Positions 1-64,000 of a stretch of DNA of 64,000 nt are shown piece after piece. The notes under the pieces were generated by a model, which was not told the origin of the DNA, did no database searches, and saw nothing but the letters and a program-made list of their open reading frames with translations. The DNA comes from Clostridiaceae bacterium HFYG-1003 (lineage in GTDB: Bacteria > Bacillota > Clostridia > Clostridiales > Clostridiaceae), in assembly GCA_024579835.1 (NCBI GenBank), contig CP102060.1, forward strand, positions 1,488,001 through 1,552,000, given 5' to 3'. Position 1 is the first letter of the stretch; each line of letters opens with the position of its first letter. Position numbers and translations under genes: made by a program.

Positions 1-1
1 T

Positions 2-829
2 GAAGCCGACTTGAAAAAGCGCCTGGGCTACAGCGAATCGGAATTTGCCCAGCTAAAAAGCATTCCATATGAAGAAGTGTCGATTACTTCAAATTACGGC
101 TATCAGATCAACGGCCGCTTATTTGATCTAAAGTCAGATAAAAGCGTTATTCTGCTGCACCGGGAAGGCCGAAACCTCATTGCCTCCTATAAATTCCTCC
201 AGTTATACCGAAAGCTTGGGTACAACGTCCTGATGTGCGACGCCAGATATCATGGTACCAGTGGCGGACTCAACTATACTTATGGCTATTTCGAGCGATG
301 GGATCTGAAAGCTCAGGCTGATTTGATGTTCCAGCGGTATGGATCCGACTCGCTCCTTGGCTTTCACGGGGAATCAGGCGGAGCTGCTACTGCTCTCATG
401 ACGCTCTATCAGGATGAACGGATCGGCTTTGCCATTGCCGATTCTTCATTTTCAGAACTTCTGGAAGTCATGCTGGGACTTGAGGAGCGACTCCTTGGAA
501 CCCGTTCCAAAAAGCTGCTGATGCTCATTGACCAGATTATCAAACGGCGTGCCGGTTTTTCTTTGGCAAATGTTTCACCCCTCACCGAAATTCAGGCCCT
601 GGAAGTGCCTGTCCTGTTCATCCATTCCGGTGCGGATCAGATGGTCCCCCCCAAAATGTCCAAGATCCTGGCCAGCTTCAAACTAGGATACAATGAGATC
701 TACATCGCCCCCGACTCCCCTCACCTGTTAGGCTATTATCAGCATCGGGAAGAATATGAACGAAGAGTCGAGGCATTCCTTGACAACACCGAGAACCTTT
801 ACCGTCGATTCCACAAAACGTATATTTAA
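2..829 (+). CDS. alpha/beta hydrolase, 5' end cut by window edge
   Basis: Serine-hydrolase-fold protein. The reading frame is open back to the first bases, so the true start is probably outside the window; a TTG at 11 is the first possible internal start and has no clear ribosome site. Counting from that TTG, the nucleophile elbow is G-E-S-G-G with Ser122. A later stretch HSGADQMVPP offers the acidic residue and PDSPHLLGYY the histidine, in the usual order for the fold. There is no obvious signal peptide in the visible part. It resembles the bacterial YqkD-like hydrolases of unknown substrate. A hairpin follows the stop by a few bases, so it ends a transcription unit. Confidence 0.8.
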   Translation, partial: EADLKKRLGYSESEFAQLKSIPYEEVSITSNYGYQINGRLFDLKSDKSVILLHREGRNLIASYKFLQLYRKLGYNVLMCDARYHGTSGGLNYTYGYFERWDLKAQADLMFQRYGSDSLLGFHGESGGAATALMTLYQDERIGFAIADSSFSELLEVMLGLEERLLGTRSKKLLMLIDQIIKRRAGFSLANVSPLTEIQALEVPVLFIHSGADQMVPPKMSKILASFKLGYNEIYIAPDSPHLLGYYQHREEYERRVEAFLDNTENLYRRFHKTYI

Positions 830-831
830 CG

Positions 832-862
832 AAACAGCCGACTCCAGTGGAGCCGGCTGTTT
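832..862 (+). terminator. hairpin after the hydrolase gene
   Basis: Near-perfect inverted repeat (AAACAGCCG-A-CTCC, loop AGT, GGAG-C-CGGCTGTTT) starting 3 bases after the stop. The trailing T run is short (TTT), so it is a plausible but weak intrinsic terminator. Confidence 0.6.
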
Positions 863-870
863 CCTGTATA

Positions 871-970
871 CGGTGTGTGATGTAACCAGGGAAACTGTAA
901 TGTACTCATGGTGACTGTGATGTACACATGGAGACTGTGATGTTCCCGTGGTGAGTGGTTAGCTTGGATG
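871..970. repeat. degenerate 20-bp tandem repeat, about five units
   Basis: Units start at 871, 891, 911, 931 and 951. The three central ones are closest, sharing ACTGTGATGTACNCATG-like cores (ACTGTAATGTACTCATG, ACTGTGATGTACACATG, ACTGTGATGTTCCCGTG). The first and last are eroded. No transposase gene is nearby. The motif resembles the multiple short repeats at the tips of IS21-family elements as I recall them, so a relic end is possible. Confidence 0.6.
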
Positions 971-1026
971 TTTATTTTGTGATAATTGATCCGCACTGAT
1001 CTCAACGAATAATTGGAGTCTTCCGC

Positions 1027-1055
1027 TTTACATTAGAACATTTGTTCGATATAAT
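1027..1055 (+). promoter_or_regulatory. SOS-regulated promoter with LexA box
   Basis: A -35 TTTACA (1027-1032), 17-bp spacer and perfect -10 TATAAT (1050-1055). The palindrome GAACATTTGTTC (1036-1047) fills the spacer and matches the Gram-positive LexA/DinR operator GAAC-N4-GTTC. A bound repressor there would block polymerase, which fits a damage-inducible polymerase gene downstream. Confidence 0.85.
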
Positions 1056-1106
1056 GAAGCTGAAGATCCAGTTCATGGATCCAGTGAAACCAACAGGAGG
1101 CGGCTC

Positions 1107-2350
1107 ATGGAATCCATTATTCTGCATGTTGATGTTAACTCAGCTTATTTGGCCTGGAGCGCCGTCTGGGATCTGGCTCACGGTGCTGTCCGAGATCTTC
1201 GGAAGCTGCCTGCCATCGTGGGCGGGGATCCGGAAAACCGGCACGGCATTGTTCTGGCCAAGTCAGTACCTGCCAAAGCCTTTGGCATCGTGACAGGTGA
1301 GACGCTGTTCTCTGCGTTGGCGAAGTGTCCTGATCTAGTGATTGTGCCTCCACGTTATCAGGTCTACGTCAAAGCCAGTGAGGCCATGGTCGAAATCCTG
1401 TCCGCTTACAGCCCCGTGCTGGAACGGTACTCCATCGATGAGTGCTTTCTGGATATGGGGCCGCTGGCCCGACCGGAAGCGCTACGCATCGCTCACCAGA
1501 TTCGACGTGAAATCAAACGGACTTTGGGTTTCACTGTGAATGTTGGAATCGGAACCAACAAGCTGTGCGCGAAAATGGCCTCCGATTTTAAAAAACCTGA
1601 TCTGGTCCATACGCTATATCCTGAGGAAGTCGAAGTCAAACTGCACGGACTGCCGATTGAAGACCTTTTTATGGTTGGTCCGGCACTGGCCAAACGGCTG
1701 CGAAACATCAACCTCTCAACCATTGGTCAGCTGGCTCGCTGCGATCGTGGTTTTTTGGCCGGTCAATTCGGCAAAATCGGCATGGTTATCTGGAATTTTG
1801 CCTGGGGCAGAGATTCCTCCAAAGTTCATCCGGAGGGCACGTTGGAGACAAAAGGCATGGGAAATTCAACCACCCTGCCTCACGATCTCACCGAACGTCA
1901 AGCCTGCCACCGCACGCTGCTGTCTCTGCTGGAAACCCTGGTGCCGCGACTCAAGGCAGCCGGTTTCCATACGACCTGCGTTGCGGTTCACTACACCACC
2001 ACTGACTTCAAAACCCGGCGGCGTCAGCGTCAGCTGCCCCAGCAGACGGATTCCATGACTGCGCTTTATGAGATTGCCAGGGCCCTCTTTGATGAAATAT
2101 GGGAGGGTCAGGCTGTTCGCAAACTCGGCGTCTCCTTCTCCCATCTGAGATCCAATCAGGTGGTTCAACTGTCTTTGCTTGATCTGGAACAGATTCAAAA
2201 AAAGAGAAGCTGGACGATACTGTACTGCAGATCCGGCAGCGTTTTGGGGATGATTCACTCATCCGGGGCACCTTCATCTCATCTGATACGAAACCATTCT
2301 CCGGCGGAGTGGATGAACCGGGCTTCAAATTTATGAACAGTAATCTGTAA
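1107..2350 (+). CDS. dinB: Y-family translesion DNA polymerase with a -1 frameshift near its end
   Basis: Error-prone lesion-bypass polymerase. N-terminal HVDVNSAYLAW carries the first catalytic acidic residue of the palm and YSIDECFLDM the second cluster. A helix-hairpin-helix thumb (FMVGPALAKRLRNI) and a little-finger domain follow. Start ATG is preceded by AGGAGG. The zero frame ends at 2336 with an off-family tail after residue 366. At 2197-2204 the codons read cAA AAA AAG, the slippery heptamer A AAA AAG. Shifting back one base gives a 48-residue tail containing LDDTVLQIRQRFGDDSLIRG, ending at 2350, which matches the conserved tail of the UvrX/YqjW-like branch as I recall it. This may be programmed frameshifting, a one-base deletion in an A tract, or a sequencing error. 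The unit is SOS controlled. Confidence 0.88.
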
Positions 2351-2363
2351 GGCAGGGTAAACC

Positions 2364-2627
2364 ATGGAAGTATTATTGATTCCCATTGAGGTGGTAGCCA
2401 CCTTTTCCAGAGACGGCCGGATCACCCCCCTTCGCTTCCGCGTTATTCTGTCCGATGCCGGTTATGAAACGATCATGGTTGATCAGATCAGCCGCCGCCG
2501 CCGGGAACGCAGCGGAAAATCATTCATTGACATCTATACCTGCAGCGGACCGGTACAGGAACAGATCCGGATGTTTGAACTGAAATATGAGATTTCCACC
2601 GGCGAGTGGTTTCTCTATCGCATGTAG
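2364..2627 (+). CDS. small conserved protein downstream of the Y-family polymerase
   Basis: 87 residues, beginning 13 bases after the frame-restored polymerase stop, with AAGGCAGG as ribosome site, so almost certainly co-transcribed under the LexA promoter. The protein is beta-rich with a basic patch (SRRRRERSGKS) and ends in an aromatic-rich strand (ELKYEISTGEWFLYRM). No catalytic motif or membrane segment is visible. Similar small proteins with a PIEV...DG...PLRFR opening and a KYEL...WYLYKM ending sit next to DinB in other Clostridia as far as I recall. The function is unknown; the SOS context suggests an accessory role in damage tolerance. Confidence 0.8.
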   Translation: MEVLLIPIEVVATFSRDGRITPLRFRVILSDAGYETIMVDQISRRRRERSGKSFIDIYTCSGPVQEQIRMFELKYEISTGEWFLYRM

Positions 2628-2630
2628 AAC

Positions 2631-2687
2631 CGAACAAGGCCTGGAGCAGTTGAATGCTCCAGGCCTTGTTCGATTCATTCGTTTTTT
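2631..2687 (+). terminator. strong intrinsic terminator of the dinB unit
   Basis: Perfect 18-bp stem (2631-2648 with 2655-2672), 6-base loop, followed by ATTCATTCG and TTTTTT. It lies between convergent genes and ends transcription on the plus strand. Confidence 0.88.
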
Positions 2688-2699
2688 AATGTGGTTTAT

Positions 2700-4223
2700 T
2701 TATCTTGGACCATCCCAGCCTTTGGGGTATTGGAGAACTTTACGCTCGAAATACCATTTTTTATTCACCTGGCTGCCGACGCCCGTTCCGATCCGGCGGA
2801 TTCCGTCTGAACGGCGATAGGTATTGTCCGTATACAGTTTGCGACTGATCAGCTTGCCGTTTTTATAAGTCAGCTTGTAGACTCGGGCTGACGAACCGTT
2901 ATGGGGGACGGGATCCAGCACAATGGCTCCCTTGGGAATCGTAGGGTCTTTCATTTCCTTGATCTCAGCCTTTTCTTCTTTGTACACTTCCTGTTCGTAC
3001 TTGTAGGAATAACCGCCCATGGCGTCGGCTGCTCCGTAGACATTGAAGGTCAATGTGTCTCCGTCGGCACTTGTCGTGATGTAGATCGGATCATCAAAAG
3101 GGTTTTTAAAGCGCAGATCCAGACTTGGTGCATAAATGACGGCATCCATGCCTGGAGGCAGGTACCCAATGCTCATTCCGTGATTTTTCCGCTGAGTCGG
3201 GGTAATGCCAAGCTTCAGAATAACATTGTACATGGTGGAAGAAACCTGACAGACTCCGCCGCCTGGTTCCGAAACCATGTCCAGTCCGACATATACACCG
3301 GAGTTCTGGAAGCCGTTGGATGTTCCGGCACCGCCGCCGATGGACTGATTAAAGGAGAATTCCTGACCCGGCATGATCAGACTGCCGCTGATCTTGCCCG
3401 CGGCATGCTTGACATTGAATTTTCTCGCGTCATAGGACCAGCCGTAGTTAGAGGAAAATCTGGCAATCCGTTTGTCGATCGCATCAAGCTGTGCCTGAGT
3501 GATGGTAACCGGAATTTTCGTGACCGGAACTTCTATGTAGGGATTGTTTTTCGGACTGAAGTCCACCGCTTCGCGGACAGCTGCCTGGAAGGCATCCCGA
3601 TCAAGCACCTCTTCTGTGGCGCCGGATTTGAGCACCACTTTGCCATCAACCCGTTTGGCGGCAAACTGATGAGACAGAGCCGTCAGATTTTCCTGGATCT
3701 CTTCCATCATTTCCAGCACATAGCCATCATTGAATACCAGAACCGGGTCCAGTTCCAGGGGTTTTCCCTCCTCGATAAACTTCAGTTTCTCTTCGTCGGT
3801 GGCATCCTTGCCGTTGGCCAGGGCTTGCTGATAGACGGTTTCATCAATTGCTACTTCCAGTTTATTGTAGCTCATGTAGTTTTTCTTGTTGGCGTAGGAA
3901 AAACGAACCCGGCGGTCTTTTAATGGATCCATCAGTTCTTTTTCCACTTTTTTCTTTGCCTGATCGAGTGTAAGTCCGGAAACATCAATTTTATTAATGG
4001 TGGTTCCTGGATAAATCTTTTCTTCCCACTCTTTGAGTTTCGCCTGATCTTCTGGTGCCAGCGGCGGTTTTGTTGCCACCGGTACAGTTGTCGCGACGGA
4101 TTGAGTCTGAGCGGGCTGGGTCACGGGAACTGTCTGGTTCGGGTTTCCCGGTGTAACTTCCATGGCACAGCCGCCAAGCACCAGCAGGATTGCCGGAATG
4201 ATCAGTAATTTTGTCTTTTGCAA
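2700..4223 (-). CDS. VanW-family lipoprotein with G5-like C-terminus
   Basis: Predicted surface lipoprotein of 507 residues. The start is TTG at 4223: GGAGG lies 6-7 bases upstream and the product then begins with a short basic segment, a hydrophobic core and the lipobox LGGC. An in-frame ATG at 4310 would run without a ribosome site. After a Pro/Thr-rich linker come two peptidoglycan-binding-like modules (from TINKIDVSGLTLDQAKKKVE), then the VanW domain (SLIMPGQEFSFNQ, EPGGGVCQVSSTMYN), then a G5-like module (LTYKNGKLISRKL). Such proteins are cell-wall associated in Firmicutes; VanW's biochemical activity is not settled. It lies 68 bases downstream of ccdA, in the same direction. Confidence 0.85.
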   Translation of the reverse strand: MQKTKLLIIPAILLVLGGCAMEVTPGNPNQTVPVTQPAQTQSVATTVPVATKPPLAPEDQAKLKEWEEKIYPGTTINKIDVSGLTLDQAKKKVEKELMDPLKDRRVRFSYANKKNYMSYNKLEVAIDETVYQQALANGKDATDEEKLKFIEEGKPLELDPVLVFNDGYVLEMMEEIQENLTALSHQFAAKRVDGKVVLKSGATEEVLDRDAFQAAVREAVDFSPKNNPYIEVPVTKIPVTITQAQLDAIDKRIARFSSNYGWSYDARKFNVKHAAGKISGSLIMPGQEFSFNQSIGGGAGTSNGFQNSGVYVGLDMVSEPGGGVCQVSSTMYNVILKLGITPTQRKNHGMSIGYLPPGMDAVIYAPSLDLRFKNPFDDPIYITTSADGDTLTFNVYGAADAMGGYSYKYEQEVYKEEKAEIKEMKDPTIPKGAIVLDPVPHNGSSARVYKLTYKNGKLISRKLYTDNTYRRSDGIRRIGTGVGSQVNKKWYFERKVLQYPKGWDGPR

Positions 4224-4290
4224 TTCAAACCTCCATGATTCGGGACATCCTGTCGATGAACCCGCCTGTTCCATGCTGTCATAAACAGAT

Positions 4291-4965
4291 TTAATAGAAT
4301 ACATTGGCATAAAAAGTAAAACGGTCCAATACCATCAGAATTCCCATGATTATCAGAAAGATCCCAGAAATTAGACTGATGGTCTCGTAATGTCGGCGGA
4401 CACCTTGAAACACGCCGGTCAGATTGTTGAATAAAAGTGCGGTAACAAGGAAAGGAATACCAAGCCCCAGGCTGAAAATGAGCAGTTTGAATCCTCCGAT
4501 CCAGACTGTGGCAGAATTCCCGGCCTGGATGAGAGCCGCGCCGAGAAATGCTCCCAGACAGGGACTCCATCCAAAAGATATGATAACACCAAACAGGAAG
4601 GATGAAAAGAAGGTCTGTCTGGCCGCCGGGCCATGGAATCGAAAATCACGATTCATCCAGCTGATCTTCAAAATACCCGTCATATTGAGCCCGAACAGGA
4701 TCAGGAGTCCCCCGCCGACGCGCTGCAGGAGAAGACGCTCGGCAATTAAAAATTTGGCCAGAGTGGTGGCCGTCAGACCCAGACTGACAAAAACCACCGT
4801 AAAACCCAGGATGAAGCCCAGGGCGTTGGTTATCAGGGTCTTCTGGTTCTGTTCTCCCTGACCTGCCAGATAGCTGATGTAAACCGGAATCATCGGCAGA
4901 AAACAAGGTGAAATGAATGCCAGCATCCCTTCGATGAGCAACAGGATCAGTTCCGATGCATCCAT
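4291..4965 (-). CDS. ccdA: CcdA-type thiol-disulfide transmembrane transporter
   Basis: Integral membrane protein of 224 residues with about six hydrophobic segments. It carries the paired cysteine motifs of the CcdA/DsbD-beta family: FISPCFLPMIP (Cys21) in the first segment and FGWSPCLGAF in the fourth. It moves electrons from cytoplasmic thioredoxin to an extracytoplasmic thiol protein. The start is 3 bases after the stop of the TlpA-like gene, so the two are translated from one message and are the natural donor-acceptor pair. The cytochrome c role of some CcdA proteins is not supported here, since no cytochrome genes are seen. Confidence 0.9.
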   Translation of the reverse strand: MDASELILLLIEGMLAFISPCFLPMIPVYISYLAGQGEQNQKTLITNALGFILGFTVVFVSLGLTATTLAKFLIAERLLLQRVGGGLLILFGLNMTGILKISWMNRDFRFHGPAARQTFFSSFLFGVIISFGWSPCLGAFLGAALIQAGNSATVWIGGFKLLIFSLGLGIPFLVTALLFNNLTGVFQGVRRHYETISLISGIFLIIMGILMVLDRFTFYANVFY

Positions 4966-4968
4966 GGC

Positions 4969-5607
4969 TTACTCCAGGTAGCTCAGGCCTTCAAGAACCT
5001 GTGACTTCTTGAGCATGCCCTGCTGATAGATATGGATCTGACCTTCCTCATCGACGAAAATTGTGGTGGGAATGCTGCTGATCTCAAGCATTTGGGCAAA
5101 ATCCATATCTTCATCGTACAGCATGGTGGTGAACTCAAGGTTATTATCCTTCAAAAATCGATCTGCATTTTCCCTGGTCTCCAGTCCACCCTGGATATTT
5201 ACCATGACGATTTGATAGTCATCCCCGGCTTCCCGGTCCAGTTCCGCAAAATCCGGCATCTCAGCCTTGCATGGTCCGCACCAGCTGGCCCAGGCATTGA
5301 TAATGGTCTTTTTTCCGCGGAACGAGGACAGCTTCACTGTGTTGCCCTGAGCATCATAGACTGTTGCATCGGGCAGCATGACCGTTGGACGCTCTCCGGT
5401 CGAACCCGTAGGCTGAGTAGAAGCTCCTGTTGCCGGCGGGATTGTAGCCGCTGACGGCTGGGTCACATTCGGACCCGAGGTTGTTATATTCCCGGCCACC
5501 CCTTCCAGAGTTCCTTTTTTCACGTTTGCGTCATAAACGAGTTTCAGGCCTCCCAGAATGGCGATAAAAACAATAATCGCCAGAATTGATTTGATTTGCC
5601 TATTCAT
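4969..5607 (-). CDS. membrane-anchored TlpA/ResA-like thioredoxin
   Basis: 212 residues. An uncleaved N-terminal signal anchor (about residues 7-24) is followed by a Thr/Pro/Gly-rich linker and a thioredoxin fold with active site W-C-G-P-C (Cys110, Cys113) in NAWASWCGPCKAEMPDF and a cis-proline site ISSIPTTIFVD. It reduces disulfides outside the membrane using electrons passed by CcdA. The start is set by AGAAGGAGA about 9 bases upstream. It is the first gene of the tlpA-ccdA pair. Confidence 0.9.
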   Translation of the reverse strand: MNRQIKSILAIIVFIAILGGLKLVYDANVKKGTLEGVAGNITTSGPNVTQPSAATIPPATGASTQPTGSTGERPTVMLPDATVYDAQGNTVKLSSFRGKKTIINAWASWCGPCKAEMPDFAELDREAGDDYQIVMVNIQGGLETRENADRFLKDNNLEFTTMLYDEDMDFAQMLEISSIPTTIFVDEEGQIHIYQQGMLKKSQVLEGLSYLE

Positions 5608-5678
5608 GATGGTGAATCTCCTTCTGACTCCGTCGGTAATCCATTCATTCTTAATTCCGGGAGTCTTTCTTTCCTCCT

Positions 5679-5706
5679 ATTATACCAAAATTTGATTGCA
5701 TCAAAT
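5679..5706 (-). promoter_or_regulatory. tlpA-ccdA promoter with palindrome in the spacer
   Basis: Minus-strand TATAAT (5684-5679) lies about 72 bases before the tlpA start. Directly upstream is a perfect palindrome ATTTGAT-TGC-ATCAAAT (5690-5706), which covers most of the -35 to -10 spacer. The -35 hexamer is poor. The palindrome may be an operator; the binding protein is unknown. Confidence 0.5.
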
Positions 5707-5746
5707 TGATCTGCCGGCCTTTCACCATGAAAGTTCACGCAACGTA

Positions 5747-5796
5747 TACAAAACCCCCTGTCAGATCGGAAACATTTCCAGACTGACAGAGGGGTC
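5747..5796 (-). terminator. transaldolase terminator
   Basis: On the minus strand, CCCCTCTGTCAG pairs with CTGACAGGGGG (one bulge) around a loop of about 19 bases and is followed by TTTTGT. It starts about 15 bases past the transaldolase stop. Confidence 0.75.
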
Positions 5797-5809
5797 TCAG
5801 ACTGATGGA

Positions 5810-6457
5810 TTACAGGTTTTTAACGCCTTCCCAGTCTTTCAGGAACCGTTCGATTCCAGACGTGGTCAGCGGATGGTTCAGTGATTCCATGAGAACTTTA
5901 TAGGGAACCGTTGATATATCAGCGCCAGCCAGTGCTGCCTGGGCGATATGACGGCGATTGCGGATCGAAGCCGCAATAATCTCGGTATCGATATCGAACA
6001 TGTTGAAAATAGTGGCGATTTCTTCAATGAGGAGAACGCCGTCTATGCCCATATCATCGACACGGCCGATGAACGGAGAAACGTAGGCGGCACCAGCACG
6101 GGCAGCTGCCAGAGCCTGTTCGGCGGAGAAGACCAGTGTTACATTGACCTTGATGTTCTCTTTCTTGAACTGATGAGTCGCCTTTAAACCTTCTGCCGTC
6201 ATCGGAACTTTAATGACGATATTAGGATGGATTTTAACCAGTTCCCGGCCTTCCTTCAGCATTCCGTCTGCCTCGAGTGAGACTACTTCCGCTGAGATGG
6301 GTCCATCGACCAGTTCGGTAATTTCCTTAATGACATCTTCGAATTTTCTGCCTTCCTTGGCGATCAGGGAAGGATTGGTGGTGACGCCAGAGAGCAGGCC
6401 GAGCTCTGCTGCCTTGCGGATTTCTTCAACGTTTGCTGTGTCTATAAAATATTTCAT
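5810..6457 (-). CDS. tal: transaldolase, short TalC/Fsa-type
   Basis: 215 residues, the usual size of the small decameric transaldolase / fructose-6-phosphate aldolase family. The N-terminus [13 protein letters not shown] supplies the Asp of the TIM barrel, [13 protein letters not shown] is the phosphate-site signature, and the Schiff-base lysine is Lys83 in NIVIKVPMT. The enzyme moves a dihydroxyacetone unit between sugar phosphates in the non-oxidative pentose phosphate pathway; true transaldolase and F6P aldolase activity cannot be told apart by eye. Ribosome site TGGAGGT precedes ATG. It is a single gene with its own terminator. Confidence 0.92.
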
Positions 6458-6600
6458 AGCTACCTCCAGATTAGATCATTTTTTTCCAATAACATCATAC
6501 CATATTCTCTTTCATAGTCGAGAGGAAATCCTTCGATCCCGAACAGAGCCGCCTTGCCGGATGGCTGTCCCTGGCGATTCATGGCAGCGTGGGCAAAAGC

Positions 6601-6632
6601 AAGGAAACCAGGAGGATTCCCGGTTTCCTTAT
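6601..6632 (-). terminator. PFOR terminator
   Basis: Minus-strand AAGGAAACC and GGTTTCCTT form a 9-bp stem around a 12-base loop, followed by GCTTTTGC. It is placed about 17 bases after the PFOR stop. Confidence 0.72.
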
Positions 6633-6648
6633 TTGACTTATTCAGGGT

Positions 6649-9600
6649 TTATTTGTCTGTTCCGGCATGATGTGTCGGAGCAGCCTCTTCCCCTTCCAGA
6701 TTGTCGTTGTTTTCAGCCTTGGGCACGTCCTGACCAGCTTTGGGAGCTGATTCCGGGCTTGCTACCGCAGATGCATGAACAACCGTTTCAACCGGTTTGT
6801 CTTCGCTCTTTTTCAGCTCTGGCGCAACAGCGTATTTGGAGAAATCCATTTCTGTTAAGCGAACATAGCTGTCTCTGCGTTCCCGTGCGTCCTGTTCGGT
6901 CTTGGCGAACAGCGCTTCTGCTTCTTCTGGGAATGCTTTGAGCAGGGAAGCGTAGCGAACTTCTCCCATAAGGAAGTCTCTGAATGGCATTTTGGGTTCT
7001 TTGGAATCCAGTGTGAACGGATTCTTGCCCTGATCCTTGAGGGTCGGGTTGTACCGGTAGAGTACCCAGTAGCCGGATTCAACGGCGCGTTTGGTTTCTT
7101 CCTGGCTCATGCCCATACCGTTCTTGAGACCCTGGTTGATACAGGGAGCATATGCGATAACCAGTGACGGTCCGTTGTATGCTTCTGCTTCCGTGATGGC
7201 CTTCATCGCCTGGTTCTTGTCAGCGCCCATACCAATCTGAGCAACATAGACATAACCATAGCTCATGGCCATCATGCCGAGATCCTTCTTCTTGGTCCGT
7301 TTTCCGGATGCTGCAAACTTAGCGATTGCCGCAGTCGGAGTGGACTTGGAAGACTGTCCGCCGGTGTTGGAGTAAACTTCGGTATCAAGAACCAGAACAT
7401 TGACATCCTCACCGGAAGCGAGCACGTGGTCCAGTCCGCCGTATCCGATGTCATAAGCCCATCCGTCTCCGCCGAAGATCCATTGGCTCTTCTTGGACAT
7501 GAATTCTTTGTTCTTGTAGAGGAACTTCAAGGTCTCGTCATTGGAATCCTTGATGAGCGGCAGGATTGCATTCTTGGCAGCTCTGGATTCATCGGCCTTG
7601 CTGTAGTTTGCCAGGAAGTTCTCGAAGGCAGCCTTCAGTTCGCCTTCTGCCTTGCCTGATGCGAGGTAAGCTTCAACCATTCCCTTGATCCGTTCTCTCT
7701 GCGCATTATAACCCAGGTACATGCCAAGGCCATATTCCGCGTTGTCTTCGAACAGAGAGTTAGCCCATGACGGACCTTCTCCAAGGTGGTTGGTGGTGTA
7801 AGGAGTTGCCGGTGCGGAAGCTCCCCAGATGGAGGTACAGCCGGTGGCGTTGGCAATCATCATGCGTTCGCCATAAAGCTGGGTAACAAGCTTGACATAA
7901 GGAGTTTCTCCACAGCCTGCGCAGGCGCCGGAGAATTCCAGAAGCGGCTTCTCGAACTGGGATCCCTTGAGAGTCATCCGGTTCATCGGATTCTTCTTAG
8001 GAGCCAGGCTCATTGCGTAATCCCAGTTTGCCGTTTCATGCATCTGAGATTCGATTGGCTTCATGATCAGAGCTTTTTCCGGTGCGGGACAAACCTGAGC
8101 ACAGTTTCCGCATCCGGTACAGTCGAGGACTGAAACCTGGATCTTGAAGTCAAGACCTTCGAAGGCCTTTCCGCCCATTGCTTTCTTGGTTGCAAATCCT
8201 TCCGGTGCGTTGGCTTTTTCTTCCTCGCTTACCAGGAATGGACGAATGACAGCATGCGGACAAACATAAGCACACTGGTTGCACTGGATACAGGCATCGA
8301 TCTGCCATTCAGGCACATTGACTGCAATTCCGCGTTTTTCGAAGGCAGCAGTTCCCTGCGGGAAGGTACCATCGGCGATATCGGCAAAAACTGATACCGG
8401 GAGGTTGTCGCCTTCCTGAGCATTCATTGGAACTAGAACCTTGGAGATGAACTCCGGAACTTCTGCCTTGGCGGCAGCATCATCCGGCAGGTTCTTCCAC
8501 TCCGGCTTGATTTCAATCTGAACCAGAGCGTTTACACCCTTGTCAATGGCTTCATTGTTCATGTTGACGATCTTTTCGCCCTTCATGCCATAGCTCTTGA
8601 CCACAGAGTCTTTCAGATAACGCACGGCATCTTCAACCGGAATAACGTTTGCCAGCTTAAAGAATCCAGACTGCATGATCATGTTGATGCGGGTTCCAAG
8701 GCCGATTTCTTCAGCAATGGCCTGGGCATCGATGATGTAGAACTTAGCGTTCTTTTCAGCCAGGGTTCTCTTCAGTTTGTTCGGCAGCTTGCTTTCAACT
8801 TCTTCTGCTGCCCAGGGAGAGTTCAGCAGGAAGGTTCCTCCGTCCTTGATGCCCTTTAACAGGTCATACTTGTTAACATAGGAAGGATTGTGGCAGGCAA
8901 TAAAATCAGCCTGCTGGATCAGGTATGGTGCCCGAATTCTGTTCTTTCCGAATCTGAGGTGGGAAACCGTAATACCGCCAGATTTCTTTGAGTCATAGGA
9001 GAAATAACCCTGTGCGTACAGATCGGTATGGTCACCGATGATCTTGATGGCGGATTTATTAGCGCCAACCGTTCCATCGGATCCAAGACCCCAGAATTTG
9101 CACTGTACAGTGCCTGCCGGAGTGATATTAACTTCTTCTGCGGTCGGCAGTGAAGTAAAGGTAACATCATCAACGATACCTACGGTAAATCCGTTCTTCA
9201 CTTCGTTGCGCTTGAGGTTATCGAATACGGAAATGATCTGGCCCGGGGTCACATCCTTGGATCCCAGTCCATAGCGTCCGCCAACAATTTCCGGCCGATT
9301 CTCAACATCGTAGAAAGCGGTGCGGACATCCAAATAAAGGGGTTCGCCGTGTGCGCCTGGTTCCTTTGTCCGATCCAGAACTGCGATCTTCTTGGCAGTC
9401 TTTGGCACGACATCCAGGAAATGCTTCACTGAGAACGGACGATACAGATGGACATTGACCAGTCCAACTTTTTCACCCTTGGCTACGAGGTAGTCTACAA
9501 CTTCCTCAGCCGCGTCACAGACAGATCCCATAGCGATAATGACATTTTCTGCGTCTGCTGCTCCATGATAGTTGAACAGACCATAATTTCTGCCGGTTAC

Positions 9601-10353
9601 TTTGCTGACTTCATGCATGTAGTTCTCAACAATGGCTGGAACTTCATTGTAGTACCGATTGGAAGCTTCTCTGCCCTGGAAATAGATGTCCGGGTTCTGA
9701 GCGGTTCCTCTGGTGACAGGGCGTTCCGGGTTCAGAGACTTGGAACGGAATTCCTGAATCTTGTCCCAGTCAACCATTTTGGCTAATTCTTCATCAGTCC
9801 AAACTTCGATCTTCTGAACTTCATGAGAGGTACGGAAACCATCAAAGAAATTCAAAACCGGAAGGCTGGCCTTAATCGCCGTCAGATGAGCTACTGCGGA
9901 GAGATCCATGACCTCCTGAACACTGGATTCAGCCAACATGATAAATCCGGAAGCTCTGGCTGCCATGACGTCCTGATGGTCGCCGAAAATCGACAGTGCA
10001 TGGGCTGCCAGTGCTCTGGCCGCAACATGGAATACACCGGGAAGCAATTCACCGGCAATCTTGTACATGTTGGGAAGCATCAGCAGAAGTCCCTGGGAAG
10101 CTGTGTATGTGCTGGTCAGAGAACCTGCCTGCAAAGAACCGTGAACTGCTCCGGCGGCTCCTGCTTCGGACTGCATTTCCACGACTTTTACGACCGTGCC
10201 GAATAAGTTCTTTCTTCCTTTGGAGGCCCATTCGTCTACTGACTCAGGCATTGGGGAAGACGGTGTGATCGGATAGATCGCAGCTACTTCTGAAAACGCA
10301 TATGATACGTGAGCAGCAGCGGTATTTCCATCCATGGTTTTGATTTGTCTCAT
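6649..10353 (-). CDS. nifJ: pyruvate:ferredoxin (flavodoxin) oxidoreductase
   Basis: Single-chain PFOR of 1234 residues that oxidises pyruvate and CoA to acetyl-CoA and CO2 while reducing ferredoxin. Start ATG at 10353 (MRQIKTMDGNTAAAHVSYAF) is preceded by AGGGAGAG; an upstream in-frame ATG at 10446 would add 31 off-family residues. Order: pyrimidine-binding domain (IYPITPSSPMPE), CoA domain, gamma domain (KFWGLGSDGTVGANK), two 4Fe-4S motifs (CIQCNQCAYVCPH and CTGCGNCAQVCP), proximal-cluster cysteines (GACAGCGETPY), and TPP site (GGDGWAYDIGYGG, SNTGGQSSKSTP). The last 50-60 residues are an unusual Ala/Glu/Pro-rich tail after the normal family end. Monocistronic. Confidence 0.96.
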   Translation of the reverse strand: MRQIKTMDGNTAAAHVSYAFSEVAAIYPITPSSPMPESVDEWASKGRKNLFGTVVKVVEMQSEAGAAGAVHGSLQAGSLTSTYTASQGLLLMLPNMYKIAGELLPGVFHVAARALAAHALSIFGDHQDVMAARASGFIMLAESSVQEVMDLSAVAHLTAIKASLPVLNFFDGFRTSHEVQKIEVWTDEELAKMVDWDKIQEFRSKSLNPERPVTRGTAQNPDIYFQGREASNRYYNEVPAIVENYMHEVSKVTGRNYGLFNYHGAADAENVIIAMGSVCDAAEEVVDYLVAKGEKVGLVNVHLYRPFSVKHFLDVVPKTAKKIAVLDRTKEPGAHGEPLYLDVRTAFYDVENRPEIVGGRYGLGSKDVTPGQIISVFDNLKRNEVKNGFTVGIVDDVTFTSLPTAEEVNITPAGTVQCKFWGLGSDGTVGANKSAIKIIGDHTDLYAQGYFSYDSKKSGGITVSHLRFGKNRIRAPYLIQQADFIACHNPSYVNKYDLLKGIKDGGTFLLNSPWAAEEVESKLPNKLKRTLAEKNAKFYIIDAQAIAEEIGLGTRINMIMQSGFFKLANVIPVEDAVRYLKDSVVKSYGMKGEKIVNMNNEAIDKGVNALVQIEIKPEWKNLPDDAAAKAEVPEFISKVLVPMNAQEGDNLPVSVFADIADGTFPQGTAAFEKRGIAVNVPEWQIDACIQCNQCAYVCPHAVIRPFLVSEEEKANAPEGFATKKAMGGKAFEGLDFKIQVSVLDCTGCGNCAQVCPAPEKALIMKPIESQMHETANWDYAMSLAPKKNPMNRMTLKGSQFEKPLLEFSGACAGCGETPYVKLVTQLYGERMMIANATGCTSIWGASAPATPYTTNHLGEGPSWANSLFEDNAEYGLGMYLGYNAQRERIKGMVEAYLASGKAEGELKAAFENFLANYSKADESRAAKNAILPLIKDSNDETLKFLYKNKEFMSKKSQWIFGGDGWAYDIGYGGLDHVLASGEDVNVLVLDTEVYSNTGGQSSKSTPTAAIAKFAASGKRTKKKDLGMMAMSYGYVYVAQIGMGADKNQAMKAITEAEAYNGPSLVIAYAPCINQGLKNGMGMSQEETKRAVESGYWVLYRYNPTLKDQGKNPFTLDSKEPKMPFRDFLMGEVRYASLLKAFPEEAEALFAKTEQDARERRDSYVRLTEMDFSKYAVAPELKKSEDKPVETVVHASAVASPESAPKAGQDVPKAENNDNLEGEEAAPTHHAGTDK

Positions 10354-10496
10354 GTCTGTAATCTCTCCCTTACATGAAATTTTTTTGAAATTCCCTGATT
10401 CCGGCGGACAGCTCAATAATAAAACAGCTGGCACGGGATCACTCATTTCAATGATACACGATTATTTTGTTATAAAAAAACGTCTCCGTCTTTATA

Positions 10497-10524
10497 ATTA
10501 TATACTATTGTTAATAAAATGCAA
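10497..10524 (-). promoter_or_regulatory. PFOR promoter
   Basis: Minus-strand TTGCAT (10524-10519), 16-bp spacer, TATAAT (10502-10497), giving a start near 10490 and a leader of about 135 bases. Confidence 0.65.
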
Positions 10525-10657
10525 CAGATTGGCCTGCCTCAATTAAATCGATTTACATCGACTGAATCATTGGTCCGTGCAGAAAACAGCCCAAAATCTC
10601 CCGAACCGGAACATCACGCGTTGATTTAGTTCACAATTCTGTTCAAATTGTCAGAAC

Positions 10658-10700
10658 TCAGAAGAAAAAGAATGCTCCGGAGCAAACCCGCGGAGCATTC
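10658..10700 (-). terminator. terminator of the beta-CASP nuclease gene
   Basis: Minus-strand GAATGCTCCG and CGGAGCATTC make a 10-bp stem followed by TTTTTCTTC. It lies about 130 bases beyond the stop at 10831. Confidence 0.8.
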
Positions 10701-10830
10701 TCTGAATGATATAGATATCCGAGTTAATTGATACAGATATACGACATCCCTGGAAGCGATTACCTGAAGAATGTAACAGATCCCGTTCTTCCCTGTGGGA
10801 CAGGCTGACAAATCAATGGATGGAATCGAA

Positions 10831-12414
10831 TCAGTGATGATTGGTTTTTCTGGCATGAAGCAGCGCTCTGATTTCATCCAGAATCTGTTCATCCGTCATA
10901 TTGTTCAGATCCATCTGACCGATGGATTCCAGAATCCGTTCCTTGAACCGGGAGGTAAAACGAACATGTTCTGCAGGAACAATCGTTGTCTTTTCCGGTC
11001 GTTCCAGATCTTCCTTGGAACAACAGTCTACAATGGTGCCTTCTTTCGGTATGGCCACCTGATAGCCTTTTTCCCGGAGTCTGGCTGACAAAACCGCCTG
11101 CGCATCGTCATCGCCGTGCACAAGGAAAATTTTCTTTGGCGGGTTGACGGTAAAGGCTTCGACAAACTCAATCAGACCTCTTTGATCCGCATGACCGGAT
11201 AAACCTGTCAACTGTTCAATTCTGGCTTCAACGGCAATTTCCTCTCCAAATATCCGAACTTCTTTCTTTCCGTCCAGAATCAGTCGCCCCAAGGTCTGTT
11301 CTGCCTGATACCCGACAAAAACCACCGTACTTTCGGGACGCCAGAGATTATGTTTCAAATGATGGCGAATTCGCCCAGCCTCGGCCATGCCTGAAGCGGA
11401 GATGATGACCAGCCCTTCCCGGGTCCGGTTGAGCTTCATGCTGTCTTCCACGCTGTCCGTGAAATGAAGCTGTGGAAAACTCAGCACATTATCGCCATGC
11501 TCCATTCGCTCCTGAGCATGCCGGTCAAAATATGCCTTATGCTTTTCAAAAACGGCTGTTGCCTTGCTTGCCAGCGGGGAGTCAACAAACACGCGGGTAC
11601 GCTTATCCAGCTGACCGTTCTCGGCGAATTCATTCAGAACGTAGAGGATTTCCTGCGTACGCCCCACTGCGAAGGATGGAATAATCACATTTCCGCCATT
11701 TCGAATCGTAGAATTGATGATACCCAGCAGCTTCTGATTTTCATTTACCTGTGGTTCATGGAATCGATCTCCATAAGTGGATTCCATGATTAGAACATCC
11801 GCTTCGTCAATGTAGCGAGGTTCCCGCATCAGGGGAATGTTGTGGTTGCCGATATCTCCGGAGAAGACGACCTTGATCTCGTCGCTGCCTTCTTCCTGAA
11901 TCCACATCTCTACAAACGACGAACCGAGCATATGACCTGAATCCTGGAAGCGCAGCCGGAAGCCTGGGAAAAGGACAAGCTGCTCATTGTAATCCAGGGT
12001 CTCAAACAGTTTCAGCACGGCTTCGGCGTGCTCGATGGTGTAAATCGGTTCTTCCAGCGGTTTCCGGCCTCTCTTGCGATGGCGGTTTTCTCGTTCAGCA
12101 TCCTGTTCCTGGATGAAAGCGGAGTCGCGAAGCATGATCCCGCAAAGATCGTACGTCGGCGGGGTAGAAATAATTCGTCCGCGAAAACCTTTTTTATAAA
12201 GCATCGGAATTCGACCCGAGTGATCAATATGGGCATGAGACAGAATCAGGTATTCAATCTTCGCCGGATCAAACGGGAATACGTCATTTCCACGGATCTT
12301 TGCATCCGCCCCCTGATATAAACCACAATCCAGAAGAACCTGATGTCCGTTCACTTCCAGCAGATGGGACGAACCGGTCACTGAACCGGCTGCACCAGAA
12401 AATTTTAATTTCAT
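10831..12414 (-). CDS. beta-CASP metallo-beta-lactamase-fold RNA nuclease
   Basis: 527 residues. The N-terminal metallo-beta-lactamase domain has the zinc motif H60-x-H62-x-D64-H65 in LSHAHIDHSGRIP, with further ligand motifs in LGSSFVEM, FSGDIGNHN and STYGDR. The beta-CASP insertion follows (VIIPSFAVGRTQEIL, SGMAEAGRIRHHL). A C-terminal RMMBL part contains GLSGHADQRGLIEF and FLVHGDDDA. This order is that of the YSH1/CPSF73-type bacterial proteins, expected to act on RNA in the cytoplasm. GGAGGT sets the ATG start. It is a single gene between murG and nifJ. Confidence 0.9.
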   Translation of the reverse strand: MKLKFSGAAGSVTGSSHLLEVNGHQVLLDCGLYQGADAKIRGNDVFPFDPAKIEYLILSHAHIDHSGRIPMLYKKGFRGRIISTPPTYDLCGIMLRDSAFIQEQDAERENRHRKRGRKPLEEPIYTIEHAEAVLKLFETLDYNEQLVLFPGFRLRFQDSGHMLGSSFVEMWIQEEGSDEIKVVFSGDIGNHNIPLMREPRYIDEADVLIMESTYGDRFHEPQVNENQKLLGIINSTIRNGGNVIIPSFAVGRTQEILYVLNEFAENGQLDKRTRVFVDSPLASKATAVFEKHKAYFDRHAQERMEHGDNVLSFPQLHFTDSVEDSMKLNRTREGLVIISASGMAEAGRIRHHLKHNLWRPESTVVFVGYQAEQTLGRLILDGKKEVRIFGEEIAVEARIEQLTGLSGHADQRGLIEFVEAFTVNPPKKIFLVHGDDDAQAVLSARLREKGYQVAIPKEGTIVDCCSKEDLERPEKTTIVPAEHVRFTSRFKERILESIGQMDLNNMTDEQILDEIRALLHARKTNHH

Positions 12415-12519
12415 TCCTACCTCCAGTAATGCATCGTATTTGGTCTTAGCATCGAAATGGGTCTAAGTCTTTTAAATAAATTATCTCAGTAAGATATTGC
12501 CAACTCTGCTTTCATTATA

Positions 12520-12557
12520 GACGAATGGCCTGCCGGAATCTCGCCGGCAGGCCATCG
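12520..12557 (-). terminator. murG terminator
   Basis: Minus-strand ATGGCCTGCCGG and CCGGCAGGCCAT form a strong GC-rich stem (12524-12554) followed by TCGTCTAT. The T tract is weak. Confidence 0.65.
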
Positions 12558-12579
12558 TTCAATAAAAATTAACCGCATG

Positions 12580-13740
12580 TTACTGAGCTTCAGGTTTCTG
12601 CAAATTGCTTCTGACAATGTTCTTTTCGAACAGAGGGGGGTTTTCCGAGGGTTCCGGCCGTTTCCCATCCTGGTGACGACTGGCGAGAGTATCTTCGATG
12701 ACAGCAAGTATTTTTTCTGCCCCACCTTTCACTATCGCCCGGTCCATATTGTCCCGGAATTCCTCCGTCCTGGCCTTCAGCTCCTGCAGTGCCTGAAACA
12801 GGCTTTCTGCCGTAAGGTCTTTCTCGCGAAGCAGCAACGAATAGCCAGCTTTCTGAAACGATTCGGCATTGTGGATCTGATCCCCCCGACTCTGGTTCAG
12901 ATCCAGCGGGATCAGCAGATTCGGCTTTTTCAGCGCCAGAAACTCGAAGATAGAATTGGATCCGGCCCTTGATACAATATAGCCCGCAGCAGCCAGTACA
13001 TCCTTCATGCGGGATCCAATATAGTCATACTGGGCATAACCCGAAGTCCGCTCCAGCTGTGAATTCACATTTCCTTTTCCCACCAGATGGACCACTTGAA
13101 AATCCTGCAGCAGTCGTTCCAGATTTGCCCAAACCAGCTGATTAAGAAGATTTGCGCCCAAAGATCCGCCCATAACCAGCAGCACCGGCTTATCCGGAGT
13201 AAAGCCCATGAATTCCCGTCCACTGCCGGCATCGCCCTGGAACAGTTCATCACGAACCGGCGAGCCAACTACGACGCCCTTTTCTCCAAAGGAGTCCCTG
13301 GTTTCAGGAAACGTCACAAGCATTTTCGTAGCATAGCGGGCGGCGATCCGATTGGCCAGACCAGGTGTCAGATCGGATTCATGGCCAATGAAGGGGATCT
13401 TCAGAGCAGCGGCCGCCATAGCGACTGGAACTGTAACATATCCCCCTTTGCTGAAGATCAGATCCGGTTTTTCCCGTTTCAGAATCCGCAGGGCATCGGT
13501 GAGACCTTTCGCTACGCGGAAGATGTCGGTCAGGTTTTTCAGCGATTTGTAGCGGCGCAGTTTGCCCGAAGAAATCGGATGGTAAGGGATTCCTTCCTTC
13601 TGGATCAAATCCCGTTCAATTCCGTTATGAGATCCGATGTATAACAGCTCATAGCCCCTGGTCCGAAGTCCCGGCAGGATCGCCAGATTGCCCATTACAT
13701 GCCCGGCTGTTCCGCCACCGGTGAGTACCACTTTCGTCAT
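12580..13740 (-). CDS. murG: UDP-GlcNAc:lipid I N-acetylglucosaminyltransferase MurG
   Basis: 386-residue GT-B glycosyltransferase that adds GlcNAc to lipid I to make lipid II on the inner face of the membrane. Seen: the N-terminal glycine loop TGGGTAGHV, the second loop VMGGSLGANLLNQ, SRAGSNSIFEFLAL and the UDP-binding stretch IPLDLNQSRGDQIHNAESFQKAGY. The length is slightly above the usual 350-370 because of a polar C-terminal tail. It starts 126 bases downstream of the MurE-like gene on the same strand. It sits apart from a dcw cluster, so another MurG copy elsewhere is possible. Confidence 0.93.
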   Translation of the reverse strand: MTKVVLTGGGTAGHVMGNLAILPGLRTRGYELLYIGSHNGIERDLIQKEGIPYHPISSGKLRRYKSLKNLTDIFRVAKGLTDALRILKREKPDLIFSKGGYVTVPVAMAAAALKIPFIGHESDLTPGLANRIAARYATKMLVTFPETRDSFGEKGVVVGSPVRDELFQGDAGSGREFMGFTPDKPVLLVMGGSLGANLLNQLVWANLERLLQDFQVVHLVGKGNVNSQLERTSGYAQYDYIGSRMKDVLAAAGYIVSRAGSNSIFEFLALKKPNLLIPLDLNQSRGDQIHNAESFQKAGYSLLLREKDLTAESLFQALQELKARTEEFRDNMDRAIVKGGAEKILAVIEDTLASRHQDGKRPEPSENPPLFEKNIVRSNLQKPEAQ

Positions 13741-13865
13741 AATCTTTGGTTCCTTCCTCTTCTTGTTCTCGAAATGAAAATCATTTGAATAAGTCTGATT
13801 TTTAGACAGTTCATCTGCTATCCCCCGTGGATCCGACCGGTCGGAGGCTCAATGGGTGTTATTTC

Positions 13866-15410
13866 TTAACCGCAAACTCTTCCCGTCATGGGGCGAAGAA
13901 TTTCTTCCGCCCGCTCGGGATGCCGGTGAGCCAGCATCGTCAGAATTTTTCGTCCTCCCAGATCCATGCCCTGCGTGCCGGCCAGGAAAATGATATCGCC
14001 CGGCTCCACTACGCTTAAAGCATACTGCAGGGCCTCATCCATAGCAGCCCGAAAGGTCACTTTCAACGGAGTCTTTTCAATCTCCTCAAAAAATACCGCC
14101 TTTTCCGCCGGCAGGACCCGATCTTTATCAGTCACTTCCCCCAGAGTTTCCGTCACGATGATTTCATCCAGATTCAGCAGCGGCAGCCATCGAGCCAGCG
14201 TCTGAACATTTTCCCGGTTCACCGTAACACCGCGGTTGCCCCGAATGGCGTAGACCATGCGCAGTTTCCGGTAATGCAGGCTGGAGAGGCTTTTCAGCGA
14301 AGTCTCAATATTGTTCATATTGGCAAAGTGATCATCGATGATCTTGAACTGATCATCATAAATCAGTTCAAACCGGCGTTCCAGTCCCTTGAAATTCTTC
14401 AGACCCATTTGAATGGCGGCACGGTCGATTCCCTGACACAGCGCCATGGCACAGCAGGCTACCGCGTTGGCGACCGTGTGCTGACCTGGTGTAGAAAGTT
14501 CTATTGGTATCTTTTGCGGTTCTATTGTGAGCGGTTGAGATCCCCGCAGTACAATCGCCCGGGAAATAACCAGCGTAAAGCGGGGCGAATCACCCGACAA
14601 ATCGACTGCTTCCGGATAGATATCGCCAACCCCCTGTGTCAGAGAATAGGTCACTTCCTGTCCGCTGCTCTTCCCCTCCAGACGGGCAATCGCCGGATCA
14701 GACAGATTAATGATTGTTGCTGTTTCGGCCCGGGCCCCGGTAATCAGAGAAGCTTTGGCCTCCCAGTAGGCTTCCAGCGATCCATGCTGGTCTATATGTT
14801 CCCTGGAAAAGTTGTTGAATGAAACGACATCAAAGTGAACATCCGCGCAGCGGAACTGTTCCAGGGCAGAGGAGGACACTTCCATGGTCACCGTGTTGAC
14901 TCCCTCCTCTTTCATCCGGGCAAAATAACCCTGAAGTTCAAAGCTTTCCGGAGTTGTCATCGCGGCCGGAATCACCTCTCTGCCGATCCGGATCTTTACC
15001 GTACCAATGAGTCCGGAAGTGATGCCGGCCGCCCGAATAATCTCATCGAGCATAAAGGAAATGGTGGTTTTACCATTCGTAGCCGTGATGCCGTAAACAA
15101 AGAGATCTCGCGTGGGATGCCCGTAATAGGCCGCCGACAGGCTGCTCCAGGCCTGTCGCGAATTAACCACCCGATACTGTGCGATGGGAACGGATGGGTC
15201 AATCCGTTCAACTATAGCCGCTTCCCCACCGCGTGCTTTGACATCACTCAGAAATCGATGGCCGTCCACGTGGGTACCGGGGATAGCTATATACAGGGCT
15301 TTGGCATGGATCTGGCGGGAATCGTTGGTGATCCGTTCAATATCAAGGTTATCCAGAGGCCGAAACTCCTCCAGCACTTCAGTTTCATTCAACAAATTGA
15401 CCAAACGCAT
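13866..15410 (-). CDS. divergent MurE-like Mur ligase
   Basis: 514 residues from ATG 15410 (MRLVNLLNETEVLEEF), chosen for GAAAGGA about 9 bases upstream; the longer frame to 15587 lacks a ribosome site and overlaps the divergent gene. All three Mur ligase domains are visible: MurE-type N-domain (ITNDSRQIHAKALYIAIPG), ATP loop GITATNGKTT (residues 108-117), the TTPESFELQGYF and EVSSSAL segments, and STPGQHTVANAVA. The usual DYAHTPDAL segment is replaced by DDHFANMNNIE, and I cannot find the DNPR-type amino-acid motif. So it probably ligates an amino acid to a UDP-MurNAc-like or related substrate, but the substrate is uncertain. It is followed by murG. Confidence 0.8.
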   Translation of the reverse strand: MRLVNLLNETEVLEEFRPLDNLDIERITNDSRQIHAKALYIAIPGTHVDGHRFLSDVKARGGEAAIVERIDPSVPIAQYRVVNSRQAWSSLSAAYYGHPTRDLFVYGITATNGKTTISFMLDEIIRAAGITSGLIGTVKIRIGREVIPAAMTTPESFELQGYFARMKEEGVNTVTMEVSSSALEQFRCADVHFDVVSFNNFSREHIDQHGSLEAYWEAKASLITGARAETATIINLSDPAIARLEGKSSGQEVTYSLTQGVGDIYPEAVDLSGDSPRFTLVISRAIVLRGSQPLTIEPQKIPIELSTPGQHTVANAVACCAMALCQGIDRAAIQMGLKNFKGLERRFELIYDDQFKIIDDHFANMNNIETSLKSLSSLHYRKLRMVYAIRGNRGVTVNRENVQTLARWLPLLNLDEIIVTETLGEVTDKDRVLPAEKAVFFEEIEKTPLKVTFRAAMDEALQYALSVVEPGDIIFLAGTQGMDLGGRKILTMLAHRHPERAEEILRPMTGRVCG

Positions 15411-15443
15411 GCAATCGTGTCCTTTCAAAATTAAATCAACCCT

Positions 15444-15463
15444 ATTATAACGCATGATATACT
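15444..15463. promoter_or_regulatory. overlapping divergent promoters, MurE-like and RlmA-like genes
   Basis: The 70-bp gap between the divergent starts holds a minus-strand TATAAT (15449-15444) and a plus-strand extended -10, TGATATACT (TATACT 15458-15463). Both -35 boxes are poor. The plus transcript would have a leader of only about 10 bases. Confidence 0.5.
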
Positions 15464-15480
15464 CAGATTGGTGATGCAAA

Positions 15481-16284
15481 ATGGAATTAAACCAACTCAA
15501 TGAAAAACTTGCCCGATTGAACGGAATGATGGTATGCCCGATCTGCCACAATCCGCTGGAAATGATCTCCCATGAGGTTCGCTGCACCTCGAATCATAGT
15601 TTCAATGTCTCCAAATCAGGATCGATCAATTTTATCCCCGTGAAAATCCACGCCCGCGATCGAGCCTATTACGCCAATGAACTCGCGCTCCATCAATTGC
15701 CGCCCTTTCGGGAATTGTTGGAAAGTGTGACAGATCAAACTACGGAACCCTTTTGCCTGACCGGTTCCTCTCTGTCTCCGTTTCTGGGAAGCAGCGGAAT
15801 TGGCTTTGAAGCAGCCCAACCTTCGGTCGACCTACAGCTGAAAGAAAATCCGGACCGGCTGATTTTTACTGCTCTGGCTGATCGACTGCCTCTTCCGACT
15901 GGTTCCATGGACCGGGTCATCCGGCTGGATGATCAGTCCGGAATCGAAGAAAGTCTTCGAATTCTGGCCAGTGGGCATCGGATGTTCCGGATTATCCCGG
16001 GACCGGGTCATCTTCTGGAACTGCGCCGTCATCTGTTTACCGGCCGCCGGCTTGGTCTAAGAGAAAAACCGGCATTAATTCGGGAACTGTACCAACTGCA
16101 GGAAGAAGGCGGCATGGTGAGGGCACAGCGCTTTCGGAAAAGCTTTCAGCCCACGGTCCCACAAAAAGAAATCCTGCTCCGGCAATGGATCTCCCCAAAT
16201 GACCTACGCATCGCGCAGATCGCTGCAGTCATCGACGCCGTAACATTTGACTTCATGATCTACTCCCTGCAGAAACATCAGTAG
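15481..16284 (+). CDS. RlmA-like protein with an eroded SAM site
   Basis: 267 residues, similar in plan to 23S rRNA (guanine-N1) methyltransferase RlmA. The N-terminal zinc knuckle is intact (Cys19, Cys22, Cys35, His39 in CPICHNPLEM and RCTSNHSFNVSKSGSINFIPV). The later segment LPLPTGSMDRVIR and the stretch IIPGPGHLLELRRHLF match RlmA's LPF..SMDAIIR and TPGPRHLMELK. Between them, the glycine-rich SAM motif I (LDIGCGEG in RlmA) is replaced by CLTGSSLSPFLGSS. It may therefore bind rRNA without methylating it, or bind SAM differently. It is divergent from the MurE-like gene and has a weak ribosome site (GGTGAT). Confidence 0.72.
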   Translation: MELNQLNEKLARLNGMMVCPICHNPLEMISHEVRCTSNHSFNVSKSGSINFIPVKIHARDRAYYANELALHQLPPFRELLESVTDQTTEPFCLTGSSLSPFLGSSGIGFEAAQPSVDLQLKENPDRLIFTALADRLPLPTGSMDRVIRLDDQSGIEESLRILASGHRMFRIIPGPGHLLELRRHLFTGRRLGLREKPALIRELYQLQEEGGMVRAQRFRKSFQPTVPQKEILLRQWISPNDLRIAQIAAVIDAVTFDFMIYSLQKHQ

Positions 16285-16353
16285 GCGAACTCTCTGCTTC
16301 ATTCGAATGACCTGGCAAAAAATATTTTCATCTTCAAGCCTCATGAAACGATA

Positions 16354-16388
16354 AGACAGGCTGCAGCACACTGCAGCCTGTCTTTTTT
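16354..16388 (+). terminator. terminator of the RlmA-like gene
   Basis: Perfect 13-bp stem AGACAGGCTGCAG / CTGCAGCCTGTCT with a CACA loop, then TTTTT. It lies between convergent genes. Confidence 0.9.
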
Positions 16389-16399
16389 CTGAACCCGAA

Positions 16400-17581
16400 C
16401 TAATTTCGCATGGCGGAGACCAGTTGTATGGTTCCCTCATACGTTTGCTTGTCACTGTCGCGGTAGATCGTGAATTTAACCCGGTCGCCCGGTTTGTAGC
16501 GGGACTTGATGGTGTTCAGCTGGACCGTGGATGTCACTTTTTCTCCGCCGAAGCTGATCAGAATGTCTCCCGGCAATATGCCGGCAGCCTCAGCCGGTGA
16601 TCCTGCCATGACTTCCATCACCATGATGCCCTGCGGAACGCCGTACTGGATTCTCAAATCCTCTGGTATATCCTGGACGGCCACTCCGATGCTGACCGGT
16701 TCATTGGTCTGATTCTTCGTTTCTGAACTCGTTCCGATTTTTTCCATGAGCACATTAATGGGGATGGAGAAGGCAATTCCTTCAATCCCGGTTTGGGCGA
16801 TCTTTGCGGAATTAATCCCAATGACCTCCCCCTTCATGTTGAAAAGAGGACCGCCCGAATTTCCACCATTGATGGCAGCATCGATCTGAATGTATTCAAA
16901 TACCCCTCCACTCACCTGTACCTTTCGGTTTTTGGCAGAAATAATGCCATGAGTGACGGTTCCGGCAAATTCGGCACTCATCGGATTTCCGATGGCAATG
17001 ACGCCCTCGCCCACTCGAATGTTGTCAGAATTGCCGATGGTGACGACCCCAGGCACGCGAATGCCGCTGACTTTGACAATGGCCAGGTCGTTTCGGGCAT
17101 CCCGCCACAAAACTTCGCCCGGGACTTCCTGACTGTTGTGCAGGATGATTGTGACATTTTTCGCGCCTTCCACAACGTGATTGTTGGTCGCAATAATGCC
17201 GTTGGCGTCGATGAAAAATCCTGTGCCGACCCCTTCCTGATAGCCGGAACCGAACAAACCGCCGTCCGTAATTTTTCTAACAGCCACTGTAACCACAGCG
17301 GGTGCGTTGGCTTCCACCAGATCAGGAATCGAAAGTGACCGGTCAATGTTGATTTCACTTTCTTTGGTCTGGGCCTGTGTGCCAGGCACCGTATTTCCCT
17401 GAGCCACATTACCGGGAGCTGTCACAACAGACTGAGTTGTCTGAATCTGCGGCATGGTCTGAATATTCAGCGTACTGGTTTGCTGGACGGGACCTTGTGT
17501 CACCGCGCAGCCTGACAGAACTGACAATGCAAGCGCTGTACCCAGAGTTATTTCCATTATTTTAGATTTCATACTGATCAT
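16400..17581 (-). CDS. HtrA/DegP-like serine protease, lipoprotein
   Basis: 393-residue S1C protease with a trypsin-like domain and one C-terminal PDZ domain, acting on misfolded proteins outside the membrane. The N-terminus is a lipoprotein signal with lipobox LSGC (Cys25), where most HtrA proteins have an uncleaved membrane anchor. The catalytic triad is visible: His135 (ATNNHVVEG), Asp165 (RDARNDLAIVKV) and Ser242 (INGGNSGGPLF). The PDZ part contains GILPGDILISFGG. AGGAG is 3 bases before the first ATG and 12 before a second (17572), so the exact start is ambiguous. Confidence 0.92.
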   Translation of the reverse strand: MISMKSKIMEITLGTALALSVLSGCAVTQGPVQQTSTLNIQTMPQIQTTQSVVTAPGNVAQGNTVPGTQAQTKESEINIDRSLSIPDLVEANAPAVVTVAVRKITDGGLFGSGYQEGVGTGFFIDANGIIATNNHVVEGAKNVTIILHNSQEVPGEVLWRDARNDLAIVKVSGIRVPGVVTIGNSDNIRVGEGVIAIGNPMSAEFAGTVTHGIISAKNRKVQVSGGVFEYIQIDAAINGGNSGGPLFNMKGEVIGINSAKIAQTGIEGIAFSIPINVLMEKIGTSSETKNQTNEPVSIGVAVQDIPEDLRIQYGVPQGIMVMEVMAGSPAEAAGILPGDILISFGGEKVTSTVQLNTIKSRYKPGDRVKFTIYRDSDKQTYEGTIQLVSAMRN

Positions 17582-17719
17582 CTTCTCCTAACATTAGAAC
17601 TATGGATCTCTCGCCTGCCCGGAGGCCTGTGCGGGGATCATCCTTATACCCATCTTACGCTGAAAATGTTACAAGAAAATTGAACTATTTTGAAATTATC
17701 GATGAGACTGTTTATATTT

Positions 17720-17754
17720 GAGAAAAAGCAGGCGGGAAGCTCACCTTCCCGCCT
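17720..17754 (-). terminator. terminator of the large helicase gene
   Basis: Minus-strand GGCGGGAAG / CTTCCCGCC 9-bp stem with GTGAG loop, then TGCTTTTTCTC. It is placed about 10 bases after the stop. Confidence 0.85.
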
Positions 17755-17763
17755 GACAAAAAA

Positions 17764-20700
17764 TCATTGTCTGTCCGGATTCATCCGCTCGGACGGTATT
17801 TCCGAAACGGGATTAGAAATCCTGGGCATAATCTGACGAATCAGGCCCTCACTGGTTTTTTCCAGCACATCGGTCAGAATCCCGAAGTTAATGACAGCTT
17901 CGAGAAGATGCTCATTGTCAACATTGAGCTGGGGATGTCCCAGCCGTTCGGCCGTCTGGCGGATCAGTGACCGCTCAGAATGAGGTTCCGGCAAGCCATC
18001 CTTGAGGGCGGCCAGGATTTCCTCCGGGGCGATATCCGCCAGCTGCCGGTCCGTGTCATCGGGCAGAGTCCTGCGGTACTGGTCGAATTCGGCAGGGCTG
18101 ATGTTCTGCGGCCAGTACACCGGCATATCTCCGGATCTTGTCGTGACCGGTCGAATGGTATTGAGGATCAGCTCAACCTGCTTTTCCATTTTAGGAGTAA
18201 CCCGGCTCAAGTCATACAGAGCACGGGCTCGTTTGGCCAGTAATGATCGCGGAATGGGCCCCTCGGTGTCTATCATCAGTTTTAGTTCAGCCGCGATTGT
18301 CGATGCGTTGTTCACATTCAGGAAGTCATCCATCATCAGTTTGCGCTGTTTCAGATCATGAGGAACATAGGGGGTCTGACGGGTGACAGGAGCCAGATTC
18401 TTCGGTTCAGGCGAAACATGAGACTCCTGCGGCTCTGCTGCCAGAAGATCCTGAGCAGTTTTTACAAGGTCATCAATTACTTTCACTTCGTTATCCAGCC
18501 AGTCCATGGCATAAACCCGCCGGATCTGCCAGCCCAGTCCCTTTAATACAGAATTTTGCAGAATTTCCCGATCATAGGCCGCATCGGCTTCCCGGAAGGA
18601 TTCTCCGCCGCACATAATACCCAGCAGGAACCGGCCGGAATCCCGGGGATCCACCAGGCCAAGATCGACTTTAAACCGGGAGGTTCCGATGGAAGTTTCC
18701 ACTTTCCACCCGCGCTCCCGCAGCCGTTCGGCGATCTGATCGTTCAGATTTTCGATTTCGCTTTGATGCTTCAGATCCGACAGGCTGAGCGTTCGACTGC
18801 CCTTCTGGGCAAATTCCAGAAATGCTTTCAGTTCACGGACACCACGGGCGGTGGTATCTGAAACCTGGAAACCAGCGGGATCAATATTCGTAAATATAAT
18901 CATTTCCTGCCGGGAGCGCGATACCGCGACATTGAGGCGGCGCCAGCCACCCTCCTGATTCAGCGGGCCGAAATTCATCGTCAGGCGACCGTCCTCATCC
19001 GGTCCGTAACCGACAGAAAACAAAATGACATCTCGTTCATCTCCCTGAACATTTTCCAGATTCTTGATGAAGAGGGGCTCGGGGAGGTTCTGTAGAGCCT
19101 GTTCCAGGGATTCATCCGCCCGCGTCCGATCGTTCAGTGTTTTTTCAATCAGATTCTGCTGAACGGCAGAGAACGTGACAATTCCGATGGAACGCCGGGC
19201 TTGAGATGGATCATTGACGCGTCGGATCACTTCATCCACAATTTCCACTGCTTCCTTGCGATTGACTCTCTCCCCTCCCCGCTCATAGATGCCGTCATTG
19301 GTTCTCAGACTGACCTTGGAGACCATGTCATCCGGTGAAGGATAAGTATAGAGGCGGCCGTCGTAAAAATTCCGGTTTGAGAAGGCAATCAGGCTCTCAT
19401 GGCGTGACCGGTAATGCCACAGCAGGTAGCTTTCCGGCATGGAAAGGGCCAGGGCGTCTTCCAGGATGTTATCCAGATCCTGGAATTCTTCCGGTTCAGC
19501 AGAACCGTTGGACTGAGTCAGGAAAAAGCTGGTAGGGGGCAGCTGCTTCGGGTCACCCACAATGATAGCCGCCTTAGCGCGGCCCAAAGCGCCGATGGCC
19601 TCCGGGGTTGGGATCTGAGACGCCTCATCGAATACCACCAGGTCAAACAGATCCGCCTGAGGTTTGAGGTATTGCGCAACGCTCATCGGGCTCATCAGCA
19701 TGCAGGGAGCAATGCGGCGAAGCAGCGTATCGGTTTCAGCGAACAGATTGCGTATGGAAAGATTGCGCGCTCCGGACCGCAGTGCCCGCTGAAGCACGGC
19801 TATTTCCTTGCTGGCAACGGATTCCAGCACCAGATTGGGAACCTGCCCGGCCAGATGGAAATAGAGTTCTTTACGCTCGAGCCGTTCCAGTTCCGCCATC
19901 TGGTTCTGCAGCAGGGCTGCCTGTTCATCCAGACCGTATCCGGTGGTGTTTAATAAGACAGGTTCATTTTTCAACCGTTGGGTCAGCAGAGTGGTCACCA
20001 TGGATTTCCGGTACATCGAAATCAGTTCCGACTCACTGACTCGTCCCTGGTCATAGCTGGCAGCAAACGGCTGCAGGCCTGCTTCATCCGCCTGCTTTTT
20101 CGCCTGCCGGTACATCAGCCAGTCTCTCAGCCCATCCAGGGCAGGCAGCAGTTCGGTCAGTTTGCGCGAGAGGCGTTCGAAGTAATTTCCCTGGTAGCTT
20201 GCCAGTTCAGATTCCTCGAAAGCTGTCAGTTCAAGGAAAGACCGGATGGTCTGGCGGTTCTGATCGAGGGCCAGTTCATAGCGCTGAAGTTTTTCTTTCA
20301 TACCAGGCTGCTGCGCGGCATTAAGCAGCGCGCTGCGCTGAATGGAGGTGTCTTTAGTGGTCAGACATCGCTCCAGTTTGGGAATGATTTCGCCCAGGGA
20401 GGCGGCAGACAGGTCCCCTTTCACCCGGGTTTCCAACTGTCCCTGATCCTGTCGGACCTGGTCGCGCAGTGCCTGGTATTCTTTTAACTGAGACAGTACC
20501 GGGAGAATCTCTCCGGGGGCAATTTGTCCCTGGTTTGCATAAAGTGTCATTTCCTTTTCCACCGGATTCTTGCGGAACAGCTTGCCCAGAATCGTCTTTT
20601 GTTCGTACTGGGTGTAATCCCGTTCCAGCCGGTTGGGATCCGCATTGAGGAAGGACTCGCTGAATTTCTGCATCAGGCGCTGCGTGGAATCCGTCAGCCG

Positions 20701-23529
20701 GCTTTGCTTATCCCTCAGTTGAATCAGGGCGTCCCTCAGTTCGGAAGGGTCTGATTCCATTAAATGAGGATTCTGGTCATTCAGATCCACCAGAGCCTGC
20801 AAAGCCGGCAGCAGCTGTTCTGCCTGAAGCATGTCAGTCGGTGCCAGGTCGGCATTCGCCAGGATCAGTTCGCCCAGAGTCATCTGCAGGTCCGTCAGCT
20901 CGATGGTGCCGGCCTGGCGAATGGTTTCCTTCAAAAGCGGCGTATAGTCAATCGCACCAATTCCGCGTAGCGGGTGTCCATAGGGGCCTCCGGCATGGAC
21001 GCCGAATCGGGCCAGACTGGTCAAAGCGGTTTCATGGTCCTTCCGGCTTCCCGGCGGAACGATTCCCTGCAAGTCCACGGTCTTGGAAAAATCCCTCAAT
21101 TTGGAATGGTCACAGATAAGATCGTAGATGGAATAGCCGGATTCATCCTTGCGATACATTTTTTTTACGATTTCATTCAGGTCATTTTTGCGATTGCGGA
21201 CTTTCGTTTTTTCCGCTTCAAACGAGCCGTTCTTAGGAATCCGCTGAATTTTCATTGACTGCTCCAGCTGATCCAGCACAGCTTTTTTCCGGGCTTTATT
21301 GGAATGCAGCTCCAGACAGAATGAACCGATTCCAATCTGATTCAGCCGCTTTTCAACGACCTCCAGCGCCGCCATTTTCTGCGCAACGAACAGAACCCGC
21401 TGATCCTGCATCAGTGCATTGGCAATAATGTTGGTTATCGTCTGACTTTTGCCGGTACCCGGAGGGCCATGCAGAACGAAGGTTTTTCCGGCCTTGGCGG
21501 CCAGTACGGCCAGAGACTGGCTGGAATCAGAGCTGACCGGATATATCACGGTTTCACTGCCTCGTTCCTCTTCGATAAATTCCTCGGTTCGTTGGATGGG
21601 TTCAAAGGGGAATTCCAGTTTCCCGGAAAGCAGTGAGCTGACCATGCTGCTCTTTTTGAATTCCTCCATGTTTTGCGTCAGATCACTCCACATGATGAAT
21701 TTCGAGAAGGAGAAGAGACCCAGGACGGCGCTTTCTTTCACATCCCACTTCTTTTCTCTCATGATGGCACTTCTGACTTTGCTGAAGACCTTCAGAACAT
21801 CAATGGCATCGCCCTTCATGGGCAGGGGATCCAGTCCCTGAAGCAGAATGCCGAAGTCATTTTTGAGCATTTCAGTCAGTGTGACATTGAAGTGCCCTTC
21901 TTCTTCCCGTGGTCTCAAAAGGAGTCCGGATAAATGTCCTTTCGTCTCGCAGTCGACGGGCAGCAGAATCAGTGGTGCTTTCCGAAGCGTGTCCGGATCC
22001 TGCCTGGAGTACCAGCAGAGTTCGCCCAGTCCGACATACAGCGAACTGGCGCCGGTTTCTTCCAGACTGGCCCTGGCACCTTTGGTGAGCTTCACTCCCC
22101 GTTCATCCAGTGTCTCATCATCCAGCATGGTACGAATTCGGCCGGTTCGGTATTCTTCGAAAGCCAGTTTCTTCCAATGAGTCTCAACGGCGAGCGCGGC
22201 ATCCTGGGCGGGCAGCGGCGAAGTCTGTTCGTCGGCGGAAGCCAGGTTCCAGTCCTGGGGATAGTGCATGATGTTGAAGTCCTTCTCGGACATTAAGTCC
22301 AGCGAAAACTGCTCCAGGTCAGGCACGAGGAGTCGGAGTCCGCGATCCTCTTTAAAATTGATCAGCTGATTCCGCAGGGATAAATCCAGCAGTTTACGCT
22401 CCCAGACTTTCTGTCGCGGCAGCTTCGCGCTGGACACTCCCGTATCAGGTCCTGGCATGCTTAGCTCCTCTGGCAGGATGACCGCCGTCGAATCCGCCTG
22501 AGGTCTCGGGGCCAGAACGTATTTGCCCGCTTCCAGAATACGAACGGGAAGCGGATGAATTCCAACCAACCTGGATCGCTTCAGATCCAGGGATAAAACG
22601 AATCGGTCGGTTTCCTCCAGACGAACCTGAGCGGCCGAAAGCGCCTGATTGAAATCCCCTCCCGTCTCTGTAGCTGCCACAGGGTCCAGTACTGCAATCT
22701 GGTTCATGCCCCGGGCGATGCGTTTGGTAAGCGATGACAAGTCATAATTGACCGATTCAGGAAAAACAGATGGTTCCAGCCAAACCCCGATCAGGCAGGA
22801 GTCCTCCTGCAGGATGATCAGCGGGTTCAGTCCGGCTGCCTCCAGAACAGACGCAAACAGGAGTGTCAGATCCATTCCGTCGGCATAACCTTTTTCTGTG
22901 ATCTCATCGACGAGGCGAATGCGCTTCCCGGCGCGAATAAAATCAGGACCAGGTGCGATGTAGCGTATGCCCATCTCTCGAATCGCAGTAAACAAAGCAG
23001 ACAGCTGCTTTAGCACCACGTTGGGATCCATGGTGTTGTAGCCGGACAGTGTTCCATCTCCGGTCATCGCTTTCAGGTGGTCTCCCATCCGAGTAAGCAG
23101 GTTTTTGATCAGCGGATGATTCGGCATGGAATATGCTGCCAGGATTTCCGGCAGAGTTTCAAAGCCTGACCAGTCCTCATAGGGATGAAGGGTCAGGGAA
23201 TAAACTTCCTGATGTTCCAGCCCGGAAGCATTCAGCTGAAGGGTCATTTCCACCTTGACCGGCTCCGTCAGATCCAGGATATGCTGAGCTCCCAGCTCCT
23301 GTTTAAAATCTCCCAGATCGACACTTTTTCGGGCAGGCAGCCGTGGAATCGGTATGGTCACCGGTTCCATAATTGCTGGCAAAAAAGCAACACGAAGTTC
23401 CGCATTCGCAATTTCTTCTTCTCCATGATTCTCAATGTGAAGACGCCGAATGATTCTGGCTGAATTGACATACATGGCATAATTGACATGCTGTAAATAG
23501 TCCAGACTGAACCGAACACTCTCATTCAT
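17764..23529 (-). CDS. DUF4011-SF1 helicase-Vsr-like-DUF3320 protein (Hhe-like)
   Basis: Single protein of 1921 residues. Residues 1-350 include a beta-rich start and a transglutaminase-like region without a clear active site (GYADGMDLTLLFASVLEAAG). A DUF4011-like part follows (WERKLLDLSLRNQLINF, about 375). Superfamily 1 helicase motifs are complete: Walker A GPPGTGKSQT (688-697), Walker B VVFDEASQ (1298-1305), GDPKQLPP (1325-1332), YRSRHESLIAFSN, ENVQGDERDVI (1492-1502) and RRLNVAVSRSR (1530-1540). A coiled region lies between RecA parts. A PD-(D/E)xK/Vsr-like fold spans about 1593-1690 and DUF3320 is C-terminal. This architecture has been linked to phage defence (Hhe, DUF4011-helicase-Vsr). 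In the nuclease, the usual GIECDG reads GIMCGG. TGAGG precedes ATG. Confidence 0.88.
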   Translation of the reverse strand: MNESVRFSLDYLQHVNYAMYVNSARIIRRLHIENHGEEEIANAELRVAFLPAIMEPVTIPIPRLPARKSVDLGDFKQELGAQHILDLTEPVKVEMTLQLNASGLEHQEVYSLTLHPYEDWSGFETLPEILAAYSMPNHPLIKNLLTRMGDHLKAMTGDGTLSGYNTMDPNVVLKQLSALFTAIREMGIRYIAPGPDFIRAGKRIRLVDEITEKGYADGMDLTLLFASVLEAAGLNPLIILQEDSCLIGVWLEPSVFPESVNYDLSSLTKRIARGMNQIAVLDPVAATETGGDFNQALSAAQVRLEETDRFVLSLDLKRSRLVGIHPLPVRILEAGKYVLAPRPQADSTAVILPEELSMPGPDTGVSSAKLPRQKVWERKLLDLSLRNQLINFKEDRGLRLLVPDLEQFSLDLMSEKDFNIMHYPQDWNLASADEQTSPLPAQDAALAVETHWKKLAFEEYRTGRIRTMLDDETLDERGVKLTKGARASLEETGASSLYVGLGELCWYSRQDPDTLRKAPLILLPVDCETKGHLSGLLLRPREEEGHFNVTLTEMLKNDFGILLQGLDPLPMKGDAIDVLKVFSKVRSAIMREKKWDVKESAVLGLFSFSKFIMWSDLTQNMEEFKKSSMVSSLLSGKLEFPFEPIQRTEEFIEEERGSETVIYPVSSDSSQSLAVLAAKAGKTFVLHGPPGTGKSQTITNIIANALMQDQRVLFVAQKMAALEVVEKRLNQIGIGSFCLELHSNKARKKAVLDQLEQSMKIQRIPKNGSFEAEKTKVRNRKNDLNEIVKKMYRKDESGYSIYDLICDHSKLRDFSKTVDLQGIVPPGSRKDHETALTSLARFGVHAGGPYGHPLRGIGAIDYTPLLKETIRQAGTIELTDLQMTLGELILANADLAPTDMLQAEQLLPALQALVDLNDQNPHLMESDPSELRDALIQLRDKQSRLTDSTQRLMQKFSESFLNADPNRLERDYTQYEQKTILGKLFRKNPVEKEMTLYANQGQIAPGEILPVLSQLKEYQALRDQVRQDQGQLETRVKGDLSAASLGEIIPKLERCLTTKDTSIQRSALLNAAQQPGMKEKLQRYELALDQNRQTIRSFLELTAFEESELASYQGNYFERLSRKLTELLPALDGLRDWLMYRQAKKQADEAGLQPFAASYDQGRVSESELISMYRKSMVTTLLTQRLKNEPVLLNTTGYGLDEQAALLQNQMAELERLERKELYFHLAGQVPNLVLESVASKEIAVLQRALRSGARNLSIRNLFAETDTLLRRIAPCMLMSPMSVAQYLKPQADLFDLVVFDEASQIPTPEAIGALGRAKAAIIVGDPKQLPPTSFFLTQSNGSAEPEEFQDLDNILEDALALSMPESYLLWHYRSRHESLIAFSNRNFYDGRLYTYPSPDDMVSKVSLRTNDGIYERGGERVNRKEAVEIVDEVIRRVNDPSQARRSIGIVTFSAVQQNLIEKTLNDRTRADESLEQALQNLPEPLFIKNLENVQGDERDVILFSVGYGPDEDGRLTMNFGPLNQEGGWRRLNVAVSRSRQEMIIFTNIDPAGFQVSDTTARGVRELKAFLEFAQKGSRTLSLSDLKHQSEIENLNDQIAERLRERGWKVETSIGTSRFKVDLGLVDPRDSGRFLLGIMCGGESFREADAAYDREILQNSVLKGLGWQIRRVYAMDWLDNEVKVIDDLVKTAQDLLAAEPQESHVSPEPKNLAPVTRQTPYVPHDLKQRKLMMDDFLNVNNASTIAAELKLMIDTEGPIPRSLLAKRARALYDLSRVTPKMEKQVELILNTIRPVTTRSGDMPVYWPQNISPAEFDQYRRTLPDDTDRQLADIAPEEILAALKDGLPEPHSERSLIRQTAERLGHPQLNVDNEHLLEAVINFGILTDVLEKTSEGLIRQIMPRISNPVSEIPSERMNPDRQ

Positions 23530-23936
23530 ATTTTGTAACCTCAGTTTTCATTATTAGATTTATTATACATCAAGCTGTACCATCAGAAACATGACCGCTA
23601 AACCAAGCCCCCTCCCCTTCTGGAAACTCGCTCCATTCCAATGAGATCCTGCTGCCAGAGATCAGGAAAAGCATTCATTTCTTCTGTATTATTCTTGCAG
23701 AGTGAAATTAAATTGATCGGAACCATAGTCTGAGTATTGCTCCGCAGGTCTTGGGAGAATAATGTGAATCCTTTACTTTTGATCCGGACAAAAAAAGATC
23801 ATCCAACAAGAGCATAAACAGGAGCTTATTCCAGGGATTACACCAGAGTTTATTTAGAAAAGGCCCTAACCGGGGCATTAAACCTGAGGCTATAGCTTGA
23901 GCACTTAACTGAAGGACTTAAGGTTATAGCTTGAAC
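23530..23936. other. non-coding region before the GerMN lipoprotein gene
   Basis: About 400 bases between two minus-strand genes. A minus-strand TATAAT (23567-23562) is a likely -10 for the large helicase. No open frame with a ribosome site, tRNA or known riboswitch was seen. The distal part holds a short direct repeat and a terminator. Confidence 0.5.
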
Positions 23937-23937
23937 A
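23887..23937. repeat. 17-bp direct repeat pair
   Basis: AGG(C/T)TATAGCTTGA(G/A)CA occurs at 23887-23903 and 23921-23937, two mismatches, 34-bp spacing, just before the terminator. The role is unknown. Confidence 0.5.
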
Positions 23938-23974
23938 TAAAAAACAGACAGCTGTTACGCTGTCTGTTTTTTTA
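23938..23974. terminator. bidirectional terminator at the GerMN gene end
   Basis: Symmetrical AAACAGACAGC / GCTGTCTGTTT stem with A and T tracts on both sides. It directly abuts the minus-strand stop at 23972. Confidence 0.9.
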
Positions 23975-25318
23975 GTAAACCGGTGTTAATACTTCAGTCG
24001 GTTCGATTTTTCTCTGATTTGATTCATAGCGCTGATCATTGATGGTCAGCTGGACGCCCTTTGCCTGATAGTACTGACATAATGTGTTTACCAGGCTTTG
24101 AATCCTTGCGTTTTCAAGTTCCGGGGAATCATTTTGCTGAGTGATGAAGGAATCATTCAGGTCAACCTGTACGATATCCTGGTTCAGATAGAGAAATTGT
24201 ATCTTTGTTTTATCTTCTAAGACCGGAATGAGTCCCTTCGCTTTCGCTTGTTCAAGATAGGCCAGCGTCATCAGGTCTTTGGTGGCATCATTGGTCATAT
24301 AATCCACTTTCGTGGAAACCAGTTCATAGCCCCCGCCGGTTTTCGGAAAATAAAGCGGGAAGTAGTAGGTGTCCCGGACATTTTCCTTCAGTCCGTCAAA
24401 ACTCACAATATTGGTCAAAGTGCCGTCGGGATTAATAAAGTCATTGGAGACCAGGCCGATTCCAACCGCATACGTAAACAGAACCGTTTCCGTCTGATTG
24501 CTGACTCTGACATCCATGACAGTCATCATTTCTCCGTTGATCTCCCGGGGTTCGTCCACCGCGACGATCTCAAAAGAGAGGCCTGTGGAGACCCACTGAT
24601 TCCCCTCCTGAATCGGAGCCATCAGGATTGTTCGTTCTTCATAGTCTCTCCACCCGATGACATTTCCCCGAAATGGAACCTCCAGGGTATAGTACAGGTC
24701 ATTAATTTTTTCCTGTGTAATTCGAATGACATTCAGGCGTGAACCTGAGTCGGATGACTGCTTGATCTGAGCAGTCGCCTTGCCGGGTTCTTCATGCAGA
24801 TATTGAAGAATGGTGGAAGAAGAGCCCATGCCATCGCTGCGGTAATTGATCAGGCGATTGGGGATCAGAGGATAATAATCAAACAGATTGTACCTGGACA
24901 CCTTTGGAAGCACCTGATCTTCAAGAATCTGATCTTTTTCATCAGGTTCAGGCTTCTTGGAGGAATCCTTGCCTCCGGATAACTGTCCTCCGGATCCACC
25001 GGATGTTCCTTTGCTTGCATTATTCGAACGGGTTGAAGAACCCTGATCTCTGGTAGAGTCTGGGACCAGATTTGTTACGTTATTATCAGAAGCCGAAATC
25101 ATCTGATCCGCCTTCGTTGTTTCATTGCCTTTTAGTTGACTCTCTGGAATGCTCTGAACTACCGATGATGATCCTGTCGATTGAAGCTTGCTCTCACTGG
25201 ACGTTGAACTGCTTTCAAGTTTCTCCGGGGTCATTTCATTCACACGGATCACTGGTCTGGCAGAAGAACATCCCGTGATGATAAAAATCACGAAGATCAG
25301 ACTGAGAAACTTTTTCAT
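23972..25318 (-). CDS. GerMN-domain lipoprotein
   Basis: 448 residues. Lipoprotein signal with lipobox ITGC (Cys17) is followed by a long Ser/Thr/Gln/Gly-rich linker to about residue 130, a beta-rich middle domain, and a C-terminal GerMN-like module (IQFLYLNQDIVQVDLNDSF, then ENARIQSLVNTLCQYYQAKGVQLTIN in two adjoining stretches). GerMN modules occur in spore and envelope lipoproteins of Firmicutes and are thought to bind a ligand or partner. The module alone does not prove sporulation. The ribosome site (AGAGGG) is close to ATG. Single gene with its own terminator. Confidence 0.75.
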   Translation of the reverse strand: MKKFLSLIFVIFIITGCSSARPVIRVNEMTPEKLESSSTSSESKLQSTGSSSVVQSIPESQLKGNETTKADQMISASDNNVTNLVPDSTRDQGSSTRSNNASKGTSGGSGGQLSGGKDSSKKPEPDEKDQILEDQVLPKVSRYNLFDYYPLIPNRLINYRSDGMGSSSTILQYLHEEPGKATAQIKQSSDSGSRLNVIRITQEKINDLYYTLEVPFRGNVIGWRDYEERTILMAPIQEGNQWVSTGLSFEIVAVDEPREINGEMMTVMDVRVSNQTETVLFTYAVGIGLVSNDFINPDGTLTNIVSFDGLKENVRDTYYFPLYFPKTGGGYELVSTKVDYMTNDATKDLMTLAYLEQAKAKGLIPVLEDKTKIQFLYLNQDIVQVDLNDSFITQQNDSPELENARIQSLVNTLCQYYQAKGVQLTINDQRYESNQRKIEPTEVLTPVY

Positions 25319-25579
25319 ATACCCTCTTTCGTACCCATTTATCTATCTCTATGGTATCTTTAAAAAGTTTAATTGCTTACAGTCCATTATAAACTGCCAA
25401 CTTCAAAATACTTTACATTTAAGTTACAGACATGTGAAAAGCAGCAAAATGAAGAAGGACGATGAATCTCTGCAATTTACTCCTCGCCTTGATATCGCCA
25501 TCTTCAGATTTTAATTGTTTCGTATTTTTTGATATGTATATTTATACAATTTTTACTATTATTCCGCATACCTTTGCGG
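25319..25579. other. AT-rich intergenic DNA
   Basis: 261 bases upstream of the GerMN lipoprotein gene. It should contain that gene's promoter, but no convincing -35/-10 pair was found. A short plus-strand frame across this region has no ribosome site and was not called. Confidence 0.45.
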
Positions 25580-25680
25580 TATAATAAGAACTGTAATACA
25601 AGTTACAGTATAATCTTCCCCAAGATTAATAACTTACCTGGAGTGCCGATTCAACCGAACCAGCACTTTTTTTTCTTTTT
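25580..25680 (+). ncRNA. candidate small RNA unit
   Basis: Two TATAAT boxes on the plus strand (25580-25585 and 25609-25614) flank a palindrome CTGTAA-TACAAG-TTACAG (25591-25608). About 30 bases past the second box, AGTGC and GCACT form a hairpin followed by eight Ts (terminator at about 25641-25674). A transcript of roughly 55-80 bases would carry no open frame of note. Good -35 boxes are missing, so this is tentative. Confidence 0.35.
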
Positions 25681-25689
25681 GAATGCCTG

Positions 25690-25717
25690 AACCGGCTCCC
25701 TGAACAGGGAGCCGGTT
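25690..25717 (-). terminator. terminator of the DUF4236 gene
   Basis: Perfect 12-bp stem AACCGGCTCCCT / AGGGAGCCGGTT with a 4-base loop, just after the stop at 25731. There is no strong T tract. Confidence 0.65.
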
Positions 25718-25730
25718 GTTATTAACCCTT

Positions 25731-26678
25731 CTATTTCAGGGGCAGAACCGGGGATAATCCTTTGGTTGTTTTAAAATCGATGGCGTGCTGGAAGTTCTTC
25801 AATGCTTCATACGGAACGACGCCTTCGAAATTCAGTTGTTCAAAGGCCGGACGCGGGAAAATCACAGACAGAAGCGTCATGTCTTCCTGATGGCCGGTTG
25901 ATGGATTCAGCAGCGCTTCTTCCGCATTCACCACGATCTCCTGAACTGGCAGGAGCGCAAACAGATCCCGGGCAACCCGGAAAGAGGTGGAGGTCACATA
26001 ATCCCGGACAAGAGCATTGCGCATGGTCTTGCTCATTGGCTTTACAGATTCCTTGCCTGACTTGAGGATCTTCACCACTTCCGTCGGCACAACTTTCTCG
26101 CTGTGTACATTGAACGTAACTCCCAGGACATCATCCTGAATGATTCCGACTTCAAAGTCTGAGCCAAACTCCATCAGGTCCTCAAAGGGTTCCATCTCCT
26201 GAACAACGGTCAGGTAGGCCTCGTCATCCCCCTCCAGCACCTGCTGGGCCAGCATTTTCAAATTTATGCTTTCCTGGGTCTGTCCGTCCTGATTCTTCAG
26301 AACATCGTTCCAGTCAATCGCTTCGTCAACCTCTTTATGTACATTTCTGATCCGTTCCAGATAATTATCAAAGAGATCTTCCTGAACCTGATTTTTATCT
26401 GCCTGGCCCAGCTGAGGATCCTGGAGCTTTTCTTCCAGCTCTGCTTTTTTCTGATTTTCATCTGAACCAAAGAACCGTTTAATCGCCGTGAACAGATTTA
26501 CCTGCTTGTTGTAATACATCCCGCTCCCGGGGATCCCTACCGTCCCCTTGGCCTGACCCTTGCTGTTGACAGAAAACCGCATGCCGGTCTTGCCAAAGCT
26601 GATGCTAGGTCCTGCCTTTGAGAAATTCACTCGGATCCCCTTTCCCAGACTGATGCTTTTGCGATAATTAAATCCCAT
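25731..26678 (-). CDS. DUF4236-domain protein
   Basis: 315 residues. The first 60 or so are a clear DUF4236 domain: MGFNYRKSISLGKGIRVNFSK and GPSISFGKTGMRFSVNSKG, rich in glycine and serine with alternating hydrophobic residues. The remaining 250 residues are acidic and mixed alpha/beta with no motif that I recognise and no membrane segment. The function of DUF4236 is unknown; it is often found at the N-terminus of otherwise unrelated bacterial proteins. AAAGGAG 7 bases upstream fixes the ATG. Single gene. Confidence 0.8.
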   Translation of the reverse strand: MGFNYRKSISLGKGIRVNFSKAGPSISFGKTGMRFSVNSKGQAKGTVGIPGSGMYYNKQVNLFTAIKRFFGSDENQKKAELEEKLQDPQLGQADKNQVQEDLFDNYLERIRNVHKEVDEAIDWNDVLKNQDGQTQESINLKMLAQQVLEGDDEAYLTVVQEMEPFEDLMEFGSDFEVGIIQDDVLGVTFNVHSEKVVPTEVVKILKSGKESVKPMSKTMRNALVRDYVTSTSFRVARDLFALLPVQEIVVNAEEALLNPSTGHQEDMTLLSVIFPRPAFEQLNFEGVVPYEALKNFQHAIDFKTTKGLSPVLPLK

Positions 26679-26920
26679 ATGATACTCCTTTCGCTATGCC
26701 GTTTATCATTCTCGGCTCCCAAAGGGATCCGTCTTTTCTGATCGCTTGCCGAGAATCCGTTTCGTTCGGATTCCGGCGGTGACTCCTGGCTCATTCAGCG
26801 GTAAATCTGATCTGTTGTCTCAACAGGAAGAGCCTCCGCATTTCCATTGCCCCTTATCTCCTGGCCAGGAAGCCGCTCCCTAAAAGACGGTGATGTCATT
26901 GGAGGACTGGGGCAAGGATT

Positions 26921-28210
26921 TTAAGGTGATGAATTTGTGCCGAGATGCTCCACGAGATTCATCAGAAGATTGGCCATATCTTCCATTCGCTCCGACCCTG
27001 GAGCTGAAAGCGGATCCGGGGACTGTGGCTCACTGGAGATCAGAATGGAAGGCAGTCCGGAATCTTTCAGCGGATGCTCTGGCTGCTTTTCTTGTGAACT
27101 GACCTGATAGCCTCCGGAAATCAAACTGTCACGAACCAGGTTGGCTAGATCCCACACCTGCGATGAGGCCTCAATATTGATGTTGGTGCTGCCAATCCCA
27201 TCCAGATGAATGAGAAGAATCTCTCGATCAAGATCTTCGGATTTCAACTGATCAAGGTAGGCTTTAGGCCCCTGTCCATCGTAACTGGACCCCAGCAGTA
27301 CCATTCGAATCTCCCAGTCGGTTTCCAGCGTCTGAATCAGCTCTGCGGTTTTCAGAAGAACTGCTGCCGACGCTGCCTCAGCCGCTCCCGGATTATCCTG
27401 TGAATCAAGTCTTGCGCTGACTAGCAGGAGCGGACTGGTTGGGGTGGCGTCTGGCGTAGCGTTAATTTCCAGATTTCGGCTGATCCCGCGTATGACATAT
27501 GCTGAATTGGTCAGCCGAATCTCTACCGTCTCTTTCTCACGCAGCCTGCGATCCCACTCCTTTCCCTGAATCTGTGAAATCCCGAGCACCGGAATCGATG
27601 CTGGGCGATTCAAAACAATTCGAGGAGGCAATAGACTTTTTTCGGAATACACCAGCACCGCTTTCGCTCCCTGAGCTTCATAGAGCGGGATTGACTGGTT
27701 CAAATCAAAGTAATTGGCTTTGATCAGTGCCACCGCCCCTTCCAGATTCCCCGCTTCAATTTCACCGGGCGTTCCTTTGTTGATCCGGCGGAGCTGATAT
27801 GTTCCTTCGGCATTCGCCATAGGGGATCCGGAAGCCAGGTAGGACTCGCGGGCCAGCCCTTCTGGATCGATGAGTCCGATCGACGCGCTTTTCTTCCAGG
27901 CACCGGGAAATTCCAGCAGTCGCATCGAAAGACCGGATCCACTCAGGGCGTTGCGGACATAGTCGGCTGCTTCTTCCTCACCGGTACTTCCAGCCAGCCG
28001 GGCATCATCACGGGCTGCCAGGACGGAGAGATGTCCGTTCATTCTGGCCAGGTCAATGGCTGAAATATAATCATTTCGTTCCAATCGAACCAGCTCCTCC
28101 GGAATGGTTCGGACTGGGTCGCTTCCTTTAATCAGACGATATACCGGCGCGCAGCCTGTGGTCAGCGCCAGGCACAAGAGGATCGCAACAGCTCTGCCTC
28201 CCGATTTCAT
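26921..28210 (-). CDS. M28-like lipoprotein that has lost most metal ligands
   Basis: 429 residues with lipobox TTGC (Cys20). Order: helical start, PA-like insertion at about 105-245 (LEGAVALIKANYF, GAKAVLVYSEKS), then an M28 aminopeptidase-like core. The family's AHxDS metal motif reads SARLDS (265-270), the DNASG segment reads AAEAAS, and the catalytic EE region reads GSSYDGQG. Only the Asp in IHLDGIG keeps its place. It is therefore probably a non-catalytic M28 homologue on the cell surface. Its ATG overlaps the stop of the upstream PH-domain gene by 4 bases, so the two are translationally coupled. Confidence 0.75.
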   Translation of the reverse strand: MKSGGRAVAILLCLALTTGCAPVYRLIKGSDPVRTIPEELVRLERNDYISAIDLARMNGHLSVLAARDDARLAGSTGEEEAADYVRNALSGSGLSMRLLEFPGAWKKSASIGLIDPEGLARESYLASGSPMANAEGTYQLRRINKGTPGEIEAGNLEGAVALIKANYFDLNQSIPLYEAQGAKAVLVYSEKSLLPPRIVLNRPASIPVLGISQIQGKEWDRRLREKETVEIRLTNSAYVIRGISRNLEINATPDATPTSPLLLVSARLDSQDNPGAAEAASAAVLLKTAELIQTLETDWEIRMVLLGSSYDGQGPKAYLDQLKSEDLDREILLIHLDGIGSTNINIEASSQVWDLANLVRDSLISGGYQVSSQEKQPEHPLKDSGLPSILISSEPQSPDPLSAPGSERMEDMANLLMNLVEHLGTNSSP

Positions 28211-28701
28211 AACTGTTCCTCCATGAACCGCCGAAACCGCTGCAGCCCTCCGCTTTTTTCATTGATCCGGAACCGGCCTCGACTGGTTCTGAGCGTAATA
28301 TGGCGGGCATGCTTGACGCCTGTACCGCTGGTGTGCACCTGCTGAATCTCATTCCAGGCAAAAACTTTTTCCTTGCCCCACATGTTGCGAATGTTCAGTC
28401 CGGATTGATCATAGGTAATGGCAAAATTTTTCAGCTTGAGCCAGTACCATCCATCAACGGCCAGAAAGAATGCCATCGCCAGTCCAAGCCTTCCAAACGC
28501 GGCCGAATCCCTGGTGGCATGGGAAATGAATTCCAAAACAAAAATGGATTCCAGGATGCTCATAGCCCCGTGAACAAGGCGGGCATCCTGTCTGGGATAC
28601 AGCACTTTCCCCTCGGTCGGTTCAAGTTCAGCCCCCCTGATTAAACGATATTTCACGGCGATGTATATGAGCAGCAGAATAGGAAATACGATTCGATACA
28701 T
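28207..28701 (-). CDS. membrane protein with bacterial PH-like domain
   Basis: 164 residues. An N-terminal hydrophobic segment (FPILLLIYIAVKY) and a second pair around 50-90 suggest two or three membrane passes. The C-terminal half (FAITYDQSGLNIRNMWGKE, FAWNEIQQVHTS, RGRFRINEKSGGLQRF) has the strand pattern of a bacterial PH/YdbT-like domain. The function is unknown. It overlaps the M28-like gene by 4 bases and leads that two-gene operon. A minus-strand TATAAT at about 28744-28739 is its likely -10. Confidence 0.65.
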   Translation of the reverse strand: MYRIVFPILLLIYIAVKYRLIRGAELEPTEGKVLYPRQDARLVHGAMSILESIFVLEFISHATRDSAAFGRLGLAMAFFLAVDGWYWLKLKNFAITYDQSGLNIRNMWGKEKVFAWNEIQQVHTSGTGVKHARHITLRTSRGRFRINEKSGGLQRFRRFMEEQL

Positions 28702-28797
28702 ATCCCTGCGGTTCCTTTCAATCTCTTTCTAAGAACCATTATAACCCATTCGTGCCTGGGGCGCTAAAAACTTAGCAGCAAGCCCTTTGCCGGAAAT

Positions 28798-28842
28798 TGA
28801 AAAGCACAGCAGGAAGCACCTTCTTGCATCCTGCTGTGTTTT
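28798..28842. terminator. terminator after the histidine kinase gene
   Basis: CACAGCAGGA / TCCTGCTGTG 10-bp stem with a 14-base loop, T runs on both strands (TTTTT plus, CTTTTC minus). It lies directly beyond the kinase stop at 28843. Confidence 0.8.
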
Positions 28843-30162
28843 TCAATTCGGACGATCCGCCGTCGGATCTTCCGGTCCGATGGAAGCGGACTGTGCTGGG
28901 GGCAGCTGCAGTCTGGCTTCGAAGACGTCTCCTTCAATCGCCAGTTCCAGTTGACCCGCCATGGCCCGAGCCAGATTCGTCGCAATGTAGAGCCCCAGTC
29001 CCGAACCCTCGGTATGACGGGACTGATCCCCCCGAACAAACTGCTCCATCAGCTCCTCGGGAGACTGATCCAGTTTATTGCGGGATATATTAATCACTGT
29101 CATGATACAGCTGTCCTGGGTCCGGGTCAGCCGGACATAGACTCTGGTATCGCGCACACTGTATTTCAGCGCATTCACCAGCAAATTCTGAATCACCCGG
29201 GACAACTGCGTTCCGTCCGCCCGGACAGGTACGACGGTGTCACCCCAGCTGCAGACCAGTTCCATCCCCTTTTCCATAAAATCAGCATGAAGGGGTGCGT
29301 AGGTCTGCATCAGTACCTCTGTTAAGTCAACGGTTTCGATCGTCAGCTGAAGATTCCCCGAAGCCGTCCGGGTGGCGGTAAAAAGATCATCCACCATCAC
29401 CTTCATTCTCCGTGCGCTTTTCTCGACAACCTGTAGGTAATCCCTTCCAACCTCACCGAGTTCCTCCTGCCCCAGGAGCTGAGAAAAATTCAGAATGGAG
29501 GTCAAAGGGGTTCGAATATCATGGCTGACATTTGTTATCAGCTCGGTGCGCAGTCGTTCTGCCTTCAGTCGGTTTGCTACCTCCTGCTCCACCAGATCCT
29601 TGGTTTTGACTGCCTCCAGCATAGCCTTTCGAGTCGCACTTCGAGGTGAGCGGTCCGTCAGCGGGTTGCCGGCCAGGGTCTGTCGCATAATCCAGTTTTC
29701 ACGCCTCCCTGATATAAAAGCGGTGGTCAGTCCATAGCTCATGGTCGCAATCAGCAGGTAGAAAAAGGAACTCGCGATGGTATGCGTTGCTGATTGAATC
29801 AGGATTACTCCAAACAGCCAAATCCCGTAAGCTGGGATTGCCGTACCGGGTATCAGCATGAGCAATGAGCGATGACTCAGATCCCGGGCATACTTGGAGA
29901 TGGGGAGAAGCCATGCGCCCAGTAGCACCACCATAAGCAGCATGGCCAGCGTGCCGCGGATCACTTCCATTGCAATCAAAAAGAATAGAAATTCAGCTGC
30001 AAACCAGATTAGAAATTCTTCCACATATAATTCCTGAAACAGGTCAAGATAGCGCGCAATCCATTCTCTGGCTTTCGAGCCAATCTGTTCTGCCGTCTGG
30101 CGCAGTCCCGTTAATGATTTCCCCTGCGCCGGTTGTTCCCGCTTAAAGCTGTCCTGCTTCAT
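28843..30162 (-). CDS. membrane sensor histidine kinase
   Basis: 439 residues. After a soluble stretch come about four hydrophobic segments (55-165) with only short loops outside, a small coiled linker, then the H box NVSHDIRTPL, N box QNLLVNALKYS and G box HTEGSGLGLYIA. No HAMP or PAS domain is evident, so sensing is likely within or at the membrane. It is the last gene of the vanY-regulator-kinase operon and its ATG overlaps the regulator stop by 4 bases. Family knowledge: such kinases phosphorylate the partner OmpR-type regulator. The C-terminal 20 residues are Pro/Ala rich. Confidence 0.92.
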   Translation of the reverse strand: MKQDSFKREQPAQGKSLTGLRQTAEQIGSKAREWIARYLDLFQELYVEEFLIWFAAEFLFFLIAMEVIRGTLAMLLMVVLLGAWLLPISKYARDLSHRSLLMLIPGTAIPAYGIWLFGVILIQSATHTIASSFFYLLIATMSYGLTTAFISGRRENWIMRQTLAGNPLTDRSPRSATRKAMLEAVKTKDLVEQEVANRLKAERLRTELITNVSHDIRTPLTSILNFSQLLGQEELGEVGRDYLQVVEKSARRMKVMVDDLFTATRTASGNLQLTIETVDLTEVLMQTYAPLHADFMEKGMELVCSWGDTVVPVRADGTQLSRVIQNLLVNALKYSVRDTRVYVRLTRTQDSCIMTVINISRNKLDQSPEELMEQFVRGDQSRHTEGSGLGLYIATNLARAMAGQLELAIEGDVFEARLQLPPAQSASIGPEDPTADRPN

Positions 30163-30866
30163 GACCGATCCTCCAGTTTATATCCCATCCCATAAATACT
30201 GAATAAATAATCCGGATCTCTGGGGTTGATCTCAATTTTCTCCCGGATGTGGGATATATGCAGAGAGATAATTTTCTTGATGTCGTAGGCTTCCTCCTGC
30301 CAGACTGCCTCATAGATCTGACGGGAAGTAAACACCAGTCCCTTGTTCCTGATCAGAAACAGGAGTATTCCGTATTCATTCGGGGTCAGACTGACCACCT
30401 GACCGTCTGCTTCCACAATTTTCCGCTGGTCATCCATTCGAATGCCGCCAGTCCGGTAGATACCAGATTCAGGCTGCTGCGAAGGACTGCCGAAGCTTTG
30501 TGCGCGCCTGAGCTGACTCTTAACCCGCGCAATCAATTCGAATGAATGGAAGGGCTTGGTCAGATAATCATCGGCGCCGGCATTTAATCCGAGCACTTTA
30601 TCCTCAATCTCGCTTTTTGCGCTTACCAGGATGACAGGAATATGGTTTTTTTCCCGGAGTTTCATTAAAGCATGGATTCCATCCAGTTTTGGCATCATCA
30701 CATCCAGGATCAGCAAATCCGGCTGATGCCGGTTCATCTGTTCCAGCGCCTCCAGCCCATCCTGGGCCTGTACCACGGAATAGCCTTCCCCTTTGAGAAC
30801 TAGTTCGATGGAACGAAGAATATCTGGATCGTCGTCGCAAATTAAAATTTTTGGCATTGTTGTCAT
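30159..30866 (-). CDS. OmpR/VanR-type response regulator
   Basis: 235 residues: receiver domain with acidic pocket DDD (11-13), phospho-acceptor Asp55 (LLILDVMMP), conserved Lys in DDYLTKPF, then a winged-helix DNA-binding domain (VVSLTPNEYGILLFLIRNKG, ISLHISHIREKIE). ATG at 30866 overlaps the vanY-like stop by 4 bases; a second in-frame ATG at 30857 has better spacing from AAAAGGAA. It probably binds the direct repeat upstream of the vanY-like gene and controls its own operon. Confidence 0.93.
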   Translation of the reverse strand: MTTMPKILICDDDPDILRSIELVLKGEGYSVVQAQDGLEALEQMNRHQPDLLILDVMMPKLDGIHALMKLREKNHIPVILVSAKSEIEDKVLGLNAGADDYLTKPFHSFELIARVKSQLRRAQSFGSPSQQPESGIYRTGGIRMDDQRKIVEADGQVVSLTPNEYGILLFLIRNKGLVFTSRQIYEAVWQEEAYDIKKIISLHISHIREKIEINPRDPDYLFSIYGMGYKLEDRS

Positions 30867-31756
30867 TTCCTTTTCACCGTAATGATGTAGGCGCCGGTGT
30901 TGGTGGAAGAAACCTCTGCTTCGACTCCACCGGGATAGTGAATGACCCCGTCACGGGCCTCACGCCAGTAAACTGTGTAATCCTGACCTCCCTCCCTGAT
31001 TTCCAGCTGGCCTTTGTATTTCAGAAGTTCATGATATTCCTCCAGCGCCAGATCATGCTCATGCATATATTGGGCATGCGGAAGACCCACATAACGGAAA
31101 TGCCAGTATTCATGATCAATTCCCGTAATGTTTACCTTATTTTCGGGATAGCGGAGAATAAAGCCGAAGCGCCAGGAATTAGCCGCCATGAAGGCCTTTT
31201 CTTTCCTCAAGTCTTCGCCGTAGAATCCCTTCAATGCTTTGACCGGCTGCAAATCAACTGCCAGACCTGTCTGATGCTCTGAATATCCTGGTTTTTGAAC
31301 CAGTTTCTTGTTTGCGGTTTCCTGGTAAATCTTCTGTTGGTCTCTTTCTGTACGAAATGCGCTTGAAAGATACATTCCCCCGATTTGCTTATCCGCTTCT
31401 GCCAGAAATTGATTAAGATGCTTCAGAATGTCTTTTCGAACCTGAAACGATCCGCCCGGTGCCTTGGAAAGTTGGCTCATAACTGCCGATTTTGTCTGAT
31501 GCTCACTATTGATCAGCCGCAGTGTACCCAAATCAGTAACCTGACTGGTACGGACCGTTATGGTGTCCACTCCCGTTACAGGATTTACTCGCCGGGTACT
31601 TCCGGTCGCTTTTGCCGTTTGGGCTTGAGGCACCTGGTATTTTTTTTCTTTGGCATCGGCTTTCTGGTCAATGAGTAAAAAGGTGGTTGCCACCAGTAAT
31701 GACGAGACCAACAGGATCGTCAGAACGGCTAAAAACATTCGCTGTAAAAATTTCAT
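30863..31756 (-). CDS. VanY-like D-alanyl-D-alanine carboxypeptidase (M15B)
   Basis: 297 residues from ATG 31756, chosen because GGAAGGGGGA is 8-10 bases away; an ATG 6 bases upstream is too close. A hydrophobic segment (about 8-30) anchors the protein outside the membrane. The zinc carboxypeptidase motifs are complete: SSAFRTERDQ, SEHQTGLAVD (His163, Asp170 in the longer numbering) and HEYWHFRYVG (Glu218, His221). It removes terminal D-Ala from cell-wall stem peptides. Together with the downstream regulator and kinase it resembles vanY-vanRS modules, but no vanHAX genes are present, so glycopeptide resistance is not implied. Confidence 0.9.
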   Translation of the reverse strand: MKFLQRMFLAVLTILLVSSLLVATTFLLIDQKADAKEKKYQVPQAQTAKATGSTRRVNPVTGVDTITVRTSQVTDLGTLRLINSEHQTKSAVMSQLSKAPGGSFQVRKDILKHLNQFLAEADKQIGGMYLSSAFRTERDQQKIYQETANKKLVQKPGYSEHQTGLAVDLQPVKALKGFYGEDLRKEKAFMAANSWRFGFILRYPENKVNITGIDHEYWHFRYVGLPHAQYMHEHDLALEEYHELLKYKGQLEIREGGQDYTVYWREARDGVIHYPGGVEAEVSSTNTGAYIITVKRK

Positions 31757-31800
31757 AATCATTCCCCCTTCCAGCAGATCACAACTTATTATGATCCAAC

Positions 31801-31859
31801 CCTATGATAGCGAAGCATTTCCGCGAAATATCCAGTGAATATCCAGGAAACATCATAGG
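31801..31859 (-). promoter_or_regulatory. candidate response-regulator box upstream of vanY-like operon
   Basis: Two copies of AATATCCA (31827-31834 and 31838-31845; TGGATATT on the minus strand) repeat with an 11-bp period, as OmpR-family dimers require. They are framed by an inverted repeat CCTATGAT (31801-31808) and ATCATAGG (31852-31859). The boxes lie about 70-90 bases before the vanY-like start. Confidence 0.6.
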
Positions 31860-31936
31860 TTGCACTGGTAATGGTTCTTGTTCCAAGAGACACAGTCTTA
31901 ACTGGCGGATCAGATACGTCATAAGAGGCGAAGAAT

Positions 31937-32016
31937 AACAAAGGAGGGCTTCGTCCGCGTAAATAGCCTGTCTTACTGCGGCAGCTTACGTCTGGTTCGA
32001 ATGTCCCTCCTTTGTT
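31937..32016 (-). terminator. long structured terminator of the Nudix gene
   Basis: Perfect 12-bp arms AACAAAGGAGGG (31937-31948) and CCCTCCTTTGTT (32005-32016) enclose 56 bases that can fold further (GCGTAA with TTACGT). On the minus strand it starts in the Nudix stop codon and is followed by ATTCTT. Confidence 0.6.
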
Positions 32017-32534
32017 TATTCAGTTGTTCCCTCTGCGGCCAGAAGTCGCAGTACCTCAGCCTTCACAATTTCAGCGTAGCTGCGATCCTGAAAATCAGAG
32101 ATCTTTAGGGCCTCCAGCAGCTTCATGGGAGGTATCAGCTTCACTTCGGATACTTCCTCTTCCTGGAGGCAGCAGTTGGCTGGATCCACTTCAGTTTCCA
32201 CAAAGTAAACGTCGACAAGATGCTTGATCGAAACACTGCGGCCTACAAAGCGCATGCGATCCGGATCAAGTTCAAGCCCAATCTCCTCTTTCGTTTCCCG
32301 CAGGGCTGCTGAGCGGGAATCTTCTCCTGCCTGAACAGCACCGCCTGTGATGTCCCATTTGCCGGAGTTGACTTTTTTCTTTCGGGATCTTCTCTGAATC
32401 AGGAAATCTCTGTTTTCGTTATAAATATATACATGAACCACCAGGATATAATCATCCGGTCTGATATATTCACCTCGGAACACAGTGATACCCTTTTTCT
32501 TGCCATCCCGGTCATAGATATCCAATAATTCCAT
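32016..32534 (-). CDS. Nudix hydrolase, Idi/YfcD-like
   Basis: 172 residues with one Nudix box: G-x5-E-x7-REUxEExGU is satisfied by GGAVQAGEDSRSAALRETKEEIGLE, split here as GGAVQAGEDS and RETKEEIG. The preceding strand VHVYIYNENRDFLIQRRS and the N-terminal LLDIYDRDGKKKG are typical of the branch that includes isopentenyl diphosphate isomerase and YfcD. It hydrolyses a nucleoside-diphosphate-linked or related compound; the substrate cannot be read from sequence. It ends in a structured terminator and is 56 bases from the OsmC-like gene. Confidence 0.9.
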   Translation of the reverse strand: MELLDIYDRDGKKKGITVFRGEYIRPDDYILVVHVYIYNENRDFLIQRRSRKKKVNSGKWDITGGAVQAGEDSRSAALRETKEEIGLELDPDRMRFVGRSVSIKHLVDVYFVETEVDPANCCLQEEEVSEVKLIPPMKLLEALKISDFQDRSYAEIVKAEVLRLLAAEGTTE

Positions 32535-32589
32535 AGTCGTACCTCATCTTGCATTATATTATACCAAAAGAGGTCCCCTCTTGGCTGAT

Positions 32590-33009
32590 TTAAATCCGGA
32601 TAATCCGATAGATTTGTTCGATTTTTTCGGAAATTGAATTACCCATAGTGCAAGCTGCGTTGACATATTTGAGATATTCCATCAGTTCGTCATCTGTATG
32701 TGGGCTCCGGATATGAAATTCATATTCAATCCGCTGAAAACGAAAGATGGGAAATCTGGTATTTTCGATCGTTCCAGCCCGACCGGTTTCTCCGCTGACC
32801 TCCAGGTAAGCTTCTTCTATGTCTATCTGGAATCTGGTTCTTAATTCCAGAAGAGAAACCAGTTTGCACGATCCAAGGCTGGACAGGAAATACTGAGCCG
32901 CGCCAGGGGCCTGGACTTCGTCGAAATCAAGGTCCGACTGAAAAGAGCCGGTTTGATTCTCATACACCCGTTTTGAACTGAGTGATGTTGTTACTTTATA
33001 TTTACCCAT
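32590..33009 (-). CDS. OsmC/Ohr-family protein
   Basis: 139 residues. The two redox cysteines of the family are present: LGSCKLVSLLEL (about 48) and ACTMGNSISEKI (about 120), with QAPGAAQYFLSSLGSC as the surrounding signature. OsmC/Ohr proteins reduce organic peroxides using thiols. The YhfA-like branch seems nearer than Ohr, but this is a guess. It forms a possible unit with the Nudix gene on the same strand. Confidence 0.85.
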   Translation of the reverse strand: MGKYKVTTSLSSKRVYENQTGSFQSDLDFDEVQAPGAAQYFLSSLGSCKLVSLLELRTRFQIDIEEAYLEVSGETGRAGTIENTRFPIFRFQRIEYEFHIRSPHTDDELMEYLKYVNAACTMGNSISEKIEQIYRIIRI

Positions 33010-33152
33010 TCATTTCTCCAATCATAAAGTGAGTGACTGATACTATTCCTCAAGAAAACAGCCAAACCAGTCTTTTTGTTTACATATTTATTCTTATGAA
33101 ACCTTATTCTTAGTTTATCTTTAACCTGCCGCCCGATGACTACCAATACCTG

Positions 33153-33953
33153 TTATTTTCTTTCAGTCCCTTGAAGCCATTGGAGAAACTCAGGCATATA
33201 GTTCTTCCAGCAGGACTCACTGTGCCAGTCATCAGAACCGATCCGCAGCAGAATCTGGTCTTCCTTCGTTCCGATTTCTTTCAGTTTTTCAGTAAAATCA
33301 AGAGTGTCCTGAAGATAGGTACGGGAGGTCTTCTTTTGCTCTTTTCCAGTACTGATATCAAGCCCTTCCCGTCCTCCCACCTGAATATAAAAATCCAGAT
33401 CCGAGTCAACTTGGTGCTGATCCATGAAGGACGAAAATTCATCTTTGCTGATCCATGAACAAAGGGAAAATATTCCCGCCTTGGCGAAAAAGTCCGGATA
33501 AGCCAGTACCGTATAAGCCGTCATCAATCCTCCCATCGACGACCCAGCCAAATAGCGGGAAGAAGCCTTGGGGATCAGCGGAAGTTTTTTCTCCAGATAT
33601 GGAATCAGTTCCTCTACCAGGAATTGGGCAAATCGAATTCCTTCCCCCTTGATTTTTCTCCGTTTATATTTCATGGAGAACGGACCATATTCATTCAGGC
33701 GCCGTTCTTCGGCGTGGTCAATCGCAATAATAACCATTGGTGCCAGTTTCCCCTGATCTGTAAGCAGCTCTATCGCTTCCCTGACCTCCCAGGTCACACC
33801 GACATAGGAATCCTCCGGATCAAACACATTCTGACCATCGAACAGGTATAATGCAGGATAGGTTGCCGACTTATTCGCTCCATCCGGAAGCAAAACCCGA
33901 ATTTTTCGCTTGGACCCATCGTAGAATGGGTAATTAATATTTTTACGAATCAA
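33153..33953 (-). CDS. putative esterase (esterase D/Fes-like alpha/beta hydrolase)
   Basis: 266 residues. N-terminal YPALYLFDGQNVF is the typical entry of the PF00756 esterase group. The nucleophile is Ser in AGSSMGGLMTAY (GxSxG), acid and histidine lie in the last third (IGSDDWHSESCW). There is no signal peptide, so it acts in the cytoplasm. Members hydrolyse S-formylglutathione, siderophores or other esters; the substrate here is unknown. GGAGG precedes ATG by 9 bases. Single gene. Confidence 0.85.
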   Translation of the reverse strand: MIRKNINYPFYDGSKRKIRVLLPDGANKSATYPALYLFDGQNVFDPEDSYVGVTWEVREAIELLTDQGKLAPMVIIAIDHAEERRLNEYGPFSMKYKRRKIKGEGIRFAQFLVEELIPYLEKKLPLIPKASSRYLAGSSMGGLMTAYTVLAYPDFFAKAGIFSLCSWISKDEFSSFMDQHQVDSDLDFYIQVGGREGLDISTGKEQKKTSRTYLQDTLDFTEKLKEIGTKEDQILLRIGSDDWHSESCWKNYMPEFLQWLQGTERK

Positions 33954-34271
33954 TTGATACCCTCCAGTTATATTATCTCCTCTATTATGCCATAATAATT
34001 CCCATCTGAAGATTTACGCCTGTTGCAGGCGAGTTAATTAACACTTCATTAACGAAATATTGAAGATACAAGCTCGGCATAGTGGCACAAAATATCAAAT
34101 TCCCTGAATCCAGTTATTTCGATGATCGGACTTATTTGTCCGGCTACCAATTGATCGTACACAGTGATATCCCTCTTGATTTATTCCCGAAATGACGGTA
34201 TTCCCAATGAGGTCACTGGATGCCCTTCTGATACCTGATATTTCACACTCAAAAAAAATATATTATAAATC
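33954..34271. other. non-coding DNA between iorB and the esterase gene
   Basis: About 320 bases. Contains a small hairpin CGGACTTATTTGTCCG near 34136 and AT-rich DNA upstream of the esterase. No gene, known riboswitch or mobile element end was recognised. Confidence 0.45.
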
Positions 34272-34306
34272 AAGGAACCCATTCAGACAGACTGAATGGG
34301 TTCCTT
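34262..34306 (-). terminator. iorAB terminator
   Basis: Perfect 15-bp stem (34272-34286 with 34292-34306), 5-base loop, followed on the minus strand by GATTTATAAT. It starts a few bases after the iorB stop. Confidence 0.82.
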
Positions 34307-34311
34307 AGGGC

Positions 34312-34881
34312 TTAAATCAGGTTCATACCAACAGAAAGCGCTTTCTGATTAAGATCAATGAAAGCTGGCTTAACATTCTTGGCAATGAGTTCATTCCAGT
34401 TGATGTCTTCCAGTCCCATGGCTTTTACAATGGTTCCCAGAAGAATAATGTTCATTACTTTCGGGTTGCCGAGTTTTTCAGCTTCTTCGGCTGCATTGAT
34501 TACTGTAGTATCAGTCTTTGACTGAATGGTTTCCAGAATATCTTTGGCATAGGGCATCTTACCGGAAAGTACGGGCATTGGGCTGATTTCAAAATTATTG
34601 ACAACAACCTTGCCATTAGGCTTCAGATATTCCAGCCAACGCAACGCTTCCATCTTTTCGAAAGAAACCAGAATATCTGCACCGCCCTTTTCAATCACGG
34701 GGGCCGCCACCTTTTTACCATAGCGTACCTGGCTGGAGACTGATCCTCCGCGTTGGCTCATGCCGTGGATTTCTGACATTTTAACATCATAGCCTGCTTC
34801 CATCAGGCCCAAAGTGAGCAGTTTCGATGCAAGGATGGTTCCCTGACCGCCCACTCCTACTAACAGGATTGATTTGGTCAT
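34312..34881 (-). CDS. iorB: indolepyruvate:ferredoxin oxidoreductase, beta subunit
   Basis: 189 residues, the gamma-type domain of 2-oxoacid oxidoreductases: ILLVGVGGQGTILASKLL at the N-terminus and SEIHGMSQRGGSVSSQVRYG further on. With IorA it oxidises aryl pyruvates from Trp, Phe and Tyr breakdown to aryl-acetyl-CoA and reduces ferredoxin. It starts 1 base after the iorA stop, so the two are translated together. Length is normal. Confidence 0.93.
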   Translation of the reverse strand: MTKSILLVGVGGQGTILASKLLTLGLMEAGYDVKMSEIHGMSQRGGSVSSQVRYGKKVAAPVIEKGGADILVSFEKMEALRWLEYLKPNGKVVVNNFEISPMPVLSGKMPYAKDILETIQSKTDTTVINAAEEAEKLGNPKVMNIILLGTIVKAMGLEDINWNELIAKNVKPAFIDLNQKALSVGMNLI

Positions 34882-34882
34882 T

Positions 34883-36667
34883 TTATTCCCCCTCCTTCTT
34901 GATTGCTTTCACTGGACATACCTGCAGACAGACCGTACAGCCAACACAGGCGTTGCGATTGATGTATGATTTTTTACGTTCAAAGTCGAATTCAATGGCC
35001 GGACATCCCGTTCTCGTACAAGCACGGCAGCCGATGCACATATCCTGATCGACGTAGCATTTCGACTTGAAGACATTGACGAATTCAATTTTGTCTTTTT
35101 CCTGAAGTTTTTTCAGGACACAGGGCCATCTGGTAATGATCACCGAGGGCTCTTCCAGGGAATGTGCCCATTTAAGAGCATTTTTGACGGCTGTCAGGTC
35201 ATTGGGATCAATCGTTACGACCTGCTTGATGCCACAGGCTCTGACTAAAGCTTCCAGATCCAGTTCCTGAACCTCTTTGCCATGCAGAGTATAGCCTGAA
35301 CCAGGATTTTCCTGATGTCCGGTCATGCCGGTGATGCGGTTGTCAAGGATAATATTGATGGTATTGCTGCCATTGTAGGCAGTATTAATCAACGAATTGA
35401 TGCCGGTATGGAAGAAAGTTGAATCTCCCAGAACGGTGACAACTCTCATTTTGTTGTCCTGCTTCATGTCAAAGACGCGCTGAGCTCCGTGACCGACTGA
35501 TACTGAGGCCCCCATGCACAGATTGATATCCATGGCATTGTATGGCTCAGCAAAACCGAGCGTATAGCATCCGATATCGCCTGAGATCATGGTGTTCTTG
35601 AGTTTTCCTACTTCATAGAAGAATCCTCTGTGAGGGCAGCCGGCACACAGTGACGGAGGTCTTGGAACGACCTTATCCGTGGTTCCATCTACCGAATCCA
35701 GCATTTTGCCAAAGACTGACTGTCTGATCACATCAGGTGTCATCTCACCAAATGGTGGGAAGGTATCCTTGCCATGAACCGTGAATCCTAAGCGCTGCGC
35801 TTCTTCTTCAATGATCGGATCATTTTCTTCAATTACATATACTGTTTCAATCTTACTGCAGAATTCGCGAATTTGTTCATCCGGCAGCGGATAGGAAAAG
35901 CCGATCATCAGATAGGATGCCGAATCGCCGAATACTTCATGGGCGTAATCAATGCATCCGCCGGAAGCGATGATTCCGATCTTCTTATCGTTCCACTCAA
36001 TCCGGTTCATGGCGGTCTGGTTGGAGAATTCTCTCATGCTGTTGATCCGGTCTTCGACCTTGGCACGCAGCTGCTTGGCATGTGCCGGGACAGTGATGTA
36101 CTTACGGACATCCTTGACATAGTCCTTGATCGGTACTTCTCTGCGCTCTCCCAGTTCAACAATTCCCTTGGAATGGCAGACTCTGGTTGTTACTCGCAGA
36201 AGTACCGGAGTATCAAATTGTTCGGAAATCTCGAATGCACGGATCATATAATCCTTGCACTCCGGTGAATCCTTTGGTTCGATGCATGGGATTTTGGCAA
36301 ACTTGGCATAATGCCGGTTATCCTGTTCATTCTGTGAAGAATGCTGTCCAGGTTCATCGGCTGTGATGAGTACAAAGCCCCCGTTAACGCCTGTATAGGC
36401 GAAGGTGAAGAGCGGATCGGCAGCTACATTGACCCCAACATGTTTCATTGCGGCAAACGATCTGGCACCTGCCACAGCTGCACCGGCAGCTGCCTCCAGG
36501 GCTACTTTCTCGTTGTTGGCCCATTCCGCAACGATGGCATCCTTGTAGAGCGCGGTATTTTCCAAGATTTCAGTACTTGGAGTCCCTGGATAAGCCGAAG
36601 CAAATCGGACTCCGGCCTCGAATGCGCCCCTCGCCAGGGCTTCATTACCGGTTAATAATTCCTTCAT
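34883..36667 (-). CDS. iorA: indolepyruvate:ferredoxin oxidoreductase, alpha subunit
   Basis: 594 residues. Pyrimidine-binding domain (ASAYPGTPSTEILE), a middle domain, the TPP site (GDIGCYTLGFAEPYNAMD, VLGDSTFFHTGINSLIN, ILDNRITGMTGHQ) and a C-terminal pair of 4Fe-4S motifs (CIGCRACTRTGCPAI and CVGCTVCLQVCPV). It carries TPP and the clusters for the IOR reaction in amino-acid fermentation. Ribosome site GGGGGA sits 5 bases before ATG. A TTGAAA-17-TGTTAA pair in the AT-rich upstream region may be its promoter. Confidence 0.95.
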   Translation of the reverse strand: MKELLTGNEALARGAFEAGVRFASAYPGTPSTEILENTALYKDAIVAEWANNEKVALEAAAGAAVAGARSFAAMKHVGVNVAADPLFTFAYTGVNGGFVLITADEPGQHSSQNEQDNRHYAKFAKIPCIEPKDSPECKDYMIRAFEISEQFDTPVLLRVTTRVCHSKGIVELGERREVPIKDYVKDVRKYITVPAHAKQLRAKVEDRINSMREFSNQTAMNRIEWNDKKIGIIASGGCIDYAHEVFGDSASYLMIGFSYPLPDEQIREFCSKIETVYVIEENDPIIEEEAQRLGFTVHGKDTFPPFGEMTPDVIRQSVFGKMLDSVDGTTDKVVPRPPSLCAGCPHRGFFYEVGKLKNTMISGDIGCYTLGFAEPYNAMDINLCMGASVSVGHGAQRVFDMKQDNKMRVVTVLGDSTFFHTGINSLINTAYNGSNTINIILDNRITGMTGHQENPGSGYTLHGKEVQELDLEALVRACGIKQVVTIDPNDLTAVKNALKWAHSLEEPSVIITRWPCVLKKLQEKDKIEFVNVFKSKCYVDQDMCIGCRACTRTGCPAIEFDFERKKSYINRNACVGCTVCLQVCPVKAIKKEGE

Positions 36668-36894
36668 TTTTCCCCCTTCCCCTGTTATCTGTTGTGAATG
36701 GTTTAACAGGGGTTTATTGACTGTTTAATAACTTAACACAAAACAATGATAACATTTTCAACAAAATACATCAATTTACCCGTTCGAAAATATCATGTTG
36801 TTTTCAAATACCAGAAATAGAACCCTAAAACGCAAGCAGTGACTAGGTTCAATGACAACTATGAAATATCAGTGAACAATAAAATGACATTTAG

Positions 36895-36930
36895 CCAAAA
36901 AAAGAAACCCAGCCTCACAGCTGAGCTTCC
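36895..36930 (-). terminator. terminator of the rubredoxin-like gene
   Basis: Minus-strand AGCTCA-GCTG-TGAGGCT hairpin followed by GGGTTTCTTTTTTT. It lies directly after the stop at 36936. Confidence 0.7.
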
Positions 36931-36935
36931 ATATG

Positions 36936-37325
36936 TTATCCTCTTTTCTTGAACCATTCCTCTCTGGAAATGAAAGTCATCGCGCCGCAGGCTGGACATT
37001 CTTCCGGAGCCTGGTCAGCAAAAGTTACCAGCCGGCAGGAATTGCAGCGGTACATGTTACCTGCATCATTCATCTGCTCTGCATCGGGATCATACTCAAC
37101 AAAGATGTTATGTCCTTTGGCCTGGCACTCAGGGCAGGTTTCAGGCTGCGTTTCCGATTCATAAATAAATCCACAGTAAAGGCACAGCCAGCTCTTGGTG
37201 TTTTCATCCAGCGAACCGTCTGATTCAGCAAAGACTTCCGCTCCGGCACCGCATACGGCGCATACTTCAGGTGCAGTTTCCCCTTCTGCGATATAACCGC
37301 AGATTTCACATTTCCATTTTTTCAT
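36936..37325 (-). CDS. protein with three tandem rubredoxin-like metal knuckles
   Basis: 129 residues made of three repeats, each with two CxxC pairs: CEIC/CAVC (residues 6-25), CLYC/CPEC (about 48-67) and CNSC/CPAC (about 94-113). Each repeat has the W/Y-x-C-x-x-C-G-Y/F-I-Y spacing of rubredoxin or rubrerythrin tails, with an intervening P-E-x-C. Repeats are shorter than true rubredoxin. It probably binds iron or zinc and may carry electrons near IOR or in oxygen defence; this is inference. Good GGAGG site and its own terminator. Confidence 0.8.
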   Translation of the reverse strand: MKKWKCEICGYIAEGETAPEVCAVCGAGAEVFAESDGSLDENTKSWLCLYCGFIYESETQPETCPECQAKGHNIFVEYDPDAEQMNDAGNMYRCNSCRLVTFADQAPEECPACGAMTFISREEWFKKRG

Positions 37326-37424
37326 GATGAATTCCTCCGTGATTAATACTATTAAATTCTATTATAACTCAGGATAACTGAAATCGTTATATAATTTACA
37401 AACATTTGCATTGGGCGCAGTTTT

Positions 37425-39716
37425 TTACAGGATATTTAGCAAATCTGCCAGAGACCGATCCAAGGTTTGCGGATCCTTTATCCCAACGATGCGCGATGCC
37501 AGGTTTTTGGCAATAATATCTGGTGTTTCCGGGAAATTCCAATGGTCCTTCCCGATATTAAATGCTGTAATACGACTTGATTTGCTCAATATCCCTACTG
37601 TTTCGGCTAATGGGATCCGCACCGCTTCCGGAATGAAAGCATTCTTAAAGTCATCCGGCCCGGCCACTGACAGGAAGTACGGCTCGTAGTCTGTAGCGAT
37701 ATAGAGGATTGGGGTCATCATGCTGAAAACTTTCAGCAGATCGACATAAGCCCGGTTTAAATCCCGATCCTGGACTTTCCCTTCCAGAATCATCGCAAAC
37801 AGTGTCATGTCTGTCTTAAAGGACCGGCAATTCGTCATGAAGGCACGATGAACTTTTAATGCTTCCAGGAGAAGCCTCTTGCGCAGATCGTTATATTCCT
37901 CGCTCAGCCACACTCCCTGATCCTGACGCAAGTTCTCCCGAACCAGCCGATGCAGGATTTCTTCATCAGTAAATGCTTTGCCGTATTTGCCCCGGTACTG
38001 GGCAATGCTGCGGGCTGATTCTTCCAACTGGCTCTGTCTGGCTTTGTAATCCTCTGTTACTGAATCAAACTCACTTTTCAGGTTATGATATTCACCCAGT
38101 ACCAGATTCAACTCGCGCTTTTCCTCGTCGATGGAGTTCACGATCTTCTTCTGTTCCTCTTTCATGGACTCATACTGAATGACTTTCGCGTCATTGCGGA
38201 ACAGGAAACGGAAGAAGCGACGGAAAAATCCCATATCGATCTCGAGCTCTTTCATTGAAACATCATGCTCTTCCAGCAGACTCTGGCGCTTCTGCATTTC
38301 ATTTTCCTTGAAATCCCGGGAAGCTTCACTCGACTCAATTCTTCCTTTCAGCTCCTCAAGTCTCATGGACGCGGCGGAACCTTTTTCCAATAGTTCCTGA
38401 TAGCCAAAGGTCGTTCGATACTCTTGCATGATCTCTTCCCGCTTGGCTAAAACCTCATCCAGAACCTGCCGAAATTCCTTTCTGGTATTCTCCCAGTCAT
38501 GAGATGCATCATTCAACTGGCGTGCCAGCCCATTCCCGGTTCCTTTGTATACATCCTTCAAAAAGCGGATCAGATCTCGATTTGAAGTGAATTTCTGAAC
38601 CATATAGGGTTTGTCGTATGCCGTGAAATAAGGAGTTGGCTGAACAGCGGTCATTACCTGGCCGATGGATTTCTCCAGCTCCCGAATAAAGGCGGTATCT
38701 TTTCCAAACATCAAGACCGTCTGATTGAGGAGGCGCTCTTCCGGCATATGATAGGCGGTCGCAAATTCTTTATTGTCCTTGAAACTTACTTCATGAAACG
38801 CGTCATCCGGCTTTGAGTAGCGGGTCATCGCCGCCGCCCGTTCAATCAGACTGGCTGACATGATCTCTGTCATCAGGCGAATTCCCAGGCTTTGATCGCG
38901 AATCATGCGGTAGAAGCTGAACGGCTTTTCCCGTCCGTTGACAGCCTGATTCAGAACTAGCTGCTCCCTGAGACTGATCCCGTCGTGTCCGGGCCACATA
39001 CTCAATGGATTCTTTTCCGGTGAAGTCATTTCCTTGACCCGTTCAGGTGTATAATCTTCTTCCAGCGGGCTGGCCATCTTGAGTACTTTCGAGATGTTCT
39101 GAGCCATCAGCTCCACTCTTGGCGCTGCCGTCTGATCCTTGATCATCTCTTCCAGATTCATCAGATGTCCGTCTGATACATGATGGCTGAGGATATCCCT
39201 CTCCTGAATCAGGCAGTGGAATTCCGGCAGATACTCTGAGAGATTCAATTTGTTGACGACATAATTAAATATTTCCTTCAACTCACGGTATTCCAGTTTT
39301 CGATCAAACGTCACCATGAATTCATCCATGTCATCATTCGCGCGGTTCAGAAGACTTAAATCAAGCTGTGTAGCAGAATTTCGTTCCTTCAGCATTTTAG
39401 CCAGTGCAAACAGCACCGGGGAGATAAAGAAGCTGTTGCGGATGTAGTACCCCCGCTTATCACTTCGAATCATGCACAAATAAGTCTTGCTTTGAATTTC
39501 CTGAGCCTCTTCACCCATGGCTTCGACCAGAAGTTCTGTGTCCGTGACACCAAGGTAAATATTATAGCCATTGTTGGATTCTCCGCCAAAAATGCTTTCA
39601 TAGGGAACATAAGTGCGCTGATCGGTGACGATGTGATCACTTTTCTTGGGCGCTGGATACTCTGGTCGGTACAGGATGAAATTATAAAAGTATTCAAGTA
39701 ATTTTCTTGTTTCCAT
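37425..39716 (-). CDS. SF1 helicase-like protein lacking ATP motifs and RecA2
   Basis: 763 residues, intact frame, GGGGAG 9 bases before ATG. By eye it follows a family of large bacterial SF1 (AAA_11/AAA_12) helicases segment by segment. MWPGHDGISLREQLVLNQAVN (240-260) matches their WP..PL..QQ.AVN entry, and IERAAAMTRYSKPDDAF (291-307) matches the helix after Walker A. A long coiled coil spans about 400-580. LRKRLLLEALKVHRAFM (611-627) matches the helix before motif II. But the Walker A site reads RMIRDQSLGIRL, the LLIDEAGQ site reads AFIPEAVR (693-700) and the GDPLQ site reads GKDHW (722-726). It stops there, with no RecA2. It cannot be a normal ATPase. Partner and role are unknown. Confidence 0.78.
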   Translation of the reverse strand: METRKLLEYFYNFILYRPEYPAPKKSDHIVTDQRTYVPYESIFGGESNNGYNIYLGVTDTELLVEAMGEEAQEIQSKTYLCMIRSDKRGYYIRNSFFISPVLFALAKMLKERNSATQLDLSLLNRANDDMDEFMVTFDRKLEYRELKEIFNYVVNKLNLSEYLPEFHCLIQERDILSHHVSDGHLMNLEEMIKDQTAAPRVELMAQNISKVLKMASPLEEDYTPERVKEMTSPEKNPLSMWPGHDGISLREQLVLNQAVNGREKPFSFYRMIRDQSLGIRLMTEIMSASLIERAAAMTRYSKPDDAFHEVSFKDNKEFATAYHMPEERLLNQTVLMFGKDTAFIRELEKSIGQVMTAVQPTPYFTAYDKPYMVQKFTSNRDLIRFLKDVYKGTGNGLARQLNDASHDWENTRKEFRQVLDEVLAKREEIMQEYRTTFGYQELLEKGSAASMRLEELKGRIESSEASRDFKENEMQKRQSLLEEHDVSMKELEIDMGFFRRFFRFLFRNDAKVIQYESMKEEQKKIVNSIDEEKRELNLVLGEYHNLKSEFDSVTEDYKARQSQLEESARSIAQYRGKYGKAFTDEEILHRLVRENLRQDQGVWLSEEYNDLRKRLLLEALKVHRAFMTNCRSFKTDMTLFAMILEGKVQDRDLNRAYVDLLKVFSMMTPILYIATDYEPYFLSVAGPDDFKNAFIPEAVRIPLAETVGILSKSSRITAFNIGKDHWNFPETPDIIAKNLASRIVGIKDPQTLDRSLADLLNIL

Positions 39717-39956
39717 TTAAATGATCTCCCCTATGATTTCAATATGATTTGATTATAACATTGAATGAAACCCGAAACCCCACTCTTTTCCACTAATGTC
39801 GCAAAGTCCAGTGATTCAGCAGAATTCACACTCTGCAATATCCGTTGATACCATGTTTTTATTACGACGGCGCATGATCTGTGTTAAAGTATAGTTAATG
39901 AATAATCAAACAGGGATTTGAATGAAAATCCAATAACGAACATGGGGGAATGTTTG

Positions 39957-40595
39957 ATGAAAAAGGTCGAATTAATCAATAAATTGAAAGAATTGATTTT
40001 TATCGTGGAGATGATCCTGGCGGTCATGATTTTGTTCGGTGTGCTGGCCGGTCTGGTTTCTTCCGTCCTGCAGATCCCACATATTCTCACCACCACCAGA
40101 GAGCAGTTCTATAACAGCTTCAAGAATTTTTTGGGCAACGCATTGCTCCTCATTGTCGGAGTTGAGTTAATCCGCATGCTTATCACCCATACAACCCGGG
40201 CCACGCTGGAGCTGATCATCTTCGTCATTGCCCGGAAACTGCTGATCTATACGGACTCCATGATGGACATTTTCCTCGGTACCATCGCCCTGGCCATCGC
40301 CTTCGCCACCATAAAATATCTCCTGCCAACCTGGGATAAAGGGTCCTGCAATCCGATTTACCCAGGGTCCATGAAGATTCGGGATATAAAATCAAAGCTC
40401 GGCGTTGAAATCCCGGTGGAGGGTGACCAGACACTGGAAGAGTTCATCCATAAAATTCGGACCAGTAAGGAACCGCTCCACAGCGGAGAAAAAATTGATG
40501 CCGGTCCGGTCAACATCATTCTGCACCGGATCAACTCTCAGGGTGAAATTGTTGACGTCGAGATCTCCGATTCAAACTTTGTCAGCAATGACTGA
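39957..40595 (+). CDS. PsiE-like membrane protein with CorC-type C-terminus
   Basis: 212 residues from ATG 39957 (GGGGGAA 7-8 bases upstream; an earlier ATG at 39918 lacks a site). About four membrane helices occupy residues 10-135 in the pattern of phosphate-starvation-inducible PsiE proteins. The last 70 residues (TLEEFIHKIRTSKEPLHSGE, VNIILHRINSQGEIVDVEI) look like the transporter-associated CorC/HlyC domain. The function is unknown. It is divergent from the helicase-like gene, with a TATAGT -10 at about 39890, and has its own strong terminator. Confidence 0.65.
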   Translation: MKKVELINKLKELIFIVEMILAVMILFGVLAGLVSSVLQIPHILTTTREQFYNSFKNFLGNALLLIVGVELIRMLITHTTRATLELIIFVIARKLLIYTDSMMDIFLGTIALAIAFATIKYLLPTWDKGSCNPIYPGSMKIRDIKSKLGVEIPVEGDQTLEEFIHKIRTSKEPLHSGEKIDAGPVNIILHRINSQGEIVDVEISDSNFVSND

Positions 40596-40600
40596 TATAT

Positions 40601-40637
40601 AAAATATGCGGCCCAAATCGGGCCGCATATTTTTTTG
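40601..40637 (+). terminator. terminator of the PsiE-like gene
   Basis: AAATATGCGGCCC / GGGCCGCATATTT stem with a 5-base loop, followed by TTTT. Begins 6 bases after the stop. Confidence 0.92.
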
Positions 40638-40733
40638 AATCGCTTCCAATCCCGTTCCTGTCATTCCCTCAAATTGTTTATGAAATGATCGAGGGTTGAT
40701 CAAACCACCTGGAAAGCAGACTTGTTCCAATTG

Positions 40734-42116
40734 TTATCGAATCTTGATCGCTTTCCACTTTCCGGTTCGGAAACGGAAAAATACCAGAGCCCACCGGATA
40801 AACTGATCAATCAGAACGGCGATCCAGGCTCCGGACAGTCCCAGATTCATCTGATTGACTAATAAGGAAGCCACCTGAATTCGTATCAGCAAAACCCCAA
40901 CCACTGTGGCAATCAAGGGCCAGACGGTGTCGCCGGCACCGCGCAGTGCTCCTGACAGAATCAGCTGGGAGGATTGGAACGGTTGAACCAGAGCAATAAT
41001 CATCAGCGCGCCCGATGCATTGCGAATGATCTGTTCATCTGCGGTATAAAGCCCTACCAGCTGTCTGGCAAAGGCAAAGAACGCAACAGCAATGATGCTG
41101 GATATGACCGATCCGATTTGACGGGCGCTGCGTGAGTAGTTTTCCGCATCGTTCGGCTTGCCTTCCCCCAGCGAGCGGCCAACCAGCGTTGAGGCTGCAA
41201 TTCCAAATGCCTGGCCGGGATTAAATGACAATCCCAGAATGGACAGCGCGATTTGATGTGCTGCATAGACCACGGTACCCAGGGATGCGACAATTCGGAC
41301 GAAGAAGAAGATTCCCAGTCGCAGGGCCAGCTGTTCAAAGGATGCCGGCAGGCCGATCCGGACAAGATTCTTTACTGTACTGCCTTCAAAAACAAATTTG
41401 TCCCGAACCGAAATCTTGCTTTTGCCTCGAATCAGGTATGTATAAACCAGAATCGCCGCGAGAACCTGTGAAGCAGCGGTGGATATACCTGCCCCGACGA
41501 CCCCAAGTGCGGGGACTCCGAACAAACCGTAAATCAGTACCGCATTCCCGAATACATTCAATCCATTGCACAGCAGATTGATTTTCATTGGAATTTTCGT
41601 TTCACCAACTCCGCGAAGAGCAGAAGCTCCGCACATTGTCAGTGCCTGAAATATAAATCCAAAATGGACAATCTGAAAATACAGCGTCCCGACCGTTATG
41701 ACATCTTCCCCGGCTCCCAACAGTCGCATGATCGCGGCGGTTTTCGTCATTGCCAGGACAAACAATGGGATGATAATGATAAGGATGCTCAGAATCAGGA
41801 CATGCTTAAAAATATTGCCGAGTTTCTTCATCCGGCCCATTCCGTAATACCGGGCAATAATAGCCGTTCCGCCCACATTGAAACTTTGAACCAGGGACAA
41901 TCCGATAAACAGCGGCTGATTGGCAATTCCCACCGATGCTATGGAGGCAGCCGATAACGAAGTCGGCTGAATATTTCCCAGCATCATCATATCAACCATG
42001 CCAAACAGAGAACCTAAGAATAGTTCAACTAACACAGGCCATGCAATCTGCATCACTTTTTGCCGGCTCTGCTTAACTTCACTGGATAAACTTAATGTTT
42101 GTGCTTCTTCTGCCAT
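40734..42116 (-). CDS. MATE-family efflux transporter
   Basis: 460 residues from ATG 42116 (AAAGAGGT 5 bases upstream; the longer frame to 42170 has no site). About twelve membrane helices in two halves, with the MATE N-terminal signature IAWPVLVELFLGSLFGMVDM and the inter-half repeat around IGLPASFEQLALRLG. Exports drugs or metabolites using Na+ or H+; the substrate is unknown. Single gene. Confidence 0.93.
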   Translation of the reverse strand: MAEEAQTLSLSSEVKQSRQKVMQIAWPVLVELFLGSLFGMVDMMMLGNIQPTSLSAASIASVGIANQPLFIGLSLVQSFNVGGTAIIARYYGMGRMKKLGNIFKHVLILSILIIIIPLFVLAMTKTAAIMRLLGAGEDVITVGTLYFQIVHFGFIFQALTMCGASALRGVGETKIPMKINLLCNGLNVFGNAVLIYGLFGVPALGVVGAGISTAASQVLAAILVYTYLIRGKSKISVRDKFVFEGSTVKNLVRIGLPASFEQLALRLGIFFFVRIVASLGTVVYAAHQIALSILGLSFNPGQAFGIAASTLVGRSLGEGKPNDAENYSRSARQIGSVISSIIAVAFFAFARQLVGLYTADEQIIRNASGALMIIALVQPFQSSQLILSGALRGAGDTVWPLIATVVGVLLIRIQVASLLVNQMNLGLSGAWIAVLIDQFIRWALVFFRFRTGKWKAIKIR

Positions 42117-42307
42117 GAATACCTCTTTCCTGAACAAGGGACCAAGTAGTTTATGTATGCGGCCTCTCATTTTTTCTCATTTAAAAAGTATAGCACTTTC
42201 GAATGCTGCCATGTCCCGCAGATCTGGTAAGCCATGACAGATAAACCGCAAAGGGGAACAGAATTGTCCTCAATCTGAATATCTTGCTTTTTTTAGTTCT
42301 TCAGCAT

Positions 42308-42333
42308 AAAAAGAAGAAGCCCTTCAGCTTCTC
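42308..42333 (-). terminator. terminator of the selenoprotein gene
   Basis: AGAAGC / GCTTCT 6-bp stem with a 6-base loop; on the minus strand it is followed by TCTTTTT. It lies about 50 bases past the stop. Confidence 0.6.
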
Positions 42334-42380
42334 CTTATTTCTATTGTTGGACCGTCAATCCCTGTTATCCATCGATCCTG

Positions 42381-42650
42381 TCAAACCTTTTGATCCAGAG
42401 CTTTCTCTAAGACATCCTTAATTTTCCCGCGGTTGGGAATCCCTTCCAGAACCTTTTCGTCGTCTACCCAGAAGTTAGGAACGAGCCGATATTGGTATGC
42501 CGAGGCAGCATCCGGTCTTTCATCTTCATCGATTACATCGATTTCCAACTTCCGATAAGCTTCATTCTGGTCAATCAACTTCGCCAACAGCCTGTCAGCC
42601 AAAGTACAATACGGTCACCAGCTGGCCTTTATATAAGTTATCTTTTTCAT
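42381..42650 (-). CDS. selenocysteine-containing glutaredoxin/thioredoxin-like protein
   Basis: 89 residues including one in-frame UGA. Reading from ATG 42650 (AAGAGGTGAT upstream) gives MKKITYIKASW, then TGA at 42617-42615, then PYCTLADRLLAKL. So the active site is U-P-Y-C, the glutaredoxin CPYC with selenocysteine in place of the first cysteine (residue 12). The rest has the thioredoxin fold with the cis-proline segment YRLVPNFWVDD and the late GIPNRGKIKDVLEKAL helix. A hairpin that fits the bacterial SECIS rules begins 15 bases after the UGA. A conventional annotation would start at a TTG after the UGA and miss the active site. Similar Sec proteins occur in Clostridia as I recall. It probably reduces disulfides; no selA, selB or selC is in the window. 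Confidence 0.87.
42583..42599 (-). promoter_or_regulatory. predicted bSECIS hairpin
   Basis: In the mRNA, GCUGACA and UGUUGGC form a 7-bp stem with loop GGC. The loop guanine lies 22-23 bases after the UGA, within the 16-37 range and with the apical G expected of bacterial SECIS elements. It overlaps codons 18-23. Confidence 0.72.
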
Positions 42651-42675
42651 CAGCAATAATCACCTCTTAAATCAT

Positions 42676-42705
42676 ATTTTACACGATCTAATTGCACGAG
42701 TCCAA
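42676..42705 (-). promoter_or_regulatory. promoter of the selenoprotein gene
   Basis: Minus-strand TTGGAC (42705-42700), 18-bp spacer, TAAAAT (42681-42676), 26 bases before the start codon. Confidence 0.65.
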
Positions 42706-42753
42706 TCAGGGGGATCCATGCTTTCTTTCCGCTGGTAGATGAAAAACTGTTCC

Positions 42754-44299
42754 GTTAGTGTAAAGTTACTGTAGGTCGAAAATGAAAGAGAATAAGCCCA
42801 AGTGCTAGAAAGTTAGTAACAACCAAAAACAAACTACACGAAAGGACTTATTCTCATGCCTATCTTAACAGATTTCAACTCAATGTTCACCACTCTCAGA
42901 CAAGGTTTTGATTCAAGAATGGCAAGCGGTACTCTCACCATGGATCAAGTGGTACAGGAGACTCACGAGCTGACGGATCGGATTGCCCGTGAGCAGATCC
43001 AGGATTATGTTCAGGTACTCGATGAGCGCCTGAGGAACTCACAGTTACGGAAAAAAGACTACACCATCGAACGGCGCTATCAAACAAAAACCATCGCTAC
43101 TACAGCCGGACCTGTGGTCTTTGGCCGGACGTACTTTCGGGATAAAAAGACCAATCACCATGTGTGTCTGGTGGATCGTCTTCTGGGCCTTGAGCCCCAT
43201 CAGAGAATCAGCCGGGAACTAGCCTCGTGTCTTCTCTCCAGTGCTAAAGATATTTCTTACCAGGGGACGGTGGAGCGCTATGCAAGCAGCGGAATTACCA
43301 GCCGCACTACGGTAATGAATCTGGTCCATCGACTGGGGAACATTGAGTCTTCTGAGGGACCCCTGCCTCAGAAAAAAGTGGTATCTCGGATCTATATTGA
43401 GGCCGATGAGGATCATGTAGCTATGCAGGACGGTTCCAATCAGCAGATGCGGCTGATCTACGTCCATGAGGGGCAGCAGAGTGTCGGGAAGAGACGCAAG
43501 GCCTTAATGGGTGTACGTCGATTTGCAGGCTTCTACAAGGGCAACTCGGATGAACTGTGGTACGAAGTGTTCGATTACCTGAACTCGGCTTATGAAGTGG
43601 ATAAGATCGAGGAAATCTCCTTATCAGGGGATGGGGCGTCCTGGATCAAGATGGGTGCCCAGATTCTGCCTCGATGCAAGCTCTATCTGGATAAGTTCCA
43701 CCTGGAAAAGGCCCTGCGCCAGGCGGCAACGCCGATTGATTCCTACAAAGGGACAAAGGATGAATATTACTGGTACCTCAAAGACGCCATCAGCATGGAC
43801 TCCCTTGAGGACATCAACACATTCTTCGAATCAGCAGCGGGATTGCCGCTTAAAAAGACCCAGGAAAAGAAGTTAGGCGAGATGAAAACCTATCTTTTGT
43901 CCAACTGGGAATCGATCCAGAACGCGGCCAAGTCGGGCTATCAGGGCTGCAGTGCGGAAGGGCATGTCAGTCATGTGCTTTCCTCACGGTTATCTTCACG
44001 CCCGATGGGGTGGAGCACAGTAGGTGCTGAGAATATAGCGCGCATGCGAGTTTTCGTCCTCAATGGCGGGGATCTCATGGGCTACTTCGCTGCCAAAGAG
44101 AAAGAAAAGAAGAAGGAAGCCCGACTTTTGAGGCTGGAAAAACGGATCGTGAAGAAGAGCCGGGTCTACCCGGTAAAACAAGGTTCAATCAGCTATGCAA
44201 CGCCTCATTTTGGGTGGTATAAATCGTAAAACCCGGGCTACTTGGAATCCGCACGGCAGGCTTATTCAGTTTTTGAACCGAAAGTAAGTTGACACTATC
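42754..44299 (+). mobile_element. intact ISLre2-family insertion sequence
   Basis: 1546 bp. Left end GTTAGTGTAAAGTTACT and the reverse complement of the right end GATAGTGTCAACTTACT are imperfect terminal repeats. A 9-bp target duplication AACTGTTCC flanks it exactly (42745-42753 and 44300-44308). One transposase gene inside is uninterrupted. Clean ends and duplication indicate a fairly recent insertion, placed between the selenoprotein promoter and the queT promoter without breaking either. Confidence 0.93.
42856..44229 (+). CDS. ISLre2-family transposase (UPF0236)
   Basis: 457 residues, full length for the family. N-terminal helical DNA-binding part, then GPVVFGRTYFRDKKTNHHVCLVD and RISRELASCLLSSAKDISYQ, then a DDE-type core (YIEADEDHVAMQDGSNQQ, LSGDGASWIKMGAQILPRCK, LDKFHLEKALRQA) and the late basic tail. 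Start ATG follows GAAAGGAC. No frameshift or stop. Confidence 0.93.
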   Translation: MPILTDFNSMFTTLRQGFDSRMASGTLTMDQVVQETHELTDRIAREQIQDYVQVLDERLRNSQLRKKDYTIERRYQTKTIATTAGPVVFGRTYFRDKKTNHHVCLVDRLLGLEPHQRISRELASCLLSSAKDISYQGTVERYASSGITSRTTVMNLVHRLGNIESSEGPLPQKKVVSRIYIEADEDHVAMQDGSNQQMRLIYVHEGQQSVGKRRKALMGVRRFAGFYKGNSDELWYEVFDYLNSAYEVDKIEEISLSGDGASWIKMGAQILPRCKLYLDKFHLEKALRQAATPIDSYKGTKDEYYWYLKDAISMDSLEDINTFFESAAGLPLKKTQEKKLGEMKTYLLSNWESIQNAAKSGYQGCSAEGHVSHVLSSRLSSRPMGWSTVGAENIARMRVFVLNGGDLMGYFAAKEKEKKKEARLLRLEKRIVKKSRVYPVKQGSISYATPHFGWYKS

Positions 44300-44315
44300 A
44301 ACTGTTCCAAAATCA

Positions 44316-44345
44316 TTGAAAACCATGAGTGGTTTTTGCTATACT
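44316..44345 (+). promoter_or_regulatory. queT promoter
   Basis: TTGAAA (44316-44321), 18-bp spacer, extended -10 TGCTATACT (TATACT 44340-44345). The spacer itself is a hairpin AAAACCA-TGAG-TGGTTTT. The -35 starts only 16 bases beyond the IS end. Confidence 0.7.
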
Positions 44346-44362
44346 GATTAAGTTCTCATGAA

Positions 44363-44399
44363 CAGTGTTCCCTCGGCACCCACTTAAAAAATCAGGAGT
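44363..44399 (+). promoter_or_regulatory. preQ1-I-type riboswitch aptamer
   Basis: AGTG (44364-44367) pairs with CACT (44390-44393 region, CCACTT) around a C-rich loop TTCCCTCGGCACC, followed by an A-rich tail TAAAAAATCAGGAG whose AGG can pair back with the loop CCT. This is the compact H-type pseudoknot layout of preQ1-I. It sits about 110 bases upstream of a queT gene, which is a known target. Confidence 0.65.
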
Positions 44400-44455
44400 C
44401 TTTCAATATTTTTTTGTATCGGGTACTGCCCAATGCAAAAATAACAGGCGCTAAG

Positions 44456-44479
44456 GGATGGGATAACCATCTTTTTTTG
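44456..44479 (+). terminator. possible expression-platform terminator before queT
   Basis: GATGG-GATAA-CCATC hairpin followed by seven Ts, between the aptamer and the queT ribosome site. Could end transcription when ligand is bound. Confidence 0.5.
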
Positions 44480-44510
44480 GCGTTGAGGGGGAAAGACATA
44501 AGGAGTATCT

Positions 44511-45029
44511 ATGAATAATAATCGAATCCGTAATCTAACCGTCAGTGCAGTCGTCGCCGCTATTTATGTCATTCTGACCCTGGGCATCGCCCCCATCAGT
44601 TATGGCCCCATTCAATTTCGCGTTTCCGAAATTTTAAATCTGCTGGCGTTTTTCAATCCGATGTACATCGCTGCTGTAACCTTAGGCTGCTTCATCAGCA
44701 ATCTGTTTTCACCCTTTGGACTGTTTGATGTAGTGTTCGGAACGCTTCACACGTTCCTCTCCTTGATTCTAATATGGAAAACCCGTCATTTGATCACCGC
44801 TTCCCTTTGGCCGGCTGTATTATCCCTGATTATTGCCGTTGAACTGAAACTCGTATTAAATACTCCGGTGATTGAAACCTGGCTTTATGTAGCCGTTTCA
44901 GAGATTATGATCTGTACTGTAATCTCCATCCCCATTTATCTGATGTTAAAACAGACCGGATTCCTTCCACGCTATATCATATCCGACCAGTTTGACAAAT
45001 GGCCTGTCAGCAAAGCAGCCTCCTCTTAG
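44511..45029 (+). CDS. queT: QueT-like preQ1 ECF transporter S component
   Basis: 172 residues, about five to six membrane helices. N-terminal ALA/LTVSAVVAAIYVILTLG and YGPIQFRVSEILNLLAFFNP with PFGLFDVVFGTLHTFLS are the QueT signature. It binds a queuosine precursor for uptake with shared ECF ATPases encoded elsewhere. AAGGAG precedes ATG. The leader carries the preQ1-I-like aptamer, which supports both calls. Confidence 0.88.
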   Translation: MNNNRIRNLTVSAVVAAIYVILTLGIAPISYGPIQFRVSEILNLLAFFNPMYIAAVTLGCFISNLFSPFGLFDVVFGTLHTFLSLILIWKTRHLITASLWPAVLSLIIAVELKLVLNTPVIETWLYVAVSEIMICTVISIPIYLMLKQTGFLPRYIISDQFDKWPVSKAASS

Positions 45030-45085
45030 TCATTGCTTCTATCCTTGATGTATTCCCATTGATGAACTGAATCACTTAATTGCAC

Positions 45086-45129
45086 AGAGCGACGCAACTC
45101 TCGATGAAGATCGAAGGTTCCGTCGCTCT
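45086..45129. terminator. long hairpin between convergent queT and ZIP genes
   Basis: AGAGCGACG / CGTCGCTCT 9-bp outer stem with an inner CGAT / ATCG stem. No T tract on either strand, so it is a weak terminator or other RNA structure. Confidence 0.5.
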
Positions 45130-45181
45130 CTGCTTTGCAGTCACTTAAGACCAGTACCCAGGATCATGCCCTTTCCGACTG

Positions 45182-46012
45182 CTAACCTAAAGCAACATCC
45201 AGGACCATCATCACGGCAAAGCCAAGCATTGCTCCCAGCGATGCAATATCCGTTTTTGATCCGCCCTCTTCTCTCTGAGCTTCTGGAATCAGTTCTTCCA
45301 CTACTACATAAATCATGGCACCTGCGGCAAAAGACAGCGCATAGGGCAGCAACGGCTGAATCCTTAAGACAGCCCAGGCACCCAGTACACCGGCAATCGG
45401 CTCGACGATCCCTGAAGCCTGACCCAGCCAGAAGGCCCTCGATCGACTCATGCCTTCCCGCCGCAGCGGAATGGATACAGCGGCCCCTTCCGGAAAATTC
45501 TGCAGCCCAATACCGACAGCCAAAGCGATGGCTCCTGCCAGAGTCGCTGAACTGCCGATCCCTCCGGCAACTGCGCCAAAGGCTACACCAACGGCCAGTC
45601 CCTCCGGAATATTGTGCAGAGTAATGGCCATCACCAGCAGGATGCTTCGCTGCCAGTGCGTTTTAATGCCCTCCGCTTCGTTGGTCTCCAATCCCATGTG
45701 CAGATGGGGTAAAATCTTGTCGACCAGGTACAGGAAACCGCCGCCCAGAAGAAACCCGGTGGCTGCTGTTACATAGGGTTTTTGCCCTAACTCGGCTGCC
45801 AGTTCGATACCAGGTGCCAGCAAAGACCAGAAGCTGGCTGCAATCATCACGCCTGCCGCAAAGCCAAGCATGCCGTTCAAAACCGTTTTGTTGATGGATT
45901 TAAAGAAAAAAACCAAAGACGCACCTAACGCGGTGACTCCCCAGGTAAATAAGGTAGCGAATAATGCCTGCAGAACAGGATCAAATCGTTCAAACCATTG
46001 TATCAGTGTCAT
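45182..46012 (-). CDS. ZIP-family divalent metal transporter
   Basis: 276 residues, eight membrane helices in the ZupT/GufA pattern. The metal site motifs are [10 protein letters not shown] and [10 protein letters not shown] in helices 4 and 5, plus the E in VEELIPEAQ. It imports zinc, iron or manganese. GGAGGTGAAG sets the ATG. A perfect palindrome lies 23 bases upstream of the start codon, likely the operator. Confidence 0.92.
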
Positions 46013-46034
46013 AACTTCACCTCCAGTAATATTG

Positions 46035-46057
46035 CAATGACAGGACTACTGTCATTG
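46035..46057 (-). promoter_or_regulatory. palindromic operator of the ZIP gene
   Basis: Perfect inverted repeat CAATGACAG-GACTA-CTGTCATTG with 9-bp arms. A minus-strand TACAAT overlaps its upstream edge, so transcription would begin inside it. A metal-responsive repressor is the natural candidate. Confidence 0.62.
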
Positions 46058-46234
46058 TACGCCCACTGAATCTAAAAGACTATTCGCTGCCTCGCTGAGG
46101 CATGAATTTAATAAATTATTCACCCTTGTGATCCACATGGTCCCGCTGATTGGATTTTTTTGCATCTTTACCAGAATGGATCCTGCGGTCGAACATGGAG
46201 ATGCAGAGAAAACCAGATTTTCGCAAAAAATATA

Positions 46235-46279
46235 TTGACACATTAAGCTAACAGTGTAAATATACTAACAGTGTTAGTA
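46235..46279 (+). promoter_or_regulatory. marR-ABC promoter and MarR operator
   Basis: Consensus TTGACA (46235-46240) with AT-rich -10 candidates at 46257-46266. A perfect palindrome TACTAAC-AGT-GTTAGTA (46263-46279) covers the -10/start region, and the half CTAACAGTGT repeats at 46248-46257. This layout suits autoregulation by the MarR protein encoded next. Confidence 0.72.
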
Positions 46280-46298
46280 ATTCCAAGGAGGACAACTT

Positions 46299-46733
46299 AT
46301 GAATTTTGAGAAACTAGCGCAGCAGTTTCTGGAAGCATCCCATCAATTCAGAAAAAACAATCATCAGAAGAAAGTCGATGAAACATTACGCGGCGAAACG
46401 TTCCTGATCCTTTACGTTATGAAGCGGGGAGGCAGTGTTTTACCCAGTGAAATCAGCGATGCCATGAATATCACGTCAGCCCGGGTTGCGGCTGTTCTGA
46501 ACAGTTTGGAAGGCAAGAACCTGATCACGAGACAGATCGACCCTTCCGACCGTCGGAAAATCCTGGTAAATATTACCGAGGAAGGCAAAGAAATCGCCAG
46601 AAATCATCAGGAGTTAGCTCTTGGTGTCGTAACCAGAATGCTCGAGAAGCTGGGAGAGCAGGACGCCAGAGAGCTGGTTCGGATTATGAACCGTCTCGCG
46701 GTACTGGAACCTGACAACCCGAAGGAAGACTAA
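46299..46733 (+). CDS. MarR-family repressor
   Basis: 144 residues with the winged-helix core: LPSEISDAMNITSARVAAVLNSLEGKNLITRQIDPSDRRKI in adjoining stretches, including the MarR wing DxSDRRK. A GTCAATT-free, CAAGGAGG ribosome site lies 6-7 bases before ATG. It starts 81 bases ahead of two ABC half-transporter genes and almost certainly controls them; ligands of such repressors are usually the drugs exported. Confidence 0.92.
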   Translation: MNFEKLAQQFLEASHQFRKNNHQKKVDETLRGETFLILYVMKRGGSVLPSEISDAMNITSARVAAVLNSLEGKNLITRQIDPSDRRKILVNITEEGKEIARNHQELALGVVTRMLEKLGEQDARELVRIMNRLAVLEPDNPKED

Positions 46734-46814
46734 CTGTCTTTCCGGACGGAAGAATCACGAAAATACCAAGTCAACTGAAAAACGGATCAATCAAAGACAG
46801 GAGCTAAATATTAC

Positions 46815-48575
46815 ATGTTGAAGTTATTTAAACATCTTAAGTCCCACGAGTGGGTACAATTTGCGGTCAGTCTGGTGTTCATCGTAGCCCAGGTCTGGCT
46901 GGACCTGAAACTGCCGGATTACATGTCAGGAATCACCCGCCTGGTCCAAACGCCCGGCAGTGATATGAGCGAAATCTGGACACAGGGCGGCTACATGATG
47001 CTGTGCGCACTGGGCAGCGTCGCGTCAGCCGTCGTTGTAGGTTTTTTTGCCGCCCGGATCGCCGCTTCCTTTTCCCAAAGGCTTCGCAGTGACTTGTTTC
47101 ACCAGGTGGAATCTTTCTCCATGGAGGAAATCAACCGGTTTTCTACCAGCAGCCTGATCACTCGATCAACCAATGATGTCACTCAGATTCAGATGCTGAT
47201 CACCATGGGCTTGCAAATGATCATTAAGGCGCCCATCATGACCGTGTGGGCCATCACAAAAATAGCTGGTAAGGGTTTTGAATGGTCGATGGCGACCGGC
47301 GTGGCGGTACTCGTCATGGTTCTGATGATCGCCTTCGTCATGATCTTTGTCATACCAAAATTCCGAAGAATGCAGACCCTGACGGATAATTTGAACAAAG
47401 TTACCCGTGAGAACCTGACCGGTCTGCGCGTAGTCCGAGCATATAACGCTGAAGATTTTCAGGAAGCGAAATTCGAGAAGGCCAATGCTGAACTGACAGA
47501 AACGCAGCTGTTTACCAGTCGGAGCATGGCAATTATGATGCCAATGATGAACATCGTTATGAGCGGACTGACTCTGGCAATCTACTGGATCGGTGCAAAC
47601 CTGATTGACGCGGCACAGGCCATGGACAAACTGACCATTTTCTCCAATATGGTTGTCTTCTCAGCGTATGCCATGCAGGTCATCATGTCTTTCATGATGC
47701 TTGCTATGATGTTCATACTGCTGCCCCGGGCCGCTGTTTCAGCCCGTCGGATCAACGAAGTCCTGGATACTGAACCTGCCATCGTGAGTGGCCGTCACAC
47801 GGAAGGTTTGCCCGGTGAGACTGGTACGGTAGAATTCAGTCACGTCAGTTTTCAATATCCCGGAGCTGCCGAGTACGTTCTCCAGGATGTCAGCTTTACC
47901 GCGAAGCAGGGAGAAACTGTGGCCTTTATCGGATCTACCGGAAGCGGCAAAAGTACCCTGATTAATCTGATTCCACGCTTTTTTGATGCCACAGAAGGTG
48001 AAGTCCGGATTGACGGTGTCAATGTCAAAGACTATGCCCTGAATGCGTTATACAACAAAATCGGTTATGTGCCGCAAAAGGCAGCTCTGTTTATGGGATC
48101 GGTTTCCTTCAATGTGAATTACGGTGAGAACGGCAAGATGCCAGCAAGCGAAGAAGAGGTAAAAAAAGCGGTTGCCATTGCCCAGGGAACGGATTTTGTG
48201 GAAACGATGGATGGACAATATGAGGCATCCATCGCTCAGAGCGGCAGCAATCTCTCGGGCGGTCAGAAACAGCGTCTTGCCATCGCACGGGCGATCTGCC
48301 GAAAACCGGAAATCTATATCTTCGATGACAGTTTTTCAGCCCTGGACTACAAGACTGACCGTGTTCTGCGAACAGCTCTGCAGAAAGAAACCGCCGGTGT
48401 CACCAGTCTCATCGTGGCTCAGCGGATTGGCACCATCATGGATGCGGACCGGATTATCGTCCTGGATGAAGGTCGCGTCGTGGGTTCTGGCACCCATAAG
48501 GAACTACTGGAGAAATGCCAGGTCTATCGAGAAATCGCCATGTCCCAACTTAGTGAAGAGGAGCTTGTTTCATGA
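46815..48575 (+). CDS. heterodimeric ABC multidrug exporter, degenerate half
   Basis: 586 residues: six-helix membrane domain then nucleotide-binding domain. Walker A GSTGSGKST, signature LSGGQKQR, Walker B IYIFDDSFSALD. The catalytic Glu after the Walker B Asp is replaced by Asp, as in the BmrC/LmrC-type half. Its LSGGQ signature is canonical and would complete the active site of the partner. The stop overlaps the next ATG by 4 bases. Confidence 0.94.
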   Translation: MLKLFKHLKSHEWVQFAVSLVFIVAQVWLDLKLPDYMSGITRLVQTPGSDMSEIWTQGGYMMLCALGSVASAVVVGFFAARIAASFSQRLRSDLFHQVESFSMEEINRFSTSSLITRSTNDVTQIQMLITMGLQMIIKAPIMTVWAITKIAGKGFEWSMATGVAVLVMVLMIAFVMIFVIPKFRRMQTLTDNLNKVTRENLTGLRVVRAYNAEDFQEAKFEKANAELTETQLFTSRSMAIMMPMMNIVMSGLTLAIYWIGANLIDAAQAMDKLTIFSNMVVFSAYAMQVIMSFMMLAMMFILLPRAAVSARRINEVLDTEPAIVSGRHTEGLPGETGTVEFSHVSFQYPGAAEYVLQDVSFTAKQGETVAFIGSTGSGKSTLINLIPRFFDATEGEVRIDGVNVKDYALNALYNKIGYVPQKAALFMGSVSFNVNYGENGKMPASEEEVKKAVAIAQGTDFVETMDGQYEASIAQSGSNLSGGQKQRLAIARAICRKPEIYIFDDSFSALDYKTDRVLRTALQKETAGVTSLIVAQRIGTIMDADRIIVLDEGRVVGSGTHKELLEKCQVYREIAMSQLSEEELVS

Positions 48576-50428
48576 GTAAAAATACAGAAAAACGCCCCGG
48601 CTCCAACGGCCGCTTCGGAATGGGGCCAGGAATGGGCGGCTCCGTTGAAAAAGCCAGAGACTTTAAGGGCACCTGGAAAAAGCTGATCCACTACATGAAA
48701 TCGTATGTCCCGGTTATCATCATTTCATTGCTCGCTGCTGCCATTGGCACTGTTCTGCAGATTGTTGGTCCGGACGTGCTGAAGGACATTACCAATGAGA
48801 TCGCCAAAGGACTGCCTGCCCTGATCAATGGCAAGCCAGTTCTGGGAAAGATGGACATGAGCGCAATTCAGAACCTGGTGATGTTGCTTGTTTTCTTCTA
48901 TGCAGGCGCCGCTTTGCTTGGGTTTGCCCAGAGTTTCATTATGGCCACTGTGACCCAGAAAATTTCAAAAGCACTGCGTACTGACATCGCACAGAAAATC
49001 AACCGTCTTCCCCTGCGCTATTTTGACAAAGTCAGCTATGGCGATGTCCTGAGCCGCGTAACCAATGACGTGGACGCCATTGGTCAGACAATGAACCAGA
49101 GTATTGGCACCCTGGTTACCTCCGTCACCATGTTTATCGGAGCTTTGATCATGATGTTCTACACGAACTGGATCCTGGCATTGACAGCTGTGGCAGCCAG
49201 TGTGATCGGTTTTGCCCTCATGATCCTGATTATGAAGAAATCACAGAGTTTTTTCAGTGCGCAGCAAAAGGAACTGGGCAGCATTAATGGGCACATTGAA
49301 GAAATCTATTCCAACCACAATGTCGTTAAAGTTTACAATGGAGGGAATGCTGCCAAGCAGACCTTTGAGGCAATCAACACCAACCTGTATACCAGTGCCT
49401 GGAAATCTCAGTTTTTCTCCGGACTGATGATGCCCCTCATGCAGTTTATCGGCAACCTGGGTTATGTGGCTGTCTGTGTCGTTGGAGCAGCCCTGGCGCT
49501 GGACGGCAAAATCAGTTTTGGCGTTATCGTGGCATTCATGCTGTATATCCGGCTATTCACTCAGCCCCTCTCACAAATGGCTCAGGCGGCAAACAATCTG
49601 CAGCGCACCGCTGCTGCCGGGGAGCGAGTTTTTGAGTTCCTGGGTGAACCGGAACTGGCCGATGAAAGCGAGAAGGTCAAAGCACTCCAGGGGATCCGGG
49701 GAGACGTCGAATTCAGGCATGTCCGTTTCGGCTATGACCCGGACAAGACGATCATCCATGACTTTTCCGCAAGCATCTCCGCAGGCCAGAAAGTAGCCAT
49801 CGTGGGTCCCACCGGAGCGGGCAAAACGACCATGGTCAATCTGCTGATGAGATTTTATGATCTAGACGGCGGTGAAATATTGCTGGATAAAATTCCCATC
49901 GACAGTGTTCCCAGAGAAAATGTCCATGAGCAATTCTGCATGGTCTTACAAGATTCATGGCTGTTTGAAGGTTCCATCAAAGAAAACATCATTTACAGCA
50001 AGGAAGGCGTGGCAGATGAAGATGTCATTTCAGCCTGCAAAACAGTGGGTCTGCACCACTTCATCAAGACACTGCCTGATGGGTATGACACCATTCTCAA
50101 TGAAAAGGCGAGCTTGTCCGAAGGCCAAAAACAGCTGATCACCATCGCCCGTGCCATGATCCAGAACGCACCCCTGCTGATTCTGGATGAAGCCACCAGT
50201 TCGGTTGACACCAGAACCGAACGGATTGTTCAGACTGCCATGGACGGCCTGACAGTAGGCAGGACATCCTTTGTCATTGCCCATCGCCTTTCTACCATCA
50301 AGAATGCTGATTTGATTCTGGTCATGAAGGACGGAGATATCATCGAAAGCGGCAATCATAAAGAACTGCTTGACAGAAACGGCTTCTACGCGGACCTGTA
50401 CAACAGTCAGTTTGAACTCGCCGTTTAG
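48572..50428 (+). CDS. heterodimeric ABC multidrug exporter, catalytic half
   Basis: 618 residues. A Gly/Met-rich N-terminal tail (about 35 residues) precedes six membrane helices. Walker A GPTGAGKTT, Walker B LLILDEATSSVD with the catalytic Glu; the signature reads LSEGQKQL, the degenerate form. With the upstream half it makes one consensus and one degenerate ATP site, as in BmrCD and LmrCD. Translationally coupled (ATGA) to the first half. Confidence 0.94.
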   Translation: MSKNTEKRPGSNGRFGMGPGMGGSVEKARDFKGTWKKLIHYMKSYVPVIIISLLAAAIGTVLQIVGPDVLKDITNEIAKGLPALINGKPVLGKMDMSAIQNLVMLLVFFYAGAALLGFAQSFIMATVTQKISKALRTDIAQKINRLPLRYFDKVSYGDVLSRVTNDVDAIGQTMNQSIGTLVTSVTMFIGALIMMFYTNWILALTAVAASVIGFALMILIMKKSQSFFSAQQKELGSINGHIEEIYSNHNVVKVYNGGNAAKQTFEAINTNLYTSAWKSQFFSGLMMPLMQFIGNLGYVAVCVVGAALALDGKISFGVIVAFMLYIRLFTQPLSQMAQAANNLQRTAAAGERVFEFLGEPELADESEKVKALQGIRGDVEFRHVRFGYDPDKTIIHDFSASISAGQKVAIVGPTGAGKTTMVNLLMRFYDLDGGEILLDKIPIDSVPRENVHEQFCMVLQDSWLFEGSIKENIIYSKEGVADEDVISACKTVGLHHFIKTLPDGYDTILNEKASLSEGQKQLITIARAMIQNAPLLILDEATSSVDTRTERIVQTAMDGLTVGRTSFVIAHRLSTIKNADLILVMKDGDIIESGNHKELLDRNGFYADLYNSQFELAV

Positions 50429-50585
50429 TCCGGCCAAAACGCCTGCCCCGCTGAAACTGACCCGGCACAATGCTGATTGCTTGAGTGCATATACCCGCTG
50501 GTCGTGTGATAACTGAGCGATTCCTTCAATTGGCAGGTCAGTCAGTTCTCGCCGTTCTGTCAGATAAGCGAGTTTAAGTAAGTTT

Positions 50586-50632
50586 AAAAGAGGCATCACC
50601 GAACGTTCAAAGCGTTCGATGGTGCCTCTTAT
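50586..50632 (-). terminator. terminator of the SixA-CHAD gene
   Basis: AAGAGGCACCA-type arms with an inner CGAACG / CGTTCG stem; on the minus strand it is followed by TTTTAAAC. It lies about 80 bases beyond the stop, between convergent genes. Confidence 0.7.
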
Positions 50633-50708
50633 GGTCTTGTTATGCCTAGTTTCCTCTATTGAAATAACATCAGTCGATTCATTACAGAGGGCTGAAGATT
50701 GATTGTCT

Positions 50709-52073
50709 TTATTTTACGAGTCTGTCCGGTTCAGCGGCAGATGACAGGGACCAGAGACGGGACTGAAAAAACTCCTGGAACAGCTCTTCTGCTCGCTTTT
50801 CCTGAATCCTGGTGAAAATCTCAATTTCCTGCACAATCGGCCGTCCGGGAAATTTCGCTGAAATCTCCCGGACCGCTTCACTGTTGCGGTTGGCGTCGGT
50901 CAGTTCGCCCAATGTTTCCTGCCAGCGCTTAATGTCCTTATAATGATCCTTGATCGGCTGAACTTCACTTAGCCCGAAAATCTCCATGAGATACCGAATT
51001 TTTTTAGCTTTAATGCGCAGTGCATGGATGGCTGCCAGATCATTCTGATTGATGGATTCGTAGATCCCCTGAATTTCCCGGATCCATCGGTCCAGGGTCT
51101 CCCGGACCATAAAATCCAGTGAGGAGTGGGCTGCGCGCTTAATTCGAACAGCCCCCTTCAGCTGTTCTTCGACTCGGTTCAGGTCTTCTACAAAGCCTGG
51201 CTTTTCCAGGGATTGAAACAGCCGATGCTGTTCTGCTGCTCGTTCCGATTTCAAAATCTCAAAAAACTCGTCCCCGCTCTCCCCGGCCAGATCAAATGAC
51301 TCCCTATGCTTTCGCCACTCGATCATCAGCACATCCAGCTCTCTCAGGTAGGCGCATTCTCCAGCCATCTGTCGAAGCAGCTCCTGAATACGCCTTTGGT
51401 TTTTCTTTGACATCAGTGGCTTGAAAAAGCTGATCAGCGAGCGGAACTGCCGTATCTTGACTCTCAGTTTATGGACCGATTCAATTTCCGCAGGATCCTT
51501 CAGAAAGGCTTCACGGTGCTCCAGAATCGTTCGGACTGAACGGCGAATCACAAGCCCTATGTCATGCTCAAAGCAGCTGAGAGCTTCTCCGGAGCGTTCC
51601 AGGCGCATCAGCTTTCTGAACTCCTTCAGTCTGAGGCACCACTCCACATATCCTTTAAACTCAAGCTCATCCTGGATCTCAAGCTGGACACAGGATCCTT
51701 TCCTCAACTGAAATGATTGATCGGTAACCCTCTGAATCCAGTCTTCCAGATGAGGCGAGTGGCCAACAATTACCAGAGTCCGGTCCGGCGAACCCAGTAC
51801 CTCCTGCCTGAACGTTTCAAAATCTCCCGATTGGACATAATCCTGGATCTCAATGGGACCCAGCCCGGCAGCGGCAAGAATTTCCGCCGTTTGAACCGCC
51901 CGGATCAGAGGAGAAGAAATAAGCCGGACATCATCCTGAAACAGGTAGATCGCCAAATAGACTGCCTGATCCAGAAGAGCCTGACGTCCATCCCGGGTAA
52001 GCTGTCTTGTTTCATCCGATTGCCCGGAGATTGGATCCTGTGCAACTCCGTGTCGTATCAATAATACTTTCAT
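50709..52073 (-). CDS. SixA-like phosphohistidine phosphatase fused to a CHAD domain
   Basis: 454 residues. Residues 1-150 are a histidine-phosphatase domain: catalytic RHG (7-9) in LLIRHGVAQD, SSPLIRAVQTAEIL, and GHSPHLEDW. Residues 190-440 are a CHAD domain, rich in helices with paired basic residues (HKLRVKIRQFRSLISFFKPL, HALRIKAKKIRYLMEIF). CHAD binds polyphosphate. Fusion suggests a phosphatase acting with or controlled by polyphosphate. GGAGGGGAG precedes ATG. An ISL3 element sits only 51 bp upstream of the start codon. Confidence 0.88.
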   Translation of the reverse strand: MKVLLIRHGVAQDPISGQSDETRQLTRDGRQALLDQAVYLAIYLFQDDVRLISSPLIRAVQTAEILAAAGLGPIEIQDYVQSGDFETFRQEVLGSPDRTLVIVGHSPHLEDWIQRVTDQSFQLRKGSCVQLEIQDELEFKGYVEWCLRLKEFRKLMRLERSGEALSCFEHDIGLVIRRSVRTILEHREAFLKDPAEIESVHKLRVKIRQFRSLISFFKPLMSKKNQRRIQELLRQMAGECAYLRELDVLMIEWRKHRESFDLAGESGDEFFEILKSERAAEQHRLFQSLEKPGFVEDLNRVEEQLKGAVRIKRAAHSSLDFMVRETLDRWIREIQGIYESINQNDLAAIHALRIKAKKIRYLMEIFGLSEVQPIKDHYKDIKRWQETLGELTDANRNSEAVREISAKFPGRPIVQEIEIFTRIQEKRAEELFQEFFQSRLWSLSSAAEPDRLVK

Positions 52074-52124
52074 CTTCTCCCCTCCTTGTCACTAATAATA
52101 TCACATTTATACGGCGAATTTTTC

Positions 52125-53673
52125 GGGTCAATCACAAATTCTGTGGGATTGACCGACTAGATCCATTCCCCAAACCGGCATAACATTTGATAATAGAACG
52201 AGCCCCGCGCTATGATGGAAATGCATCTGGACGGATGTACAAATCCAAGCACAGCGGAGGCTCTGAATGAATTATACACAGAATGGACAGGCTAACACAA
52301 TCAATGATTCCCAAAATTTTCTGCACATCCCTTCATCTCTTGTTGGGTTTACTAATACGCATAGTTCGCAGCATACCGCCGTTTCCGGTAAGAGTGTTGT
52401 TCAGTTGCATGGAGTCCTCAAGCTAGATGACACCGATCGCGCCTGCCCCAACTGCGGGGGCTTCATGCACATCAACAATACGTCCCCATGCAGTCTCTGG
52501 CACCTGAACTTCGGGCACACTTATACGTCCCTGGAGTTCGGCAAGAATCAGTTACTGTGCCCAACCTGCGGGATCACCAAGGTCCAACAGGTGTCTTTCC
52601 AGGCACAAGGCCATCGGATCACACAAGCCCTCCTGCAGTACACCAGGGACCTTCTCGCCATCGGAACCTACAATCTCAAACAGGTCGCTGAGATTACTGG
52701 TCTAGGCAAGAACACGGTCAAAGCGATCGACTTGAAACGCCTGGAGGAAATGTACACCCTTGATGGCAAGCTCATCAAGCCCCAGCGGCAGGCAAAGTGC
52801 CTCAGCATCGACGAGTTCAAGCTTCACCGGGGCCACCAGTACGCCACTCATATCATCGACATAGAGACTGGCCATATCCTCTGGATCGCCCATGGCAAGC
52901 GCAAGCAGGTCGTCTATGACTTCATTGAGCACGTCGGTCTCGAGTGGATGGACGGTGTTGAAGCAGTCGCCTCGGACATGAACTCAGACTTCCAAGAAGC
53001 CTTTGAGGAAAAGTGCCCCCACATCCAGCCGGTCTTCGACCATTTCCACATCATCAAGAATTTCAATGACAAAGTGGTCGCTGAAGTGCGCAAAGACGAA
53101 CAGAGGCGTCTTCAGGCGATGGGTGAGTACAAAGCTGCTGAGTCCCTCAAGAGGACCCGCTATATCCTGATGTCTTCTCGGGAGACGCTGCAGCGCAAAG
53201 ACCGGGAGGCCGCGGAGGGCAAACCCTTGTCCAAGGGCGGTACGCTCTTCCAAAGGGCAGAGATCACGCGTCGTCCTGGCAGTGAGGAGAAGTACGACCA
53301 GCTCATCCAGGAGAACCAGCTTCTGTTCACAGTTGACCTCGTCAAAGAGATGCTCTCGGAGGCGTACAAGGCCGCCAGTGAGCCGGAAATGGCTAGTCTG
53401 ATCACGGAGGTCATGGAAGTATGCTATGCCTCGGAGAATGAGCACCTGCAGTGGTTTGGGCGCCTGATGGACAGACATTTTGAAGGGATTATAGCTTATG
53501 CGACCTACCGTATTTCGAATGGTCAAATCGAGGGGATCAACAACAAGATTAAGACATTACGTCGACAAGGGTATGGCTATCCAGATGATGAATACTTCTT
53601 CCTCAAGTTATTCGATATGAGTCGTAAAACGTACGTAAGGAATCCACCATCCCACAGAATTTATGATTGAGCC
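52125..53673 (+). mobile_element. intact ISL3-family insertion sequence
   Basis: 1549 bp. Ends GGGTCAATCACAAATTC and (reverse complement) GGCTCAATCATAAATTC are near-identical terminal repeats of about 25 bp. An 8-bp duplication AATTTTTC flanks it (52117-52124 and 53674-53681). The single transposase gene is intact, and its stop lies within the right repeat. Confidence 0.94.
52267..53670 (+). CDS. ISL3-family transposase
   Basis: 467 residues. N-terminal zinc knuckle (ACPNCGGFMH and LCPTCGITKVQ), helix-turn-helix (LKQVAEITGLGKNTVKAID), then the DDE core: CLSIDEFKLHRGHQYATHI, ASDMNSDFQEAFEEKCPHI and PVFDHFHIIKNFN, and late YATYRISNGQIEGINNKIK with the catalytic Glu. Full length, no disruption. 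Confidence 0.94.
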   Translation: MNYTQNGQANTINDSQNFLHIPSSLVGFTNTHSSQHTAVSGKSVVQLHGVLKLDDTDRACPNCGGFMHINNTSPCSLWHLNFGHTYTSLEFGKNQLLCPTCGITKVQQVSFQAQGHRITQALLQYTRDLLAIGTYNLKQVAEITGLGKNTVKAIDLKRLEEMYTLDGKLIKPQRQAKCLSIDEFKLHRGHQYATHIIDIETGHILWIAHGKRKQVVYDFIEHVGLEWMDGVEAVASDMNSDFQEAFEEKCPHIQPVFDHFHIIKNFNDKVVAEVRKDEQRRLQAMGEYKAAESLKRTRYILMSSRETLQRKDREAAEGKPLSKGGTLFQRAEITRRPGSEEKYDQLIQENQLLFTVDLVKEMLSEAYKAASEPEMASLITEVMEVCYASENEHLQWFGRLMDRHFEGIIAYATYRISNGQIEGINNKIKTLRRQGYGYPDDEYFFLKLFDMSRKTYVRNPPSHRIYD

Positions 53674-53778
53674 AATTTTTCTTACCAATCCATGAGTTTT
53701 TCATTTACAGGTTCTTGTATTGTCATATACATATTTTACAAATATTTCACAATTTTAAAGTAATTTTCTTTAAATCAT

Positions 53779-53787
53779 TGTTATAAT
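53779..53787 (+). promoter_or_regulatory. extended -10 promoter of the small-peptide gene
   Basis: TGTTATAAT (TATAAT 53782-53787), about 84 bases before the start codon. No clear -35, as is common for extended -10 promoters. Confidence 0.6.
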
Positions 53788-53870
53788 AAGGATAAGAATG
53801 AAAATGTACCACAAAATCAGCCATTCTCAGGATTCTCAGAATCAAAAATTAACTACAAGGGAGTGATGTT

Positions 53871-54026
53871 TTGTTGAAAAGACGAATCATAGCACTGCTG
53901 CTCGCACTTTCTGCGGCTTTTGCAATTACCCTGCAAAGTGGAGTAACTGCTAACGCTGAAGAGTCAGGTTCTGGATATACCATAAACGCAAAAAAAGATA
54001 TCCCAGACATTTTCAGTATCAATTAA
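53871..54026 (+). CDS. small secreted peptide precursor, 51 residues
   Basis: Start TTG 53871 (a second TTG follows at 53874) with AAGGGAG about 7 bases upstream. The product opens with LKRR, a hydrophobic core IIALLLALSAAFAIT and a cleavage-like TANA-EE site, so it is a classic signal peptide. The predicted mature peptide is 22 residues (EESGSGYTINAKKDIPDIFSIN, given here as EESGSGYTINAKK plus DIPDIFSIN), polar with no cysteine. It has its own promoter and terminator. The layout is that of a peptide pheromone or small secreted factor, but no receptor is near. No homologue recognised. Confidence 0.65.
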   Translation: MLKRRIIALLLALSAAFAITLQSGVTANAEESGSGYTINAKKDIPDIFSIN

Positions 54027-54067
54027 CATGAACCGGCTTTCAATGGAAAGCTTTATTCATCTCACAT

Positions 54068-54106
54068 CAGTCCGCGTGTAGCTGATACCACGGACTGAGT
54101 TTTTTA
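54068..54106 (+). terminator. terminator of the small-peptide gene
   Basis: CAGTCCG / CGGACTG 7-bp stem, 16-base loop, followed by AGTTTTTTATTTT. Confidence 0.8.
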
Positions 54107-54132
54107 TTTTCATTATTCCTTGGGAGGACTCC

Positions 54133-54984
54133 ATGAAAGCAAAAGTTATTATAGCTGCCTGCCTGGCCCTGTCATTTCCACTGACCGGCTGCCAGCTGGA
54201 AGTCGCATCACCAACAACCCAATCCAGGCCCGCCGGATCAGTGGCAACAAAGACGCCGGCGTCCATCCCTTCACCCGGGACAGTCCCCGTCGCGACGTCA
54301 ACGCAGACTTCAGTTCCCGATACCAGGCCGGCCGAACCAACGGCACGATTTATCCTGCAAAAGTCAGCCGATGCAATGATGCGAGTACAAAGCTATGACT
54401 ATACTTCTTCCAGTGTAGCCGAATTTGGTGATACGGAAGTTGTTACAACCACTAAGGCCACCATTCATCCACTGCTTGGGAACGGTAAAATTATGACCAA
54501 GCAGGCGGATATACTCGATACCACCTACCTGTTGAATCACCGGATGTACATGGAAGATCCTTCTACCGGTTCCTGGGTCTATCTGGATATGCCCGTGGAT
54601 AAAACCTCCACCATCCGAATCCATGCCCGGGTCAACGACTACATCGATGTGACTCGCAGCGGTGATGATATAATCCTTGTGTCAACCCATCCCTTGAGCG
54701 CATTGGAATTCTACTCCCTGACCGGTATAGAGATCAAGGAAAAGGATACCCTGGCCCAGATGGAAGCTCAGGGACAGACCATGGAGACGATGGTCGAGTT
54801 TATACTGGATCAGGAATATCGTTATAAAAAAGTGTCCTATGAACAGGTCACCACCACAGCGGGAGTAAGCACCCATACGGTAACAACCTATGATTACAGC
54901 AAATACAACAGCGCTCCCGAGATCGAACTTCCTGATAAGATTCAGAAAGAAGCTGTCCCCTACCAGCCGGCAGGAAATGAATAG
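54133..54984 (+). CDS. DUF6612-like lipoprotein
   Basis: 283 residues. Lipobox LTGC (Cys20), then a Pro/Thr-rich linker to about 75. The folded part (FILQKSADAMMRVQSYDYTS onward; DIDxTYLLNHRMYM, GSWVYLDMP) has the LolA/LppX-like beta pattern of DUF6612 lipoproteins, which bind lipids or partners at the surface in some cases. GGGAGG precedes ATG. It follows the small-peptide unit but has a terminator in between. Confidence 0.72.
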   Translation: MKAKVIIAACLALSFPLTGCQLEVASPTTQSRPAGSVATKTPASIPSPGTVPVATSTQTSVPDTRPAEPTARFILQKSADAMMRVQSYDYTSSSVAEFGDTEVVTTTKATIHPLLGNGKIMTKQADILDTTYLLNHRMYMEDPSTGSWVYLDMPVDKTSTIRIHARVNDYIDVTRSGDDIILVSTHPLSALEFYSLTGIEIKEKDTLAQMEAQGQTMETMVEFILDQEYRYKKVSYEQVTTTAGVSTHTVTTYDYSKYNSAPEIELPDKIQKEAVPYQPAGNE

Positions 54985-55107
54985 TTGCCCGGGATAATCT
55001 CGATGATGAACGGATTCAACCACTGATCCGATCCTTGAATCTGCTCGAATCCGAACCAGAATATGAACGAAAAGATGGCTGCAGGCCACTGAACGATGAT
55101 CCACATA

Positions 55108-55147
55108 CAAAAACGGCTTATGGTCTTCCATAAGCCGTTTTTGTATT
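55108..55147 (+). terminator. terminator of the DUF6612-like gene
   Basis: AAAACGGCTTATGG / CCATAAGCCGTTTT perfect stem with TCTT loop and T run on the plus strand. About 125 bases beyond the stop. Confidence 0.88.
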
Positions 55148-55334
55148 GAATCCCATTGGAGTCGAAATGATCCCCAACCAAAATTACTTCAAGAACAAGA
55201 CATCCTAAGCTGCTCGATCAAATACCCCTTTATTTTGAATATTATCCATCAAGGAGTTCAACCCGATCATCTGCGTTCACGGCTAATTCTTCGTCTGATA
55301 GCCGAAAGGCTATCGGGGGAATGATATTCCTCTG
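55148..55334. other. intergenic DNA between convergent genes
   Basis: Holds a small GNRA hairpin GATAGCC-GAAA-GGCTATC (55297-55314) and nothing else recognisable. The whole stretch from the lipoprotein stop to hutH is 446 bases with two terminators. Confidence 0.5.
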
Positions 55335-55378
55335 AAAAAGAAATCAGTCGCAACCCATTAGAATTACGACCGATTTCC
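55335..55378 (-). terminator. hutH terminator
   Basis: Minus-strand AAATCGGTCG and CGACTGATTT form an imperfect stem, followed by CTTTTTCAG. About 55 bases beyond the hutH stop. Confidence 0.7.
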
Positions 55379-55430
55379 ACTTATTTTACAGTATCGCTTA
55401 CCAGCACTTTGGGTAAAGAGCCGGAGCTAA

Positions 55431-56960
55431 TTAATTCAGTGTGATCTGGAGTTCGTCCAGCGCCTTGACCAGCTCATTGGATTCAATGAGTTTTTCCATT
55501 TTATCAATGTCATAGTACATTACGCGGTCTTCACCAAGTGTGTCCACCACAGAACGTGCCTTGTCATAGAATGCCTGGGTTCCCTTGCCAAGTCCCTTGT
55601 TGCCGCGCAGATCCAGTGCCTGGCACGCGGTCAGCAGTTCCATGGCGAGAACTTTCCGGGTATTGCCCAGGATTTCTCTGGCCTGTCTGGCAGCGATGGT
55701 ACCCATGGATACATGGTCTTCCTGATTGGCGGAAGACGGAATGGAATCCACAGAAGCCGGATGCGCCAGGACTTTGTTTTCAGAAACCAGGGAAGCCGCC
55801 GAATACTGAACGATCATGAAACCGGAGTTGACTCCGCCGCGCTCGGTCAGGAATGCCGGCAATCCATTGGATAAAGTCGGGTTAACCAGACGTTCCACTC
55901 TGCGTTCTGAAACGTTGGCCAGTTCTGCCAGACCAATCTTCAGGAAATCAAATGGGAGAGCCATCGGCTGTCCATGGAAGTTTCCTCCGGAAACAACGCG
56001 CTCTTCATCCACAAAGATGATCGGGTTGTCGGTAACAGCGTTAATTTCATTTTCTACCTTGGACCGAACGTAGTTGAAGCAGTCCAGTGATGCACCGTGG
56101 ATCTGGGGCAGGCAGCGCAGGGAGTAAGCATCCTGCACTCTCAGTTCCCCCTGCTTGGTGGTGTTGGCAGAGCCTTCAACCAGTTCCAGGAAGTTCTTGG
56201 CGCAGCTGACCTGTCCGGCCTGATTACGGATTTTGTGGGTTCCTTCAAAGTATGCATCGGTAATACCGGTAAGAGCTTCAAAGCTCAGCATGGCAATTCC
56301 GTTGGCCTGACGAATCAGGTTGAACGCATCCCAGATCGTGTGGGTACCGACGCTGGTCATAACCTGAGTTCCGTTATTCAGTGCGAGGCCTTCTTTGGAA
56401 GAAAGTGTAATGATGGGCACTCCGGCTTTTTTCATCGCCTCAGCGCCATCCATCAGTTCTCCCTGATAGTAAGCCTGTCCCTGACCGATCAGGGTCAGCG
56501 CGACATGAGACAAGGGAGCCAGGTCACCGGATGCTCCCAGGGAGCCTTTTTCCGGTACATACGGAACCACATTTTCATTCAGCATGCCAATGAGAGATTC
56601 CAGAGTTTCCAGACGGATTCCGGAGAAGCCCTTGGACAGTGCATTGACGCGCAGCAGGATGATGCCGCGGACAATGTCCGCCGGGAATGGTTCACCCACG
56701 CCACAGCAATGGCTGGTAATCAGATTTCTCTGGAGTGCTTCGGTTTCATCCTGATCAATGCTGACATCACTGAATTTACCAAATCCGGTAGTGAGTCCGT
56801 ATACAACGCGGTGTTCACTGACAAACCGGTCCACCAGTTCTCTTGCTTTCAGTACGGCCTGCTTGGATGCGTCGGTCAGACCAACTTTCCGCATGCCTCT
56901 GGTCACACTGATGAAATCTTCGATGGTCAGCGAGCTGCCATCCAGGAGTAATTTTTCCAT
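55431..56960 (-). CDS. hutH: histidine ammonia-lyase
   Basis: 509 residues. The A-S-G triplet that forms the MIO cofactor is residues 143-145 in GSLGASGDLAPLSH; YGLTTGFGKF and the late SSANQEDHVSMG segment also match. It removes ammonia from histidine to give trans-urocanate. Last gene of the Hut group, 55 bases after the carrier gene. Full length. Confidence 0.96.
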   Translation of the reverse strand: MEKLLLDGSSLTIEDFISVTRGMRKVGLTDASKQAVLKARELVDRFVSEHRVVYGLTTGFGKFSDVSIDQDETEALQRNLITSHCCGVGEPFPADIVRGIILLRVNALSKGFSGIRLETLESLIGMLNENVVPYVPEKGSLGASGDLAPLSHVALTLIGQGQAYYQGELMDGAEAMKKAGVPIITLSSKEGLALNNGTQVMTSVGTHTIWDAFNLIRQANGIAMLSFEALTGITDAYFEGTHKIRNQAGQVSCAKNFLELVEGSANTTKQGELRVQDAYSLRCLPQIHGASLDCFNYVRSKVENEINAVTDNPIIFVDEERVVSGGNFHGQPMALPFDFLKIGLAELANVSERRVERLVNPTLSNGLPAFLTERGGVNSGFMIVQYSAASLVSENKVLAHPASVDSIPSSANQEDHVSMGTIAARQAREILGNTRKVLAMELLTACQALDLRGNKGLGKGTQAFYDKARSVVDTLGEDRVMYYDIDKMEKLIESNELVKALDELQITLN

Positions 56961-57015
56961 TGTAATTTACCTCTTTTCAAATTCGAAAGGCCAGTGGCCA
57001 AGATATTTTGTTCTG

Positions 57016-58323
57016 TTACAGAAGGAAGGCTGCCGCAAAGGTTCCAAATACGATCAGCGGGATATTGTAGTGAAGGAAAGTCGGAACGCAGGTATCCCAA
57101 ATGTGGTCGTGCTGTCCATCGGCATTGAGTCCTGATGTGGGTCCCAGCGTCGAGTCAGAAGCCGGTGATCCGGCATCACCCAGCGCGCCGGCAACAGCAA
57201 TCAGGCTGGCAATGGCGAGGGGGGAGAAACCGAGCTGAGCGGCCAGGGGAACGAAGATGGCAGCGACGATCGGAATCGTTCCGAAGGAAGTTCCAATTCC
57301 CATAGTGACGACAAGTCCAATGAGCAGGATGATGAATGCCGAGATGACTTTGCTGCCGCCCATGATCGCAACAGAAGCGTTAACCAGTGAGGGTATGCCG
57401 CCTGTCTCACGCAGGACATTGGCATATCCGGCAGCTACCAGCATAACGAAAGCAATGAAGCCCATGAGTCCGATACCGGAGTTCATGATCTTATCCAGTT
57501 CGCTGAGCTTGAAGGAACCGAACAGCATCATGACAAACAGAGCAGCCAGAGCACCCAGCGGAAGTCCGCCGCCCAGCAGCTGAATCGCGAAGGCCGCGAC
57601 AGCGCCGACAATGGCACCCCACTGTCCCATGGTCAGTCCACTCTTGGAAAGATCCTCTTCCTTAACTTCTGTGATTTGGACATCGGCATAATTGCGATCT
57701 CCGCGGTAGCTGAAGAAAACGGCAATCAGAAGACCCAATACCATACCCAGTCCAGGAACCAGAGTCGCCTTCCAGACATCCATCTGGTTGAAAGGTACTC
57801 CGGCTTCTGTCATCGCCTTGGAGACGATGCCATGGAAGATCAGGCCGAACCCAACCGGCAGCATAACATAAGGGGCTTTCAGACCAAACGTCAGGGCGCA
57901 GGCAGCGGCGCGACGGTCCAGCTTCATTTTATTGAAGAACAGCAGCAGCGGTGGAATCAGGATCGGAATAAAGGCAATGTGCACCGGAATCAGGTTCTGG
58001 GACAGCGAGGAAACACCGGCCAGCAGAAGCAGGAAAATCCACTTGCGCTTAAACTCAATTTTAGACAGTTTTCGTACTAAAAGATCCGCAACGCCGGTGT
58101 GGGCAATGGCCATGGCCATGGCTCCCAGCAGAATATAGGATAGAGCAGTTTCAGAAGATCCGCCCATTCCGCCGATCAGATTTTTCATGATATCTGGAAT
58201 CGGCATGCCGGCAAGAAGACCGGCAACGAGTGCGGAAAGCAGAATTGCGATAAGAACGTTGACTTTGACCAGACACAATACAATCATGACTATAACTGAT
58301 ATGAGCACAGGATTTGTTAGCAT
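57016..58323 (-). CDS. Na+/H+ antiporter-type carrier, probable histidine transporter
   Basis: 435 residues from ATG 58323; GGGGGA lies 8 bases upstream inside the longer 58338 frame, so this internal start is preferred. About twelve membrane helices. ALGDAGSPASDSTLGPTSGLNADGQHDHIWDTC is split across the conserved late region of the YuiF/NhaC-like family (AGSPASDSTLGPT, GQHDHIWDT). Position between hutU and hutH argues for histidine import rather than pH control. Such carriers recur in hut clusters of Firmicutes. Confidence 0.85.
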   Translation of the reverse strand: MLTNPVLISVIVMIVLCLVKVNVLIAILLSALVAGLLAGMPIPDIMKNLIGGMGGSSETALSYILLGAMAMAIAHTGVADLLVRKLSKIEFKRKWIFLLLLAGVSSLSQNLIPVHIAFIPILIPPLLLFFNKMKLDRRAAACALTFGLKAPYVMLPVGFGLIFHGIVSKAMTEAGVPFNQMDVWKATLVPGLGMVLGLLIAVFFSYRGDRNYADVQITEVKEEDLSKSGLTMGQWGAIVGAVAAFAIQLLGGGLPLGALAALFVMMLFGSFKLSELDKIMNSGIGLMGFIAFVMLVAAGYANVLRETGGIPSLVNASVAIMGGSKVISAFIILLIGLVVTMGIGTSFGTIPIVAAIFVPLAAQLGFSPLAIASLIAVAGALGDAGSPASDSTLGPTSGLNADGQHDHIWDTCVPTFLHYNIPLIVFGTFAAAFLL

Positions 58324-58452
58324 GTGAGTTTCCCCCATAAATAAATATTTTGGTGATGCTTGAACAATAAGGTCTGTGGTCGTTTTTTTCTTTTGATGTA
58401 AAACCGGATGTCATTTGGATCTTGCTGCAATGCAGGTTCTGATAGCCGGATG

Positions 58453-58483
58453 GAGAGCACCGGGTGTAACGGGCCGGCGCTCT
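58453..58483 (-). promoter_or_regulatory. hairpin between hutU and the carrier gene
   Basis: GAGCGCCGG and CCCGGTGCTC-type arms make a GC-rich stem without a T tract in the 176-base gap. Could stabilise or process the message. Confidence 0.4.
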
Positions 58484-58499
58484 TCATTCGGAGGTCTGC

Positions 58500-60527
58500 T
58501 TATTCCTGGATCAGGTCCTGAATCTGCTGCTCAACCTTTTCATTGACAAGGTAAGGCAGCGTGATGTGGTCGTGGCCTGCCATGATCTCATTGTATTCCA
58601 TGGACGTGGTCATGGCGTTTTCATTGCGTGCCCATGCACGTCTTGCCACACCACCCATTACGTCCCATGGCATAGCCGATTTCAATACTTCGTCGATTCG
58701 GGCTGAACCATCCAGTACGCAGCCAAAGCCGCCGTTGATTGATTTTCCGATTCCGACTCCTCCCCCGTTATGCAATGCGATCAGGCTCATGCCGCGCGCA
58801 GCGTTTCCGGCAAAGATCTGTGTTGCCTGGTCAGCCATGATGTTCGATCCATCCTTGATATTGGATGTTTCGCGGAATGGCGAATCCGTTCCGCCGGTAT
58901 CGTGGTGGTCGCGGCCGAGCATAACCGGTCCGATTTCACCATTGCGTACCATTTCGTTGAACTTCAAGGCGATATCCCGGCGGCCAAGAGCATCGGAGTA
59001 GAGAATCCGAGCCTGGGTGCCGACAACCAGCTTGTTCTTCTCCGCATCGCGGATCCAGACCCAGTTGTCACGATCCTGATAGCGGCGATCCGGATCAATG
59101 ACTTCCATGGCGGCCATATCCGTTTTTCTGAGATCTTCCGGCTTGCCGGAGAGACACACCCAGCGGAAGGGGCCATATCCAAAGTCAAACAGTCGAGGTC
59201 CAAGAATATCTTCCACATAGGATGGCCAGATAAAGCCGTCTTTGTCGTCAATTCCATTCTTTGAAATTTCCATGACGCCTGCATCGTAGATTGCTTTCAT
59301 GAAGGAGTTGCCATAGTCGAAGAAATACGTTCCGCGGGCAGTCAGAGTTTTGATTGCCTCATAATGTTTCTTCAGCGTCTCATCTACCAGCCCATGGAAT
59401 TTCTCAGGATCCTCAGCCAACAGTCTGGTGCGTTCTTCAAAAGTTATTCCTGACGGGCAGTAACCTCCGGTGTAGGGTTCATGGCAGGAAGTCTGGTCAC
59501 TGAGCAGGTCAATGCCGATGTTCTTATCAATGGCATAATACAGCAGATCTACAATGTTTCCATGGAAAGCGATGGATTTGGGTTCTTTGGCTTCCATCGC
59601 GGCATAGGCGACCCGGAAGGCTTCTTCGGGTGTCTCCACAACCTGTCCGACCCAACCCTGACTATGACGGGTTGTGATCCGGGAAGCATCAACTTCTGCA
59701 ATAATACCTACTCCACCGGCGATCTCGACGGCTTTTCCCTGAGCACCACTCATTCCTCCCAGACCGGAGGTGATGAACAGCTTGCCAGCAAGGTTGCCTT
59801 CATTGGGAATGCCAAGCACCAGACGTCCGGCGTTAAGCAGCGTGTTGTAGGTTCCATGGACGATTCCCTGAGGTCCGATATACATCCAGCCTCCGGCAGT
59901 CATCTGTCCATAGTTCGCTACGCCAAGCGCCTGTGCCCGGTTGTAGTTTTCCAGATCATCGTACATTCCGATCATGAGACCGTTGGTAATAATGACTCTG
60001 GGTGCTTCCGGGCGGCTATGGAACAGTCCGACCGGGTGTCCCGAGTAGAGAACCAGGGTTTTATTTTCATCGAGCTGTTCCAGATATTTCTTGATCAGCT
60101 GATACTGCATCCAGTTCTGGCAAACAGAACCTGTTTCTCCGTAGGTTACCAGTTCATACGGGTAGAGTGCCACTTCAAAGTCAAGGTTATTGTCAATCAT
60201 GACCTGGAAGGCTTTTCCTTCAATACAGTTGGATTTGTACTCATCGATGGACTTTCCGTACAAAGCCTCCTTTGGCATGTAGCGATAGCCGTAGATTTTC
60301 CCCTTTTCTTCCAGTTCCTGATAAAATTCCTTGGCCATTGCCTCATGATGCTGTTCAGGAATGTAGCGCAGCGCATTCTTCACCGCCAGCAGCTTGTCCG
60401 CTTTTGACAGGTTGACAGTCCGCTTGGGTGCACGCCGGATCCCTTCTTTGAATACGGGATATTCCGGTAACGCATCATCCAGACGAATGGTCATCGCATT
60501 CTTGATTTGATCGTTGCTCAGATTCAT
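58500..60527 (-). CDS. hutU: urocanate hydratase, long form
   Basis: 675 residues from ATG 60527 (AAGGAGGAACCC upstream; the earlier frame start at 60584 lacks a site). It is about 120 residues longer than the 555-residue proteobacterial enzyme, as in the long clostridial type. Seen: YSGHPVGLFHSRPEAPRVI, GQMTAGGWMYIGPQGIVHGT, TSGLGGMSGAQGKA (NAD site), TSCHEPYTGGYCPSG and HHDTGGTDSPFRETSNI. Hydrates urocanate to imidazolone propionate. First gene of the Hut unit. Confidence 0.96.
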   Translation of the reverse strand: MNLSNDQIKNAMTIRLDDALPEYPVFKEGIRRAPKRTVNLSKADKLLAVKNALRYIPEQHHEAMAKEFYQELEEKGKIYGYRYMPKEALYGKSIDEYKSNCIEGKAFQVMIDNNLDFEVALYPYELVTYGETGSVCQNWMQYQLIKKYLEQLDENKTLVLYSGHPVGLFHSRPEAPRVIITNGLMIGMYDDLENYNRAQALGVANYGQMTAGGWMYIGPQGIVHGTYNTLLNAGRLVLGIPNEGNLAGKLFITSGLGGMSGAQGKAVEIAGGVGIIAEVDASRITTRHSQGWVGQVVETPEEAFRVAYAAMEAKEPKSIAFHGNIVDLLYYAIDKNIGIDLLSDQTSCHEPYTGGYCPSGITFEERTRLLAEDPEKFHGLVDETLKKHYEAIKTLTARGTYFFDYGNSFMKAIYDAGVMEISKNGIDDKDGFIWPSYVEDILGPRLFDFGYGPFRWVCLSGKPEDLRKTDMAAMEVIDPDRRYQDRDNWVWIRDAEKNKLVVGTQARILYSDALGRRDIALKFNEMVRNGEIGPVMLGRDHHDTGGTDSPFRETSNIKDGSNIMADQATQIFAGNAARGMSLIALHNGGGVGIGKSINGGFGCVLDGSARIDEVLKSAMPWDVMGGVARRAWARNENAMTTSMEYNEIMAGHDHITLPYLVNEKVEQQIQDLIQE

Positions 60528-60592
60528 GGGTTCCTCCTTCATTTTTTGCCCGGTTCCGGGAGAATTTTGTTCATTCACCATCATTGTAAAGG

Positions 60593-60621
60593 ATTATCAT
60601 CATTTTTGCGTCATTTTTCAG
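60593..60621 (-). promoter_or_regulatory. hutU promoter
   Basis: Minus-strand CTGAAA (60621-60616), 17-bp spacer, GATAAT (60598-60593), about 65 bases before the hutU start, in the gap after the BTAD regulator gene. Confidence 0.55.
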
Positions 60622-60693
60622 GATGCTTCTTAAACATTTACACCGTAAAATCCATAATTTTTTAACAAGTTTATTGTTATTTCCTTAACATCG

Positions 60694-63396
60694 TCAGTTT
60701 TTCTGACGAACGCGCACGGCCTGGGACAATTGGCGAATCAGTTCCTCTTCTCCCTTCCGATGATCTGCTCTGTGATAAATCTGAGCGTTGACGAGATGGG
60801 TTCTGGCCTTTCGGCTGTCTTTGCATGAGACGGCAATTAATCCGAGAATTGCTTCCGTTGCCGGCCGTTTCCAATGAGTTCCCAGGATCTGGTATTCAGT
60901 CAGTGCTTTTTCGAGAATCCCGGCGGCTTCATCAATTCGGTCGTTCTCCCACAGGAATCGTCCATAATCCGCGTAGAGAATATCCAGACACTTATGGAGT
61001 TTCCCGTTCACCAGACCAATGGATTCCTGATAAGCGGCATCCGCTCCCGACAGATCCCCCAGGGTCTTGCGGATATGTCCGATGTAATTCAGTGTACCGG
61101 CTCTGGCAAGGAAACCGGTTTTCCGATACCAGGACTGTTTCAGAATATCATCTGCCTGGATCAATTTTTCCAGACCCGCTTCCAGATTGCCGATATTGTA
61201 TTCATACAGCCCGGACAAGCGAAGAACTTCTGCACGCTTCCTCTGATCCGTCCCCCATTCCATCCGCTCGTTCAGTTCTTCCGCCAGTTTGATATAGCGC
61301 CCCATCAGGTCCATATCATCTTTTTGAATGCCATAATGAACCACTTCGATGTACCCTTTCAACAGGTATTCCGGATCATTGGCAAACTTGGAGCGGCGAA
61401 TCACCTCATGGATCAGTTTAATTCCGTCTTCCCTTTTTCCACCGGCGATTAAGTGCCGGCCCATCAGGTAATTGGAAATCAATTCCATTTTAACGGCATC
61501 GGGCCCGCTGGAAGACTCGCAATATTCATTCACCTGCTGCACCAGCGTTTTCAGCTGATCATCATACTGACGGCTGTTTTGGTGGAAATGTTCCGGCAGA
61601 TCATCCGGTTCAATGTCGGTGGGGTACATCTGATCGAACAGGTTCAAGGTTTGCTCGACTTCGCGCAGATGGTGATACAGAAATTTTCCCGTATGCCGGG
61701 CCATTTTCCAATGCATAGCCTGATACTGCGATTCCTGTCGGCGCGACAGATTCAGTCCGGCCGTATTTCCCGCAGCCAGTTCATGAAGATGTGTTCGATA
61801 AAAGCCTGGAAGCTGATCATACAGCCACTTTTGCAGTGGGGGGTACTTAATTCGAAGCAGTTCGTTTTCTTCTGACAGCAAGCCTCGCATTAAAAGACTG
61901 CGCAATATTTTCATCAGGGAGCCCGGTTCCTGGGTATGGATTCTTAGCATCTGCGGAGTAAAACCTGTGGTGTAAATGGAGCAAGCCTCCAACAGGCTCT
62001 TCTCCTCTTCGGAAAGTCCGGCAGTAAGCCGCAGAAACAGTCGCTCCGCCTGGCCGGTGGGGTTCAAATATTCTCTGGCCAGCAGCAGGTTTCCCTGACT
62101 GTGTTCATAAACCTCTTCAAAGCGATCTTCACTCCAGACGCGATTATCCTTCTCCACGCAGCTTTGAAGATAATGATGCAGTTCCGCCCGTGACAATAAC
62201 GGAACTTCGATCTGACTCAAATTGTCGTTTTGAACCAGCAGGGCTATGCTGTCATTTCGTCGGAGAAATTCGCGAGTGGCTTCCAGAATGAAAAAGACCC
62301 GATTCTGACTGGATGATAAAAAATCCGTCAGATAGATCAGGCTCTTATTATCGATATATTCTAGATTCTCAATCACGCAGATCAGTGGTTTCTCCGGCAG
62401 ATGGAGCAGAAGCTTGCGAAAGTCTTCCTGCGCTTTCCCTTGGAATTCTCTCGCCCATTTAAGCAGAAACCCCTCTGGGATTTTCTGATTCGGGCTGTCC
62501 AGTCGGATCGAAACAGTCTTTAGATTTAACGGGCCCAGGAAGGACTGAATCAAATCGGTCCGTCCGGAGCCTGGCTCGCCGAAGATGACGACATGTCTCA
62601 GACTGGATCCATTCAGAAAGCTTTGGTATTCCTGAGTTAAATTCATTAAAAGACGGGAGCTCTGAAAGCCGGTCACCGGATTCACTTCTGTCTGAACCTT
62701 GCGGAATTGAATGAAATCCGCCAGCTTCAAAGTTTCAGGCTCGGGCTCGACCACCAGTTCATCCTTCAGGAGATCCTTCATCCGCTTAAACACAGCCATT
62801 GCGTCATTATACTGCTGATTATCCGCATAGTACTGCATTAAGATCCGCAGCGTGTCCTCATCATACGGTTCCGTTTCCAAAATCTGGCGGGCGATGGCTA
62901 CAATCTCCGGACCGCGTCCCGACTGCTGGACCCGCAGCAGCTGAGCCCGGAGATTGTTCAGCAAAATATTCTGATAAGCGTTCCGGATGGAAAGCAACCA
63001 GGATTCATACACCGGGTTGTTTTTCAGGTCTTTGTTCTGCATGAAGATTTGGGATGGATAATCTCTATATTCACCTTTCGCATGGGCTTCCACCAGTTCA
63101 TCCACGTCCTTGAACAGCAGAATATTCCTGTCCAGCAGGATCTTATCCCGTGTTGAAGCGCTGAACAGATCGAATCCCAGAATCTGACGAATTTCATAGA
63201 GACTGTTTCGAAGAGAAGATTTCCCTTTATTCGAATCATGCATCGGCCAAAAAACTGACGCTACTTCATCGCGGTCGACCTCCTCCTGAAACAGAAGATA
63301 GAACAGTAGTGCCTCCAACTTGTTCTTTCCCAATGTTTTTTCCTTCTGTTCCACCCAAAGCCTGGGCTCACCGAGGAAATTGACATCTACTTGCAT
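60694..63396 (-). CDS. BTAD/NTPase/TPR transcriptional regulator
   Basis: 900 residues from ATG 63396 (GGGGGAG 6-7 bases upstream; the frame to 63423 has none). Order: winged helix (about 1-95, VNFLGEPRLWVEQKEK and KSSLRNSLYEIRQIL), bacterial transcriptional activation domain (about 95-245, EPYDEDTLRILMQYYADNQQYNDAM), NTPase with P-loop GEPGSGRTD (about 277-285), and TPR-like helices to the end. This is the SARP/MalT-like large-regulator plan. It lies just upstream of hutU on the same strand and faces a peptidase gene on the other, so control of histidine or peptide use is likely. Ligand unknown. Confidence 0.85.
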   Translation of the reverse strand: MQVDVNFLGEPRLWVEQKEKTLGKNKLEALLFYLLFQEEVDRDEVASVFWPMHDSNKGKSSLRNSLYEIRQILGFDLFSASTRDKILLDRNILLFKDVDELVEAHAKGEYRDYPSQIFMQNKDLKNNPVYESWLLSIRNAYQNILLNNLRAQLLRVQQSGRGPEIVAIARQILETEPYDEDTLRILMQYYADNQQYNDAMAVFKRMKDLLKDELVVEPEPETLKLADFIQFRKVQTEVNPVTGFQSSRLLMNLTQEYQSFLNGSSLRHVVIFGEPGSGRTDLIQSFLGPLNLKTVSIRLDSPNQKIPEGFLLKWAREFQGKAQEDFRKLLLHLPEKPLICVIENLEYIDNKSLIYLTDFLSSSQNRVFFILEATREFLRRNDSIALLVQNDNLSQIEVPLLSRAELHHYLQSCVEKDNRVWSEDRFEEVYEHSQGNLLLAREYLNPTGQAERLFLRLTAGLSEEEKSLLEACSIYTTGFTPQMLRIHTQEPGSLMKILRSLLMRGLLSEENELLRIKYPPLQKWLYDQLPGFYRTHLHELAAGNTAGLNLSRRQESQYQAMHWKMARHTGKFLYHHLREVEQTLNLFDQMYPTDIEPDDLPEHFHQNSRQYDDQLKTLVQQVNEYCESSSGPDAVKMELISNYLMGRHLIAGGKREDGIKLIHEVIRRSKFANDPEYLLKGYIEVVHYGIQKDDMDLMGRYIKLAEELNERMEWGTDQRKRAEVLRLSGLYEYNIGNLEAGLEKLIQADDILKQSWYRKTGFLARAGTLNYIGHIRKTLGDLSGADAAYQESIGLVNGKLHKCLDILYADYGRFLWENDRIDEAAGILEKALTEYQILGTHWKRPATEAILGLIAVSCKDSRKARTHLVNAQIYHRADHRKGEEELIRQLSQAVRVRQKN

Positions 63397-63475
63397 ATGT
63401 CTCCCCCTATCGTCATTTTTCATTTTTATCTTACACCAATGCTTCGATTTTGCCTATCACCAATGGAAGGAGGTG

Positions 63476-63530
63476 CTTGGGAATCCAAGTTCCTGTTATA
63501 ATGAATATGATTTTCATTCATTCACATAAA
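63476..63530 (+). promoter_or_regulatory. promoter and palindromes of the M24-type peptidase gene
   Basis: Extended -10 TGTTATAAT (TATAAT 63497-63502). Upstream CTTGG-GAAT-CCAAG (63476-63489) and, over the start region, ATGAAT...ATTCAT (63501-63521) are inverted repeats that may bind a regulator. Confidence 0.45.
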
Positions 63531-63540
63531 GGAGACTTCT

Positions 63541-64000
63541 ATGAATCATCCAACTAGATTTGATGCCATTTGTCATTTAATGGAAGAGTATGGTGCCGAT
63601 CAGCTGATCATATCGGATCCATCCACGATCTTTTATCTTACGGGCAGATGGTTCTCACCCGGCGAACGTCTGCTGGTTCTGCTGATCTCGCGCAGGGGCG
63701 ATACTATGCTGTTCAACAACGAACTGTTCCCTTTGCCCGAAGATGTTGGCCTTCCGGTTGTATGGTATAAGGATACGGATGATTATCTGTCCCGCCTGGC
63801 TGGCGCACTGGACGGAGAAGTCATTGCCGTGGACAAAACCTGGCCGGCTCGTTTCCTGCTTCCTCTGATGTCACTATATCCGGCTGCCCGATACATTGTT
63901 GCCTCGCCCATCGCCGATGGTGCCCGGCTGTTAAAAGACCCTTCCGAGCAGGTAGCCATGCACGCCGCCTCCAATCTGAACGACAGTGCCATGCATCTGC
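63541..64000 (+). CDS. M24-family (Xaa-Pro type) peptidase, 3' end cut by window
   Basis: 153 residues visible. AAAGGAG 6-7 bases before ATG. The visible part is the creatinase N-terminal domain: ADQLIISDPSTIFYLTGRWFSPGERLLVLL and the later DPSEQVAMHAASNLNDSAM, which usually leads into the catalytic pita-bread domain. The metal ligands lie beyond the window. The enzyme would remove N-terminal residues before proline or act on a related peptide. Divergent from the BTAD regulator. Confidence 0.85.
   Translation, partial: MNHPTRFDAICHLMEEYGADQLIISDPSTIFYLTGRWFSPGERLLVLLISRRGDTMLFNNELFPLPEDVGLPVVWYKDTDDYLSRLAGALDGEVIAVDKTWPARFLLPLMSLYPAARYIVASPIADGARLLKDPSEQVAMHAASNLNDSAMHL

Follow-up and report, generated by a model that had tools for sequence, protein, structure and literature searches.

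The locus considered here raises the question of what a bacterial cell may gain from a helicase gene whose ATP site and half of whose engine have disappeared. It lies in Clostridiaceae bacterium HFYG-1003, within the 64,000-nucleotide stretch of contig CP102060.1 that was analysed as a whole (the window), and consists of an open reading frame of 763 codons plus stop at positions 37425..39716 of the minus strand, recognized by the frame itself, its orthologues, and its hhalign match to intact helicases. A preliminary description, made from the DNA letters, had reported an intact frame of this length at exactly this position, without naming the strand; the frame starts with ATG, carries GGGGAG shortly upstream, and is free of internal stops. 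Its product is termed the pseudohelicase in the following.

Lost Motifs and Domain Layout

The helicase motifs are recognizable only as altered remnants, all encoded on the minus strand. Behind the N-terminal region (residues 1-232, 39021..39716), which is 65-74% identical in the orthologues, the former P-loop (motif I) site at residues 266-281 (38874..38921) reads FSFYRMIRDQSLGIRL and is aligned to FSVNGPPGTGKTTL in intact relatives. The former motif Ia site (residues 335-340, 38697..38714) reads LMFGKD against a VASNNNAAVENI-type segment; in the alignment, motif Ia and the TTFAS segment are conserved in the intact relatives and replaced in the pseudohelicase. A coiled-coil hairpin, predicted as two helices of residues 408-501 and 510-581, would be inserted in RecA1 (residues 408-581, 37974..38495). 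At the former motif II (Walker B) site, residues 695-698 (37623..37634), IPEA is aligned to IDEA, and at the former motif III site, residues 722-726 (37539..37553), GKDHW is aligned near GDPLQ. The remnants DQSLGIRL (residues 274-281), IPEA, and GKDHW, from which the preliminary description had concluded that the ATPase motifs are altered, are thus all present, and the pattern [AG]xxxxGK[ST] does not occur in the whole protein. Walker A, Walker B, and motif III are absent from all three orthologues, none of which has a Pfam AAA match.

The protein ends with a tail (residues 720-763, 37428..37559) that does not include a recognizable RecA2 domain: the hhalign match to helicases stops at residue 719 of 763, in line with the earlier claim that the protein ends before RecA2. 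RecA2 as a separate gene next door was considered and rejected, since the gap of 99 bp to the downstream rubredoxin gene in the window is too short. A C-terminal KDPxxLDxSLAD resembles the motif VI segment KSPNILNVAATRA. When an internal deletion leaving motif VI was compared with plain truncation after motif III as the origin of the tail (300 shuffles per pair), the best Z values were 3.6 for motif VI and 3.8 for the region following motif III, with most pairs below 2.

Family searches with the pseudohelicase matched nothing in PADLOC and PHROGs, gave a weak match under the curated cut-off in Pfam (E 1.6), and in NCBIfam a best E of 0.026 with 13 bits against a cut-off of 402. The protein stays unseen in these collections because helicases are recognized by their motifs. 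The pseudohelicase and its orthologues have an acidic pI of 5.1-5.5 and a net charge between -18 and -31, compared with -8 to +8 in four intact relatives.

Descent from UPF1-Like SF1 Helicases

A profile of the three orthologues aligned by hhalign to five Walker-intact helicases gave a probability of 99.6% and an E of 1.4e-24, with columns 47-719 lying collinearly on 41-757. Before the P-loop site, WPG...(S/T)LREQ...NQ lines up with WPS...SLMQQ...N of the intact relatives, and behind it ERAxAMxRYSxPDDAF lines up with RAxxLxxYxxPxDAF. The observation that segments flanking the motifs still match SF1 helicases was therefore correct, and so, judged from hhalign, orthologues, and trees, was the proposal that a helicase of the defence or repair type had lost its ATPase motifs. 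At the level of sequence comparison, descent of the pseudohelicase from large UPF1-like SF1 helicases (AAA_11/AAA_12) is confirmed.

Profile searches found matches in 8 of 206 genomes of the family (three of these being the genus), 9 of 225 of the order, 3 of 391 in the class sample, and 5 of 398 in the phylum sample; a match in G737 (E 1.3e-6) was left out of the relatives compared. Closest among the intact relatives are those of genomes G752 (173 bits), G935 (152 bits), G922 (145 bits), and G277 (two ORFs, 145 and 97 bits). Walker A is found in all 20 intact-type genes compared (13 genomic and 7 from viral contigs), the intact motifs of the latter being partly a selection effect, because the patterns by which they were found include motif II or the P-loop. 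The patchy occurrence of intact relatives in other families of the class and phylum would fit horizontal transfer. In G277, the closest-clade helicase is split into two overlapping ORFs (locus L027, 4875-6374 and 6292-7986, minus strand); near it, at 9703-10623 on the minus strand, is a 306-amino acid ORF that has no PADLOC match and contains an RNPPAH motif, presumably reminiscent of HEPN domains.

In a maximum-likelihood tree, the window clade groups with G138, V32, G752, G922, G935, and G277 (UFBoot 100), and in a larger one with G277, G752, G922, and G935 (UFBoot 100); its stem measures 2.1-2.3 substitutions per site. Since the clade is nested among Walker-intact helicases, the losses are derived and predate the split of the three species. 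An intact paralogue, sought with one intact helicase (G049) in the three genus genomes, one of them 87% complete, was not found in any close form; the matches were the pseudohelicase itself and weak ones (E 0.006-0.35) to other frames. Among mobile elements, a phage search for relatives of the pseudohelicase gave no match, a plasmid search gave two weak ones, at 19.4% and 21.2% identity, in genes that carry an AAA or helicase annotation, and tblastn of viral contigs yielded no relative of the window family or of the second Walker-less family, described below.

Conservation and Selection

Homologues with the same losses were found: full-length, stop-free orthologues of 763-764 codons are present at one and the same locus in all three genomes of the genus, window included. 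The two others (loci L013 and L014) encode proteins 67% and 46% identical to that of the window, and all three have no P-loop, (I/M)PEA at motif II, DHW(N/S)FP at motif III, and a shared end point. A recent truncation or frameshift is excluded by these orthologues. Gene order is common to the three genomes: MATE is followed by the pseudohelicase and then by the three-rubredoxin gene, and in 2 of 3 a PsiE-like gene intervenes between MATE and pseudohelicase; MATE and, below, IorA are names that we presume for these neighbours.

Divergence between the window and L013 is 0.257, 0.174, and 0.623 at codon positions 1, 2, and 3. Against the two orthologues, dN amounts to 0.246 and 0.500, and synonymous sites are saturated. 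By these values, the frame is under purifying selection, though it changes faster than the neighbouring genes; window and L014 are 45.9% identical in the pseudohelicase, 57.5% in the PsiE-like protein, 61.2% in the rubredoxin protein, 71.1% in MATE, and 82.3% in IorA. Together with the intact frames in three species, these values bear out the earlier statement that selection maintains the frame. A decaying pseudogene or a sequence error, which the missing motifs and domain, the long stem branch, and the fast change relative to MATE and IorA might bring to mind, is hardly credible, given that the frame of 763-764 codons is open in each of the three species, that synonymous sites are saturated, and that 293 of 763 residues are invariant among the three orthologues.

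The invariant residues are unevenly spread. Among the longer blocks, residues 1-160 are conserved best, with 97 of 160 invariant in the three orthologues, and the C-terminal 28 residues are also conserved (14 of 28). The former P-loop stretch, residues 260-283, retains 2 of 24, compared with 14 of 27 in the flank 233-259 and 18 of 27 in the flank 284-310. For this contrast within 233-310 the hypergeometric probability is 1.6e-5, a value obtained from three sequences with stretch boundaries set by eye around the motif. Only two 24-residue windows, both in the coiled coil, hold fewer invariant residues. In five aligned intact relatives the same stretch is the invariant VNGPPGTGKTTL. By this pattern of conservation, the pseudohelicase has been remodelled rather than merely freed from constraint.

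Relation to Mokosh and CoCoNuT

The intact relatives match Pfam AAA_11/AAA_12, and their best PADLOC match is MkoC of Mokosh type II (PDLC03924), with E values of 1e-45 to 2e-70. This match reaches to about position 950 of the 1136 positions of the model, and its unmatched end would be the expected site of the PLD domain; a PLD-like domain is listed for Mokosh I and II in the table of a review (PMC10952713). The window protein itself has no match to the PADLOC MkoC model, while its orthologues match weak coiled-coil-type models only, and no Pfam match to a PLD domain is seen in the pseudohelicase. It shares with MkoC-like helicases a collinear course over residues 47-719 and a coiled-coil insertion between motifs Ia and II, and differs from them in the lack of the Walker motifs, motif III, RecA2, and the PLD domain. 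Since the MkoC match, ATPase motifs, RecA2, and PLD are all absent, the protein is not filed as Mokosh; in its sequence relationships, it is MkoC-derived.

In G752, the Walker-intact MkoC-like helicase and a separate PLD-like gene just upstream of it lie at 4502-7579 and 7762-8838 of locus L056 (minus strand). The upstream gene has a weak match to DrmC (2.9e-6), and the pair may be a version of Mokosh II in which the otherwise fused parts lie on two genes.

Another known system with a comparable insertion is the UPF1-like CnuH of CoCoNuT, for which the accessible portion of PMC11090510 describes, behind Walker A, a large insertion that is helical and in part a coiled coil; its authors suggest contacts of the coiled coils with partner proteins. 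In the pseudohelicase, the predicted hairpin 408-581 likewise follows the Walker A position. CnuH differs, as far as that portion goes, in that it retains helicase motifs and works beside McrB/McrC homologues. Such homologues were not noticed among the ORFs listed around the pseudohelicase gene, part of which was searched against families.

Predicted Structure

The first, full-length model of the pseudohelicase was poor (pLDDT 67.2, pTM 0.57), and its matches were mostly coiled-coil, toxin, and dynein proteins, with Senataxin at rank 32. A second model, covering residues 224-763 and built with 17 sequences, reached a pLDDT of 85.5 and a pTM of 0.78, the model being biased by the intact helicases in the input alignment. 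Its strands 266-269, 334-338, 670-674, 690-695, and 713-720 lie at the positions expected for the RecA1 sheet. Among the top 50 Foldseek matches of this model, most were coiled-coil or helical proteins, dynein, and toxin complexes; DNA2, Senataxin, UPF1, and IGHMBP2 were also among them (E 0.038-0.15, probability 0.60-0.89). On the RecA1 fold, which the preliminary description had proposed to check by structure comparison, the outcome was mixed: weak matches to SF1 helicases were obtained, but no PDB match at E <= 0.001. VIA-align of the second model named no helicase among 50 rows, and comparison with the viral library gave one match at E <= 0.001, to an unnamed entry, and otherwise mostly SMC-like, endonuclease, and tail proteins. 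A sequence search of the PDB with the three-orthologue profile returned nothing relevant. The predicted structure would thus agree, weakly, with a RecA1 fold.

A Second Walker-Less Group

The MkoC model matched 48 stretches in 44 of 291 genomes of the class, and the 30 stretches that came as loci were checked. Walker A was found in 26 of them (18 at once, 8 with longer DNA), two are cut by contig ends, and two are Walker-less. The latter are standalone chromosomal genes of two species from another family than the window genus, G393 and G453, the sole genomes sampled from that family (L090 5296-6870 and L091 4936-6510, both plus strand). They encode proteins of 524 amino acids, 82% identical to each other, that match MkoC positions 206-720 at 5.7e-54. 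The P-loop reads FSVKYANTDIKLS or FSVKYSNTKAKLS, motif II DNAD, and motif III GKEE, and the protein stops before RecA2. It is thus as Walker-less and RecA2-less as the window protein, but does not have the N-terminal region of the latter.

The relation of the two groups was approached by trees and by profile alignment. In a first tree, which did not include close relatives of the 524-amino acid protein, both Walker-less groups were joined (UFBoot 100) on branches of 1.4 and 3.1. When viral-contig helicases were added, the 524-amino acid group moved to the intact V113-V117 (UFBoot 100) and the window clade stayed with its own intact relatives (UFBoot 100). A common origin of the two groups was rejected on this basis, and the joining in the first tree is taken as long-branch attraction; the branches are long, and the placement of both groups depends on sampling. 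By hhalign, the G393/G453 pair gave no significant match to the window clade (2.7%, E 0.017) or to the five intact helicases (5.9%, E 0.0064), and the ancestry of the 524-amino acid protein is read from its MkoC model match and the trees. Because each Walker-less group falls with different intact helicases, these placements suggest that the Walker site and RecA2 have probably been lost at least twice independently.

On a tentative view, which we hold with less than even confidence, pseudohelicases with a single RecA domain might be a recurrent, undescribed outcome of the domestication of MkoC-like defence helicases. In two or more clostridial lineages, RecA1 and the coiled coil would independently have been kept and the motor parts, ATP site and RecA2, shed, which would have left a remnant fixed on the chromosome as an ATP-independent sensor or scaffold.

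Neighbouring Genes

Downstream of the pseudohelicase is a gene for a protein with three rubredoxin-like domains (36936..37325, minus strand; three stretches matched by Pfam RUBY_RBDX), followed by a terminator-like hairpin at 36903..36930 of the same strand found by consensus scan. Similar terminator-like sites follow the orthologous gene in L013 and L014, and none was seen between pseudohelicase and rubredoxin gene in the three species. The full-length rubredoxin protein occurs in 3 of 200 family genomes, all in the genus; in the other 19 genomes with a match, the alignment covers the first 38-53 residues only. Promoter-like sites stand directly before the rubredoxin gene in L013 (10/12) and L014 (11/12); for the window the scan lists none, with TATAAT conserved. 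The gene thus seems to own a promoter, and an operon shared with the pseudohelicase was considered but not adopted. Since it has its own promoter-like sites and the whole neighbourhood is syntenic, adjacency counts as weak evidence of partnership. The search for a fixed partner gene, proposed earlier, has therefore produced a genus-restricted neighbour as a lead, weakened by those promoter-like sites, and the three-rubredoxin protein may be regarded as the first candidate partner.

Divergent from the pseudohelicase, at 39918-40595 of the plus strand, is a gene for a PsiE-like membrane protein (Pfam PsiE, 24.6 bits with a cut-off of 23.9), which is present in L014 and was not seen between the genes in L013. 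A 457-amino acid ORF at 42856-44229 (plus strand) is presumed to resemble a transposase of the ISLre2/UPF0236 type. No defence-island setting was seen at the pseudohelicase locus. Elsewhere in the window, at 17764-23529 of the minus strand, a DUF4011 helicase of 1921 amino acids with an intact GPPGTGKS, an MTES_1575 nuclease domain, and a DUF3320-like end strongly matches the PADLOC candidate PDC-S37 (1072.8 bits) and Hhe, and is a candidate anti-phage gene. A 1893-amino acid frame in genome G001 was also matched by the intact-helicase query.

Proposed Role

ATP-driven movement is not expected of an SF1 helicase that has neither the P-loop lysine nor the motif II aspartate nor RecA2. The ancestor of the three clostridial species held an MkoC-like SF1 helicase of the UPF1 family, perhaps acquired horizontally, which lost its ATP site (motifs I, II, and III), motif Ia, and the RecA2 domain. 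The remnant would have changed fast for some time and has since then been under purifying selection. It would neither hydrolyze ATP nor translocate; what is left of RecA1 would, together with the conserved N-terminal region and the coiled-coil hairpin, form a non-catalytic scaffold or regulator of protein interactions, with the coiled coil as docking arm. A structural or regulatory role is probable because the ATP site and half of the engine were lost, yet the protein was kept intact in related species. With moderate confidence, the genus-restricted pseudohelicase is thus seen as an ATP-independent scaffold or regulator that would dock partners via its coiled coil and conserved N-terminal region, a reading favoured because ATP-driven movement is unexpected, the protein is acidic, and motif Ia is replaced.

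Its main rival would retain contact with nucleic acids: in the manner of AddB, the inactive RecA1 body and the N-terminal region would bind a particular structure or sequence in DNA or RNA and pass a signal on to an enzyme that is active. Precedents exist, in so far as the available sections of the sources go, in AddB itself, a catalytically inactive SF1 relative that forms one subunit of AddAB, next to the active helicase AddA, and recognizes Chi via its ssDNA groove (PMC5180179), and in PriA of D. radiodurans, which binds DNA and DnaB and has no ATPase (PMC4504706). The helicase family to which the intact relatives belong also binds nucleic acids. In the pseudohelicase, however, motif Ia and the TTFAS segment are replaced, and RecA2, which normally supplies half of the binding groove, is missing. 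Acidity and the replaced motif Ia argue mildly against helicase-type nucleic-acid binding, although a protein that is acidic as a whole may still carry a basic patch for such binding; on balance, such a reader is considered rather unlikely. More improbable still would be a decoy or dominant-negative protein, a helicase mimic that soaks up a phage inhibitor or poisons helicase complexes of invader or host. The PADLOC MkoC matches give the intact relatives a defence-like character, and these relatives are found on plasmids, where 750 records gave a match, and in viral contigs, but the search with one intact query in the three genus genomes left only weak matches and no close MkoC-like helicase, and no setting of a defence island was seen at the locus. 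Conservation of DHW(N/S)FP, TDYxPY, and PEA in all three orthologues might also point to a new catalytic or metal site in these residues; with three sequences only, and with no enzyme family matched in Pfam, NCBIfam, PADLOC, or PHROGs, this is very improbable. Of the scaffold, DNA-binding, and regulatory roles suggested in the preliminary description, that of a scaffold or regulator remains the preferred reading.

Inactive Helicases and Their Meaning

Inactive helicases with jobs of their own are already established. AddB is an inactive SF1 relative, as the window protein would be, the latter being distinguished by a single RecA domain. PriA of D. radiodurans and Utp25 resemble it in helicase fold or descent without working motifs and differ in belonging to other helicase families (PriA and DEAD-box, respectively); Utp25, according to the accessible part of PMC9539457, works with dispensable motifs and retains two domains. 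The novelty lies in the architecture with a single RecA domain, in the derivation from an MkoC-like helicase, and, probably, in a twofold origin. Among the papers listed on pseudohelicases and on inactive or degenerate helicases in defence, none describes such a protein, which may still be in print.

Summarizing, if it holds true that two separate groups underwent the same losses, a motorless half-helicase would be useful in itself, and the general question of what the body of a helicase does for the cell without burning ATP would become testable. Should a partner be found, the pseudohelicase would rank with AddB and PriA among the motors of immunity or repair that have become regulators.
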